From the NCBI GenBank assembly GCA_034008185.1, contig CM067105.1, positions 868,001-932,000 of the forward strand: a stretch of 64,000 nt of DNA, in the 5' to 3' direction. The translations under genes were made by a program, and so were the position numbers. Origin of the DNA: Gorsachius magnificus. Taxonomy: Eukaryota; Chordata; Aves; Pelecaniformes; Ardeidae. This document shows positions 1 through 64,000 of this stretch, piece after piece. Position 1 is the stretch's first letter; the number at the start of each line of letters is the position of its first letter. The notes below the pieces were generated by a model, which ran no database searches, was not told the origin of the DNA, and saw only the letters and a program-made list of their open reading frames with translations.

Positions 1-311
1 TGAAGGAAAGATGGAAGTTGATCCCTGAGCCAACATGTTTGGATATGTTTTTCAGGAGAAAACAAGGCAGGACTGGTGGAAGATACGGAGGGCAGTTTGG
101 CTGCAGTGTGAGTGACGTGGTATAGTAGAAATCCCTGAGGGAAGTGAGCAAGAGAAATCACAGCAGGGCTGAGCAGAGAGGAAGGATGACGTCCACCCAC
201 CTGCAGTGGTACTTCTCTTCCTAATGCAGCCCAGGATGCTGTTGGTCTCCATTGCAGGCATTGTTGCTCAGCTACAAGGTTGCTTGGCAGCTGCATTGAA
301 CAGGCCCGATT

Positions 312-693
312 TCTTCCTAGTCTTTTCTTATCTTTTTCCTTTTTTGCCCACTCACAATTTCTTCCCCTTATCCATCCTTGAGCTCTCCCATGCCAACAGC
401 CCATCTCTCTTTACCTTTCACTCCCTGGCCCTCATTTGGCTTCCTTTGTTCCCTCATTTGGTACTTCTCAGCTTGTCATCATGGGAATTCCTACCTTGGT
501 CAGCAATTCCATTCAACTAGTACCTCCATCTATTACCAGTAGGTCCTGTCATTCCAGATGCTATTACCTTGTCAGAGGTACTACGTGTCAGGGTGAGCCA
601 TCTGTACGCACACATGAACAGCTGTCCAAACAGAGCTTCACTCCAGGGGGACCTTGGTAAACACTGGGATTTGGTAGGTAGAAACCTCACAAA
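312..693. repeat. Long direct repeat, copy 1
   Basis: This stretch matches 61150-61533 in the same orientation. Both have a pyrimidine-rich start, shared words such as CCTACCTTGGTCAGC and CAGAGCTTCACTCCAG, and an end near TGGGATTTGG followed by ACCTCA. Identity looks around 80-85 percent by eye. It has no coding signal. It is either an unclassified dispersed repeat or an old segmental duplication flanking the OR cluster. In copy 2 a CR1 follows directly after the ACCTCA word; here the flank continues without it. Confidence 0.7.
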
Positions 694-1085
694 GTTTTAC
701 AAGGAGAAGCGGCCAATCCTGTAGCCAAGGCAGAATAATCCAAAAACTGAGGCCACGCTGGGACCTGAGCAGCTCAGGAGTGACCCTGAGGAGAAGGGCC
801 TGGGCATGAACAGGAATGCCCTATGAGCCAGTGGTGCGTGCTCACCATGAATCAGGGCAGCTGCACTCTGGGCTGCATGAGGGGGAGCATGGCCCGCCAG
901 GGAAAATAGTAATCATCTCCCTTGACTCACCACTGGTGTGGCCATATCTGTACTGGCGTGTCTACAGGTTGAGGGGTACCCAGTCTGGATGACTGGGGAG
1001 GAAGTGGAGAGGATCTAGAGGAGATGTGCCAGGATGGGTTTTGTTGCCTGTATGGAGAAGCTGAGGGACCGAAGCTTCAGAAACT
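690..1085 (+). repeat. Old CR1-like LINE remnant
   Basis: Scattered words fit the 3' half of CR1 ORF2 on the plus strand: an aggagaagcgg region, a gccagtggtgcgtgctc region and gggctgcatgaggggg. No frame stays open. The call rests on word order only and could be wrong. Confidence 0.35.
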
Positions 1086-2999
1086 TTTGATGTGGAGGCT
1101 CGGGGCTGGACAGTAGTAGTCTGCAACTGCTTCAAGGGTGGTTTCAGAGCTGATAGATCTTTTCTTGGTAGTGGGAAGAGAAGGAAAGATCCAAAAAGTG
1201 AAGCTTGTAAGGTTCAGACTGGGGGAGATGAACAAGAAGTCTCACTCATAGGGCATCCTTTTGGTGCAAGAGGTCACCCAGAGGGAGTCTGCATCAGGTT
1301 GGAGAGACATCAGGGAAAGTCTAGAAATGCTGGTGTTAGAGCCAGGGGGAAATCAAGATGGGTGTCTACAACCTGAATGGAAAGAGCTGCAGGCATGGTA
1401 CAGTGTGGGACAGCCTGCAGTTGAGACGTCTAATGGCTGTGGCAAGGCTGAAAGGCCACACAAGACCAAGGCCTTTATCCCCTTGGCTAGGACAGTTGCA
1501 TCTGACACTGAGGCCTACCAGGAGAAACTGGGTTTGGAGGCTCTGCTCTTGGTTTCCTCCTCAGCCTTTCTTGGCCAAACCAGGATGTGCTGTACAGTTT
1601 TCCTACCTTTGGCATTGCTCACCCTCACACCCCACTGCCCCCAGAAAGAGCCCTGAGTCACACAGGAGGGACAGGATCTGCCTTCCCAGGGCCTGCAGGT
1701 CAGGGCTTGGCCTTTCTGATTTATAAAACCAAGCAAGGGTTTTCTCACCATTACAGCCACTTGCACAGTGCCTTTGCCTCCCTGCAATCATGGCCTCCAA
1801 TGAGCTGCTCTAACGAGTCCCTGGGGAGGCTCTGTCAGTAATGGCCCTCACTGGGGCCCATCAATGCTTCAAGGTACTTTGAGTTTGGCTTCTGACTTGG
1901 ACTTCCTCAGAGGTTTCTTCAGGCTCCTCTCTCTGTATCTGAGCTTCATGGATTCAGTCCCAAAGACAACATGCGCTCCTGAAAATACAAAAAGCCCTCA
2001 ATGATCCTTTTCTCTTAATTGTCTTAAAGTCTTCTGGACTTGTGCAGCTCCTTGGAGAGGTTCTTCAGTGTAGTGAAAGAGGAAGATTTCAAAGTGCACC
2101 TCCTCAGAATGCTGTTTGATTATAAAGGGTCCATTTTATTACTTTTCCATTTAGAGAAGAGGGGATAGCAGCATTCCGCAAGTGATAATGATGCCTCAGG
2201 AGGTCTCCTCAGGAGGTCTGGAGAGGTAGGAGAAGAAGTCCCTGCAGGTCTGACACTCTAGGGACAACCTGAAGGTGAAGACACCTCCCCAATCCGGCCA
2301 TTGCTCTCAACGGCCCCCTGGCACTTCCATCACTCTTCCTGACATCAGACTTCTCCACTGAAGACTGCAGCTGCACGTGACAGCTCCTTTGCACCATCTC
2401 CCCCGTGCTCTCCTTAGAGAACTGAATGCACACAGGCACTGAGGGATGTTTTCCTACTGGCAAGCGAAGAAAAAGCCAAGCATGACCAAGTTCCATCAAC
2501 AAAACTCACTCTGCAAGCACATGCTCAGTACGGGCTGCCTCTACTAAGGTTGCCTTTCGACAAGGGAGAAGATTAGGAGAGATATTTTAGGTCAGTAGAT
2601 AAACAAAGATAGATGGAAACACAATTAAAGAGTTGTCTGAGGAGACAATTAGACTGCTGAAAGACAGGCAAACTTCTAACTGCCTGATGTCAAAGCAGGA
2701 ACTGGCCGGGTGACAGGAATGTGAACAAAGAAAGAGCAAGGGGAGGAGAAAACTGGAGAACAATGGAAAGGGCCTTTGCCTAGGCAGTATTCATGGTAAA
2801 AGATGACATTAGTAATGGTTGTTCTATGAAGACAGGTGAAAATATATGAAAGATTAGAGAAATTACATGCACCATAGAACAGGCAGAATAGTGGTAGTGC
2901 AGTTACAGTGGATGTTCAATAAGTTTTTTGAATATCCCTTTTGAAACTTTGTGGCATTGGTAGAGGTCCCTTGCAAGTGAGGAAAAGCCAATGGTGCAC
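1086..2999. other. No gene recognised
   Basis: Only short frames are open, none with a recognisable domain and none matching elsewhere in the window. No repeat family was identified with confidence. Confidence 0.6.
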
Positions 3000-3530
3000 C
3001 CATCTTTCAAAGAGGTCAAAAGTGTAACCCAGAGAACCCCAGGCTGTACAAGCTCACTGTGGTGATGAGTGTGCCTTGGCATGAGTGCTCTTGGGTGACA
3101 TTTCCGGGCATCTAAGAGAGAAGAATGTGTCCCCGTGCAGTCAGTATGGATTGCCCAAGTGTAAATCATGCCTCACCAACCTGATTGCCTTCATGAAGAA
3201 GTCACTGTTTTTCTGCACCAGGGGTGAGGAGTGGATGTCATTGCCCTCCACTTTAGCAAGACTTTGGGCATGGTCTGCCTTGATACCCTTGTGCCCACAT
3301 CAGGCCATGACAGTCTGGATGGGGAGACAAAGAGCTGGGTAAAACACCAGTAGGATGATGAGGCTGAGCGAGCAGTGCTGAAGGGGTCATTCCCTCCCTG
3401 GAGGCCAGTGGGAGCACTGTGGGGCAGTACAGGGGTCTCTCCTGTGGAGCTGAACACTTGTATCCATGACCCTGAGGAGGCAACTGTCACCACGTTTGTC
3501 GCTGGCATGAAATTGGGAGGGGCATTCCCG
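3000..3530 (+). repeat. Degraded CR1 reverse-transcriptase fragment
   Basis: A plus-strand frame around 3140-3200 reads as a damaged form of the CR1 segment ending SCLTNL. The part at 3360-3520 corresponds to the stretch that in intact CR1 contains VPQGSVLGP and FADD. Frameshifts and stops are frequent, so this is an ancient 5'- and 3'-incomplete LINE copy. A CR1-like phrase (ggtgaggccccacttgg) recurs at about 4017-4035, so the remnant may extend that far. Confidence 0.6.
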
Positions 3531-4229
3531 TACCCTAGGGCTGCCCTTCAGGGGAAACCTGACTGGCAGAAGGCCTGTCCTGTCAGGAACATGCTGAGAC
3601 AGAAGCAGGACAAAGGCCAGGATAGGATTTGCTGCTGCTCATGGTGTCAGGGCTGTCCTGTGGGCTGCAGCTGCTGGCCATGCCTGTTGGGAACCTCCAA
3701 ACTGAAGGACAAGCTTTAGTGCCCTTCACCACAGCTCATGGTGGCTCCTCTGTGTTGCTGTCCTCTCTCAGGAGCACTTCTGGGTGCATTACTCTCAGCC
3801 TCGGTGTGCAGAGGAGCTGCTGGATGTCTTCTGTGCTCCCCTTCACAGCCCCTGGCTCTGCCCCCACTGTCAGCCCATGGGCACCACTCAGTCCCTTTAC
3901 ACTGGGTGTTGGGTGTCTCCACGGGCCCTCCTCTGAGCCCATGCAGGGATCCCCAGTGCGTATCTCTGCTTGGAGCTGGCCACCCCATCCTGGCTGCACA
4001 GTCCCAGGGAAGCCTGGTGAGGCCCCACTTGGAGAGTAGGTTGTGATTATATGGGTTTTTCACTCACCTGCCCTCTCCTCGAGGATGGGGAGAAAACAGA
4101 CAGAAGGGGAAAAGTCTCATGGATAAGGGAATGGCACCCAAACCAGAAAAAGAAAAGCCATGTGTGTAAGCAAAGCAAAAAAAGGAATTCACACACCACT
4201 TCCCAGGGCCAGGCAGATGTTCAGCCACT

Positions 4230-4600
4230 TGATTGGAGGCAGAGCCTCAGCACGCATAACACTGGCTTGGGAAGACAAACACTGCAACAGCAAACTACAC
4301 CCCTTCCTCCTGCTTTTGCCGAGTTTTTATTGCTGAGCACGACATGCTTTGCTATGGAAGAGCCCTTTGGTCAGTTCAGGTCCCCTGTCCCGGCTGGCTT
4401 CCCTCCCATTTCCTTGCCCCCCCCCAAACCGACTGACTTTTGTGGGAGGTGTTGGAGAGAGAAAGCCTTGATGCTCTGCGAGCAGTGTTCAGCAACAGCC
4501 AGAACCCTGGTGTGGGATCAGCACTGGTTTAGCCACCAATGCAAAGCGCAGCATTTAGAAGGGCTGCTACAAAGAAAGTTAACTCCATCCCAGCCAGGCC
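4230..4600 (-). mobile_element. Diverged ERV LTR fragment
   Basis: Read on the minus strand this begins with a CCAGGCCTGGCTGGGATGG-like start and continues through words typical of the ERV-L LTRs seen later (agttaactt, gctgaacactgctcg, tgacc.aaaggg). The same family occurs at 60812-61075 on the same strand and at 62935-63420 on the other. It is old and no target duplication was found. Confidence 0.5.
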
Positions 4601-4969
4601 TGGTACGAGGATGCTTGGTCAAAGTGGGTGGGAGGATCTGACCTTGGGGCAGGGACAGGAGGAGAGGACACAACACAATGAGGACGAGAAGCAGAAGGGG
4701 CAGAAAGGGAAATTTCTCATGAGTTTAAGGGGAGATAAAACCTACCATGATACTGGATGAGGGCTGGGTAAGGAGAAATCCCTGACCAACCTGATCTACC
4801 TGCCAAGTTCTCCCTGCTCAGACCAGACCATGGTGCTGGAGGCCTCCAGAGATCCCATCCAACAAACATCAGGTGGGGTCAAGGGACTGGGCACTGGAGG
4901 CAGGGATAAGGGGCACTGAGGTGTGTTGAGGCTGTGCTGGCCTTTGTAACTGTGTTTGTCCCTGTCCTC

Positions 4970-5840
4970 AGGATTACACAGTGAGGCAGTTCATCCTCAA
5001 AAGGAGGCCCTGCTCCATGGGCAACCTCCAGCCTGCGCCATTGTCAGGGTGAGACCCTTGCAGGAGCAGAAAACAGAATTTGCCTTTGCTGCATTTCATG
5101 AGTATCCTGCCAATAAGTGCTCTCCTCCGTGAACCCTTTAATTGAGCATAGGAGTCTGGGAGAGCTTTTCAGTAGAGAATCAGGGAAAAAGGTCATCCTG
5201 TCACATTGTTGTCTACAGTTTATTAGAGAAATGTACTTGTTCAGCAGCATCTCTGCATTTCCCTTGGTCTATAACACAGCAATTAAAGCTCTCCGCTTTG
5301 CTCTTTAGTTTTTCTGCAGCCATCAACTCCAGGTGGTCACCCACTGGCAGTTGCTTCATGCCCCTGGCAGTGCACTGTCCCCCACATGGTCCCATGGACC
5401 CGCTGTGCAGGCACAGCATGGTAAAGAGTGTATTTGGTGTGAGGAACAGTTTCTCTTCATAATGTTCATGACACTCCCTTGTGCCCTGTCCCCTATGGTT
5501 CCTCCTGCATGAGACAGCCTCCAGGAGGCCATGAGGGAAAGCTCACTCCAGTCCTATTCCCTAAGACATCACCACATGCCAATGGAAAATGCCAGCTCAG
5601 CAGCATTTTAGTGTGGGGCACAATTTCTTCATCCTGTTCCTGACCTTAGCTTTGGAAGAAGAGACAAACCTCCAAATAAGTGGCACTGCTCAAAGCCTCT
5701 TTTATTACAGAGATGTGACAGGGGAGGACAGCTGTGCCATCGTGCAAGACACATGTGCAAAGACCTCTGGGTCAGACAGACTGGTTTCATGCCTCCCAAG
5801 AAGTGGAGTACATGCAGACATTCCTGTGGAAAGAGAATTA
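4970..5840. repeat. 3' flank of OR unit 1 (duplicon)
   Basis: Colinear with 23370-24384, the corresponding 3' flank of OR unit 2. Shared landmarks are the CATTGTCAGGGTGAG / CATTGCCAAGGTGAG start, the tttattacagagatgtga block, the cacatgtgcaaagacctct block and the ggcaatcacttgtgaag end. The tandem unit therefore includes about 0.9-1 kb downstream of the receptor as well as the gene and its upstream module. Confidence 0.8.
5701..5706 (-). terminator. Candidate poly(A) signal of OR unit 1
   Basis: TTTATT on the plus strand is AATAAA on the OR strand, about 135 bp past the end of the receptor frame. The same block is kept at 24195-24200 in unit 2. Conservation in both units supports a 3' end signal; transcript data are absent. 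Confidence 0.4.
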
Positions 5841-6823
5841 TCACAGATAAAATGGCCAAAGCACAGGATGTTTCCCAGATATATTGGCAATCACTTGTGA
5901 AGACACATGGGACAACTTATTGCTGCTGAAAGACTCTGATGGAATCAGCTTCTTCAGCACGTCTATGATCTCCTGGTTCCTCATGGTGTAGATGACGGGG
6001 TTTACTGCTGGAGGTACCACTGAGTACAGAACAGCCACCACCAGATCCAAGGATGGGGAGGAGATGGAGGGGGGACGCAGGTAGGCAAACATTACAGTGC
6101 TGAGAAACAAGGAGACCACAGCCAGGTGAGGCAGGCACGTGGAAAAGGCTTTGTGCCATCCCTGAAGATCTGCACATAGGACACCACAATGAAAACAAAA
6201 CACGCAAATACTGAAGAAAGACTAAAGAAAAGAAGCCCAACCTCCCTGAAGTAGGAGTGTGAGCAGGACAGCTTGAGGATCTGGGGAATTTCACAGAAGA
6301 ACTGGCCCACAGCATTGCCCTTGCAGAGGGGGAGTGAAAATGTATTGGTAGTGTGTAGCACAGCATTGAGAAAGCCACAGCCCCAGGCAGCTACTGCCAT
6401 GTGGACACAAGCTCTGCTGCCAAGGAGGGTCCCGTAGTGCAGGGGCTTGCAGGTGGCAATGTAACGATCATAGGCCATGACGGTGAGTAGAAAATACTCT
6501 GCTGCTACCAAAAAGGTAAACAGAAAGACCTGTGCAGCACATCCTGCATAGGAGATGGCCCTGGAGTCCCACAGATTATTAGCCATGAATTTGGGAGCAG
6601 TGATGGAGATGGATCCCAGGTCGAGGAGGGAGAGGTTGAGGAGGAAGAAGTACATGGGGGTGTGGAGGCAGTGGTCGCAGGCTATGGCGGTGATGATGAG
6701 GCCGTTTCCCCGGAGGGCAGCCAGGTAGATGCCCAGGAAGAGCCAGAAGTTCAAGAGCTGCAGCTCCCGTGTTTCTGCAAACACGAGGAGGAGGAACTGG
6801 GTGATGGAGCTGTTGTTGGACAT
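5841..6823 (-). pseudogene. Olfactory receptor, family 14-like, frameshifted
   Basis: A seven-transmembrane odorant receptor of the bird-expanded family-14 group, coded in a single exon from the ATG at 6823 (MSNNSSITQF). TM1 to TM5 are open to about 6165: HTPMYFFLLN in the first loop, MAYDRYIATCKPL at the end of TM3, SYVQIFR after TM5. Compared with the unit 2 gene, 28 bp are missing in the third intracellular loop, so TM6 and TM7 (KAFSTCLPHL, PPAVNPVIYTMRNQ) continue in another frame down to the stop at 5841. Further changes at conserved sites are LRGN for LLGN in TM1, CDHC for CDHR, and IATC for IAIC after DRY. The 5' end has a good acceptor (TTTCTACAG, around 6849) 20-odd bases before the ATG. 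It cannot make a normal receptor. It could be a recent pseudogene or, if the deletion is a sequencing error, a gene. Confidence 0.93.
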
Positions 6824-7989
6824 TTTGGCCCTCCGGGATTGGTTATCTGTAGAAAGGAAATAATGGGAGTTAGAAAGTAAGGCAGGCTTCTTTGAGAAAT
6901 ATCTTTTCAGTTTCTTATAGAAAACCCAAAACCACCTTTCCCTTTTCAGGAAGACTTTTGGTGAGCTGTGGCTGGTGCTGGCTGAGGGTGACCCAGGGAC
7001 TAGGAGGCTCTGCTGTGGGCTCTGCAGGAGTCCATCCTGCCCTGCAGCAATAGGGAAAGATGAACACAGGGTGATCTCAGATGAAATCTATGCTTTTCAG
7101 CACTGTCACTCCCAACTCACCTGACTGCAGAGCAGAGGTGTGAGGATTTTGTTTTGTGTCTTCTCTTCCAGTTGCTCCACCGCAACTGAGGAGTGGTTTT
7201 CTGCTGCACTGCCAGGGAAATCTTGTGGGTCCTGGGAGGCAAAGGGACTGTCCCTGAGTGCAGAGGGAGGACAGCCGCTCTGTCCATCAGCCCTGGTCTC
7301 AGCTGCCCTTTACCGGCAGCTCTTTCAGTTCCAGGACTAGCACACTTGGGGGTTCCCCCCAAAAGAAACAGGGCACTGCTGGGAGCAGAGGAATCCAGTT
7401 TCCCCGTGCAGATCTCCAGACAGCTCAGCTCATTGTACCTGCAGAGGACCTAAGCTCTGCCCTCCCAACCAGGGACACCGAGGGCTCATGGCAGCTGCCC
7501 ACCTACAGCCACCCAGCAGCATTGCAGTGGTCTCAGCACCCATTGGTCTTCTCCATGGGGCTCCTGCATAACACAGAGATGCCACGGGAGAGCTTTGCCC
7601 TCCTGCCCCCTGCCTGCAGCCCAGCAGGACCGCCCAAGGAAAGAGTCCCATCTCCTCCTTTTGTTACATCCTGAAGAGAGGCTGAGATCCCTGCCAGTCG
7701 CACACACCGCAGTACCCAGAGCCCCAGAGGTTCACAGGGCATGAGTGGGATGCTTTTCATCCATGGACATACTTGCATGGCAGCACACACAGTGTTGGTG
7801 TCTGAGCTGCACTTGAATCCTCACCCACCAAATACCACAGGGAGTGTAACAGGAAGAGCAAGGGCGGCAGGGAGAAGAGGAGAAGGTGCCCAGGGACCCC
7901 TTTGCAAGGGAGGCAGGAGAGGGAGACCCAGTCAGACATGGGAGGTTGTGTCCTCTTTGGTGGTCAAGCTGCTGGGAAGGCAACTCCTG

Positions 7990-9920
7990 GCCAAGTCTCC
8001 ATGGCATTGAGGGCAGAGGCTCTGCTGTGTGAGTGAGGAGACCAGGGGGTGGCTCCAGGGAAAGTGTCTGCACTGCAGGGGATGGCAGGGAGATGCCTGA
8101 ATCCCTCCTCCCACGGCATTTCTGGCAGCAGTTCTCTCTTCCATCATGCTCATGGGTTTGCTGCCTGGAGCTCTTCTTGGCCAGGACCTGTTTCTCTCTC
8201 CCTGTGTCTTTTCCTTCTGCATGCTCACAGTCCCCACCCCACCTGCTGTGTGCTCAGCTCTGCCCTGCAGTAACCTCCTGGAAGCAGGGCACTTCCCAGG
8301 GACATCTCTGTGTGTTCAGGGGACAAGGAGCAGCTCAGACAAGTGATAACAAGAACTGGGCTCTTCGTGCCTTCTCCAGAGCAGAGAAATAAATTCCCAT
8401 CTCCCACTGACCACCCAGCCCACCAAGAGGAGACAGCTGAAAGCAGAGATTTCTACCCTGTCAGGGAATGCCCTACGTTAACATGCATCTTTGAAATGAC
8501 CAATCTTAAAATTTCCTGTGTGAACTGAATGGTGACCCTGGCAGGCGGCAGAGGCTGTGCCCTGGTTCACAGCTCCCCGGGGTGCAGAAACTCCTCTTGG
8601 ACGGAGAGCCTTGTGTATCCATGGCTGCACACCTAGCTTAAAAAAACCTGGAGTTGTCCCAAGGAGAAAGCAGACATCATGCCCTGTCCCTCTGATGGTG
8701 CAACAGGGAGCCCCTGCTCAAGAGCACGTCCGCCTCCTCTGGAACGGGCAAAATGCATCCTCCTGAAAGATAATATCTGCTGTGGGATGTAACATTTTTT
8801 TGATAACCCCCCATGAACACTAGCAAAACTTTCCTTCACCCAGAAACTTACCATGTAAAGGGTTGTGAAGATCTATGCCCCCAGTAATCTCTCAGCATCC
8901 TCCCACACCAGGCTGCCTTTAACCTCTCTCTGCCTCACTCCTCTCCCCTCGGTGCCTGCAGGCAGTGCCCTCAGCCCTGCTGCGCTTTGCAGAGGAGCTG
9001 CTCCTGGGCAGAGCTGTCTCTCGGCAGCGCTGCCCACTTGCCATCAGCTCCCTCCATCCCAGGAGCCCAGCCCAGCTCAGCAGCAGAGGACCAGCCCAAG
9101 GCAGCACTTGCTCTGCCCCTCGGGGCTCCCTCCAGGTGTCCCTGGGGCTCCAGGGGAACCTGCTGTGACACAGGCTGAAGTAATCACTGATGTTCCCTCT
9201 CTCTGCTGGGGAGAGACACTTCTTTCCAGGAGTGTTATTTCATATCTCAGAAAAACAAGGAGGCTTAAGAATCATATTTTATTGTGCCATCTTTAGGCAG
9301 GACACACAGGCAGGGACAGGGTTTAGTCTCTTCCATCCCTCCTGCTGAAGGAAGGGACACAGCTGAGTCAATGAGGCATCTCATTTGTAGATTTGTAGCC
9401 CTGGGGCTGGGAGGGGACTCAGCTCCCTCCCATGCCTTCCACAGACCCACAGCTGGTGGGATTCTTCTTCTATCAGGTGTTCAGCTGGGCACAAAATGGG
9501 CAGCTGCATGTGAGCTCCTTGTCTCAGCTCCCATGGTAATTACTGGAGATGGAGCCCAGGAGTGAGGTGTTCAGAGGCAAACTCCTGGTGACTTTGAGGT
9601 GCCAGAGGTGGTGCAAAATATGTGCAGGTAACTGCAAGCTCCAATGGAGCAGTTCTTAAAGACAGGGCAGCATGTGGGGCATCATCTTGGATGCTGGTTG
9701 GGAATCCCTTTGCCCAATTCACCCCCTCAATCACATGCAGGGTTTGTGAAACACATGGAAGCACAAGGAGAAAATGGTGTGTGTAGAACAGTCCGTGTGC
9801 TAAAGGCAGGCAGAAGACCTGAAATAACAGGAGGGGGAAGGGTCGTGCTGAAGTGAAATAGGTTGAATTTCATTTTGAGACAGAAAAAGAAGGAGGATGT
9901 GCATATCTGTGCTGGAATAA
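7990..9920. repeat. OR upstream module, copy 1
   Basis: First of six copies of a 1.5-2.2 kb segment found upstream of the receptors. Landmarks in order are a ctgcaggggatggcag block (about 8072), a tgaccctggcaggcggcagag block (about 8531), the GTAAGT donor on the minus strand (8846-8851), and the block starting gcagaggagctgctcctgg (about 8990). The copy ends with a gaaataggttgaat word at about 9857. Other copies are at 26050-28084, 34070-36130, 49700-51930, 53100-54964 and 59270-60700. There are no coding signs in any frame. Confidence 0.85.
8846..8925 (-). promoter_or_regulatory. Candidate OR promoter and 5' noncoding exon, unit 1
   Basis: On the receptor strand a TTAAAG box (8917-8922) is followed about 70 bp later by a consensus donor GTAAGT (8851 to 8846). 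An acceptor (TTTCTACAG) lies about 2.0 kb downstream, just before the receptor ATG at 6823. The box-donor pair is kept with the same spacing in units 2 and 4 and in the inverted unit. OR genes usually have short 5' noncoding exons spliced to a single coding exon; assigning this role here is inference. Confidence 0.35.
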
Positions 9921-9998
9921 AAAGAGAAATGGAGGACTGGAAATGATGTGCATGTGTGTATGGCGGGAGGGCTGTTGAACCAATATGTGAACCCAACA

Positions 9999-10235
9999 GG
10001 CAGGTGTAGGGGAGCTGGTGTGTAGGTAAGGTTAAGGAATACATTGGGAAATCAGGAGCTACGTGCTCATCTAGGATTTAACCTACCAATTTCACCTGGG
10101 AGTAGTGTGTAAGCTCAGGGGCTGGTAGTGGGCCAATGTATGGCTCCTACACACCGGTGTAAGGGGGAGGGTGTGTGTCTGCTCTTGGAGAATACATTGA
10201 GGAATTGGGAGGTCCATGCTTATCTTGGATTCCAG
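9999..10235. repeat. Two-copy tandem repeat, period about 153 bp
   Basis: A segment ending gaatacattgggaaatcagg (about 10036) recurs as gaatacattgaggaattggg (about 10189). It is preceded in both copies by a ggtgta.ggggag word and followed by a tgctcat/tgcttat word. The copies are imperfect. No coding content. Confidence 0.55.
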
Positions 10236-10744
10236 CATTTTGTTTTGCAATTCTTTAAATGATGAGAAGAGACACTTGGGCTACAGTGGGAAACCTATAG
10301 GAGGGATAACCACAACATTCCCCTACATTCTCAGAAAATTGTCCTGGTAAAGCCTAAGTCTGGCTCACCGCAAATGAAGGGCTATGGGGAGGAGAGTGCT
10401 GACCTTAACTAGAAAAATGTCCATTCACTGATGATCTCTGAAAGAATGTGTAACAGGGATTAACACTGAACATGGTGCCAACATGAGAATGATTCAAAAA
10501 AACCTCGGAAATAAAGCTAATCACTTTCAATACTGCAATGTGACTCAGCAATCAGACAGAGCTAACCCCGATGCTGATCCCTCAGCCCTGCCAGAATGAG
10601 AACAAAACTGCAGAATCCACGTGGCCACAGACATCCCCTGGAACGTGGTTATGAAAATTTGCCTCCCTAACTACTATGCCAGTGAGTCTTTAGAGTATGG
10701 AAGGGTATTAACTTTCTTTATAAATATATATATATTCTACTAGC

Positions 10745-10930
10745 AACTAGGAGATGTTTCACGATCATTAGCCCTTGTTCTCATGGAGAACTTCAACTTC
10801 CCAGGTGTCTGCTGGATGTACAATAAAACAGAGAGGAAACAGTCTAGGAGGTTCCTGGAGTGCGTGGAAGAAAACTTCCTGACACAGCTGATGAGTGAAC
10901 CAATGAGGTGTCATGGATGGAGTGAGAGGG
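10745..10930 (+). repeat. CR1 endonuclease-region fragment
   Basis: Short plus-strand CR1 piece. It contains the words for the ...GDFNFP-type endonuclease segment (gagaacttcaacttccc) and the following gtctaggaggttcctggagtg and ttcctgacacagctg. It is truncated at both ends. Confidence 0.65.
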
Positions 10931-12380
10931 AGGCAAAAACCTATATTTTTTTGGTGTAAACCAGTGAGTTAACAAAGTTCAGTGGCAAATGCGACAATAG
11001 TTAATAAGATTCGATGGCAAGGTACACTTGGTTATTTACTGCACAGAGGACAGGGTCAGACAAAACTGTGAGGGAGACCCTCCCATTGAGTCATGAGGTT
11101 CAGAACAGATCCCCTTGCTTTCTAAACTCCTTCCTCAGAGAGGAGTCTGGGTGAGGCTGGATCCAGTCCTAATCCCAGATTCGGTCAATGATTTATGTCT
11201 AAAGGACTAGGTATGCACAATCAGTCCTTGCTATCAGTTAGCCAAGGTTTCAGAGTTAGCGTGCTGTTAGCCACTTATCGAGGATCTGTTGGAGCAAGGA
11301 ATGTCTCAACCCTGAGGACTGACCTTGAGAGGCGCCCCTGCTCAAGGGGAGATCCTGGCACGCAGCCCACTGCCGTGCAGGAGAGCTCAAAGGGCTCTTG
11401 GACTGCTCACTATTGATGGGGGTAAGATGGTTGGCTCATTTGCATACTGACCACAGATTTTAGTTCCTTCACTATGCTTAGGTGGGCACATTGCACAATA
11501 GCCCCTGGCTATTTTCTTGTCATGTTTCCTGAATCCAGTTTGAGGCTGACACAGCCATCATGACTGGGCACATCCATTACGGCCACCACTGGTGGTTATT
11601 GCCTGAGCAGGGTTATGGGAGATAAAGTTTGGTGGCAGGGGGTCAGGTAAGGGAGAAGCACAGCATCACAAAGAGATGGCAGAGCCAAACTCTTCTGCAG
11701 TCGCAGATGGCATGGCAGAGACAACAGCTGTGAACTTGCTCCCAGGAGCTTCACGCTGGGCCTTAGAAAGAACTGACAAGGCGGGTGGTGCTGCCTGCAG
11801 CAGGACAAAGGATCTTTGATTTCCATGTTTGTAGGTTTTCTCACTTCAGTTCCACAATGCCAGGCCACTATTGCAGGAAAGGCAGTTGCCCAGCTTCTTG
11901 AACCCAGGAATCAGTATTCCATGCCTCCCAAGCTTTTGTCCAGACAAGTGTGATTCTGTTTTAAGTGTCGGTAATCCCCTGACCCATGGAAGGCTGTGAG
12001 GAGAATCAAATCCAACTTTATGATGAGATTAGTTTCATTTTACATGCTGAAAAGCAGGGTCGATGTAGGGAGCTCAGATCTTCCAGGCTCCCTGCTGCAC
12101 AGTTAGGATTTCAGAGACTGGAAATACAGGCAAAGGTGTTGTGTCACTCTACTCCACATCAAGGTTTTGCTTTCCTTTCTGCCTTCACTAACCTGGGATC
12201 TGTCCCTTGGCCACCTTTGGCTAAAATCAAAACAACTGCCCTGTTGCACCTCCCCTTCGTCCTGATGAAAATTGTTAGAAACAGGTGGAATAGAGATGAT
12301 GTAAGGGCAATTCTGTCTAAGAGCTGTAACCATGAAATGCCTGCCAGAGGCTAATCGCTGAGAACTTACAGCTATTTTGT
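10931..12380. other. No gene recognised
   Basis: No domain-bearing frame. The composition and the ggttatttactgcacagagg stretch suggest an old LTR or other repeat around 10980-11580, but no family or termini could be fixed. Confidence 0.5.
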
Positions 12381-12631
12381 CATAGAATCATAGAATCATA
12401 GAATGTTTTGGATTGGAAGGGACCCCTAGAGGTCATCTAGTCCAACCCCCCTGCAGTGAGCAGGGACACCTCTAACTAGATCAGGTTGCTCAGAGCCCCA
12501 TTCAACCTGGCCTTGAATGTTTCCAGGGATGGGGCCTCCACCACCTCTCTGGGCAACCTGTTCCAGTGTTTCACCACCCTCATTGTAAAGAATTTCTTCC
12601 TTATATCCAGTCTAAACCTCCCCTGCTTCAG

Positions 12632-13914
12632 TTAAAAACCATTACCCCTTGTCCTGACACAGATGGCCCTACTAAAAAGATTTTCCCCATCTTTCCTATA
12701 GGCCCCCTTTAGATACTGAAAGGCCGTAATCAGGTCTCCCCGCAGCCTTCGCTTCTCCAGACTGAACAAGCCCAACTCCCTCAGCCTGTCCTCATAAGAG
12801 AGGTGCTCCAGCCCTCGGATCATTTTAGTAGCCCTCCTCTGGACCCGCTCCAACAGGTCCATGTCCTTCTTGTGCTGAGGGCTCCAGAGCTGGATGCAGT
12901 ACTCCAGGTGAGGTCTCACCAGAGCAGAGTAGAGGGGCAGAATCCCCTCCCTCGACCTGCTGGCCACGCTTCTCCTGATGCAGGCCAGGACATGGTTGGC
13001 CTTCTTGGCTGCCAGCGCACATTGCCGGCTCATGTCCAGCTTTTCATCCACCAGCATGCCCAAGTCCCTCTCGGCAGGGCTGCTCTCAATCCTTTCTTCC
13101 CCCAGCCTGTACTGATACCGGGGGTTACCCCGACCCAGGTGCAGGACCTTGCACTTGGCCTTGTTGAATCTCATGAGGTTCACACAGGCCCACCTCTCCA
13201 GCCTGTCCAGGTCTCTCTGGATGACATCCCGTCCTTCTGGTGTGTCAACTGCACCACTCAGCTTGGTGTCATCCGCAAACTTGCTGAGGGTGCATTCGAT
13301 CTCGCTATCTAAGTCATTGATGAATATATTAAACAGCACCGGTCCCAGTACGGACCCCTGAGGGACACCGGTCTCCATCCGGACATCGAGGCATTGACCA
13401 CTACCCTCTGGATGCGGCCATCCAGCCAGTTGCTTATCCACCGAACAGTCCACCCATCAAATCCATAGCTCTCCAATTTAGAGAGAAGGATGTTGTGGGG
13501 GACCGTGTCAAAGGCTTTGCAGAAGTCCAGATAGATGACATCCATTGGTTTTCCCTTGTCCACTGATGCTGTCACACCATCATAGAAAGCCACTAGGTTC
13601 GTCAGGCAGGACTTGCCCTTGGTGAAGCCATGCTGGCTGTCTCGAATTATCTCCCTGGCCTCCGTGTGCCTTAGCATAGCTTCTAGGAGGATCTGTTCCA
13701 TGATCTTCCCAGGCACAGAGGTGAGGCTGACAGGGCGGTAGTTCCCAGGGTCTTCCTTTCTACCCTTTTTGAAAATGGGCACAATGTTTCCCTTCTTCCA
13801 GTCCCCAGGGACTTCACCTGAGTGCCATGACTTTTCAAATATCATAGAGAGTGGCTTGGCGACTACATCGGCCAATTCCCTCAGGACTCTGGGATGCATC
13901 TCATCAGGTCCCAT
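12632..13914 (-). pseudogene. CR1 ORF2 reverse transcriptase, broken
   Basis: The reverse transcriptase domain is split over two frames. The upstream half (13914 to about 13360) has the [20 protein letters not shown] and [11 protein letters not shown] motifs. The downstream half (about 13360 to 12632) has [14 protein letters not shown] and the catalytic FADDTKLSG, then the conserved C-terminal part ending near [14 protein letters not shown] one-base shift between the halves, near 13360-13370, separates the palm motifs. A third open piece at 13965-14348 carries the linker between endonuclease and reverse transcriptase. Not functional as it stands. Confidence 0.93.
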
Positions 13915-14351
13915 GGACTTATGTGCGTTCAGGTTCCTCAGGTGGTCACAAACCTGATTTTCTCCTACAGCAGGAGGGGTTTTACCCTCCCAATCCCCCT
14001 CATGCCATCATCAACTCGGGTGGGGTGAGGAGAGAGGTTGCCAGTGAAGACTGAGGCAAAAATGGTGTTGAGTACCTCAGCCTTCTCCTCATCTGCTGTT
14101 ACCAGCTTGCCAGTCTCGCTCATCAGTGGGGGTACGCTTTCTTTAACCATCCTTTTCTGTCTGATATACCTGTAGAAACCCTTCTTATTATTCTTCGCAT
14201 CCCTTGCCAAGTTTAGCTCCACCTGTTCCTTGGCCTTCCTGACCCCATCCCTACACAACCGGACCACATCCCTATACTCTTCCCAGGATGCCTGTCCCTG
14301 CTTCCACTGCCTGGGCAGTTCCCTCTTCCTCCTTAGTTTGACCAGCATCTC

Positions 14352-15198
14352 TCATCTCAGCCATGCCGGTCTCTTCCCTTCTTTGCCTGATTTCTTACAC
14401 CTTGGGATCGAGAGCTTTTGTGCTCTGTGGATCACTTCCTTAAAGATCTGCCAGCTCTGTTCTGTTCCCCTGTCCCTGAGGACCGTTTCCCAGGGAGTCC
14501 TTCTGACTATCTCCTTGAGGAGCTGGAATTTGCTTTTCAAAATTGGGTCCTGACTATACTCTTCAGTCTTCCCATTTCCCTGGGTGAGCTCTACCAGCGC
14601 ATGATCACTGCAACCCAAGCTGCCTCCGATCTTGACATTTCCGACGAGCTCACTTGCATTTGTGACCACCAGGTCCAGTATCGCATCCCCTCGGGTAGGG
14701 GTGTCTATTACCTGGCTGAAGAAGTTGTCCTCAATGCATTCGAGAAACCTGCTGGATTGCCTACAGCTTGCCCTGTTGGTTTTCCAGCAGATGTCAGGGT
14801 GGTTGAAGTCCCCCAGCAGGACGAGAGCCTGCGAGCGCAAAGCCTCTTGGAGGTAGAGGAAGAACGCTTCGTCCGTCGGCTCCTCTTGATCTGGCGGTCT
14901 GTAGTAGACACCAACCACAGGGTTCCCTTTGTTGCCTCTCTCTCTGATTCTTACCCATAAGCTTTCGACCTGCTCGTGGCTATTCTTCAGGGCCAGCTCT
15001 TCACACTGTAGTGATTTCTTGATGTAAAGGGCAACGCCTCCGCCCCTCCTTCCTCGCCTGTCCCTTCTGAACAGTCTGTAGCCATCAAGAGCTACATTCC
15101 AGTCGTGGGATTCATCCCACCAAGTTTCCGTAATGGCAATCAGGTCGGAGCTTTCTAGCAGCACGATAGCTTCCAACTCCTCTTGTTTGTTTCCCAAA
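14352..15198 (-). pseudogene. CR1 ORF2 endonuclease domain, partial
   Basis: APE-type endonuclease of CR1, open over about 280 residues. Motifs seen are AITETWWDESH (catalytic Glu region), GYRLFRRDR, GGGVALYIKK, GVYYRPPDQEE, LLGDFNHPDICW and GCSDHALVE (the SDH catalytic histidine). It lacks the first strand of the domain because the element is truncated at about 15198. The frame upstream of that point is unrelated flank. Confidence 0.9.
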
Positions 15199-15664
15199 AC
15201 AGGTAAAAATGTCAGGTAAAAATGAAATGAAAGAGCTTTCATTCATCATCAGGAACACAAAGGAGTTCCCTTACAGCACTGTCCTGTGACTGCTATTAGT
15301 GACAGTAGCGCTAATTCCAAAACATCCTTGAGAGCTGCTTTATTTTTCCTTGGCGCCAAAGCTCAGGCTGCTCAGACCTGGAAAGTATGACCTCAAATCT
15401 CTGCAACTACTACCTCAACTCTCTAACCTTCTCTCATCCACACTCTTTTACCCCAAGACATTTCTCCCCATCACACCAGCACACTGCCTGGTCTCTATTT
15501 TCTTATCTGGGTGAAGTCAGGGCACTCGCTTGTAAAGCCTTCCCTACAAAAGTCTGTCCTACCTGCTGATCCCACTTGTACCACCTCATGCTATGTACAG
15601 CTCCATTTCCTTCTGCAGAGCTCCATGGGATGGACAGTTGTGCTGTTTCTTTCATGAGGAAAGG

Positions 15665-16262
15665 TGGCAAAGAGCAGAGACTCCTTGCCAGGCAGCCACA
15701 GCCTTGTGGGGTGCTCACCTGATTCTCTCTGGCACTTCATTCGGCATCTCTTTTGGTGTATCTGGTTCTTTTCTTTGGCTGCTCTTTCTGCACAGAAGAT
15801 CGTAAAAAGAAAATTGTTTTGTAAAAGAAGGCCCTATTACAGACAAAAAAGTTTGCCATAATAACTGGGGGGAGTCAGGAAGATATTCAATAAACACCAG
15901 GAAGATCTAGGAAGTTTAAGGCCACTTCTGAAACATGAGTGGTTGTAAGCCACTGACTGGCCATGTGTAGGCCTCAGAGGGAGGGTTGAATGATTTCAGT
16001 GAGAAGCAAGGAGATGGCTGATGGCTTTAGCAAATCCTTAAACCATATCTGAGCCCAACAATGGAAAGCAGTTGATAGCTGTGGATGGGGAAGAGGAGGG
16101 TTGTCCTGGGAAGACATCTGGAAGGAAGACCCCTCTTCTGCAAATCCAGGATGACAGACCTCTCCATGTTGTGTGCATGCCTCAGCCCAGGAGATGGAGG
16201 ATGCCCGCTGATGGGATGGCTATGCTCAGTCATGCATCATGAGCTGACCTCTCTCTCCTTTG
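15665..16262 (+). repeat. Diverged third copy of palindrome-arm sequence
   Basis: Colinear with 37645-38235 and, inverted, with 47570-48155. Shared landmarks are gactccttgccagg, the gggcatgtgtagg-like phrase, caatggaaagcag, and ctgtgctcagtcatgc near the end. It runs straight into the N gap at 16266, so the gap probably falls in duplicated sequence. Divergence from the arms is clearly greater than between the arms. Confidence 0.75.
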
Positions 16263-16265
16263 TTC

Positions 16266-16765
16266 NNNNNNNNNNNNNNNNNNNNNNNNNNNNNNNNNNN
16301 NNNNNNNNNNNNNNNNNNNNNNNNNNNNNNNNNNNNNNNNNNNNNNNNNNNNNNNNNNNNNNNNNNNNNNNNNNNNNNNNNNNNNNNNNNNNNNNNNNNN
16401 NNNNNNNNNNNNNNNNNNNNNNNNNNNNNNNNNNNNNNNNNNNNNNNNNNNNNNNNNNNNNNNNNNNNNNNNNNNNNNNNNNNNNNNNNNNNNNNNNNNN
16501 NNNNNNNNNNNNNNNNNNNNNNNNNNNNNNNNNNNNNNNNNNNNNNNNNNNNNNNNNNNNNNNNNNNNNNNNNNNNNNNNNNNNNNNNNNNNNNNNNNNN
16601 NNNNNNNNNNNNNNNNNNNNNNNNNNNNNNNNNNNNNNNNNNNNNNNNNNNNNNNNNNNNNNNNNNNNNNNNNNNNNNNNNNNNNNNNNNNNNNNNNNNN
16701 NNNNNNNNNNNNNNNNNNNNNNNNNNNNNNNNNNNNNNNNNNNNNNNNNNNNNNNNNNNNNNNNN
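16266..16765. other. Assembly gap (500 N)
   Basis: Exactly 500 N, the round size used for gaps of unknown length. Frames that cross it are meaningless. Confidence 0.99.
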
Positions 16766-17408
16766 GCCTAAAGAGGCTCATTGCTTTTCTTGCTTCTCCA
16801 TGTGCTCAGTGTGATGATGTCAGCATCCCTGTATTTCAGGGATTTCCTGTGGGGAATTGTCTTCAGTTAACCTGCCTGGGGCTCTACAGTATGTGATAGG
16901 GCTGATGGTAGCTGAGTGCTTTCTTGACATGAATTGGGAGTTTCTAGAATCTGGTGATGGCAGAGTAAAATCTGCACACCCCCATGGACTTATTTTTTGT
17001 GGGCAATCTGTCCTTCTTGAAGACCTGCAATAGCTCCAAGTTCCTTGAGAGCACTTAGAGGCTTTAACAGCCCTGACCAACCTTATGTAGGAGCTTCACC
17101 CACTCCCTCTGCCCATGGGTCCAGGGTTTTCCTTTAAGCTCAGGCCTGGGCCTTCAATCCCTGCCTGATATGAGATGCAGTGGCACTGATCTGGCCACAG
17201 CCATGCCTTGCTATGGACCCTGTTCATCTGGACTCAGATGCAGACACTGGCTTCCTTGCTTTGTCCTGGTCCTGTGTTGCCACTACAGACCTGCCTGGCT
17301 ATCACTTGACAGCGTCTGACCCTGCTCACGGGCCCTTTCGGAAACAGGGCTCTGACCTGAAAACTTGTTTGACCCTGGTTGCCATTCCCAGCCTCTCCTG
17401 CTCACCTC
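16766..17408. other. No gene recognised
   Basis: No coding signal. The part from about 17100 has a repeat-like character but could not be assigned to a family. Confidence 0.5.
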
Positions 17409-17659
17409 TGTGGTTTAACCTGGCAGCCAGCTAAACACCACATGTGTTCGCTCACTCCCCACCTCGCCAGTGACATAGGCGAGAGAATTGTGCAGAGAAA
17501 TAAAAAATAAATTTGTGTGTTTAGATATAGATAAATTATAGATAGTTTAATGGGATAGAAATGGGAAGAAAAGTAATAATATAGTAATAATAAAAATAAA
17601 GGTTATGAATAATAAAGATAAGGAAGAAAATTAACTCTTTCCCAGCTGGAACCAGGACA
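17409..17659 (-). mobile_element. Short ERV-L-type LTR (3' LTR of minus-strand ERV)
   Basis: Read on the minus strand it starts TGTCCTGGTTCCAGCTGGG and ends GGTTAAACCACA, about 251 bp. The middle is very AT-rich (17500-17640). It lies directly next to the 3' end of the internal region that follows. No matching 5' LTR remains. Confidence 0.85.
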
Positions 17660-18049
17660 GTATCCACCCCTTATTCTATATCATCTATGTCATGTCCAGG
17701 TCCCACACTCTCCAATACTTTCCAATTAATCAACACCACTTTCTCTGTCTTTTGATATACACACAGATTTCATTCCCTCAGTCTATGGGCCATCCCTCTA
17801 AAACATCTGCTGAGTTCATGTTGTCCATGACTTTGGGCTCCATCTGTCGTAACAGTCTTTCAGGGCAGAAGAGGTGTTGTGTGGTGTCGGACAGCTGCAT
17901 GCTGAAGCCTGTTCTGGTTCCATCACTGCTGCACTTGATCCATTTAACCAAACGTCATTAATCTGGACGATTGTTACTGTATTACCATTGATATCACATA
18001 TAGCAATCACAAAAATGGCAACATACAGTGCTGTATGGCCGTTAACAGC

Positions 18050-18780
18050 ATATCATTCACGTCATGGGCTATTCTCACCCAAAATCAAATCACCTTGAGG
18101 TACACATCGGACTTCCCCGTCCTTCCACATCACCCACCAAGTGGAGACAGGTCCTTGAGTAAAAGCAATCCCACAAATGGTTTTGCCTTTAATCGAGGCA
18201 GGAGTAACCCAGAGTGTCCCCCCCAGCACTTATTTTATGTCCCTTGTACAGGGACTTTATCCCCCTCTACAGCACATAAGAGTTTTGATTGGGCGGGGCC
18301 AGCACAACTGCCCTCTCAGTGTAGCTAACCATTGCTCTCAGGACAGTCTTTAACAGTTCCATTTTTCCGCAGGCAGATGCATGACAGGGGATGGGATAGA
18401 CCCACTCAGTGCCGCACTCTTTGGCCGAGATGTCTACGAAGTCATTTTGGAAATGAGTTCCGTTGTCTGACTCAGTTCTTTCTGGAGTGCCATGTCACCA
18501 CAGGACTTGCTTTTCAAGGCCTAGGACAGTGTTCCAGGTAGTGGAATGGGGCATGGGATATGTTTCAGCCACCGTCCTCCATACCAGAGAGGCTTTAACC
18601 ACTTGGCTTGTTTGATCACAGCGCATGTTTCACATTCATGGATAACCTTTGCAATAGTGTCCATGGTCAAGTCCACCCCTCGATCACAAGCCCATCTATA
18701 TGTCGCATCTCTTCCTTGATGCTGTCATGGGCCCACTGAGCTAGAAATAGTTCACCTTTATGTTGCCAGATCCAGATCCA
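18050..18780 (-). pseudogene. ERV pol: integrase remnant
   Basis: Matches 30820-31700 on the other ERV: the zinc-binding start near 18700, the core near 18400-18560 and the C-terminal region near 18050-18240. A deletion near 18565-18575 removes the part of the core with the first catalytic Asp, and another at about 18250-18330 shortens the segment before the C-terminal domain. No frame stays open. Confidence 0.75.
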
Positions 18781-18781
18781 C

Positions 18782-19640
18782 CTAGGCCACTTCAATCTTA
18801 GCAGCCTGATCTGCCTGCTGGTTATTTTGATGTTCTTCAGAGGCCCGACTCTTGGGTACACGAGCATCTCCGTGACTTACCTGTACAACCAGGTTCTCTA
18901 CCTGGGCAGCAATATCTTGCCACAGTGCAGCAGCCCAGATGGGTTTGCCTCTGCGCTGCCAGTTGCTCTGATTCCATTGCTGCAACCACCCCCACAGGGC
19001 ATTTGCCACCATCCAGGAGTCAGTACAGAGATAGAGCACTGGCCAGTTTTCTTGTTCAACAATATCTAAAGCCAGCTGGATGGCTTTCACCTCTGCAAAC
19101 TGACTCCATTCACCTTCTCCTTCAGCAGTCTCTGTGACTTGTATAGGACTCCATACAGCAGCCTTCCACTTCTTATGCTTTCCCACAAGACAGCAGGACC
19201 CATCAGTGAACAGGGCACATTGCTTCTCATTTTCTGGCAGTTTCTTGTACAGTGGGGCCTCTTTATACAGGCCACCTCTTACTGTAGCCATATTTTTACA
19301 TCTTTGCCTTCTGGCCAGTTCATGATCACTTCCAAGATTCCTGGGTGACTGGGGTTTCCTAGTCGAGTCTGTTGTGTGACCAGTGCGACCCACTTACTCC
19401 ATGTAGCATCAGTTGCATGATGCGTAGAGGGGACCTTCCCTTTGAACATCCAGCCCAGCCCCGGCAGTCGGGGTGCCAACAGGAGCTGTGCTTCAGTACC
19501 AATCACTTCTGAAGCAGCTTGGACCCCTTCATGTGCTGCCAATATCTCTTTTTCAGTTGGAGTATAGCAGGCCTCAGATCCTCTGTATCCCTGACTCCTG
19601 AACCCTAGAGGTCAGTCTCGAGTCTCCCCTGGTGCTTTCT
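18782..19640 (-). pseudogene. ERV pol: RNase H region, frameshifted
   Basis: RNase H of the ERV. The 203-residue open part (18782-19393) shows the metal-binding acidic motifs in order: FTDGSC, AEVKAIQLAL, CTDSWMVANAL and HQNNQQADQAAK. The preceding segment (GVQAASEVIG..., 19279-19542) is in another frame, so a shift lies near 19280-19390. The frame ends in TAG directly after the domain, at the same place as in the other copy (30812-30814). It is joined at its start to leader sequence rather than to reverse transcriptase. Confidence 0.88.
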
Positions 19641-19668
19641 GCCAGACGCCCCATGTTGGGTGCCCAAA

Positions 19669-20340
19669 AGGACTGGCATAGTATTCATGCCTTATCCCAT
19701 ACCACCTTCATTATGCCCAGGTCCTACCCTTTCCTATACATTCCATTCAATCACCACTACTTTTGTAGTCTTTTGATATATACACACGGATATCACTCCC
19801 TCAGTCTATGGACCATCCTTCTAAAATGCCTGTTGGGTTCATTTAGTCCATGACTTTGGGCTCCATCTGTCGCAGAAGTCTTTCAGGGCAGGAGAGATGG
19901 TGTGTGGTATTGGGTTGTTGCACTTGCTTGGTTTTGTCAAAGTTCATTCCTCATCAATATGGGGAATACTTACTTGTTATATAGATTACATTGATAAGGC
20001 ATATAGAAATCATACAGGTGATAACATACAGTATTATATGGCAGATAACACCAAATCATTCAGTTCATTGGCTATTTCCACCCAAAATCAAATCCCCTTG
20101 AGGTACACATGGGAATTCCCCATATTTCCACACCACCCATTAAGTGCACCCAGGTCCTTGAGCAAAAGGAATCCCACGGGTGGTTTTGCTTTTGCGCGAG
20201 GCAGGAGTAACCCAGGCTGCCTTCCCCAGCATATTTTTTACATGCACTACAGTGACTTTTTCTCTCTCTACAGCACCTAAGAGTTTTGACTGGGCCAGCT
20301 TCTGGCCACAGGCTTTGTAAAAATACAGGTGTTTGCTAGG
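19669..20340 (-). mobile_element. ERV-L 3' internal fragment B
   Basis: A second copy of the same ERV 3' region as 17660-18330: the atatatcaaaag and gtcctaccctttcc words near 19735, the ccatgactttgggctccatc block near 19850, and the integrase C-terminal region at about 20050-20340. It sits in the same orientation directly beside the leader of fragment A, with no LTR between them. It is cut at about 20340, where another LTR family starts. Confidence 0.82.
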
Positions 20341-20344
20341 TTCT

Positions 20345-21263
20345 GTAAAAAGAGAGACCGGACCCACCACTGGCCAAGGCCCAGCCAATCAGCCACAATG
20401 GCAGCACCTCTGTGATAACATATTTAAGAAGGAAAAAAACCCCAATAACCCACATAATTGCAGCCAGAAAGAAGAGTGAGAATATGTGAAGTAAATATTT
20501 CTGAAATCACAAAGATCACTGTAGAAGGAGGGGGAGGAGGTGCATTGGAATGGCAGGGTTAGGTTAATGGTTGGACGTGATCTTCAAGGTCTTTTCCAAC
20601 CATAAGGAATTCCATGATTCTATGATTCAGGCATGGGGACAGAGATTCCCCTGCAGCCTGTGGTGAAGACCATGGTGAGGCAGGCTGTCCCCCTGAAGCC
20701 CAGGGAGGACCCCACACTGGAGCAGGTTTTCTGGCAGGACCTGTGACCCCGCAGGGGACCCATGCTTGAGCAGCCTGCTCCTGAGGGACTGCACCCCATG
20801 GAAAGGACCCACGCTGGAGCAGTTAGCCTGTGGGAAAGACCCCACTGCAAAAAAAGGTTACAGAAACACCGTGTGAGGAACTGACCACAACGCCCGTTCC
20901 CTGTCCCCTGCTCAGCTCAGGGGGAAAAAGTAGAGAGAAAATTTGCAGTAAATTGAAGAATGGGAAGAAGAAAATTGGAGTGAATTTGAGCCCAGGAAAA
21001 AGGGAGGGGTGGGGGGAAGGTATTTTCAGGTTGTTCTAATTTCTCATTATCTTACTCTGACTTTTATTTGCAATAAATTAAATCAATTTCCCCGAGCTGA
21101 GTCTGCTTTGCCTGTGACGGTAATTGCTGAATGATCTCCCTGTCCTTATCTCGACCTATGAGACTTCTGTTATATTTTCCTCTCCCTCTGTCCAGTTGAG
21201 GAGGGGGAGTGATAGAGCGGTTTTGATGGGCACCTGGCATCCAGCCAGGGTCAACCTGCCACA
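20345..21263 (+). mobile_element. Long solo LTR, second ERV family, copy 1
   Basis: Colinear with 55500-56431. A promoter-like part (agccaatcag, then TATTTAAG at about 20421) is followed by a series of gctggagcag-type units, a poly(A) signal AATAAA (about 21072) and an end around ccagggtcaacctgccaca. The 5' tip is truncated against ERV fragment B. A short CR1 3' end is nested inside at about 20545-20630. The family was not named with certainty. Confidence 0.75.
20545..20630 (+). repeat. CR1 3'-end fragment nested in an LTR
   Basis: The words ggttggacgtgatcttcaagg and cttttccaacc, then ccatgattctatgattc, are the CR1 3' terminus. The flanking LTR resumes at cagagattcccctg; the same LTR at 55685 lacks this block. 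Confidence 0.7.
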
Positions 21264-22330
21264 GAAGTAGAACATTTCCTTCCCTTTAATGTGTTTCCTT
21301 AATTTCTTTGTTGCTTCATTTTTAGTTTTTTGACCATTTCTAAGCTGCATTCTGTCATAATCAGGCCTATCACACTAAAACCAATATGTTTGTGTCTCAC
21401 CTGGAGTTCAACACCCTAAAACATTGCCTGCCCAGGACTGTCCTCGCTGCTGCTTGCCCTTTCACACGGCCAGTCCCACTCGGAGGTGCTGAGCTCTCTT
21501 GACTGTTACAGAGAAGTAGGGTGACTGTCTTCAGTGAAACACTCTCTTTCTGCCTGGCCAACATCTTTATGCTACCAGCACTTCTGGAAGGAGTCCCTAA
21601 ATCAGCAAGACACCCTCCCTCACATTCCCTCTGGGGTGCATGTATTGTCCCTCTCTTGCAGGGGAAGAAAGGGACATGATTGTCCTCACCCAACAGCCAA
21701 GACCTCAGTGCAGATGTCGACATCTAACTGAGTTGTCGAGGGTTCCCTTTGTAGTCAGTGGAGAGAAAGAGGTTGTCTCAGCCAAGCTGTGTGGGCATTT
21801 CCTGGTGACTAAGCAATGCTCCAGGTTGGAGCCCTGGGTCACATCCCCAGCTCTTTAACCCCAAGGCAGCTCAGGCAGCAGCAGCCTCTGCATGTGGGCG
21901 CATGAATCCAGACCTGAATGGAGGTCTTACTCTTGAGTTGAAACCTGCTTAAAAATTATCCTAGGCAAGAACTGAAAACAATCTTCACTTTCAGAATGTC
22001 AGACATTTTGGCTCAGGTCTTAATTGTTTTTTTCTTGTTTTTTTTTTTTTTTTTTTTTTTTTTTTATTTGGGTGGGCCACATGAGTACACTACAGTAATT
22101 TCCCTCTGCCAACATATTTATATGCAGTTGTTCATCCAAATACATTTCATACTAGTGCTCTGTGACAAGAAACTCATTTCTGAAAAGCCACTATATCTAT
22201 ATTGACATATTTCCCATCTCTTCTCCAGCCTCTCTGCCCTTTCCCCTTCCTCCACCTATTTTGTCTCTACAGAGAACTGCAGGTAAAGATTTATTGAGTA
22301 ATTAAATGCAGGAGATATTTCTGGGCATCA
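21264..22330. other. No gene recognised; long poly-T tract
   Basis: No domain-bearing frame. A nearly pure T tract lies at about 22027-22065, interrupted by a few other bases; it may be the A-tail of a retroposed sequence or a simple repeat. Confidence 0.5.
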
Positions 22331-23430
22331 CCTCAATGGAGCGCTCCCTACCAGTTATATGTCGCCCACAAACCTGTTGAGTGTGACCCCTGTGCTGTTG
22401 TCCAGGCCATCACTAAGAGTGTGAGACAACACTGGCCCCAGCACTGCCCAGTGAGGGGTGCCTCTAGAAACTGACCATTGGTTGGGATTTCTAACAATGA
22501 TCATTGTCTTCTCCCCCGCATTTGCCCTGACATTTCAAAGCCAAAGGGCAGCAGCCTTGCAGTGACACCAGCCATTTCCCGACACAGCACCTTTGGGTGC
22601 ATCCACTCTGGTCCATTGCACTTGCCTGTGTCCAGCTGGCACCAGTGTGCCCCAGCTGCATCTTGCTCTCACATGGGAGCAGCTTTGCTCCCACAGAGGC
22701 TGTAGGAGACTCAAGGACCAGGGAGCTGCGGGGGCAGATCTGACCAGGAAAGGAGTAGGGAAGCAAGGCAATGAGATCCTCAGCCTCTTCCATGTCAGTG
22801 CAAGGCCTTTTTGGACAACACTGGAGGTCAAGGTAATTGAGAACTTGCTTGGATTTATCTGCACCTCACTGCGAGGAGGGTATCTCAGGCCAAATTAACC
22901 TCAGATCCACACTTGGGATCTCCTCTTGGAGAGAGGAAGAGCCCAGAAGTGAGGAGCTCAGATTCATGGTGAAAAAAGTTTTCCTTATCTCCAGGCTGAA
23001 CACTTATTGATTTTTTCCTCCCAACATGCACCATCATTAAGAGTCTGGCTCTGTGTTCTCCATGTCCCCCTTGCAGGCTGGTATGAGGTCCCCCTCAGCC
23101 TTCTATTCTCAAGCCTGGACAAGCCCAGCTCCCTCAGCCTCTCCCAGCTGGCAAAGTGCTCCAGTCCCTGGCTGTCCTGAGGGACCATCACTAAACCCAC
23201 TCCAGCTTGCAATATTGTTTCTGAATTGAGGATGGAGCATTCCAGAGAAATCCTTGCCCTTGACCTCGAACCATGCTCCTGGTAATGCAGACCAGGATGA
23301 TGGTGGCCTCCTTTGCTGCCAGGGCACACGGCTGCCTCCTGTCCAGCTCCCTGACCAGCAAGACCTTTCCCACAGAGCTGCTCCCAGCTGGGCAGACCCC
23401 AGCCTATGCCATTGCCAAGGTGAGTACCCT
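22330..23430 (-). repeat. Old CR1 pieces
   Basis: 22330-22480 resembles the reverse transcriptase region of minus-strand CR1 (words for the SKFADD-VLGP part). 22950-23430 resembles its C-terminal part (ggctggtatgaggtccccctcagcc, caagcccagctccctcagcc, aatgcagaccaggatgatggtggcctcc). Both are heavily mutated. The 3' flank of OR unit 2 starts within the second piece. Confidence 0.6.
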
Positions 23431-24384
23431 GCAGGGCCAGAAACTGGCATTTATCCTTCTGGGATTTCCTGAGGTTCCTGCCATTACGAGCTCTCCTCCT
23501 CCTTGAACCCCTTCATTGAGCACAGAGGCCTGGGAGACCTTTCCAGTAAAGATCAGGCAGAGTAGACATTGAGTCCCTCAGCCTCATTGGTGTCTCCTCT
23601 TTATTGCATGACTGTTGTTCAGCAACAGTTCTGCATTTTCCTTCTTCAACGTTAAGCTCCAACACAGCATTTGAAGCACTTATTTTTGCTCTTAATTTCT
23701 CTTGCAGCCACCAACTCCAGGTGGTCATCCCTTGGATGCTGCCTCATGCCCCTGGAAGTGCCCTGTCCTGTGCCAGCCCAGTCCTGATATCCAAATTATG
23801 GTCCCAGCCCTATATACATCCCATGTGGGGTTTTGAAGACATCCCTGCTCTGGGGTCTGCCAGGGTCTGAAAAAGGAGAGAGATCAAGCAGGGCTGGCCA
23901 TTCCCCCAGTGAAGGCACTGAGCCCACAGCAGGACGGAAATGGCCATGCAGCCAAATTCACCCATAAACCTATTGAGAGCTGCCAGGGCTGGAAGTGTCT
24001 CAATAGTGAGGCCAGCAGTGAAAGCTACCTTCACTCCCATTCCCTAACACTCTGCCCTCCTCCCTTCAGCCCATGGAGAACCCCAGCACAGCAGCACGGC
24101 AGTGCTGGCGGGGGGCAATTTCTTCAGCCTGTTCCTAACCTTAGTTTGGGAAGAAGAGTCCAACCTCTGGACAGCGTCACTGAGGAAACACCCTTTTATT
24201 ACAGAGATGTGATATGGGAAGCCAGCTTTGCCATCAGTCCAGACACATGTGCAAAGACCTCTGTGTCAGACAGACTGGGTTCATGCCTCTGGAGACATGG
24301 AGTGGATGCCATTGTTCCTTGGCAAATATGGTTATCATAGATAAAATACCCGAAGCTCATGATGTTCCCCAGATACGGTGGCAA
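23370..24384. repeat. 3' flank of OR unit 2 (duplicon)
   Basis: Partner of 4970-5840; see that entry for landmarks. It ends at the stop codon of the receptor gene. Confidence 0.8.
24195..24200 (-). terminator. Candidate poly(A) signal of OR unit 2
   Basis: AATAAA on the receptor strand, about 185 bp after the stop at 24385, in a block conserved in unit 1. Confidence 0.4.
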
Positions 24385-25344
24385 TCACTTGTGAAGTGAA
24401 ATGGGCAGCTTATTGCTGCTGAATGACACTGATCGAATCAGCTTCTTCAGCACGTCCTTGAGATCCTGGTTCCTCATGCTGTAGATGAAGGGATTCACTG
24501 CTGGAGGGACCACTGAATACAATACACTAACCACCAGATCCAGGGATGGGGAGGACATGGAGTGGGGCTTCAGGTACGCAAATGTGCCAGTGCTGATAAA
24601 CAGGGAGACCACAGCCAGGTGAGGGAGGCACGTGGAAAAGGCTTTGTGCCGTCCCTGAGCAGAGGGGATCCTCAGCATGGCCCTGAAGATCTGCACATAG
24701 GACACCACAATGAAAACAAAACAGCCTAAAGCTAAAGAAAAGCTAACCACAATAAGCCCAGCCTCCCTGAGGTAGACATCTGAGCAGGAGAGCTTGAGGA
24801 TCTGGGGAATTTCACAGAAGAACTGATTCAAAGCATTACCCTTCCAGAGAGGTATGGAAAATGTACTGGCAGTATGAAAGAGAGCACTGAGAAACCCACT
24901 GCCCCAGGCAGCTGCTGCCATGTGGACACAAGCTCTGCTGTCCATGAGGGTCCCATAGTGCAGGGGTTTGCAGATGGCAACATAGCGGTCATAGGCCATG
25001 ACAGTGAGAAGAGAAAACTCTGCTACTACTAAGAAGGAAAACAGAAAGAGCTGGGCAGCACATCCTGCATAGGAGATGGCCCTGGTGTCCCAGAGGGAAT
25101 TGGCCATGAATTTGGGGAGAGTGGTGGAGATGTAGCCCAGGTCGAGGATGGAGAAATTGAGGAGATAGAAGTACATGGGGGTGTGGAGGCGGTGGTCACA
25201 GGCTATGGCGGTGATGATGAGTCCGTTGCCCAGGAGGGCAGCCAGGTAGATGCCCAGGAAGAGCCAGAAGTGCAAGAGCTGCAGCTCCCGTGTGCCTGTG
25301 AACTCCAGGAGGAGGAACTGGGTGATGGAGACGCTGTTGGACAT
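24385..25344 (-). CDS. Olfactory receptor, family 14-like, intact
   Basis: An odorant G-protein-coupled receptor of 319 residues that would act in the cilia membrane of olfactory neurons. The frame is open further upstream (to 25473), but the start at 25344 (MSNSVSITQF) matches the other copies and the usual OR length. All landmarks are present: LLGNGLIIT in TM1, HTPMYFYLLN in loop 1, CAAQ with the TM3 cysteine, MAYDRYVAICKPL, SYVQIFRAML after TM5, KAFSTCLPHLAVV into TM6, and PPAVNPFIYSMRNQ in TM7. The usual N-terminal sequon (NSS) is changed to NSV, so the common glycosylation site is lost, which is odd for an OR. The gene is flanked by its 3' duplicon and the upstream module with a candidate 5' exon. 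No disabling change is seen; expression and ligand are unknown. Confidence 0.95.
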   Translation of the reverse strand: MSNSVSITQFLLLEFTGTRELQLLHFWLFLGIYLAALLGNGLIITAIACDHRLHTPMYFYLLNFSILDLGYISTTLPKFMANSLWDTRAISYAGCAAQLFLFSFLVVAEFSLLTVMAYDRYVAICKPLHYGTLMDSRACVHMAAAAWGSGFLSALFHTASTFSIPLWKGNALNQFFCEIPQILKLSCSDVYLREAGLIVVSFSLALGCFVFIVVSYVQIFRAMLRIPSAQGRHKAFSTCLPHLAVVSLFISTGTFAYLKPHSMSSPSLDLVVSVLYSVVPPAVNPFIYSMRNQDLKDVLKKLIRSVSFSSNKLPISLHK

Positions 25345-26049
25345 CTGCTGCCTCTGGGCATGGGTAATTGTGGAAGGAGGAGAGCACACTGACAAGTTCA
25401 GACAGTTTTCTCTGAGAAAATCCCTTCCCATCATTAACCACCACCCCTCTGCAAGCCCCACCTGTCCCACCACACACCAAAATGCAAATTGCCTCTCTCC
25501 TTTTTGGCAGGACCTGTGCTCATCTCCCTGGCTGGACCGTCAGTTTGTACTTTCTGAGTCTGCTGTGAGGAGCTCAAGGAGTCAGCCCTGCCCTATAGCA
25601 TTGGTCCCTGGGAGAGGGGAGGACAATTTTTCATATTTAGAATAGACTATTCTAAATATAAACAGTGCCTGTAGTTACTGTATAGATCAGATATAACCCA
25701 CTTATAACATAGAAGGTATGTTCAACATCTTCCAGCATGATAATGTCGGGGAAGCACTTGGATGTCCTAAGGGCTGCATTTCCCAGAGCCCCAAACACCA
25801 CGATGTGCTTAGGGAATTTTCTCCCATGGAGACAGCTGCATGGCAGGACTTGTGGCGTCAGTGTCTTGAGCTGCCCCTAAAACCTGAACCACAGAGAGTT
25901 TGAGGGGAAGAAAAGGGCAGTGGAGGCAGTGAGGCCACATGGAGACATGCCCCAGTGCTCCTGACAAGGGAGAACAGGGAGAGACAAGCCCCCAGGAGCT
26001 TCTCCTTCTTGGAAGCTGTGCTGCCAGGAAGCAACTCAGCCTGAGATGC

Positions 26050-28084
26050 CTCAGACTTGAAGACAGAAGCTGTCCTGGGTGGGAGAGGATCCTGGAAGCA
26101 TTGCTATGGGGCAGGCATCAACACTGCAGGGGATGGCAGGAAGCTGCCCGAGTTGCCCCTCTGATGGTTCTTCTGGCAGTAGCTCCCTCTCACTCTCTGC
26201 CCCTGCCTCCCCTGCCTGGAGCTGTCCCTGCCAGGAGCTCTTTCTCTCTCCCCATGTCTCCTCCCTGCCACTGCTCACAGAGCCCATCCCACCCGCTGAG
26301 AGCTCAGCTCTGCCCTGCAGACACCTCCTGGCAGGAAGGCACTGCCCAGGGGCATCTCTCTGTGTGTGCAGATACTGATGAGGGTGTCAGAGCAGCCCTG
26401 ATGAGGCTGGAAAGGAGATGCTGGTGCTGTCTGTAAGACAGTGAGCCTTGGCATTCCTCTCTAAGTGAAAATGATTTGGAGTTTCAGCACCTCCTCCATA
26501 AACGAAAGATTAATTTCTGTCTTATACTCCCCACCCATAAATCCAAGAGTAGAGGACAGAAAGCACAGATTCCTTCCCTTTCATGTAACCCCTGCCTTTA
26601 TATCCCTCCTGAGGAGTCCCTTCAAGAATGCTCTGGGTGTGACCCGTGAGCAGCTCTTATCCATGCAGCACCCTCTCAACAGCAGAAGGACCCTGCTCTG
26701 CCAGGTCTCTTCTTCCATGCACAGCTTCTCCCTGCAGAACCCCAGGGAGCTCCCCGGGCAGGCTGAGTGCTGACCCTGGCAGGCGGCAGAGTCCCTGCCC
26801 TGGCACACAGCCCCCTGGAGTGCAGGGACCCTGCTGGGGAGGACAGCCCTGGGCACTCCTGCCTGCACACCCACCTTCACATACCTACCACCGATCCAGG
26901 GACAAGGGAGCTGTCTTACTCTGTCCCTCTGATGGTTTCAAAGCAAACCTTCCTGTGGAGGATCCCACCATCTTTCCTGATGAAGAAACTGGGAGCATCA
27001 TCCTGACAGATCCTCTGTGCTGTGGGATGTGCCAGCTCAGGAGATCGCTCCAGGAACACCACATACATTGCCCTGTACCCAGAAACTTACCATGTAAAAG
27101 GCTGGGAAGATGTCTACCCCACTGAGCTCTTGGCATCCTCCCACTCCAGGATGCCTTTTAATTCTCTCCCACCTCTCCCCTCTGCACTTGCAGGCAGTGC
27201 CCTCAGCCCTGCTGTGCTTTGCAGAGGAGCTGCTCCTGGGCAGAGCTGTCTCTCTGCAGCGCTGCCCACTTGTCACGAGCTCCCTCCATCCCAGGAGCCC
27301 AGCCCAGCTCAGCAGCAGAGGACCAGCCCAAGGCAGCACTTGCTCTGCCCCCTTGGGGCTCCCTCCAGGTGTCCCTGGGGCTCCAGGGGAACCTGCTGTG
27401 ACACAGCCTGAAGTCATCCCTGATGTTCCCTCCTTCAGCTGGGGAGAGACACTTCATTCCTGCAGTTTCATTTCTCAAATGGTCTGAGTCCAAGATTTAA
27501 CTCTTCATCATCATCATTAGACAGGAAACCAAGACAGTGACCAGGAGGGACCTCCTTTACCTCTTCTGAGGGAAGGTATTCAGCTGAGTCAATGAAGCAG
27601 GTCATTCTGGGTCTGTGGTCCTGGGGTTAGAAGGGGACTCAGCTCCCTCCCCTGCCTGCCGCAAACCCACAGGTGGTGGGATTCCTCTTGCATCAGGTGT
27701 TCAGCTGGGCACAAAATGGGCAGCTGCATGCGAGCTCCATGTCTCAGCTCCCATGGTAATTACTGGAGATGGAACCCAGGAGTGAGGTGTTCAGATGCAA
27801 ACTCCTGGTGACTTTTGAGGTGCCAGAGTTGGTCCAAGATATGTGCAGTAAACTGCAGGCTCTAATAGAGCAATGCAAAGAGACAAGGCAGCGTCTGGGG
27901 GCATCATCTTGGACACTGATGGCGAATCCCTTTGGCCAATTCATGCCCTTTGGTAAGGTGAAGGGTTTGTGAGAAGCACAGGGAGAGAACAGTGTGTGTA
28001 GAGCAGTCACTGTGTTAAAGACAGGCAGAAGACATGAAATAATGGTGAGGAGAAGAGTCGTGCTGAAGTGAAATAGGTTGAATT
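26050..28084. repeat. OR upstream module, copy 2
   Basis: Same order of blocks as at 7990-9920. It is cut at 28084, where ERV internal sequence begins immediately after gaaataggttgaatt; copy 1 continues past that word with unrelated sequence. Confidence 0.85.
27085..27165 (-). promoter_or_regulatory. Candidate OR promoter and 5' noncoding exon, unit 2
   Basis: On the receptor strand an ATTAAAAG box (27155-27162) is followed about 70 bp later by donor GTAAGT (27090 to 27085). A pyrimidine-rich stretch ending CCCAG lies just before the ATG at 25344, which gives an intron of about 1.7 kb. Role inferred from conservation among units and from known OR gene structure. Confidence 0.38.
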
Positions 28085-28581
28085 GTGGCTGGCGCACTCT
28101 GACAATACGGACAAAGTCTCTCTTCCTGGGTCACATGGGCCTGTGTCTTGGCTGTGAAAAAATTGCCCGAAAAACTGTCCTGGGAATTCCAGCAAATCAA
28201 ACAGGATATGTCTTTCTCCCCACCTGTATGGACCAGCATCTCAGCCATTAGGAGTAAGCATTCCTCTGCTCAAGAGAGAGCATACACAGCACGGGCCACA
28301 CTGTGGTTCCACCTGCATTATCATGGAGAGGGAATGAGGAATTGGGATGGAAGTTCTACCTTGACCCTAGAAGCATGGGTACATGACTTGCAAGGAAAAC
28401 AACAAAAGGAAACTTATTGCTCTGGTTTCCAGTGGGCAGTTCCACAGAAAGAATAGAAGGGCTGATCTTATGCCTGATCTTAATGAAGGAACTCTTGACT
28501 CCTGTTTAAAAGTGAGTAGCAAATAACGTGGGCCCTGCCTCCAGCCAGGTGGAGGAAAGAAACAACTAGGTTTCCTGGGCT

Positions 28582-28970
28582 GTGTGGATTCCATGGCGTG
28601 GCATGTCAGACCCCCAGGAGTATAAAGCTCTAGTGGACACCAGTGCAAAATGTACCCTAATGTCATCAAGCTATACAGGGGCAGAACCCACCTGGATTTC
28701 TGGAGTGGCAGGGGGATCCCAACAGCCAACTGTAGTGGAGGCCAAAGTGAGCCTAACTGGGAATGAATGGCAAAAGCACTGCATTGTGACTGGCCCAGAT
28801 GCTCCGTGCATCCTTGGCAGAGACTACCTCAGGAGAGGGTATTTCAAGGACCCAAATGGGTACTTGTGGGTTTTTGGTAGAGCTGCATTGGAGGCAGAAG
28901 AAATTAAGCAGCTGTCTGCTTTTCCTGGTCTTTCAAAGGACCCTTCTGTTTTGGGGTTGCTGAGGGTCGA
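28582..28970 (+). pseudogene. ERV pol: aspartic protease
   Basis: A retroviral-type aspartic protease, part of a 182-residue open frame that runs on into the start of reverse transcriptase. The active-site loop reads VDTSAK, so the usual Asp-Thr-Gly has Ser for Gly. The C-terminal signature CILGRDYLRR is present. The protease would cut Gag-Pol; the changed active site probably impairs it. Confidence 0.75.
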
Positions 28971-29700
28971 AGAACAAGAAGTGCTGATTGCCACCACAAC
29001 ACTGCACAGGCGGCAATATCGCACCAACCGAGACTCCCTGATTCCCATCCATAAGCTGATTCGTCGACTGGAGAACCAAGGAGTGATCAGCAAGACTCCT
29101 CACCCTTTAACAGTCCCATATGGCCAGTGAGAAAGTCTGATGGAGAGTGGAGACTGACAGTAGACTATCGTGGCCTGAATGAAGTTACGCCACCACTGAA
29201 TGCTGCCATGCCGGACATGTTAGAACTTCAGTACGAACTGGAGTCAAAGGCAGCCAAGTGGTATGCCACAATTGATATTGCAAATGCTTTCTTTTCAATC
29301 CCTTTGGCAGCAGAGTGCAGGCCACAGTTTGCTTTTACTTGGAGGGGCATCCAGTACACCTGGAATCGACTGCCCCAGGGGTGGAAACACAGCCCTACCA
29401 TTTGGCATGGACTGATCCAGACTGCACTGGAACAGGGTAAGGCTCCAGAGCACCTGCAATACATTGATGACATCATTGTGTGGGGCAATACAGCAGAAGA
29501 AGTTTTTGAGAAAGGGAAGAAAATAGTCCAAATCCTTCTGAAGGCTGGTTTTGCCATAAAAAAAAGAGTAAGGTCAAGGGACCTGCACAGGAGATCCAGT
29601 TTTTAGGAATCAAATGGCAAGATGGAAGTCGTCAGATTCCAATGATGTGATCAATAAAATAACGGCTATGTCTCCACCAACTAGCAAAAAAGGAAACACA
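28971..29700 (+). pseudogene. ERV pol: reverse transcriptase, frameshifted
   Basis: The N-terminal part (IHKLIRRLENQGVI) ends at a frame break near 29100. The main palm part is open at 29127-29606, with RLTVDYRGLNEV, TIDIANAFFSIPL, LPQGWKHSP and the catalytic YIDDIIVWG. A second break falls at an A-run (about 29558-29565), and a third precedes the thumb/connection segment near 29700. The motif order is normal for a retroviral polymerase; the breaks rule out a full-length product. Confidence 0.92.
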
Positions 29701-29707
29701 AGCTTTC

Positions 29708-30814
29708 TTGGGCATTGTGGGTTTTTGGAGAATGCATATTCCAAATTACAGCCAGATTGTAAGCCCTCTCTATCAAGTGACCCGGAAGAACAATGATTTC
29801 GAATGGAGCCCTGAGCAACTACAAGCCTTTGAACAAATTAAACAGGAGATAGTGCATGCAGTAGCCCTTGGACCAGTCCGGGCAGGACAAGATGTAAAGA
29901 ATGTGCTCTACACTGCAGCTGGGGAGAATGGCCCTACCTGGGGCCTCTGGCAGAAAGCACCAGGGGAGACCCGAGGCCGACCCCTTGGGTTTTGGAGTCG
30001 GGGATACAGAGGATCTGAGGCCTGCTATACTCCAACTGAAAAAGAGATATTAGCAGCGTATGAAGGGGTTCAAGCTGCTTCAGAAGTGATTGGTGCTGAA
30101 GCACAGCTCCTATTGGCACCCCGACTGCCGGTGCTGGGCTGGATGTTCAAAGGGAAGGTCCCCTCTACACATCATGCGACTGATGCTATGTGTAGTAAGT
30201 GGGTTGTGGTGATTACGCAACCAGCTGAAATAGGAAAAGGCAGCTACCCAAGAATCTTGGAAGTGATCATGAACTGGCCAGAAGGCAAAGATTTTGGACT
30301 ATCACCAGAGAAGGAGGCGATGCATGCTCAAGAAGCCCCACTGTACAATAAACAGCCAGAAAATGAGAAGCAATATGCCCTGTTCACTGATGGGTCCTGC
30401 TGTCTTGTGGGAAAGCATTGGTGGTGGAAGGCTGCTGTATGGAGTCCTACAAGACAATTTGCAGAGACTGCTGAAGGAGAAGGTGGATCGAGTCAGTTTG
30501 CAGAGGTGAAAGCCATCCAGCTGGCTTTAGATATTGCTGAAAGAGAAAAATGGCCAGTTCTCTATCTCTATACTGACTCATGGATGGTGGCAAATGCCCT
30601 GTGGGGGTGGTTGCAGCAATGGAATCAGAGCAACTGGCAGCGCAGAGGCAAACCCATCTGGGCTGCTGCACTGTGGCAAGATATTGCTGCCCAGGTAGAG
30701 AACCTGGTTGTACAGGTAAGTCACGGAGATGCTCGTGTACCCAAGAGTCGGGCCTCTGAAGAACATCAAAATAACCAGCAGGCAGATCAGGCTGCTAAGA
30801 TTGAAGTGGCCTAG
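29708..30814 (+). pseudogene. ERV pol: connection and RNase H, open 368-residue frame
   Basis: A long intact stretch starting in the end of the polymerase (FWRMHIPNYSQIVSPLYQ) and running through connection to RNase H. The catalytic acidic motifs FTDGSC, AEVKAIQLAL, YTDSWMVANAL and ADQAAK are all present. It stops with TAG right after RNase H, as in the minus-strand fragment A. Listed as a pseudogene because it is an internal piece of a broken polyprotein with no start of its own, although the domain is undamaged. Confidence 0.9.
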
Positions 30815-30819
30815 GTGGA

Positions 30820-31700
30820 TCTGGATCTGGCAATACAAGGGTGAATTGTTTCTAGCTCGGTGGGCCCATGACAGCTCAGGCCATCAAGGAAGAGATGCAG
30901 CATATAGATGGGCTCGTGATCGAGGGGTGGACTTGACCATGGACACTATTGCACAGATTATCCATGAATGTGAAACATGTGCTGCGATCAAACAAGCCAA
31001 GCGGTTAAAGCCTCTCTGGTATGGAGGACAAAGGCTGAAATATAAATTTCGGGAGGCCTGTCAGGTTGATTGTATCACACTCCCACAAACCTGCCATGGC
31101 AAGCCCTATGTGCTCACCATGGTGGAAGTGACCACCGGATGGCTGGAAACATATCCCGTGCCCCATGCCACTGCCTGGAACACTATCCTAGGCCTTGAAA
31201 AACAAGTCCTGTGGTGACATGGCACTCCAAAAAGAATTGAGTCAGAGAATGGAACTCATTTCCAAAGCAGCCTCATATACAAATGGGCCAAAGAGCATGG
31301 CATTGAGTGGGTCTGTCACATCCCCTATCATGCACCAGCCTCTGGGAAAATGGAACGATACAATGGACTGTTAAAACTACACTGAAAGCAATGGGTGGTG
31401 GAACATTCAAACATTGGGATACACATTTAGCAAAAGCTACCTGGTTAGTCAACACCAGAGGATCTGCCAACCGAGCAGTCAAACCTCTTACATACAGGAG
31501 AAGAGGATAAAGTCCCTGTAGTGCATGTAAAAAATATGCTGGGGCAGAGAGTCTGGGTTTCTCCTGCCTCAGGTAAAGGGAAACCCATCCGTGGGATTGC
31601 TTTTGCTCAGGGACCTGGCTCTACTTGGTGGGTGATGCGGAAGGACAGGAAATTCCAATGTGTACCTCAAGGGGTTTTGATTTTGGGTGAAAATAGCCAA
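30820..31700 (+). pseudogene. ERV pol: integrase, broken
   Basis: The zinc-binding part shows His residues (WAHDSSGHQG) and CETC about 40 residues later. The first catalytic Asp lies in QVDCITLP. An in-frame TGA follows QVLW near 31215. Beyond it the second catalytic position reads Glu (ESENGTH) where the DDE core has Asp, and further breaks follow near 31380. The C-terminal region is recognisable up to about 31700 by match to 18050-18240 and 20050-20340. Inactive. Confidence 0.87.
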
Positions 31701-32112
31701 TGAACTGAATTGTATAACGTTAATTGCTGTATAATACAGTATGTCATCATTTTTACTATTGCTGTATGTCCTATCAATGGTATAACAGTAAGAATCGCCC
31801 AGATTAAGAAGAATGAATTCTGAAGACACTGAGGAAGTGCAGCGGATGGAACCAGAACTGACTTCAGCAAGCGACAACCCAACACCAGACCCCATCTCTC
31901 CTGCCCTGAAAGACTGTTACAACAGATGGAGCCCAAAACCGTGGACTAAATGAATCCAATGGACATTTTAGAGGGATGGCCCATAGACTAAGGGAATGCT
32001 ATCTGTGTATATATCAAAAAAAAAAATGGGAAGGTGGTGGTGATTAATTGGAATGTATTGTAAGGGCAGGACCTAAGCATGACGTAAATAGTATAGAATA
32101 AGGGGTGGATAA

Positions 32113-32696
32113 TGTCCTGGTTTCGGCTGAGATAGAGTTGATTTTCTTCATAGTAGCTAGCATAGTGCTGTGCTTTGGATTTAGTGCCAGAAGAGTGTTG
32201 ATAACACACTGATGTTTTTAGTTGTTGCCAAGTAGTGCTCAGACTGCTCAAGGACTTTTTGAGCTTCTCCTGCTTGGCCAGGTGCATAACAAGCTGGGAG
32301 TACAGCACAGCTAGGACAGCTAACCCAAACTGTCCAAAGAGCTATTCCATACCATATAACATCATGCTAGGGGTGTGTGTGTTAGTTTGTCAGTTGCTGT
32401 GGGAGTGATTGCTGCTTGGGGAGTGATCGTTGCTCGGGACGGGCTGGGCATCAGTCGGCGGGTGGTGCGCAATTGCATTGTACATCATTCATTTTATATA
32501 TTCTGTATATTCTCTTACCATTATTATTATTACTGTTGTTATTATTTTCTCTTATTAAACTGTCTTATACCTCAGCCCATGGCTCTAACATTTTTTTTTT
32601 TTCCTTCCCGATTCTGTCCCCCACCCCACTGAGCGAGGGGGGAGTGAGCGAGCGGCTGCATGGTACTTTAGTTGCCAGCTGGATTAAACCACGACA
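32113..32696 (+). mobile_element. 3' LTR of the ERV-L remnant
   Basis: Begins TGTCCTGGTTTCGG and ends TTAAACCACGACA, 584 bp with TG...CA termini. An ATTAAA (about 32555) serves as candidate poly(A) signal, followed by a T-run and the gggagtgagcgagcgg block shared with the LTRs at 38726 and 44064. CR1 sequence starts right after it. Confidence 0.93.
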
Positions 32697-32699
32697 GTG

Positions 32700-33275
32700 G
32701 CTAACAGGTCAAGGGAGATTATCTTCCCCCTCTACTCTGCCCTGGTGAGATCTCACATGGAGTACTGTGTCCTGGAGTGCTGTGAACAGCTCCCTGGTTC
32801 AAGAAATATGAGGAACTCCTAGAGAGAGTTCAGAGAAGAGCAACTAGGATGACAAAGGGACTGGAGCATCTCCCCTATGAGGAAAGGCTGAGAGAGTTGG
32901 GCTTGTTCAGCCTGAAGAAAAGAAGACTGGGAGGGGACCTCATCAACACGTACAAATATCTTAAGGGTGGGTGCCACGAGTACGGAGCCAGACTCTTCTC
33001 AGTGGTGCCCAGCGACAGGACAAGGGGCAGTGGGCACAAACTGAAGCATAAAGGTTTCAGTTGAATAAGCGGGAGAACTTCTTGACTTTGAGGGTGACAG
33101 GGCCCTGGAACAGGTTGCCCAGGGGGGCTGTGGAGTCTCCTGCTCTGCAGATAGTCAAAGCCCTCCTGGACGAAGTCCTGTGTAACATGCTCTAGGAAAA
33201 CCTGCTTAGCAGGGGGGTTGGACTAGAGATCTCCCGAGGTCCCTTCCAACCCTTGCATTTGTGATTCTGTGACTT
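32700..33275 (+). mobile_element. CR1 LINE 3' fragment
   Basis: 3' end of CR1 ORF2 and 3' UTR. The open piece at 32849-33064 contains [20 protein letters not shown], and the terminus is ggttggactagagatctc ... gattctgtgact. It starts at the boundary of the ERV LTR. Confidence 0.9.
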
Positions 33276-33930
33276 TGTCACATGAAACTGCTGCTAACAC
33301 AGAAGGGCCTGCCAACATCTGCACTCCCAGCGCTAAGGAACCAGAGCGGCAGTAGGCAGTTTGATATATTTGGGGTTTTTAAAACTTCCCTCCCACTATG
33401 GGGAATGTTCTTGAATGTCAGAATCTCTCAGGTTTCTGCTGAACTCAGGGAGAAAAAAGCGAGTCCTGTGAGGCAAGAGGATTATTCCCTGGCCTTGCAC
33501 CTTTCTGAGATGGAGAGTGATCTCACTTCCATGTTTTCTTGAAAAGCCACCAGACACTGCTGAGAGCAAAGAGATCCACCACAAACCACTAAATGTCTCA
33601 CCCTTTCTCAAGATCTCAGCACCCCTCTTCTAGCCCAGGACACACGTGGCTCATTTCCCCAACCCAAGAGCATGACCTCCATTGTAACACCTTTGTGCTT
33701 CTCCAGTGGGGGTTTAAGAAAAAAAAAAAAAAGGTTGTATGGGACAGGTTTGTATCAGGGAGAGAATCTCAGACCTTGGGAGGATACCTCAGGGAGGTAG
33801 CATATTCTCCTTCTGATGGTATTTCAGGTATGGACAATCAGCTCATAATCCAGCCCCACAGACTGCATTGGCCAGAACTACACATGCACTAGGAAAACTT
33901 GGACACTTGTTCCTGTGGACAGAACTGCAT

Positions 33931-33948
33931 GGGGGGGGGGGGGGGGGG
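33931..33948 (+). repeat. Run of 18 G
   Basis: The right arm has a mixed sequence (gggagacccacaag on the reverse strand, near 54715) at the equivalent place. Either a mutation or a base-calling artefact. Confidence 0.8.
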
Positions 33949-34069
33949 CACAAAATCAGTGTCTGACTGCAGCTGAATCAACACCTCCCCAGAGAACCTG
34001 GCAGCAAAAATGAAGTAACAAAAACAATAACACAGACCAGTGGAGACACAAGCAAATAGCCAGTGAGGG

Positions 34070-36130
34070 TCCAGCTGAAAGAGGCCAGGGCAGAGACAGG
34101 CGGGCCCTCAGGCAGTGTGACCCTGCCCCAGCTCTGCACGTCACCTCCCAGGCACCACCATTGCCGGGCAGCTGCTCTCAGCCCCTGGGCTCTGCAGAGG
34201 GAAATGGCCACGGGTCTGGAGAGCTGCCCCACGGCTCTGCTGGAGCTCTGGCTGCAGAGGAGCTGGTCCCACCTTGGAGCCCAGAGCCCTGAGGGCAGAG
34301 GCTTTGCTGGCTGGGAGAGGAGCCAAGGGGGCTTGCCCAGAGGAAGGGCTCGGCATTGGACAGGATCAAACAGTTCTTTCTGAATTCTCCCTCCCACAAG
34401 ATTTCTGGTTTAGTCTCCTTTAATTCCTGATCATGTCTCTGCGGCCTGGATAATCTGACCCTGGGAGGTGTTTCCCTGTCCCATGTGTTTTCCCGGTCAT
34501 CGTTCACAGACCCCATCCCAAGCTCTGTGAACCCATCTTAGCCCTCCAGAACCCTGCCTGTTTGCAGGGCACTGGCTGGGTGCATGATCCTGTTTGCAGG
34601 TGGAAAATGGCGGCTCAGAACAACCCAGCTGTGTCCAGCTGAAGTGATGATGGCTCTGGCCATAGGCAGAGGGGTGGCTGTAGGCACTTTACCAGGCTCC
34701 TGGAAGTCCTATTGATCACTCTCAGTTGCAGTTCAGGAATCTGAGTGACTTATTAAAACTTGAGAGCTTTTTCTTTCTATTTATAGTTTTCTCTTGCTGC
34801 CTCCCCCACCTTCCCCACCACCCTTCCCCCAGCCCCCAGGAATAAGAAACTGGAAAACATGGACTCAGGAAAGCTCCTTATCTCTATAGTAATACCTGTG
34901 CTGGTCTTCTCCTTCAGAAATCCCCTTGAAAATATTGTGGGACTGATGTGCTGTGAGGTGCCCTGACCCAGGTAGCACTATCTTGACATCAAAAGGACCC
35001 TGCCTCGCTGGGTGTTGCTCATCCCATCCACAGTTTCTCTCCACAGCACCAGGGTCAGCTTCCAGAGAGGCTGAGTGCTGACCCTGGCAGGCAGCAGAGT
35101 CCCTGCCCCAGCACACAATGCTCTGGGAACCAGGGACCCTGCTGGGTAGGACAGCCCTGGGCACCCTCCTGTGCCCATCCAACTTTACACCCCTGCAGCC
35201 ATTAGGAGAAGGCAGCCGTCACTCCCTGTCCCTTTGATGGTACAGTGGAACGTCCTGATCTGCAGCACTCCTCTAGACTAGAAAAAACTATGAGATTTGT
35301 ACACACAGATACCATCAGCTAAGGGATGTGCCACCTTTAGGAGCTCCCTCCAGGAATGGAAGCTTCATTGCCCTGCAGCCAGAGACTTACCCTGCCAAGG
35401 GCTGTAAAGATTTCTCCCACAGTGAACTGTCAGCACGTCCAGACTGTCTGTAACCTCTCTCTGCCTCACTTGTTTACCCTCGGTGCCTGCGGGCAGTGTC
35501 CTCAGCCCTGCTGGTTTGCAGAGGAGCTGTCCTGGGCAGAGCTGTCTCTCTGCAGCGCTGCCCACTTGCCATGAGCTCCCTCCCCCCGGCCGCCCAAGCA
35601 GCACTTGTCTGCCCCCTCGGGCTCCCTCCAGGTGTCCCTGGGCTCCAGGGAACCTGCTGTGACACAGGCTGAAGTCATCCCTGTTTTCTGTCAGCTGGGG
35701 AGAGACACTTCTTAAGAACTCTATAATTTCTCCATGAGAATCGCCATTCCTTGTCCCATCATTAGACAGGACACCCAGAGAGTTACAGGGAGGGATCTCC
35801 TCTACCCCTGCTGAGGGAAGGGATGCAGATGAGTCAACCAAGGCATCTCATTTGTAGGCTTTTAGTCCTAGGGCTAGAATAGGACTCAGCTCCCTCACAT
35901 GCACAACACAAACCCACAGGAGGTGGGATTCCTCTTGCCTCAGTTGTCCAGGTGTGCACAAAATAGGCACCTGCCTGTGAGCTTCTTGTCTCAGCTCTCA
36001 TTCCCATTAATGGGGATCAGGGCAGGACTGGCCTGTTCAGACACAACACCCGGTGACATTTCAGGTGTCAGGGGTGGCTGAAGATATGTGCAGGCAACTG
36101 CAAGCTGTAATGGAGCAGTTCATAGAAGCA
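34070..36130. repeat. OR upstream module, copy 3 (hybrid, no OR)
   Basis: Module in the left arm without a receptor next to it. The donor GTAAGT survives (35395-35400, minus) but the box is TTACAG. The part left of about 35515 matches the right-arm copy at 53.1-54.9 kb; the part right of it matches the copy at 49.7-50.3 kb. Confidence 0.85.
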
Positions 36131-36484
36131 GGCCTACATCGCGGGGAATCCTCTTAGAGGTTGCTGGGAACTTTCTTTGGCCAACTGAAATGGCAGCTGA
36201 TGCCCAAATTAGGGCAAGTGAACCTGTCCCCATTCATGATGTTCAGGGCAGCCTTTAGAGTTGTTCATCTGAACAAATGGAGCCATGTGCCACAGGGAGA
36301 GCTCAGGCTCATTCTTCCTCTTCTCCATCAGCTGTATTTACTGGGTCCCCACTCGCTGTATTGGCAGTTGCCTCATGTTCACCCCCACATTGCCTTCCCG
36401 AATTCAGGGTGTCTACTCCATTTGGTTTTTAAATGCAGGCCCCCAGAGCTGCATGAGATGCCAAGGCTCACAAAGACAGCATAG

Positions 36485-36840
36485 GACCAGTGATGAGTGG
36501 TGTTCCTCAGGGGCTGGTATTAGGACCGGCGCTGTTTACCATCTTTGTCAGCAACATGGAGAATGGGATTGAGTGCAGCCTCAACAAGTGTGCCAGTGAC
36601 ACCAAGTTGTGTGGTGCAGTTGACCCGCTGGAGGGAAGAGATGCCATGCAGAGGGACCTTGATGGGACCTTGACATGAGGTCTGAACCTCATGAAGTTCA
36701 ACAAGTTCAAGTGCAAGGTCCTTCACATGGGTCAGGTCAATCCAAACACAGACAAGGGTTAGGTGTCCATGCTCAAGGCAGGAGGTTGGAACTAAGTGAT
36801 CTATAAGGTCCCTTCCAAGCCAAACCTTCTGTGATTCTAG
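36485..36840 (+). repeat. CR1 fragment in left arm
   Basis: A piece of CR1 reverse transcriptase and 3' end: VLGPALFTIF, then CASDTKLCG where CR1 has FADDTKL, then a jump to the 3' terminus (ccttctgtgattctag). Its inverted partner is at 48935-49290. Confidence 0.85.
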
Positions 36841-37438
36841 GAACAACAGGAAAGCAATGCCCATTCAGGGCGGGGGTGTGACAGACACCCCAGATGGCAT
36901 CGCAGGGCGTGCGATTGGCTGCCTGTGTGCATTTGACTGTTGCCATCAGTCAGAGGCATCAGTCATCAGATGCCATCAGAGTGGCAAAGTCTGTCCCTAC
37001 TCTACCCAACAGCTGCAAGCATTACATGAAGATGAAGCACATCACAGTGGGGTCTGTACTCACACCCTTGATGACACAGGCAAGAAACAGCTGAATCCTT
37101 TTCACAGTGTGCCTGGATACATCTTGTCTTCAAAGAAAATATCCTCCAGGCACAGCAATGCTTCATACGAAAACTCAATTGAAACTCAAAGGGGTGTTCA
37201 ACTTCAAGTGAACTTGACAAACTTTAAGTGAAGAGATTTATGAGTCCTTTTTAGGCACCCATGAGAGGGGGAGAAGAGAGCATGCTTCAGTTTCCAAGAT
37301 CTCATGACAATGCCCAAACCATCCTTCCCTTGGCCTCTGCCATCCCATTTTATAAAATGCAAACCTGGTGGGTCTTGTGTCAATAATGCATCAATAATCC
37401 TTCAGATGTTTCTGTGATTTCCCCAAGAGTGGCAGTGG

Positions 37439-37465
37439 TAACACACACACACACACACACACACA
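37439..37465 (+). repeat. (AC)n microsatellite
   Basis: About 12-13 AC units. The partner at about 48326-48350 has a slightly different length. Confidence 0.95.
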
Positions 37466-38725
37466 AAGTAGCAGTGTGCTTCTGTGGTAGCCCCTCTGGG
37501 CAACGCCAGTTCAATCAATATTTGTCATATAAGGTGTAATATTGAAGTACACACCCAAGTGGTTCAGATGCAAAAGTGAGCCTTTGTGTCCCTGGGTCTC
37601 CTGCTGGTTTCCCTCTCCAGAGAGTGGCAGAGGCTGGATCCCCTTCTCAGGACAGACTCCTTGCCAGGAAGCCACAGCCATGGGAGTAGCTCACCTGGTC
37701 CTTACCAGGACTTCACGCTGCATTTTCTTGATATTTGTGGTGCTTTTCTGTGACTGCTCTGTCTTCACAGATGATCATAAACAGACAACTGTAATCCTAA
37801 GAGATGGTCATAAAAGCCCTGTTATGGTCCAGACAGCTCACCATGAGCTTTGACGCAGTGAGAAAGGCTATTAAAAGCACCAGGAACATCCAACCAGGAA
37901 CATCCAAAACTCTCAAGACCTCTCAGAAGACTGAGTGACCCTGAGAAGCAGCGACTGGGCATGTGTAGGTGTGGCAGAGAGGATTAAGGATGTCAGTAAG
38001 AAACATGTGCACGACCAGCAATGGAAAGCAGGTTATGTCTGTGGCTGGAGGTTGAGGAAAAGGATTGGCATGGGAAGATGGCAGGAAGGCAAGCCCCTCC
38101 TGTTTAAACCAGGGATGATAACAGATGTTTCCATTTTCTGTGCGTGCCTCAGCCTGGCAGATGGGGAATGCCCACTGCTGGGGTGTCTGTGCTCAGTCAT
38201 GCCCCAGGAGATGACCTGGCTCTCCTCCCCTCCTTCCCTCCCCACACCTGGAAAGACATCAGGAAACATCCATGAGCCTGGAGGATACACAGACCTCCCG
38301 GGATGAGATCCCATCACTGCAGGGGAAGAGGAAGGGCTTGTGAGACACAGGGGCATGCAGAAGGAGGACACTGTGGGTGCAGCTGTGAGTGTGTTAAAGG
38401 CAGCAAGAAGGCTTGGCACATCGGGGGCTGTCATGCTGAAGAGAGTTAGTTCGAGGTTTGATTTTGAGACTGCAGAAGAAGGAGGATGTGCAATCCAGTG
38501 CTGGGATTTGGAGCTAAATTCTCTCATCCCTGGGGCTTGGAAATCTTGGGTGATAAAGGAGCATGAACAAGGCTTTGGAAGGAAGGGGATGTGTTGTGGG
38601 GAACCCACAGGCATTGACAAATCCTCAGAAAAACCACAGCTTGGTGCTGGAAGCAAGGAAGCAGGAACAGCCACAGGCCCAGGACGGTGTAGCTGTGGTG
38701 GGGATGGCCAAGGGCCTTAGTGGGG

Positions 38726-39272
38726 TGTCCTGGTTTCGGCTGGGATAGAGTTAATTTTCTTCACAGAAGCTAGCATAGTGCTGTGCTTTGATTTAGAGTC
38801 ATGAGAATGTGATAACCTACTGATAGTTTTGTTGTTGCCAACAGTGCTCACTGCTCAAGGACTTTTGAGCTTCTCCATTTCAGCAGGTGCAAACAAGCTG
38901 GAGTACAGCACGCTAGGACCAAACTGTCCAAGAGCATTCCATACATAAAAGCAATGCTGGGGGGGGGTTGGGGTGTCCGGTCGCTGCAGCTGGGGTACAT
39001 ACGCTGCTCGGGAAGGCTGGGCATCGGTCTCAGTGACGGAGGACACAAATTGCAATTGTAGCATCTATTCAGTTTGGTTTTCTGTATATTTTGTTATCAT
39101 TCGTCAATTAATACATTTATTTTAGTTCTGCCTATTAAACTGGTCTTTATCTCAGCCCTCGGCTCTACCCTTTTTCCCCTTCCCGATTCTCTCCCCCATC
39201 CCACTGAGGGAGGGGGGGGAGTGAGCGAGCGGCTGCATGGTGCTGAGTTGCCAGCCGGGTTAAACCACGACA
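38726..39272 (+). mobile_element. Solo ERV-L LTR with 5-bp target duplication
   Basis: Starts TGTCCTGGTTTCGGC and ends TTAAACCACGACA. The flanks are TGGGG at 38721-38725 and TGGGG at 39273-39277. The inverted arm has the uninterrupted site (ccttagtggggatttgg on the matching strand, near 47080-47095), which confirms both the limits and the 5-bp duplication. A 5-bp duplication fits ERV-L integrases. The provirus has been reduced to one LTR. Confidence 0.95.
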
Positions 39273-41882
39273 TGGGGATTTGGCACCCAACAGAACTGAG
39301 ACCCTTGTCCTCTTGGCTATGGCTTCTTCCTCTTCCACTGAGACTCACTGAGGACATGAGGTCCTTACAGCTCCAGCAACTTGTTGTGTCCTCACCCACC
39401 CTCAAAGGAGCCTGGGAGGTGTCCTACCACTGACTTGCACCTTGCATCACCGAGTCCTACATCACGTTTATGCCAAGAATATCCCAGAACATCCCATAAA
39501 GGAAAGGAGCCCCCTCCCCAGGGGATGTTCCCTCCCTCAGCTGGGGAGATACATTTACTTTTACTATCAGGAAAAGAATTTGGCATGAGATTATTTTTTT
39601 TTTTTTTGGTGTCCCATCAGTGTACAGGAGACCCACAAATGTGACAATGAAAGATCTAATCCAAGGTTGGGGGATATCATCAGTTGAATGAAATAGGCAT
39701 TTCATCCTGGTTTAGTAGTCCTAGCCCTAGAAAGACATGCAGCTCTCTTTTTCCATGCCACATCTCTGCTCTGAACCAAAGCCTTTGCACACACGGGGTC
39801 ATGGATGCTTCGTACCAGGTTCCTTATGGGAGGTCAGAGCTGGCCTGGTTCCACAGCTGCAGGGCTTCAGCCCAAAGTGCAGCAATGCCCTCAGCCAGGG
39901 GCACAGGCGGGAAGAGCTGGAGCCCTTCCTGAGGAGACAGAGCTGTGACATGCTTGCAGAGCTCAGTCCAGCTGCTCTTCAAGGACAGCAGCCTCCAAGC
40001 TCAGCGAGGTCCAGATCGAAACTCAGTCTGACTTTGAAAGGCAACTGAAGGGCACCACAACGAGTGTGTGCTACTGCAGGAGCAGGTAAAGGAGAAACGC
40101 AGATCCTGTGTGGCACTGCTGAATTTAGTAAGAGCTGGTGTAGATAGACCTGAGCTCCTCTGTGTCCTCTTTGCCTCAGTGTCTCCCAGTAATGTCTCCC
40201 AGGCCTCTGTGAGTCAGGGCAGGACTCTGGAAGAGATCAACCAGCAGTGGGTGGGGATCAAGTCAGGGATGACTTGAGCAAACACAATCCTTACCAGTCT
40301 CTGGGAGAGGAGGGACAGCACCCCAGGGGGCTGAGTGAGCAGGCCAATGTCACAGCGAGGCCACTCTCCATCGCCTTTGCAAGGTCATCGAGACTGTGGG
40401 GACTCCCAGGTAATGGGGGAAATGCACCAATGGGTTGCATGCACCTTTCCAAAATGCCCAAAGGCTGTGCAGAGGAGCGAAAGGCTGTGCCCCAGAGCGT
40501 GTTCCCTCGGATCCCATTTCTGGGTGTCTGAAAGAGAAGGGGACTGGATTTACCCAGGGTCACTTGCCTCTTGCCATCCTCTGATCTTTCTGAGATGAAA
40601 GGACAGGATTGCTGGACACAGGCAAACCAGCAGTTTTCTTTTAACCTGGAAGTCAGTGAAGTTTTATACATTACCGCCCTGCAATATTCCTGTGCCCATG
40701 TGAGGACATTATGGTCTGTCAGGGTGGATAAGTAGATGGGTAAATAACCAGGTGAATAGTGGGCCTTGTAGAGACGTGGGCGGTATCTGCCTGGAAGCCT
40801 GTAGCTGGTGGGGTTGCCATACCCTGCAATGCACTCCATAGCCTGCAACCTGCACCCTATAATGTGTTTTTATGTCTCAGAGGAGATAAGAGAGGGCTTT
40901 ATCAGAGCATTTGTAGATGACAGGATGTTGAGGAGAGCAGACACTATGCTGCAGGGCAGGGTGGCCATCCCAAAGGACAAAGGCAAGCTGGAGTAATGGG
41001 CCAATACATACATCAGGATAGCCAATAAGTTGTGCCCTTGAGGTGCACAAAGCCCATGCAACTGCATAGGCCAGGGACTGCCTAGGTGGGCGTCAGCTCT
41101 GCAAGGAAGCAGGAACAGGCACAGGCACAGCACAGTGTAGGTGTGGTGGGACTGGCCAAGGGCGTTGGTGGGAATTTGGCACCCAACAGTACTGAGACCC
41201 TTGTCCTCTTGGCTATGGCTTCTGTCTCTTCCACTGAGACCCACTAGGGACATGAGGTCCTTACGGCTCCAGCGCCTCATTGCCTCCTCACCCACCCTCC
41301 ACAGAGCCTGGGAGGTGTCCTACCACTAACAACCTGGCATCACTCACTGCCACATCACATTGCTCCCAAGAAGAGCTCAGAGCATCCTATAAGGGAAGAG
41401 AGCTCCCTCCCCAGGGTATGGGAATCCAGGCTTGGTCATCCTGCTTGGTGAAGAACATCAAGGGCTTTCACACTGATCTCCACATTGAAATTTCCTCCTG
41501 TATCAAGTCTCTCTGACTTCCTGCTTCACCAGCCCCCACGGACAGGAACCTTGTCCATTCCTGGTCTCCTCAGTGATGGACTTCAGCAGGGCCTGCTAAC
41601 ACCCTCAGAAACTTGGAGGTTTGCTGCTTTTACTTCTCTGCAGGCTTGTTCAGTCTTTCAGGCTCTGCAGTTCAGGAGCTGGGCGCCAGAGGGCTCATTC
41701 CCATGCAAAACACCCCAGGGAGCCCAGGCTGGGCATAGTTCTCCTTTAGTCTTCAATTCTTACAAGGCTCATTAGAGAGATCTCAGGAGTCAAAGTGAAA
41801 AGATGTCAGAGCGAAGAGGCAAAGTGAATAAAATGCTTGATTTTGAATAGCCAATTCTGCGTTGATCCCAACATATTTGGGA

Positions 41883-41944
41883 GTTGTGGTTTAACTTGGC
41901 AGGCAGCTGAACACCACCCAACCTCTTGCTCACTCCCCCTCTCC
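41883..41944 (-). mobile_element. LTR 3'-end remnant at palindrome inner edge
   Basis: On the minus strand this is an LTR end: gagagggggagtgagc followed by a ggttgggtggtgttcagctgcc-like part and taaaccacaac. It mirrors 44410-44474 and is cut off by the CR1 that begins at 41945. Confidence 0.8.
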
Positions 41945-43296
41945 ATAGAATCATAGAATCACCTCGGTTGGAAAAGACCTTTAAGATCATCGAGTCCAAC
42001 CGTTAACCTAGCACTGCCATCCCACCACTAAACCATGGCCCTAAGCACCTCATCTATCCTTCTTTTAAATACCTCCAGGGATGAGGACTCCACCACCTCC
42101 CTGGGAAGCCCATTCCAGAGCCTGACAACCCTCTCGGTGAAGAAGTTTTTCCTAATGTCTAGCCTAAACCTGCCCTGGCCAGCTTCAAGCCATTTCCCCT
42201 CGTCCTATCTCTGTTACCAGGGAGAAGAGGCCGACCCCCACCTCACTAAGCCTCCTTTCAGGCAGTTGTAGAGGGGATCAGGTCTCCCCTCAGCCTCCTC
42301 TTCTCCAGACTAAACAATCCCAGTTCCCTCAGCCGCTCCTCGTATGACTTGTGTTCCAGACCCCTCACCAGCTTGGTTGCTCTCCTCTGGACCTGTTCCA
42401 GCAAGGCAACATCTTTCTTGTAGTGAGGGGCCCAAAAATGAACACAGTATTCAAGGTGTGGCCTCACCAGCACCGAGTACAGGGGCACGATCACTTCCCT
42501 ACTCCTGCTGGTCACACTATTCCTGATACAGGCCAGGATGCCATTGGCCTTCTTGGCCACCTGGGCACACTGCTGGCTCATATTCAGGTGGCTGTCAATC
42601 AGTACCCCCAGGTCTTTTCCCACCAGGCAGCTTTCCCGCCACTCTTCGCCAAGCCTGTAGCGCTGCATGGGGTTGTTGTGACAAAAGTGCAGGACCCGGC
42701 ACTTGGCCTTGTTGAACCTCATACAACTGGCCTCGGCCCATCGATCCAGCCCATCCAGGTCTCTCTGCAGAGCCCTCTTCTCCTCGAGCAGATCAACACT
42801 ACCACTCAGTTTGGTGTCATCTGCAAATTTACTGAGGGCACACTCAATCCCCTCATCCAGGTCATTGATAAAGATATTAAACAAGACTGGCCCTAGAACT
42901 GAGCCCTGGGGGACACCGCTTGTGACCGGCCACCAACTGGATTTAGCTCCATTCACCACGACTCTCTGGGCTTGGCCAGCCAGCCAGTTTTTAACCCAGC
43001 AAAGAGTACATCCATCTAGGCCATGAACTGCCAGCTTCTCCAGGAGAATGCTATGGGAGACTGTGTCAAAGGCTTTGCTGAAGTCCAGGTAGACAACATC
43101 CACAGCCTTTCCCTCATCTACCAGGTGGGTCACCTGGTCATAGAAGGAAATCAGGTTGGTTAGGCAAGACCTGCCTTTTGTGAACCCATGCTGACTGGGC
43201 CTGATCCCCTGATTGTCCTCCATGTGCCTGGTGAGCACACTCAAGATGAACCTCTCCATAATCTTCCCCGGTACCGAGGTCAGGCTGACTAACATT
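41945..43296 (-). mobile_element. CR1 LINE, 5'-truncated, 1.35 kb
   Basis: The 3' end at 41945 shows the ATAGAATCATAGAATC repeats. It extends to about 43296, where CR1 similarity stops at aggctgacta. It lies in the palindrome spacer beside the LTR remnant. Confidence 0.94.
42258..43296 (-). pseudogene. CR1 reverse transcriptase, partial but open
   Basis: About 345 residues of the reverse transcriptase stay open: [58 protein letters not shown], catalytic FADDTKLSG, and the conserved C-terminal region to LRGDLI. The frame continues upstream into unrelated sequence (to 43376) and lacks the endonuclease and the first part of the polymerase, so it is not autonomous. The undamaged frame suggests a young copy. 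Confidence 0.92.
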
Positions 43297-43483
43297 GGGA
43301 TACGGGAGAGTATCAGGAAAAAAAAGTAAAATGTCCACCTCTTGTGTGCTTTCTTTTTTCTTTGGAGATTCCCCATGAGTTTCCTGATTCCCCAACCTTC
43401 TCTCCCTATAGCTCTGCTTCTTTTCCTGACTATTGCTATGCACAGTCTTGTACTTGAAAGACACTGTCCTCAACGACCAACTG

Positions 43484-43983
43484 NNNNNNNNNNNNNNNNN
43501 NNNNNNNNNNNNNNNNNNNNNNNNNNNNNNNNNNNNNNNNNNNNNNNNNNNNNNNNNNNNNNNNNNNNNNNNNNNNNNNNNNNNNNNNNNNNNNNNNNNN
43601 NNNNNNNNNNNNNNNNNNNNNNNNNNNNNNNNNNNNNNNNNNNNNNNNNNNNNNNNNNNNNNNNNNNNNNNNNNNNNNNNNNNNNNNNNNNNNNNNNNNN
43701 NNNNNNNNNNNNNNNNNNNNNNNNNNNNNNNNNNNNNNNNNNNNNNNNNNNNNNNNNNNNNNNNNNNNNNNNNNNNNNNNNNNNNNNNNNNNNNNNNNNN
43801 NNNNNNNNNNNNNNNNNNNNNNNNNNNNNNNNNNNNNNNNNNNNNNNNNNNNNNNNNNNNNNNNNNNNNNNNNNNNNNNNNNNNNNNNNNNNNNNNNNNN
43901 NNNNNNNNNNNNNNNNNNNNNNNNNNNNNNNNNNNNNNNNNNNNNNNNNNNNNNNNNNNNNNNNNNNNNNNNNNNNNNNNNNN
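43484..43983. other. Assembly gap (500 N) in palindrome spacer
   Basis: A nominal-size gap that separates the CR1 side from the ERV side of the spacer. The arms are therefore not joined by continuous sequence. Confidence 0.99.
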
Positions 43984-44474
43984 ATATCAAAAGGCAGGGA
44001 CAGTGCTGGTGATTAATTGGAAAGGGTAGGATCTGGGCATGGTGCAGATGGTATGGGATAAGGGGTCCTGGTTTCAGCTGGGATAGAGTTAATTATCTTC
44101 CTAGTAGCTGGCACAGCGGTACTTACACCAGTCAAGGAATTTTCAGCTTCCCCTGCTCTGTAAGTGCACAAGAAGCTGCTCAGTATGTAAAGTGGGGCGT
44201 GTTTGCCAGGAGGAAGCTATTGCTCTTTGGGGACAGGCTGGGCATTGGTCTGTGGAAGGGGAGCAATTGCACCCTACATTCCTTTGTTTGTGCATTGTCT
44301 TATTCTTATTCATATTCTTTATTCTTATTCTGTTCTTTCTTGTATTCCAGAGTCATTATTTCAACCCATGGGTTTTACCTTTTTTTCTGATTCTCTCCCC
44401 TGTCCCACTGTGGAGAGGGGGAGTGAGCGAGCATCTGGGTGCTCTTCAGCTGCCTGCTGGGTTGAATCACAACA
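43984..44474 (+). mobile_element. ERV-L 3' end and shortened LTR
   Basis: 43984-44063 matches the last internal bases of the ERV (atatcaaaag, ggtgattaattgg, gggataagggg), as at 32010-32112. The LTR follows from about 44064 (tcctggtttcagctggg) to about 44474 (ttgaatcacaaca), with an internal deletion that leaves about 410 bp. Its last part mirrors 41883-41944. Confidence 0.88.
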
Positions 44475-47400
44475 CCCAAATATGTTGGCATCAATGCAGA
44501 CTTGGCTATTCAAAATCAAGAACTTTACTCCCTTTGGCTCTTAGCTCTGACACCTTTTCACTTTGACTGCACTCCTGAAATCTCTCTAATGAGCCTCCTA
44601 AGAATTGAGGACTAAGGAGAACTGTGCCCAGACTTGGCTCCTTAGGGTGTTTTGTGTGGTAATGAGCCCTCTGGTGCCCAGCTCCTGAACTGCAGAGCCT
44701 GAAAGACTTAACAAGCCTCCAGAGAAGTAAAAGCAGCAAACCTCCAGGTTTCTGAGGGTGTCAGCAGGCCCTGCTGAAGTCCATCACTGAGGAGACCAGG
44801 AGCTGACAAGGTTCCTGTCCCTGGGGGCTGGTGAAGCAGGAAGTCAGAGACACTTGATACAGGAGGACATTTCAATGTGAAGATCACTGTGAAAGCCCTT
44901 GATGTGCTTCACCAAGCAGGATGGCCAAGCCCAGATTCCCATACCCTAGGGAGGGGGCTCCTTTCCGTTATGGATGCTCTGGGGTCTTCCTGGGGGAAAT
45001 GTGATGTGGGAGTGTGTGATGTTAGGCTCTGTCAGTGGTAGGACACCTCCCAGGCTCTGTGGAGGATGGGTGAGGAGGCAAAGAGGCACTGGAGCTATAA
45101 GGACCTCATATCCTCTACTGGGTCTCAGTGGAAGAGACGGAAGCCATAGCCAAGAGGACAAGGGTCTCATTTCTGTTGGGGTGTGAAAGCCCCACCAAGG
45201 CCCTTGGCCATCCCCACCACAACTACGCTGTCCTGTCCCTGTGCCTGTTCCTGCTTAGTTGCAAGAGCATAAGCCCACCTAGGCAGTCCCTGGCCTATGC
45301 AGTTGCATGGGCTTAGTCCACCTTGAGGGCTATCCTGATGTATGTATTGGCCCATTACTCCAGCTTGCCTTTGTCCTTTGGGATGGCCACCCTGCCCTGC
45401 AGCATAGTGTCTGCTCTCCTCAACATCCTGTCATCTACAAATGCTCTGATAAAGCCCTCTCTTATCTCCTCTGAGACATAAAAACACATTATAGGGTGCA
45501 GGTTGCAGGCTATGGAGTGCATTGCAGGGTATGGCAACCCCACCAGCTACAGGCTTCCAGGCAGATACCGCCCACGTCTCTACAAGGCCCACTATTCACC
45601 TGGTTATTTACCCATCTACTTATCCACCCTGACAGACCATAATGTCCTCACATGGGCACAGGAATATTGCAGGGCGGTAATGTATAAAACTTCACTGACT
45701 TCCAGGTTAAAAGAAAACTGCTGGTTTGCCTGTGTCCAGCAATCCTGTCCTTTCATCTCAGAAAGATCAGAGGATGGCAAGAGGCAAGTGACCCTGGGTA
45801 AATCCAGTCCCCTTCTCTTTCAGACACCCAGAAATGGGATCCGAGGGAACACGCTCTGGGGCACAGCCTTTCGCTCCTCTGCACAGCCTTTGGGCATTTT
45901 GGAAAGGTGCATGCAACCCATTGGTGCATTTCCCCCATTACCTGGGAGTCCCCACAGTCTCGATGACCTTGCAAAGGCGATGGAGAGTGGCCTCGCTGTG
46001 ACATTGGCCTGCTCACTCAGCCCCCTGGGGTGCTGTCCCTCCTCTCCCAGAGACTGGTAAGGATTGTGTTTGCTCAAGTCATCCCTGACTTGATCCCCAC
46101 CCACTGCTGGTTGATCTCTTCCAGAGTCCTGCCCTGACTCACAGAGGCCTGGGAGACATTACTGGGAGACACTGAGGCAAAGAGGACACAGAGGAGCTCA
46201 GGTCTATCTACACCAGCTCTTACTAAATTCAGCAGTGCCACACAGGATCTGCGTTTCTCCTTTACCTGCTCCTGCAGTAGCACACACTCGTTGTGGTGCC
46301 CTTCAGTTGCCTTTCAAAGTCAGACTGACTTTCGATCTGGACCTCGCTGAGCTTGGAGGCTGCTGTCCTTGAAGAGCAGCTGGACTGAGCTCTGCAAGCA
46401 TGTCACAGCTCTGTCTCCTCAGGAAGGGCTCCAGCTCTTCCCGCCTGTGCCCCTGGCTGAGGGCATTGCTGCACATTTGGGCTGAAGCCCTGCAGCTGTG
46501 GAACCAGGCCAGCTCTGACCTCCCATAAGGAACCTGGTACCAAGCATCCATGACCCCGTGTGTGCAAAGGCTTTGGTTCAGAGCAGAGACGTGGCATGGA
46601 AAAAGAGAGCTGCATGTCTTTCTAGGGCTAGGACTACTAAACCAGGATGAAATGCCTATTTCATTCAACTGATGATATCCCCCAACCTTGGATTAGATCT
46701 TTCATTGTCACATTTGTGGGTCTCCTGTACACTGATGGGACACCAAAAAAAAAAAAATAATCTCATGCCAAATTCTTTTCCTGATAGTAAAAGTAAATGT
46801 ATCTCCCCAGCTGAGGGAGGGAACATCCCCTGGGGAGGGGGCTCCTTTCCTTTATGGGATGTTCTGGGATATTCTTGGCATAAACGTGATGTAGGACTCG
46901 GTGATGCAAGGTGCAAGTCAGTGGTAGGACACCTCCCAGGCTCCTTTGAGGGTGGGTGAGGACACAACAAGTTGCTGGAGCTGTAAGGACCTCATGTCCT
47001 CAGTGAGTCTCAGTGGAAGAGGAAGAAGCCATAGCCAAGAGGACAAGGGTCTCAGTTCTGTTGGGTGCCAAATCCCCACTAAGGCCCTTGGCCATCCCCA
47101 CCACAGCTACACCGTCCTGGGCCTGTGGCTGTTCCTGCTTCCTTGCTTCCAGCACCAAGCTGTGGTTTTTCTGAGGATTCGTCAATGCCTGTGGGTTCCC
47201 CACAACACATCCCCTTCCTTCCAAAGCCTTGTTCATGCTCCTTTATCACCCAAGATTTCCAAGCCCCAGGGATGAGAGAATTTAGCTCCAAATCCCAGCA
47301 CTGGATTGCACATCCTCCTTCTTCTGCGGTCTCAAAATCAAACCTCGAACTAACTCTCTTCAGCATGACAGCCCCCGATGTGCCAAGCCTTCTTGCTGCC

Positions 47401-48934
47401 TTTAACACACTCACAGCTGCACCCACAGTGTCCTCCTTCTGCATGCCCCTGTGTCTCACAAGCCCTTCCTCTTCCCCTGCAGTGATGGGATCTCATCCCG
47501 GGAGGTCTGTGTATCCTCCAGGCTCATGGATGTTTCCTGATGTCTTTCCAGGTGTGGGGAGGGAAGGAGGGGAGGAGAGCCAGGTCATCTCCTGGGGCAT
47601 GACTGAGCACAGACACCCCAGCAGTGGGCATTCCCCATCTGCCAGGCTGAGGCACGCACATAAAATGGAAACATCTGTTATCATCCCTGGTTTAAACAGG
47701 AGGGGCTTGCCTTCCTGCCATCTTCCCATGCCAATCCTTTTCCTCAACCTCCAGCCACAGACATAACCTGCTTTCCATTGCTGGTCGTGCACATGTTTCT
47801 TACTGACATCCTTAATCCTCTCTGCCACACCTACACATGCCCAGTCGCTGCTTCTCAGGGTCACTCAGTCTTCTGAGAGGTCTTGAGAGTTTTGGATGTT
47901 CCTGGTTGGATGTTCCTGGTGCTTTTAATAGCCTTTCTCACTGCGTCAAAGCTCATGGTGAGCTGTCTGGACCATAACAGGGCTTTTATGACCATCTCTT
48001 AGGATTACAGTTGTCTGTTTATGATCATCTGTGAAGACAGAGCAGTCACAGAAAAGCACCACAAATATCAAGAAAATGCAGCGTGAAGTCCTGGTAAGGA
48101 CCAGGTGAGCTACTCCCATGGCTGTGGCTTCCTGGCAAGGAGTCTGTCCTGAGAAGGGGATCCAGCCTCTGCCACTCTCTGGAGAGGGAAACCAGCAGGA
48201 GACCCAGGGACACAAAGGCTCACTTTTGCATCTGAACCACTTGGGTGTGTACTTCAATATTACACCTTATATGACAAATATTGATTGAACCCCAGAGGGG
48301 CTACCACAGAAGCACACTGCTACTTTGTGTGTGTGTGTGTGTGTGTGTTACCACTGCCACTCTTAGGGAAATCACAGAAACATCTGAAGGATTATTGATG
48401 CATTTTTGACACAAGACCCACCAGGTTTGCATTTTATAAAATGGGATGGCAGAGGCCAAGGGAAGGATGGTTTGGGCATTGTCATGAGATCTTGGAAACT
48501 GAAGCATGCTCTCTTCTCCCCCTCTCATGGGTGCCTAAAAAGGACTCATAAATCTCTTCACTTAAAGTTCACTTAAAGTTGAACACCCCTTTGAGTTTCA
48601 ATTGAGTTTTCGTATGAAGCATTGCTGTGCCTGGAGGATATTTTCTTTGAAGACAAGATGTATCCAGGCACACTGTGAGAAGGATTCAGCTGTTTCTTGC
48701 CTGTGTCATCAAGGGTGTGAGTACAGACCCCACTGTGATGTGCTTCATCTTCGTGTAATGCTTGCAGCTGTTGGGTAGAGTAGGGACAGACTTTGCCACT
48801 CTGATGGCATCTGATGACTGATGCCTCTGACTGATGGCAACAGTCAATTGCACACAGGCAGCCAATCGCACGCCCTGCGATGCCATCTGGGGTGTCTGTC
48901 ACACCCCCGCCCTGAATGGGCATTGCTTTCCTGT

Positions 48935-49290
48935 TCCTAGAATCACAGAAGGTTTGGCTTGGAAGGGACCTTATAGATCATTTAGTTCCAACCTCCTGCC
49001 TTGAGCATGGACACCTAACCCGTGTCTGTGTTTGGATTGACCTGACCCATGTGAAGGACCTTGCACTTGAACTTGTTGAACTTCATGAGGTTCAGACCTC
49101 ATGTCAAGGTCCCATCAAGGTCCCTCTGGATGGCATCTCTTCCCTCCAGCGGGTCAACTGCACCACACAACTTGGTGTCACTGGCACACTTGTTGAGGCT
49201 GCACTCAATCCCATTCTCCATGTTGCTGACAAAGATGGTAAACAGCGCAGGTCCTAATACCAACCCCTGAGGAACACCACTCATCACTGG
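48935..49290 (-). repeat. CR1 fragment in right arm
   Basis: Inverted partner of 36485-36840, with only a few substitutions. Confidence 0.85.
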
Positions 49291-49699
49291 TCCTATGCTG
49301 TCTTTGTGAGCCTTGGCATCTCATGCAGCTCTGGGGGCCTGCATTTAAAAACCAAATGGAGTAGACACCCTGAATTCGGGAAGGCAATGTGGGGGTGAAC
49401 ATGAGGCAACTGCCAATACAGCGAGTGGGGACCCAGTAAATACAGCTGATGGAGAAGAGGAAGAATGAGCCTGAGCTCTCCCTGTGGCACATGGCTCCAT
49501 TTGTTCAGATGAACAACTCTAAAGGCTGCCCTGAACATCATGACTGGGGACAGGTTCACTTGCCCTAATTTGGGCATCAGCTGCCATTTCAGTTGGCCAA
49601 AGAAAGTTCCCAGCAACCTCTAAGAGGATTCCCCCCGATGTAGGCCTGCTTCTATGAACTGCTCCATTACAGCCTGCAGTTGCCTGCGCATATCTTCAG

Positions 49700-51930
49700 C
49701 CACCCCTGACACCTGAAATGTCACCGGGTGTTGTGTCTGAACAGACCAGTGCTGCCCTGATCCCCATTAATGGGAATGAGAGCTGAGACAAGAAGCTCAC
49801 AGGCAGGTGCCTATTTTGTGCACACCTGGACAACTGAGGCAAGAGGAATCCCACCTCCTGTGGGTTTGTGTTGTGCATGTGAGGGAGCTGAGTCCTATTC
49901 TAGCCCTAGGACTAAAAGCCTACAAATGAGATGCCTTGGTTGACTCATCTGCATCCCTTCCCTCAGCAGGGGTAGAGGAGATCCCTCCCTGTAAGTCTCT
50001 GGGTGTCCTGTCTAATGATGGGACAAGGAATGGCGATTCTCATGGAGAAATTATAGAGTTCTTAAGAAGTGTCTCTCCCCAGCTGACAGAGAAAACATCA
50101 GGGATGACTTCAGCCTGTGTCACAGCAGGTTCCTCTGGAGCCCCAGGGACACCTGGAGGGAGCCCCGAGGGGGCAGAGCAAGTGCTGCCTTGGGCTGGTC
50201 CTCTGCCGCTGAGCTGGGCTGGGCTCCTGGGATGGAGGGAGCTCATGGCAAGTGGGCAGCGCTGCCGAGAGACAGCTCTGCCCAGGAGCAGCTCCTCTGC
50301 AAAGCGCCTGCAGGCACCGAGGGTAAACAAGTGAGGCAGAGAGTGGTTAAAGGCAGTCTGGGGCGGGGGGATGCTGAGAGCTCATGGAGAGAAATTTTTA
50401 CAGAGAGTAAGTCTGTGGCTTCAGGGCATTCCATCTGTAGATCCTGCTTGGGTCTCCTACAGCTGGGATATTGCCCAGCCTATGTGATAGGTAAGTAGAA
50501 CCCTCAGACTTTCTCTGGTGCAGAGGAGGAAGACGTGCTGCAGAGAGATGCAGAGATGGCTGCCTTCTCCCAGGGAGGGCTGCAGGGTGGGAAGGTGGGT
50601 GTGCAGGCAGGGGTGCCCAGGGCTGTCCTTCCCAGCAGGGTCCCTGCACCCCAGGGGGCTGTGTGCTGGAGCAGGGACTCTGCTGCCAGCCAGGGTCAGC
50701 ACTCAGCCTGCCCGGGGAGCTCCCCAGCGTTCTGCGGGGAGAAGATCTTGGTGGAAGGAGCAGTCTCTGGCAGGGCAGGACAGGGTCCTTCTGCTGTTCA
50801 GAGGGTGTGGTGTGGATCAGAGCTTCTCACAGCTCTAGATCACATTAGAAATCTTCTCAGGAGATGTTTCAAGAGGCAGGGTTTACTATAAAGATAAGGA
50901 GATTTCCTGGGTCTGGGTTTTCTGTTTCCTACGCTGAGAGTAGGGGACAGGACAGGGAGCAGGGGGCAGTAGGGAGGGAAAGAGAAATAGAAAAGGCCTT
51001 CAGCCACTCCTCTGCCTACCGACAGCACCAGCATCACCTTTGCTGGACCCATCAGGTTATTCTGGCCTTCTGAAGCTCGCAACAGGAACATGCGCCCTCT
51101 AAACAGGCAGGTTTCTGGAGGGCCAAGGTGAATGCACAGAGGTTGGGATGGGGTCTGTGAGCAGGGAAAAAACCTGAGACAGGGAAACACCTCCCAGGGT
51201 GAGAATCTCCAGACAGCAGGGAATGAGAGGAAATGAAAATCTGAAATATTTTGGGAGGGAGAATTCAGAAAACTCCATATGATTCCCTCCAATGCAACCC
51301 CCTTCCTCTGAGCAAGCCCCCTTGGCTCCTCTCCCAGCCAGCAAAGCCTCTGCCCTCAGGGCTGGGGGCTCCAAGGTGGGAACCAGCTCCTCTGCAGCCA
51401 GAGCTCCAGCAGAGCCGTGGGGCAGCTCTCCAGCCCCGTGGCCATTTCCCTCTGCAGAGCCCAGGGGCTGAGAGCAGCTGCCCGGCAATGGTGGTGCCTG
51501 GGAGGTGGCGTGCAGAGCTGGGGCAGGGTAACGCTGCCTGAGGGCCCGCCTGCCTCTGCCCTGGCCTCTCTGAGCCAAACCCTCGCTGGATATTTGCTTG
51601 TTCCTCCCGTTGCCTGTGTTAGTGGTATTGTTATCTTGATGTTGTTGTCAGGCTCTGTTAGGAGGTAGAGTTTGAGCTGTAGAGTCACACACTGATCTTG
51701 TGGGTCCCCCCATGCAGGTGTGCCCATGAGAGCAATTGTCCCAGCTTTCCTCTCGCCTGCGGGGCTGTGGGCAATGCAGTCTGTGGGGCTGGGGAATGAG
51801 CTGAATCTCCCTTAATCAAATGCCATCATTAGGACACCTGGCTATCTCCTTGAGGTTTCCTTCCAAGCTGTGAGCTTTTCTCCAGGAATCAAACCTGTCC
51901 TAGAGCACCTTTGTGTTATCTGAAAGCCCC
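49700..51930. repeat. OR upstream module, copy 4 (inverted)
   Basis: All module blocks occur in reverse order relative to copies 1-3, on the strand of the truncated OR at 52667. It extends at its far end (51690-51930) into sequence also found at 54710-54930. Confidence 0.83.
50347..50412 (+). promoter_or_regulatory. Candidate OR promoter and 5' noncoding exon, inverted unit
   Basis: TTAAAG box (50347-50352) and donor GTAAGT (50407-50412), 60 bp apart. A strong acceptor (TTTTCATTTTGAACAG, ending about 52642) lies 25 bp before the ATG of the truncated OR at 52667, so the predicted intron is about 2.2 kb. Confidence 0.38.
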
Positions 51931-52666
51931 ACGTAGAAGAACAGAAATGCTACGATGGAGAAACTGCTGTTGAGTTGGCAAAATGAGCCATGAGTGTCCT
52001 GGTCTAAAAGTTTGGAGCTGAGATCTCAGAAAAGGGTGGAGCATTCAGTGGTCTGAGGTGGATCCCTCTGCTCTCAGCATTGCCTGGTTGCTTCTGAGGT
52101 TAATATGGGAGTGTGATCACCCTCCAGCTCCGAAAGCTGAAAGCCCAGGGCAGCTGGGAACTAGGCAGAGAGACAGACAAGCTCCCGTCACTCTTCTCAG
52201 CCACAGGCAATCCTCCTGCCTCTCAGGACTCTCTTCTCCCTGAGTGCAGCAGAAATGCTGAGCATTTCTGACATCCAAGATCACTCCCTGGGGTGGGAGG
52301 GGGAGCTGGCTTTAGCACGGGGAGTACAGATGCTGACAAGTCCTTCTACATCATGAGCAGCTCCATCTGACAAAGTCGAACACCAGGACTGGCTCCTGCC
52401 CAAACTGTTCCCATGGACCTACTGCTGCAGAGCAGGGCTGACTCATTGGCAGTCGGTGGGCAGAGGCCCTGCTCCTCCGAACGCACACACCCAGCACCAG
52501 AGCTGCAGCCACGGAGATGAAGAAAGGTCTCCTAGAAAAGGCAAAGTGGGTGTATGTAGCAGCAGGGTCTCTGGGACAAATGGCTTTGATTTCGCTCAAA
52601 GAAGAATCCCCAAACTTGGCATTTTCTTTTTCATTTTGAACAGTGCTGCATTCTCAGAGGAAGCAA

Positions 52667-53158
52667 ATGTCCAACAGCAGCTCCATCACCCAGTTCCTCC
52701 TCCTGGCATTCGCAGACACGCGGGAGCTGCAGCTCTTGCACTTCTGGCTCTTCCTGGGCATCTACTTGGCTGCCCTCCTGGGCAATGGCCTCATCATCAC
52801 TGCCATAGCCTGCGACCACCGCCTCCACACCCCCATGTACTTCTTCCTCCTCAACCTCTCCCTCCTTGACCTGGGATCCATCTCCACCACTGTCCCCAAA
52901 TCCATGGCCAACTCCCTAGGGGACACCAGAGCAATTTCCTCTGCAGGATGTGCTGCACAGGTCTTTCTTGTTTCCTTTTTGCTTGGAACAGAGTATTTTC
53001 TTCTTACCATCATGGCCTATGATCGCTACATTGCCATCTGCCAACCCCTACACCATGGGTCTCTCCTGAGCAGCACAGCTTGTGTCCACATGGCAGCTCC
53101 TCTGCAAAGGAGCAGCCATGTCCAGGAGCAGCTCCTCTGCAAAACGCAGCAGGGCTGA
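52667..53158 (+). pseudogene. Olfactory receptor, family 14-like, truncated at TM4
   Basis: The N-terminal 143 or so residues match the intact receptors: MSNSSSITQFLLL, LLGNGLIIT, HTPMYFFLLN, MAYDRYIAICQPL. Just after CVHMAA (about 53096) the sequence changes to part of the upstream module (gcagctcctctgcaaa), and the frame stops at 53158 in unrelated codons. TM4 to TM7 are absent. The join sits on gcagctcctctgcaaa, which occurs twice within 40 bp there. The open frame starts eight codons earlier, but MSNSSS is the conserved start. No receptor can be made; it might still be transcribed from its own candidate promoter. Confidence 0.92.
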
Positions 53159-54964
53159 GGGCACTGCCTGCAGGCACCGAGGGTAAACACGTGAGGCAGA
53201 GAGAGGTTACAGACAGTCTGGACGTGCTGACAGTTCACTGTGGGAGAAATCTTTACAGCCCAGTAATTCTCTGGCTGCAGGGCAATGAAGCTTCCATTCC
53301 TGGAGGGAGCTCCTTAAGGTGGCACATCCCTTAGCTGATGGTATCTGTGAGTACAAATCTCATAGTTTTTTCTAGTCTAGAGGAGGAGAACGTGCTGCAG
53401 ATCAGGACGTTCCACTGTACCATCAAAGGGAGAGGGAGTGACGGCTGCCTTCTCCTAATGGCTGCAGGGGTGTAAAGTTGGATGGGCACAGGAGGGTGCC
53501 CAGGGCTGTCCTACCCAGCAGGGTCCCTGGTTCCCAGAGCATTGTGTGCTGGGGCAGGGACTCTGCTGCCTGCCAGGGTCAGCACTCAGCCTCTCTGGAA
53601 GCTGAGCCTGGTGCTGTGGAGAGAAACTGTGGATGGGATGAGCAACACCCAGCGAGGCAGGGTCCTTTTGATGTCAAGATAGTGCTACCTGGGTCAGGGC
53701 ACCTCACAGCACCACATCAGTCCCACAATATTTTCAAGGGGATGTCTGAAGGAGAAGACCAGCACAGGTATTGCTATAGAGATAAGGAGCTTTCCTGAGT
53801 CCATGTTTTCCAGTTTCTTATTCCTGGGGGCTGGGGGAAGGGTGGTGGGGAAGGTGGGGGAGGCAGCGAGAGAAAACTATAAATAGAAAAAAAAAGCTCT
53901 CAAGTTTTAATAAGTCACTCAGATTCCTGAACTGCAACTGAGAGTGATCAATAGGACTTCCAGGAGCCTGGTAAAGTGCCTACGGCCACCCCTCTGCCTA
54001 TGGCCAGAGCCATCATCACTTCAGCTGGACACAGCTGGGTTGTTCTGAGCCGCCATTTTCCACCTGCAAACAGGATCATGCACCCAGCCAGTGCCCTGCA
54101 AACAGGCAGGGTTCTGGAGGGCTAAGATGGGTTCACAGAGCTTGGGATGGGGTCTGTGAACGATGACTGGGAAAAGACATGGGACAGGGAAACACCTCCC
54201 AGGGTCAGATTATCCAGGCTGCAGAGACATGATCAGGAATTAAAGGAGACTAAACCAGAAACCTTGTGGGAGGGAGAATTCAGAAAGAACTGTTTGATCC
54301 TGTCCAATGCTGAGCCCTTCCTCTGGGCAAGCCCCCTTGGCTCCTCTCCCAGCCAGAAAAGCCTCTGCCCTCAGGGCTCTGGGCTCCAAGGTGGGAACCA
54401 GCTCCTCTGCAGCCAGAGCTCCAGCAGAGCCGTGGGGCAGCTCTCCAGCCCCGTGGCCATTTCCCTCTGCAGAGCCCAGGGCTGAGAGCAGCTGCCCGGC
54501 AATGGTGGTGCCTGGGCAGTGGCGTGCAGAGCTGGGGCAGGGTAACGCTGCCTGAGGGCCCGCCTGCCTCTGCCCTGGCCTCTTTCAGCTGGACCCTCAC
54601 TGGCTATTTACTTGTGTCTCCACTGCTCTGTGTTATTGTTTTTGTTATTTCATTTTTGCTGCCAGGTTCTCTGGGGAGGTGGTGTTTCAGCTGCAGTTCA
54701 GACACTGATCTTGTGGGTCTCCCATGCAGTTCTGTCCACAGGAACAAGTGTCCAAGTTTTCCTAGTGCATGTGTAGTTCTGGCCAATGCAGTCTGTGAGG
54801 CTGGATTATGAGCTGATTGTCCATACCTGAAATACCATCAGAAGGAGAATATGCTACCTCCCTGAGGTATCCTCCCAAGGTCTGAGATTCTCTCCCTGAT
54901 ACAAACCTGTCCCATACAACCTTTTTTTTTTTTTTTCTTAAACCCCCACTGGAGAAGCACAAAG
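53100..54964. repeat. OR upstream module, copy 5 (inverted)
   Basis: Matches the left part of copy 3 in the left arm. The donor position reads GTAATT (53263-53268) and the box TTACAG, so the candidate exon signals have decayed. No receptor follows within the expected 2 kb. Confidence 0.83.
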
Positions 54965-55479
54965 GAAGCGCGAGGTAGCATTTGCGATGAACCTGTCCAA
55001 AGTGGGTGAGAGAAATCTCTCTGGGATGTTGGGGGCTGTTCCTGGTGTAACACACAGAAATGCCAGGGCTCTGCGAGGTGTCCACACCTGAGCTGGCCTC
55101 GTGCACTTGTCACCCACACAGGGGTGTTCAGAGGCAGGATTCCTTCCCTTGCACATGCAGAAGCAGTGCATTAGCAGAAAACACAGTGTGTCTTCATCCC
55201 TGCGGTGTATTGCTCTGCTCTGCACTCATCTGAGATGCTCCAAGAATGAACGCAGGGACCTTTGCTCAAGGAAGCACATCCCAGTGCTGCATTCAGGTGT
55301 TTTCCCAGGGAACATTGCTCTCAATGTGAAGAAACCTCAAGACACTGTTCCACAGGCCTTCATGGAATCCTGTGTTTGGTTTGGGCAGAGAGGTTTAGGC
55401 AGCAGGGGGGCACCAGGGGTGGCTTCTGTGAGAAAATGCCAGAGGCTTCCCCTGTGCATGATAGAGCCAATGCCAGCTG

Positions 55480-56431
55480 ACTCCAAGATGGACCCACTGC
55501 TGGCCAAAGCTGAGCCAATCAGCGACGGCGGTAGCACCTCTGTGATAACATATATAAGGGGGAAAAAAGAGCTGCACAACAGCAGCTGGGAGAAAGGAGT
55601 GAGAATATGTAGGAGAAACAACTCTGCAGACACCAAGGTCACTGAAGAAGGAGGGGGAGGACTTGCTCCATGTGCTGGAGCAGAGATTCCCCTGAAGCCT
55701 GTGGTGAAGACCATGCTGAGGAAGGTTATACCCTACAGCCCATGGAGGCCCGTGGTGGATGAAATATAATCCTACAGACCATGGAGGACCCCACACTGGA
55801 GCAGGCGGATGTGCCCAAAGAAGGCTGTGACCCTCTGGAGAACCCATGCTGGAGTAGGCTCCTGGCAGGACCTGTGACCCCTTGGGAAGAGGAGCCCATG
55901 CTGGAGCAGTCTGTTCCTGAGAGACTGCACCCCTTGGAAGGAACCCACGCTGGAGCAGTTTGTGAAGAACTGCAGCCCGTGGGAAGGATGCACATTGGAG
56001 AAGTTTGTGGAGGACTGTCTCCCGCAGGTGGGACCACACCCTGGAGCAGAGGAAGAGTATGTGGAGGAAGGAGTGGCAGAGAGAATCTGTGATGAACTGA
56101 CCACAGCCCCCATTCCCCGTCCCTCTGTGCCACTCAGGGGGAGGAATTTGAGAATTCAGGAGGGAAGCTGATCTGGAGAAGAAGGGAGGGCTTGGAGGAA
56201 GGTGCTTTAAGATTTGTTTTTATTTCTCATAACCCTACTCTGATTTGATTGGTAATAAATGAAAGTCGGGTCTGTTTTGCCTGTGACAGTAATTGCTGAG
56301 TGATCTCCCTGTCCTTATCTCAATCCGAGAGCCTTTCATCGTATTTTTCCTCCCCCTAACCAGTTGAGGAGTGGGAGTGATAGAGTGGCTTGGTGGCCAC
56401 CTGACGTCCAGCCAAGGTCAGCTCAGCACAC
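55480..56431 (+). mobile_element. Long solo LTR, second ERV family, copy 2
   Basis: A CCAAT box (about 55515), TATATAAG (55551-55558), a long body with imperfect gctggagcag units at 40-60 bp spacing (55790-56045), AATAAA (56254-56259) and an end near ccaaggtcagctcagcacaca. Colinear with 20345-21263. The true 5' edge may lie further left, towards 55340, where no partner is available to fix it. Confidence 0.72.
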
Positions 56432-57343
56432 ACCCCTAGGAATAGCTGATGGCATTTGTGCTCACTCAGTTCATCTCACCACACGCACACCATGTGCATG
56501 CTTATGTCTCATCTGTACAATGCAGACAGAGGCTTCTGACGTCATCATTTGGTGTCCCTCCATGGAGGGTCAAAGAACCTCTCCAGGCTGCAGTAAGAGG
56601 CCAGTGTTGAAAATGGTGGTTGTTATTGCCTAGATAGTGAAGAGTGCTCTGGCACAGCTTCCCCTGGGTGTCCACTGAACACGGGCACAGACCAGACCCT
56701 GCTCTGCTGGTCCTTCACCTCTCTCCTAGGAAGCCTGGCTGTGAAAGGACACTGCCCTGTGCCCCCAGCATGCTCACTCACACACTTTAGCTGCTCACTG
56801 GTGTTTTCTCTCCTGTGCATGTTCCTGGGCATGGTCTTAAGAACATCATTAGAAGCAGACCTAAGCCATCAGGCACTGCCCTTAAAAGATCCCTTTTCAT
56901 GATGCTGTTATGAACGTCAGCTGTGTCACAGAAGTGTCCATTGCTTGTCCCTGCCTGCTGGCACAAACTGCCACACACCAGGACTATATCGAGCTGCCAG
57001 TGCTCTCAGGCCCTTACAGCAACACGAGGGCTCAGAAGGAGAGCGTGGAGATGGAAAGTGAGCAGCTCAGAAAGACCAAGCACTGGTGCTGAACTCATTC
57101 CCCCTCCACCTCTGCACACAGGCACTGCCCCTGCAGCTCCAGAGATGATCTCGGATAAAAGATCTCAGAGAAACAACTCACTGCAGGGTCACTTATTTTG
57201 TTGCAAAACACATGGAGCACGGCTCATCATTACGCAGTATCCAGATCACACAGGACAGGTAAATACAGAGTTAGAAATGGTATGAATAATGACAGTTCTC
57301 TGTGGACAACATTCTTACAACTAAGAAAAGCTTAAACCAAACT
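56432..57343. other. No gene recognised
   Basis: Short frames only, and no repeat identified. Confidence 0.5.
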
Positions 57344-57349
57344 CAAACC

Positions 57350-57734
57350 TGTTGACACAGAAGTCACGGTCACCGCACACAATCAATGCCAATTTATTGC
57401 TGATACATCCCGGTTAATATAGCTCTTCTACTTCCTTATCATGCACAAGCTCTTTATTAATTGGTTAACTATATCTGTACACGCGCTCTTAGCTACGATA
57501 TGATTCGTTAAAGTCTCTTGTCCACGCGCACAGTCCTCTCCACCTGCGTCCTGCTTTGCTTTCTGATCTCAGTCACGTACACCAACTTTTCTTCCTCTTT
57601 TCAAGGTTTTTTTCATCACTTTCTGACCGCAGGCGGCCTTCACAATGTCCTTGAGGTTTACTGCTCACAAGCATAACAAGCCCATTTAGTCTGGATTGTT
57701 CACTAAGTGTCCTTGATTCTCCAGATATCCCACA
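57350..57734 (-). mobile_element. Solo LTR with 6-bp target duplication
   Basis: 385 bp. Plus strand TGTTGACAC...ATATCCCACA, flanked by CAAACC at 57344-57349 and CAAACC at 57735-57740. On the minus strand it runs TG...CA and has a TATA-like CTATATTAA (about 57414-57422), then AATAAA only about 20 bp later (57398 to 57393). That compact layout and the 6-bp duplication suit an alpha- or betaretrovirus-like ERV rather than ERV-L. It lies 85 bp beyond the stop of the intact receptor, on the same strand. Confidence 0.88.
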
Positions 57735-57819
57735 CAAACCAACTACCAAAGACAGGCTGGTCCTATAGTGCTTTACACCATAAGTACTATGCAGAAGAAG
57801 ACGGGAAGCTTATTGCTGC

Positions 57820-58743
57820 TTAAAACCACCCAGTTATCAGTTTCCACACTGCATCCTTGAGCTCCTGGTTCCTCATGCTGTAGATGAGGGGGTTCACTGC
57901 TGGAGGCATCACCGAGTACAGCACTGCTACCACCAGATCCAGGGATGGGGAAGAGATGGAGGGGGGCTTCAGGTAGGCAAATGTGCCAGTGCTGACAAAC
58001 AGGGAGACCACGGCCAGGTGAGGGAGGCACGTGGAAAAGGTTTTGTGGCATCCCTGCTGAGAGGGGATCCTCAGCACGGCCCTGAAGATCTGCACATAGG
58101 ACACCACAATGAAAATGAAACACCCAAAGAGTAAACAGGCACTGACCACAAGAAGCCCAACCTCCCTGAGGTAGGCGTGTGAGCAGGAGAGCTTGAGGAT
58201 CTGGGGGATTTCACAGAAGAACTGGTCCACAGCATTGCCTTGGCAGAGGGGAATAGAAAATGTATTGGCCGTGTGCAGGACAGCATAGAGGAACCCACTG
58301 CCCCAGGCAGCTGCTGCCATGTAGACACAAGCTCTGCTGCCCAGGAGGGTCCCGTAGTGCAGGGGTTTGCAGATGGCAACGTAGCGGTCATAGGCCATGA
58401 CGGTGAGAAGAGAAAATTCTGTTGACAAGAAAAAGACAAACAGAAAGACTTGAACAGCACAGCCCAAGAAAGAGATGGCTCTAGTGTCCCACAGGGAGTT
58501 GGCCATGGATTTGGGAACAGCGGTGGAGATGGATCCCAGATCGAGGAGGGAGAGGCTGAGGAGGAAGAAGTACATGGGGGTGTGGAGGCGGTGGTCGCAG
58601 GCTATGGCAGTGATGATGAGGCCGTTGCTCAGGAGGGCAGCCAGGTAGATGCCCAGGAAGAGCAAGAAGTGCAAGAGCTGCAGCTTCCATGTGTCTGCGA
58701 ATGCCAGAAGGAGGAACTCGGTGATGGAGCTGCTGTTGGACAT
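57820..58743 (-). CDS. Olfactory receptor, family 14-like, intact
   Basis: An odorant receptor of 307 residues, single exon, ATG at 58743 (MSNSSSITEF). The N-terminal NSS sequon is kept. Landmarks are HTPMYFFLLS, the CAVQ cysteine at TM3, MAYDRYVAICKPL, SYVQIFRAVL, KTFSTCLPHLAVV and PPAVNPLIYSMRNQ. The TM1 motif reads LLSNGLIIT, with Ser for the usual Gly before Asn. The C-terminus is about 12 residues shorter than in the unit 2 gene (ends KLITGWF). Its 3' flank is not the duplicon of units 1 and 2 but a solo LTR that supplies the nearest AATAAA. The upstream module with a candidate 5' exon is at 59.3-60.7 kb. No disabling change is seen; ligand unknown. Confidence 0.95.
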   Translation of the reverse strand: MSNSSSITEFLLLAFADTWKLQLLHFLLFLGIYLAALLSNGLIITAIACDHRLHTPMYFFLLSLSLLDLGSISTAVPKSMANSLWDTRAISFLGCAVQVFLFVFFLSTEFSLLTVMAYDRYVAICKPLHYGTLLGSRACVYMAAAAWGSGFLYAVLHTANTFSIPLCQGNAVDQFFCEIPQILKLSCSHAYLREVGLLVVSACLLFGCFIFIVVSYVQIFRAVLRIPSQQGCHKTFSTCLPHLAVVSLFVSTGTFAYLKPPSISSPSLDLVVAVLYSVMPPAVNPLIYSMRNQELKDAVWKLITGWF

Positions 58744-59269
58744 TTATTCCCTTTGGGTACAAGGACCTTTCCAAGAAGGGAAAACACAATAATAATTTAG
58801 GGGAGATTTCTTAGACGAAAACCCCACATCATTTCTTATGGCCACCGTCCTCCCTCAGCAGAATGGGGAATGTTTCAGCTGATTTCTCAGCCCTACCAAA
58901 TCAATCACATGGTGCTTCAGAGCATGGGCACCTTGTTCCAATGAAGACACTTCCAGGGAAGGACCCTCAGAGTTGATGTCAGAACAGAAGCTGACCTGCA
59001 CCCTCCCTCGACCCCGGAGAGCAGGAACACCAGGCAAAAGTGGGGAAACAGGGAAAAAAACTTGCAGTGCTCCAAAACAAATTGCAGCAAGAAGAGAAAG
59101 GCAGGTGGGCATCCATAAAGCCTTCTCCTTACCCTGCTTTGCTCTGCACCTCACAGACAGTGTCACTCTAGGGCAGTCTTTTGTCTGTGATGTGTTAATT
59201 TTAGGACACAGGCACTTCTCCTAGACTGGAGGTGCAGCTGCCAAGGATGTCTCAGCCTGCATCCCATGG

Positions 59270-60700
59270 CCTTTTGGGGAATAGGCTTTCCTGGGTGGGA
59301 GAGGACACAGAGTGTTCGCTCCAGAGAAGTTGTCTGCGCTACAGGGGATGGCAGTGAGGTGCCCAAAATCCCCCACCCTGACCCCTGTGGCAATTTTAGT
59401 AGCAGCTCCCACTCACTCCCTACCCAAATGTCCGTCTCTGCTGCTGGGAGTTGTCCCTGATGGGAGCTGTTTCTCTGTACCCACATCTATTTCACATAAT
59501 TGTTGACAGACCCCATCCCACCCACTGTGTGCTCATCCCTGACCTGCAGATCCCTCCTGGCAGCAGGGCATTGCCCAAGGGCATCTCTGTGCCTGCAGCA
59601 GCTAAGGAGCAGCTCAGACAAGTGACAAGTGCTAATGACAACGGGGGTCTCTGTGTCTTTTCCACAAGGGAGAAAGAAATTCCCATCTCCCACTGCCCAG
59701 CCAGTCAACCATGAAGAGAAAACTCAAAGCACAGACTCCTTCCATTTCAGGTAAATGTTGCCTCAATGTTTTGTTTTGTTTTGTTTTGTTTTTTCAAAAG
59801 GACCCTCTGCAAATTTCCTGGGGATGATCTGGAGCTGTGAACAGACCTGATCCAAACATGGCCCCTCAAGAGCAGACCTGCCTTGTCAATGGATGCTTCA
59901 TCCCACAGCCTCTCCCTGCAGCGCAATGGGGAGCTCCCCGGGCAGGCTGAGTGCTGACCCTGGAAGGCAGCAGAGTCCCTGCCCCACCACACAGCCCCCT
60001 GGGCTGCAGGGATCCTGCTGGGAAGGACAGCCCTGGGCACCCCTGCCTGCACACCCACCTTCCCACCCTGCAGCCCTCCCTGGGAGAAGGCAGCCACCAT
60101 GCCCTGTCCCTCGGATGGGGCAGCAGGGAGTCCCTGATCTGCAGCACATCCTTCTCCTCCGTGCCAGCCATGGGATGTGTCAGTTCTAGGAGATCCCCCC
60201 AGGATGTGCCCTGCAGCCAAAGACTTACCTGTGTTCAGGGCTGGTGAAGATTTCTCCTCCAGTGAGCTCTATGCATTTTCCCACTCCTGGCTGTCTTTAA
60301 ACTCTGTCTCATCTCTGCTTGGTGCCTGCCAGCAGTGCCCTCAGACTTGCTGCGCTTTGCAGAGGAGCTGCTCCTGGGCAGAGCTGTCTCTCGGCAGCGC
60401 TGCCCACTTGCCATCAGCTCCCTCCATGCCAGGAGCCCAGCCCAGCTCAGCAGCAGAGGACCAGCCCAAGGCAGCACTTGCTCTACCCCGCCCCCCCTTC
60501 CCCTCCCTGGAGATGCCCCTGGGCCTCCAGGGCTGACAGCTCCTGAAAGGCAGCAGGGTTTCTCCTGGGGAACACAATCTGAAGCAGATTGAAGTCATCA
60601 CTGACTGCCCCTCTCTAATCACTGGACAGACTGATTCCTGCAGTGGGAATTGCTCTGCAGGAGGTGTCAATGTTCCTCTTTGGAAACCCCCATTCCTGTG
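59270..60700. repeat. OR upstream module, copy 6
   Basis: Same blocks as at 7990-9920: acaggggatggcag (59341), tgaccctggaaggcagcagag (59955), donor (60223-60228) and gcagaggagctgctcctgg (60357). It is shortened after about 60480 compared with copies 1 and 2. A (TTTTG)n stretch at about 59769-59792 lies inside. Confidence 0.83.
60223..60303 (-). promoter_or_regulatory. Candidate OR promoter and 5' noncoding exon, unit 4
   Basis: TTTAAAG box on the receptor strand (60295-60301) with donor GTAAGT (60228 to 60223) 72 bp away. An acceptor near the ATG is less clear than in the other units (a pyrimidine stretch ending GGAAAG about 25-30 bp before 58743). Intron would be about 1.45 kb. Confidence 0.33.
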
Positions 60701-60811
60701 CTGTTGTCAGGCAGGGCATGCAGGCAGTGACAGGCAGGAGATGTGGGATGAAACTGCTCACCACCCACAGAGTGATGCCCAGCAATCTCTGCCCCATAGA
60801 CCAACTCCCAC

Positions 60812-61075
60812 CAGTTTCTATACTGAGCATGACATCATACGGTATGGAAAACCCCTTTGGACAGTTCGGCTCAGCTGTGCTGGCTGTGCTCCTGCCCAGC
60901 TTCTTCTGCATGGGACAGAGCATGGGAAGCTGAAAAGCCCAAGTCTAGTGTAAGCACCGCTAGAAAACCACTAAAACAGCAGTGGGTTATCAAAATTCTT
61001 CTCATACTAAACCCAAACCACAGCACTATGCCAGCTACGGGGAAGAAAATTAAATCTACCTCTGCCAAAACCCAG
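60812..61075 (-). mobile_element. ERV LTR fragment
   Basis: On the minus strand it opens with a CCTGGGTTTTGGC-like start, followed by gttgataacccactg and the gtatgatgtcatgctcag block. These words recur in the LTR at 62935-63420 and, more diverged, at 4230-4600. It is the first half of an LTR, cut at about 60812. Confidence 0.65.
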
Positions 61076-61149
61076 GAAAAATCCTCAGGAAGTTTTTCAA
61101 GGAGAAATTGCATGTGCGGGGCTGTTTGGAGAAAGTCCAAAGACCCTCA

Positions 61150-61533
61150 TTATTTCCTTTGCTCCGCTTTTTCTTTCCTTTTCCCTCTTCTCCCACTCAC
61201 CATTTCTTCCCCTCGACCATCCTGGTACCCTCCCACGCAATCAGCCCATCTCTCTTCACCTTTTCCTTCCTGGCCCTAGTTTGGCTTCCTTTGTAGCTTC
61301 CTTTGGGTGTTTCTGAGCTTGTCACCAGGGCAATTCCTACCTTGGTCAGCGATTCCATTAAACCACTACCTCCTGCTGTTATCTGTACTGCCCTGCGATT
61401 CCTCGTGCTCTTATCTTGTCAGAGGCACCAGGGATCTGGGGGGCCACCTGTACGCACACAGGAACAGCTGCCCACACAGAGCTTCACTCCAGAGGGACCC
61501 TGAGAACCTCTGGGATTTGGAAACAAAAACCTC
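61150..61533. repeat. Long direct repeat, copy 2
   Basis: Partner of 312-693. It ends exactly where a CR1 3' end begins (61535). Confidence 0.7.
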
Positions 61534-61534
61534 A

Positions 61535-62366
61535 GAGAATCATAGAATCATAGAATCGCTTTGGTTGGAAAAGACGTTTAAGATCACCAAGTCCAACCTT
61601 TAACCTAACCCTGCCATCCCACCACTAAACCATGGCCCTAAGCACCTCATCTCTCCTTCTTTTAAAGACCTCCAGGGATGAGGATTCGACCACCTCCCTG
61701 GGCACCCCGTTCCAGAGCCTGACAACCCTTTCTCTGAAGAAGTTTTTCCTAATGTCTAGCCTAAACCTGCCCTGGAGCAACTTCGGATCATTCCCCCTCG
61801 TCCTTTCATCCATTACCAGGGAGAAGAGGCCGACCCCCACCTCAGTCCCCCCTCCTGTCAGACAGTTGTGAGGGTGATAAGGTGTCCCCTCAGCCTCCTC
61901 TTCTCCAGGCTGAACAACCCCAGTTCCCTCACCCATTCCTCACAAGACTTGTGCTCCAGACCCCTCACCAGCTTGGTTGCTCTCCTCTGGACATGTTCCA
62001 GCAAGTCAACGTCTTTCTTGTACTGAGGGGCCCAAAAATGAACACAGTATTCAAGGTGCGGCCTCACCAGCACCGAGTACAGGGGCACGATCACTTCCCT
62101 ACTCCTGCTGGCCACACTATTTCTGATACAGGCCAGGATGCCATTGACCTTCTTGGCCACCTGGGCACACTGCTGGCTCCTACTCAGCCGGCTGTCAACC
62201 AGTACCCCCAGGTCTTTTTCCACCAGGCAGCTTTCCAGCCACTCTTCCCCAAGCCTGTAGCGCTGCATGGGGTTGTTGTGACCAAAGTGCAGGACCCGGC
62301 ACTTGGCCTTGTTGAACCTCATACAGTTGGCCTGGGCCCATCGATCCAGCCTGTCCAGGTCCCTCT
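61535..62366 (-). mobile_element. CR1 LINE 3' fragment
   Basis: The 3' end at 61535 has agaatcatagaatcatagaa. The open piece at 61858-62322 is the C-terminal region of ORF2 ([36 protein letters not shown]). CR1 similarity stops at 62366. Very close to the CR1 at 41945-43296, so probably the same subfamily. Confidence 0.92.
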
Positions 62367-62395
62367 ACCGCCTACCAGGGTCAGCACTCAGCCAA

Positions 62396-62782
62396 GGGAG
62401 CTGGGCTTGTTTAGCCTGAAGAAGAGAAGACTGAGAGGGGATCTCATCAACACATACAAATATCTTAAGGGTGGAAGATATGAGGACGGAGCCAGACTCT
62501 TCTCAGTGGTGCCCAGCAACAGTACAAGGGGCAGTGGCCACAAACTGAAGCATAAGAGGTTCCAGTTGAATATGAGGAAGAACTTCTTTACTTTGAGGGT
62601 GACAGAGCCCTGGAACAGGCTGCGCAGGGGGGTGTGGAGTCTCCTTCTCTGGAGATATTCACCCCCCGCCTGGACAATGTCCTGTGCCCCCTGCTCTGGG
62701 TGAGCCTGCTTGAACAGGGGGGTTGGACTAGATGAACAGGAGGGCCCTTCTGACCCCTGACATTCTGGATTCTGTGATTTCC
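62396..62782 (+). mobile_element. CR1 LINE 3' fragment, opposite orientation
   Basis: Begins in the [21 protein letters not shown] segment and runs to the terminus (ggggggttggactagatg ... ggattctgtgattt). It stands 5'-to-5' with the preceding CR1. Same subfamily as 32700-33275. Confidence 0.9.
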
Positions 62783-62934
62783 TGGCTAGCTGGGATGGAG
62801 CTCATGGTCTTCATAGCTGCCCATATGGTTGCACATTTTGGACTTGTGACCAAAATTATTTTAGCTATTACTGAAGATGAAGCAACACGAAGCCCACAGC
62901 ATATGGGTGTGGTTCCATGTCCTGGATTTGTGAG

Positions 62935-63420
62935 CAAATTGATGTTGATAACACCGCCATGTTTTAGCTATTGCTGAGCACAGCTTGTGCAGTGCCAAGG
63001 GTTTTTTCTGTTTCTCACGCTTCCCTGCCAGTGAGTAGGCTGGGGGTGGGCAAGAAGTTTGGAGGGGACCCAGCTGAAAAAAGGGATATCCCATAAGGTA
63101 TGATGTCATGCTCAGCAAGAAAAGCTGGAGGAAGAAGGAGGAAGAGGGGGACAGGAGGGGTTCATGGCCTTATCCTTCCCAAGAAACCCTTACTCATGAT
63201 GGAGCCCTGCTTTCCTGGGAATGACTGAACTGCCAGCCAATGGGAAGCAGTGCAGGAATTCCTTGTTTTCCTTTCCATGTGGCTACAGCTTTTGCTTTAA
63301 CTACTCTATATCTTGACCTGTGATTTTTTCTCACTTTGCCTTTGCAATTCTCCACTCCTCAGGAGAGGGGCATGAGCGAGTGGTGGGGCAGGGTGGGGAC
63401 TTAGCAGCCACATTGTGGAC
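62935..63420 (+). mobile_element. ERV LTR, 5'-truncated
   Basis: LTR words in order: gttgataacaccg, gggatatcccataaggtatg, atgtcatgctcagc, gatggagccctgctttcctgg, then a gggcatgagcgagtgg block near the end. The first tens of bases and the exact 3' end are lost. Confidence 0.65.
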
Positions 63421-64000
63421 TTATTTATCTTTTCACTAAAACCAGTAACATGCTCTAAAATTTCTTCCCCTTCTTAATGATGACAAAAGTAATTTCTTTA
63501 ATTTTGTCATTGTCATTCCGTCTTACCTGACAAAACAGCTCTAACGTAACAGCATTTAGATATTGGCATGATTTTTTTATAACAGCGCTTTTCGTCTCAC
63601 TGCTAACTCTGTTTACATTTCATAGTAACACCTCGCAAACAATATTGCCCCTAATTAATTTCTGCTCTTTATCTTTCATCCTTATTTCAAGTGTGTGGAT
63701 GTGTATGGGGAGGTTATTTTTCACCCAAAAATGGGAAGGGACAGTTCCACACCTGGGGTAAAGCACAAAGCAGGACAAATTTTTGTGTGATGGATGCTAA
63801 TACAACATCATTATCTTCATTTTGGATCTCTGAATACCTAAGCCTTCAGCAGAGTGACTGTATGCTCTGAAGTCCCTCCATCTGCCCTGTATGTCAGCAC
63901 TGAAGGTGAAATTACTCCAGTCAAAGGTGGCGTTTCATTGTCCTCACAGCCTAAACCACCACATGGGTCAGGAGATATCCCAGGACACCTCAACAGGCGT
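63421..64000. other. No gene recognised
   Basis: AT-rich sequence without a domain-bearing frame or identified repeat. Confidence 0.5.

Follow-up and report, generated by a model that had tools for sequence, protein, structure and literature searches.

Inverted Arms in an Olfactory Receptor Cluster of Gorsachius magnificus: A Probable Recent Segmental Duplication Across an Assembly Gap

Do two near-identical inverted stretches that face each other across an assembly gap constitute a palindrome, a recent duplication, or a single locus held twice? We addressed this question for a window, the whole stretch of DNA analyzed, of 64,000 nucleotides (C25:868001-932000) on a chromosome of 2.59 Mb (C25) in the 1.176-Gb genome of Gorsachius magnificus, which is assembled in 36 contigs. 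The pair most likely represents an ordinary recent segmental duplication, and the assembly question stays beside it.

A 500-N gap (43484-43983) separates the left-arm contig from the right-arm contig. With a second 500-N gap at 16266-16765, the left-arm contig spans 26.7 kb (16766-43483), and the right-arm contig spans 21.1 kb (43984-65118); within the window and its flanks, the four contigs with a gap at either end measure 18.5-26.7 kb. We treat the 500-N gaps as nominal scaffold gaps because runs of exactly this length recur five times in the 124 kb of window and fetched flanks from the same chromosome. On C22, an N run of 984 bases or more, cut by the end of a fetched locus (L017), indicates that not all gaps in the assembly are 500 N. 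Our guess from the 500-N gaps is that Hi-C was used in scaffolding. The symmetry of the arms rests on a contig join over a gap of nominal size. Their head-to-head placement, approximately 4 kb apart, is the scaffold's statement only, as is the orientation across the gap.

Extent and Divergence of the Arms

Comparing the window with itself recovered the inverted arms where the original prediction had placed them, at 33,690-41,948 and 54,965-44,408. Three inverted matches, all far above chance level, compose the pair: 33690-35555 with 54965-53102 (95.7%, 3020 bits), 34843-38725 with 50931-47074 (92.0%, 5662 bits), and 39273-41948 with 47078-44408 (95.2%, 4244 bits). The arms do not form one uniform palindrome of simple copies: divergence forms a mosaic, a solo LTR occurs only in the left arm, and an extra 2.9 kb occurs only in the right. 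The recent shared block covers 33690-41038 on the forward strand in the left arm and, inverted relative to it, 45326-54965 on the reverse strand in the right arm, including the extra 50.2-53.1 kb. Within this block, left 33690-35480 corresponds to right 54965-53180, and left 35600-41038 corresponds to right 50190-45326 (the former endpoint approximate). The shared sequence amounts to about 6.8 kb; counting the 0.55-kb LTR, the left arm's block measures 7.35 kb. Ten of the longer open frames of the arms were compared with Pfam and none matched, and the block carries no recognized intact gene. Rfam, searched at gathering thresholds, returned no match.

From the outside inward, the arms differ at 36/1773, 18/1717, 3/1285, 3/1741, and then 83/835 positions, or 2.03% in the outer segment, 1.05%, 0.2%, and finally 9.9% in the innermost, with segments picked after seeing the data. 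The second and third levels differ with p = 0.00014 (18/1717 versus 6/3026) for these post hoc segments. A change-point search located a step at left position 41039, equivalent to right position 45325, with 30/4851 differences before it and 99/908 after; the 2dlnL was 244, and shuffling the differences 200 times never gave a value above 17.7. The inner 5 kb had been described as nearly identical, which is accurate for left 35600-41038 and fails for the innermost 0.9 kb. The value of 0.2% in the inner 3 kb also fits an allelic level of difference.

Just outward of the step, the two arms group together. In a tree of the 39.6-41.04 kb segment, they are sisters separated by 0.8% (a figure for which the right piece overran the step by 12 bases, the segment count being 3/1741), versus 10.7-14.3% to the other loci. 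This tree included only loci having the segment, namely seven others of the 11 paralogue loci fetched. When left 40000-41500 was used as a genome query, the right arm matched at 95% and all other listed matches at 89% or less; there were at least 46 matches including self, all on C25 and C22, with 40 candidates scored.

Inward of the step, this relationship is lost. The innermost left stretch (41039-41948, forward strand) is a dispersed repeat that ends in an LTR end, and sequence comparison identifies the matching repeat in the right arm at 44408-45325 (reverse strand). The two are about 10-11% apart, no closer than other copies: left and right differ by 10.2%, right differs from loci L017 and L018 by 9.7%, and left differs from L012 by 9.8%. 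The corresponding tree, which drew on eight other loci of the 11, did not group left and right together, with low support. In a genome search with the left segment, the best match after self was C25:1286103 (89%, 1179 bits); the right arm followed at 88% and 1147 bits, a small margin between the two best of 48 listed matches on C25 and C22. Since the innermost stretches are no closer to each other than to other copies, this 0.9 kb is a dispersed repeat present on both contigs, and the recent block is shorter than had been described. At the step, the recent duplication ends and recent identity yields to ordinary paralogue-level divergence. Gene conversion was considered as the required cause of the step and dropped, because the inner stretches are not sisters.

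The spacer had been said to hold a CR1 element, 500 N, and an ERV end; all three are present, but the ERV end is not restricted to the spacer. Both arms carry the final bases of that LTR together with the same flanking sequence, and a CR1 fragment (41944-43289, reverse strand), recognized by its reverse-transcriptase match, is inserted in the left LTR copy and splits it; the right arm is uninterrupted there. At the edge of the right contig, a short ERV interior end followed by an LTR (43984-44474, forward strand) resembles sequence within the left contig, 43997-44116 matching 32028-32165 and 44230-44474 matching 32436-32696. The left contig edge (43332-43483) was tried as further ERV and rejected, as its local alignment scores did not exceed those of 100 shuffles for each of five targets.

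Insertions, Junctions, and Patches That Distinguish the Arms

The left arm contains a 547-bp solo LTR (38726-39272, forward strand) with TG...CA termini and a 5-bp target duplication, TGGGG, at 38721-38725 and 39273-39277. The right arm retains the empty site at 47074-47078, with a single, uninterrupted TGGGG. The 2.9 kb found only in the right arm (50220-53101, forward strand) comprises a receptor-upstream sequence (copy 1) and an olfactory receptor exon fragment of about 143 codons (52667-53097, forward strand), whose cut end at 53097 is joined at 53102 to a second upstream copy (copy 2). None of the other 39 genome matches listed spans this junction. By eye, the junction sits in a short imperfect palindrome of about 34 bases (53060-53140).

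Querying the genome with left 35000-36200 retrieved right-arm copy 2 at 94% over 556 bases and right-arm copy 1 at 83% over the full length; no other listed match exceeded 89%, and the next full-length one stood at 79%. The left arm switches from copy-2-like to copy-1-like sequence at 35480-35690 (forward strand), a patch of about 200 bases with seven private deletions where 10 other copies have 0-4; six of the seven remove 1-5 bases, and the other about 31. Decay could explain these deletions; the small ones look like noise in the consensus and could point to a misjoin. Their position at the switch point warns of local misassembly. A receptor-upstream copy on C22 (L012, about 3590-3868) has four private small deletions, like the left-arm patch, and the assembly may contain low-quality consensus stretches.

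All three upstream copies are 96-98% alike over about 200 bp (left 34086-34285, right 51365-51565, and right 54376-54575), while around this stretch right-arm copy 1 differs from the other two by roughly 14-31%. The stretch is a possible short conversion tract.

The Receptor Cluster Around the Arms

The original prediction missed that the arms lie among olfactory receptors. Eight frames were submitted to Pfam, and all four receptor frames matched PF13853 (olfactory 7tm_4). The 120 relatives of one receptor frame listed with an organism, out of 7994, are all from birds, and most are OR14A16-, OR14C36-, or OR14J1-like. Judged by these sequence matches, the locus reads as a bird cluster of OR14-type (gamma-c-like) olfactory receptors, where we assume that gamma-c and the OR14 names denote the same group.

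One open receptor frame of 319 codons (24385-25344, reverse strand) is oriented as the unit of the left arm. Another of 307 codons, OR14A16/14C36-like (57820-58743, reverse strand), shares a contig with the right-arm receptor fragment and has the opposite orientation. Beside the open receptors at 24.4 and 57.8 kb, a further olfactory receptor at 5899-6825 has a broken frame. Two ERV pol fragments (18559-19660 and 29932-31044), 90% alike, form an inverted pair that flanks a receptor unit.

When the genome was searched with the receptor fragment and 40 of 446 candidates were scored, at least 38 receptor-type sequences other than the query matched at 87-90%, and every one of them lay on C25 or C22. 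Across 124 kb, receptor units occur in both orientations; by hand count, orientation changes four times inside contigs and across three of five gaps. Where dozens of related units lie clustered in either orientation, an inverted pair is unsurprising.

Clusters of this kind have been described. The parts of the gamma-c report consulted (PMC2758906) portray avian clusters rich in highly similar copies, with numerous pseudogenes and gene fragments, sequence that is difficult to place, and a proposal of concerted evolution and of a location on microchromosomes, features that recall the present locus. In those parts, neither an inverted pair of this sort nor this locus is described. Both OR14-like 7tm_4 receptors and many clustered copies occur here. 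According to PMC4988538, chicken chromosome 16 carries OR14J1-type genes.

Origin of the Inverted Pair

The arms are probably an inverted segmental duplication of recent origin, set among older units of the OR14-type cluster that have diverged by 10-15%. In support, the inverted copies are 0.2-2% apart, the solo LTR is in one only, and the exon fragment is in one only. With many units in both orientations, non-allelic recombination or template switching has ample opportunity, and either process acting between homologous units could have generated the inverted copy. Each copy would afterwards have been altered, by LTR insertion, by deletion between repeats, and perhaps by a short conversion tract. 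The relevant excerpt of a bovine study defines segmental duplications by a length of at least 1 kb and an identity of at least 90%. The arms exceed both values and appear similar to such duplications in their mosaic divergence and in the repeats at their edges, with copy number taken from the assembled sequence. Beyond raw material for receptor-cluster turnover, we see no function. The arms are most likely an ordinary duplication in a receptor cluster.

The assembly could instead hold one locus twice, as two haplotypes or through a misjoin within receptor repeats, with the scaffolder placing the contigs face to face. We regard this as unlikely, although several features invite it. The original prediction had raised head-to-head haplotypes, and the gap is a real warning sign: a gap between copies, here of 500 N, is among the marks of false duplication listed in the portion of PMC9516828 consulted, where false duplication is also reported for about 45% of a zebra finch microchromosome of 4.2 Mb. 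The contigs are short, divergence across the inner 3 kb is just 0.2%, and the deletion-rich patch lies exactly at the copy 2/copy 1 switch, where left departs from right. The haplotype version fits badly, because allelic contigs should remain collinear up to the contig end. Instead, in each of the two contigs both ends of the shared block are internal, and the same-contig sequence outside it (16.9 kb on the left, 10.2 kb on the right) is not mutually collinear. Inward of the block, both contigs continue at paralogue-level divergence. The 1-2% divergence further out, the 2.9-kb structural difference, and the LTR insertion with its target duplication also count against a single locus, as do the receptors outside the arms, which point opposite ways when each is taken relative to its own arm. 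Heterotype duplications as characterized in that portion of PMC9516828 resemble the present case in the gap between copies on one scaffold; they differ in that here the block is internal to both contigs, the flanks are non-collinear, and the copies are structurally different. Allelic collinearity to the contig end, our own criterion for false heterotype duplication, is absent here.

The duplication could also be real with the right contig misoriented, in which case the copies would be direct; we regard this variant of the preferred explanation, which is not an addition to it, as unlikely. Orientation is set by the gap join alone, orientation changes across three of the five gaps, and Hi-C scaffolding is known to be prone to misorienting short contigs, as noted in PMC7672694. 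However, as placed, the right contig has its complete receptor at 57.8 kb oriented like the receptors of the two contigs leftward, which flipping would reverse, and with four orientation changes inside contigs, a change at a gap is not odd.

An old palindrome like those of ampliconic regions, in which gene conversion maintains the likeness of the arms and the inner 0.9 kb escaped, is quite unlikely. The fall in divergence toward the center, the sharp step at 41039, and the 200-bp stretch that is unlike its surroundings would suit such a history; the LTR, uncopied to the other arm, and the step, which needs no conversion, do not. Conversion between the arms, as originally suggested, may apply to the inner 3 kb (0.2% versus 1-2% outward), while the step inward of it marks the duplication end. 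An autosomal palindrome in the receptor cluster, with arms exchanging by gene conversion and the inner 3 kb homogenized, seems to us very improbable; if true, microchromosomal receptor arrays would be shuffled yet kept alike via head-to-head pairs. A sex-linked amplicon, also proposed at the outset, gained no support from a search for a CHD1-like marker: CHD1-like_C had three matches in the genome (C29, C8, and C16) and none on C25, which does not by itself prove an autosome; 10 of the longer arm frames had no Pfam match. Ampliconic arms are expected to be more than 99% alike throughout, and the divergence of these arms surpasses 1% in both outer segments and the innermost. The human Y palindrome P6, with arms more than 99.9% similar (PMC3723533), is alike in its inverted arms and in possible conversion. 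In contrast to sex-chromosome palindromes, the present arms are 98-99.8% alike with a 10% inner stretch, have no recognized intact gene, and show no sign of sex linkage.

If the favored duplication is real, the locus adds one more case of turnover in a bird smell-receptor cluster; if it is false, gap-joined contigs in small repeat-rich chromosomes can mimic palindromes. Either way, a 20-kb palindrome should not be claimed from the present assembly alone.

Where a chromosome is poorly assembled, a recent pair may be a false one, and the arms are not the only near-identical pair at hand. C25:2233.0-2241.2 kb matches about C22:1777.1-1785.4 kb over 8.2 kb at 98.5%, and the loci containing them, L013 (C25:2233000-2242999) and L015 (C22:1777000-1786999), share a further 1.4 kb at 96.9%; the shared sequence ends at a gap in L013. 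This was the sole such pair among the 55 formed by 11 loci, at a cut-off of at least 93% over at least 300 bases. It represents either recent duplication between the two chromosomes or a false one; in either case, the locus of the arms is not the sole place where such pairs, or assembly errors of this kind, occur.
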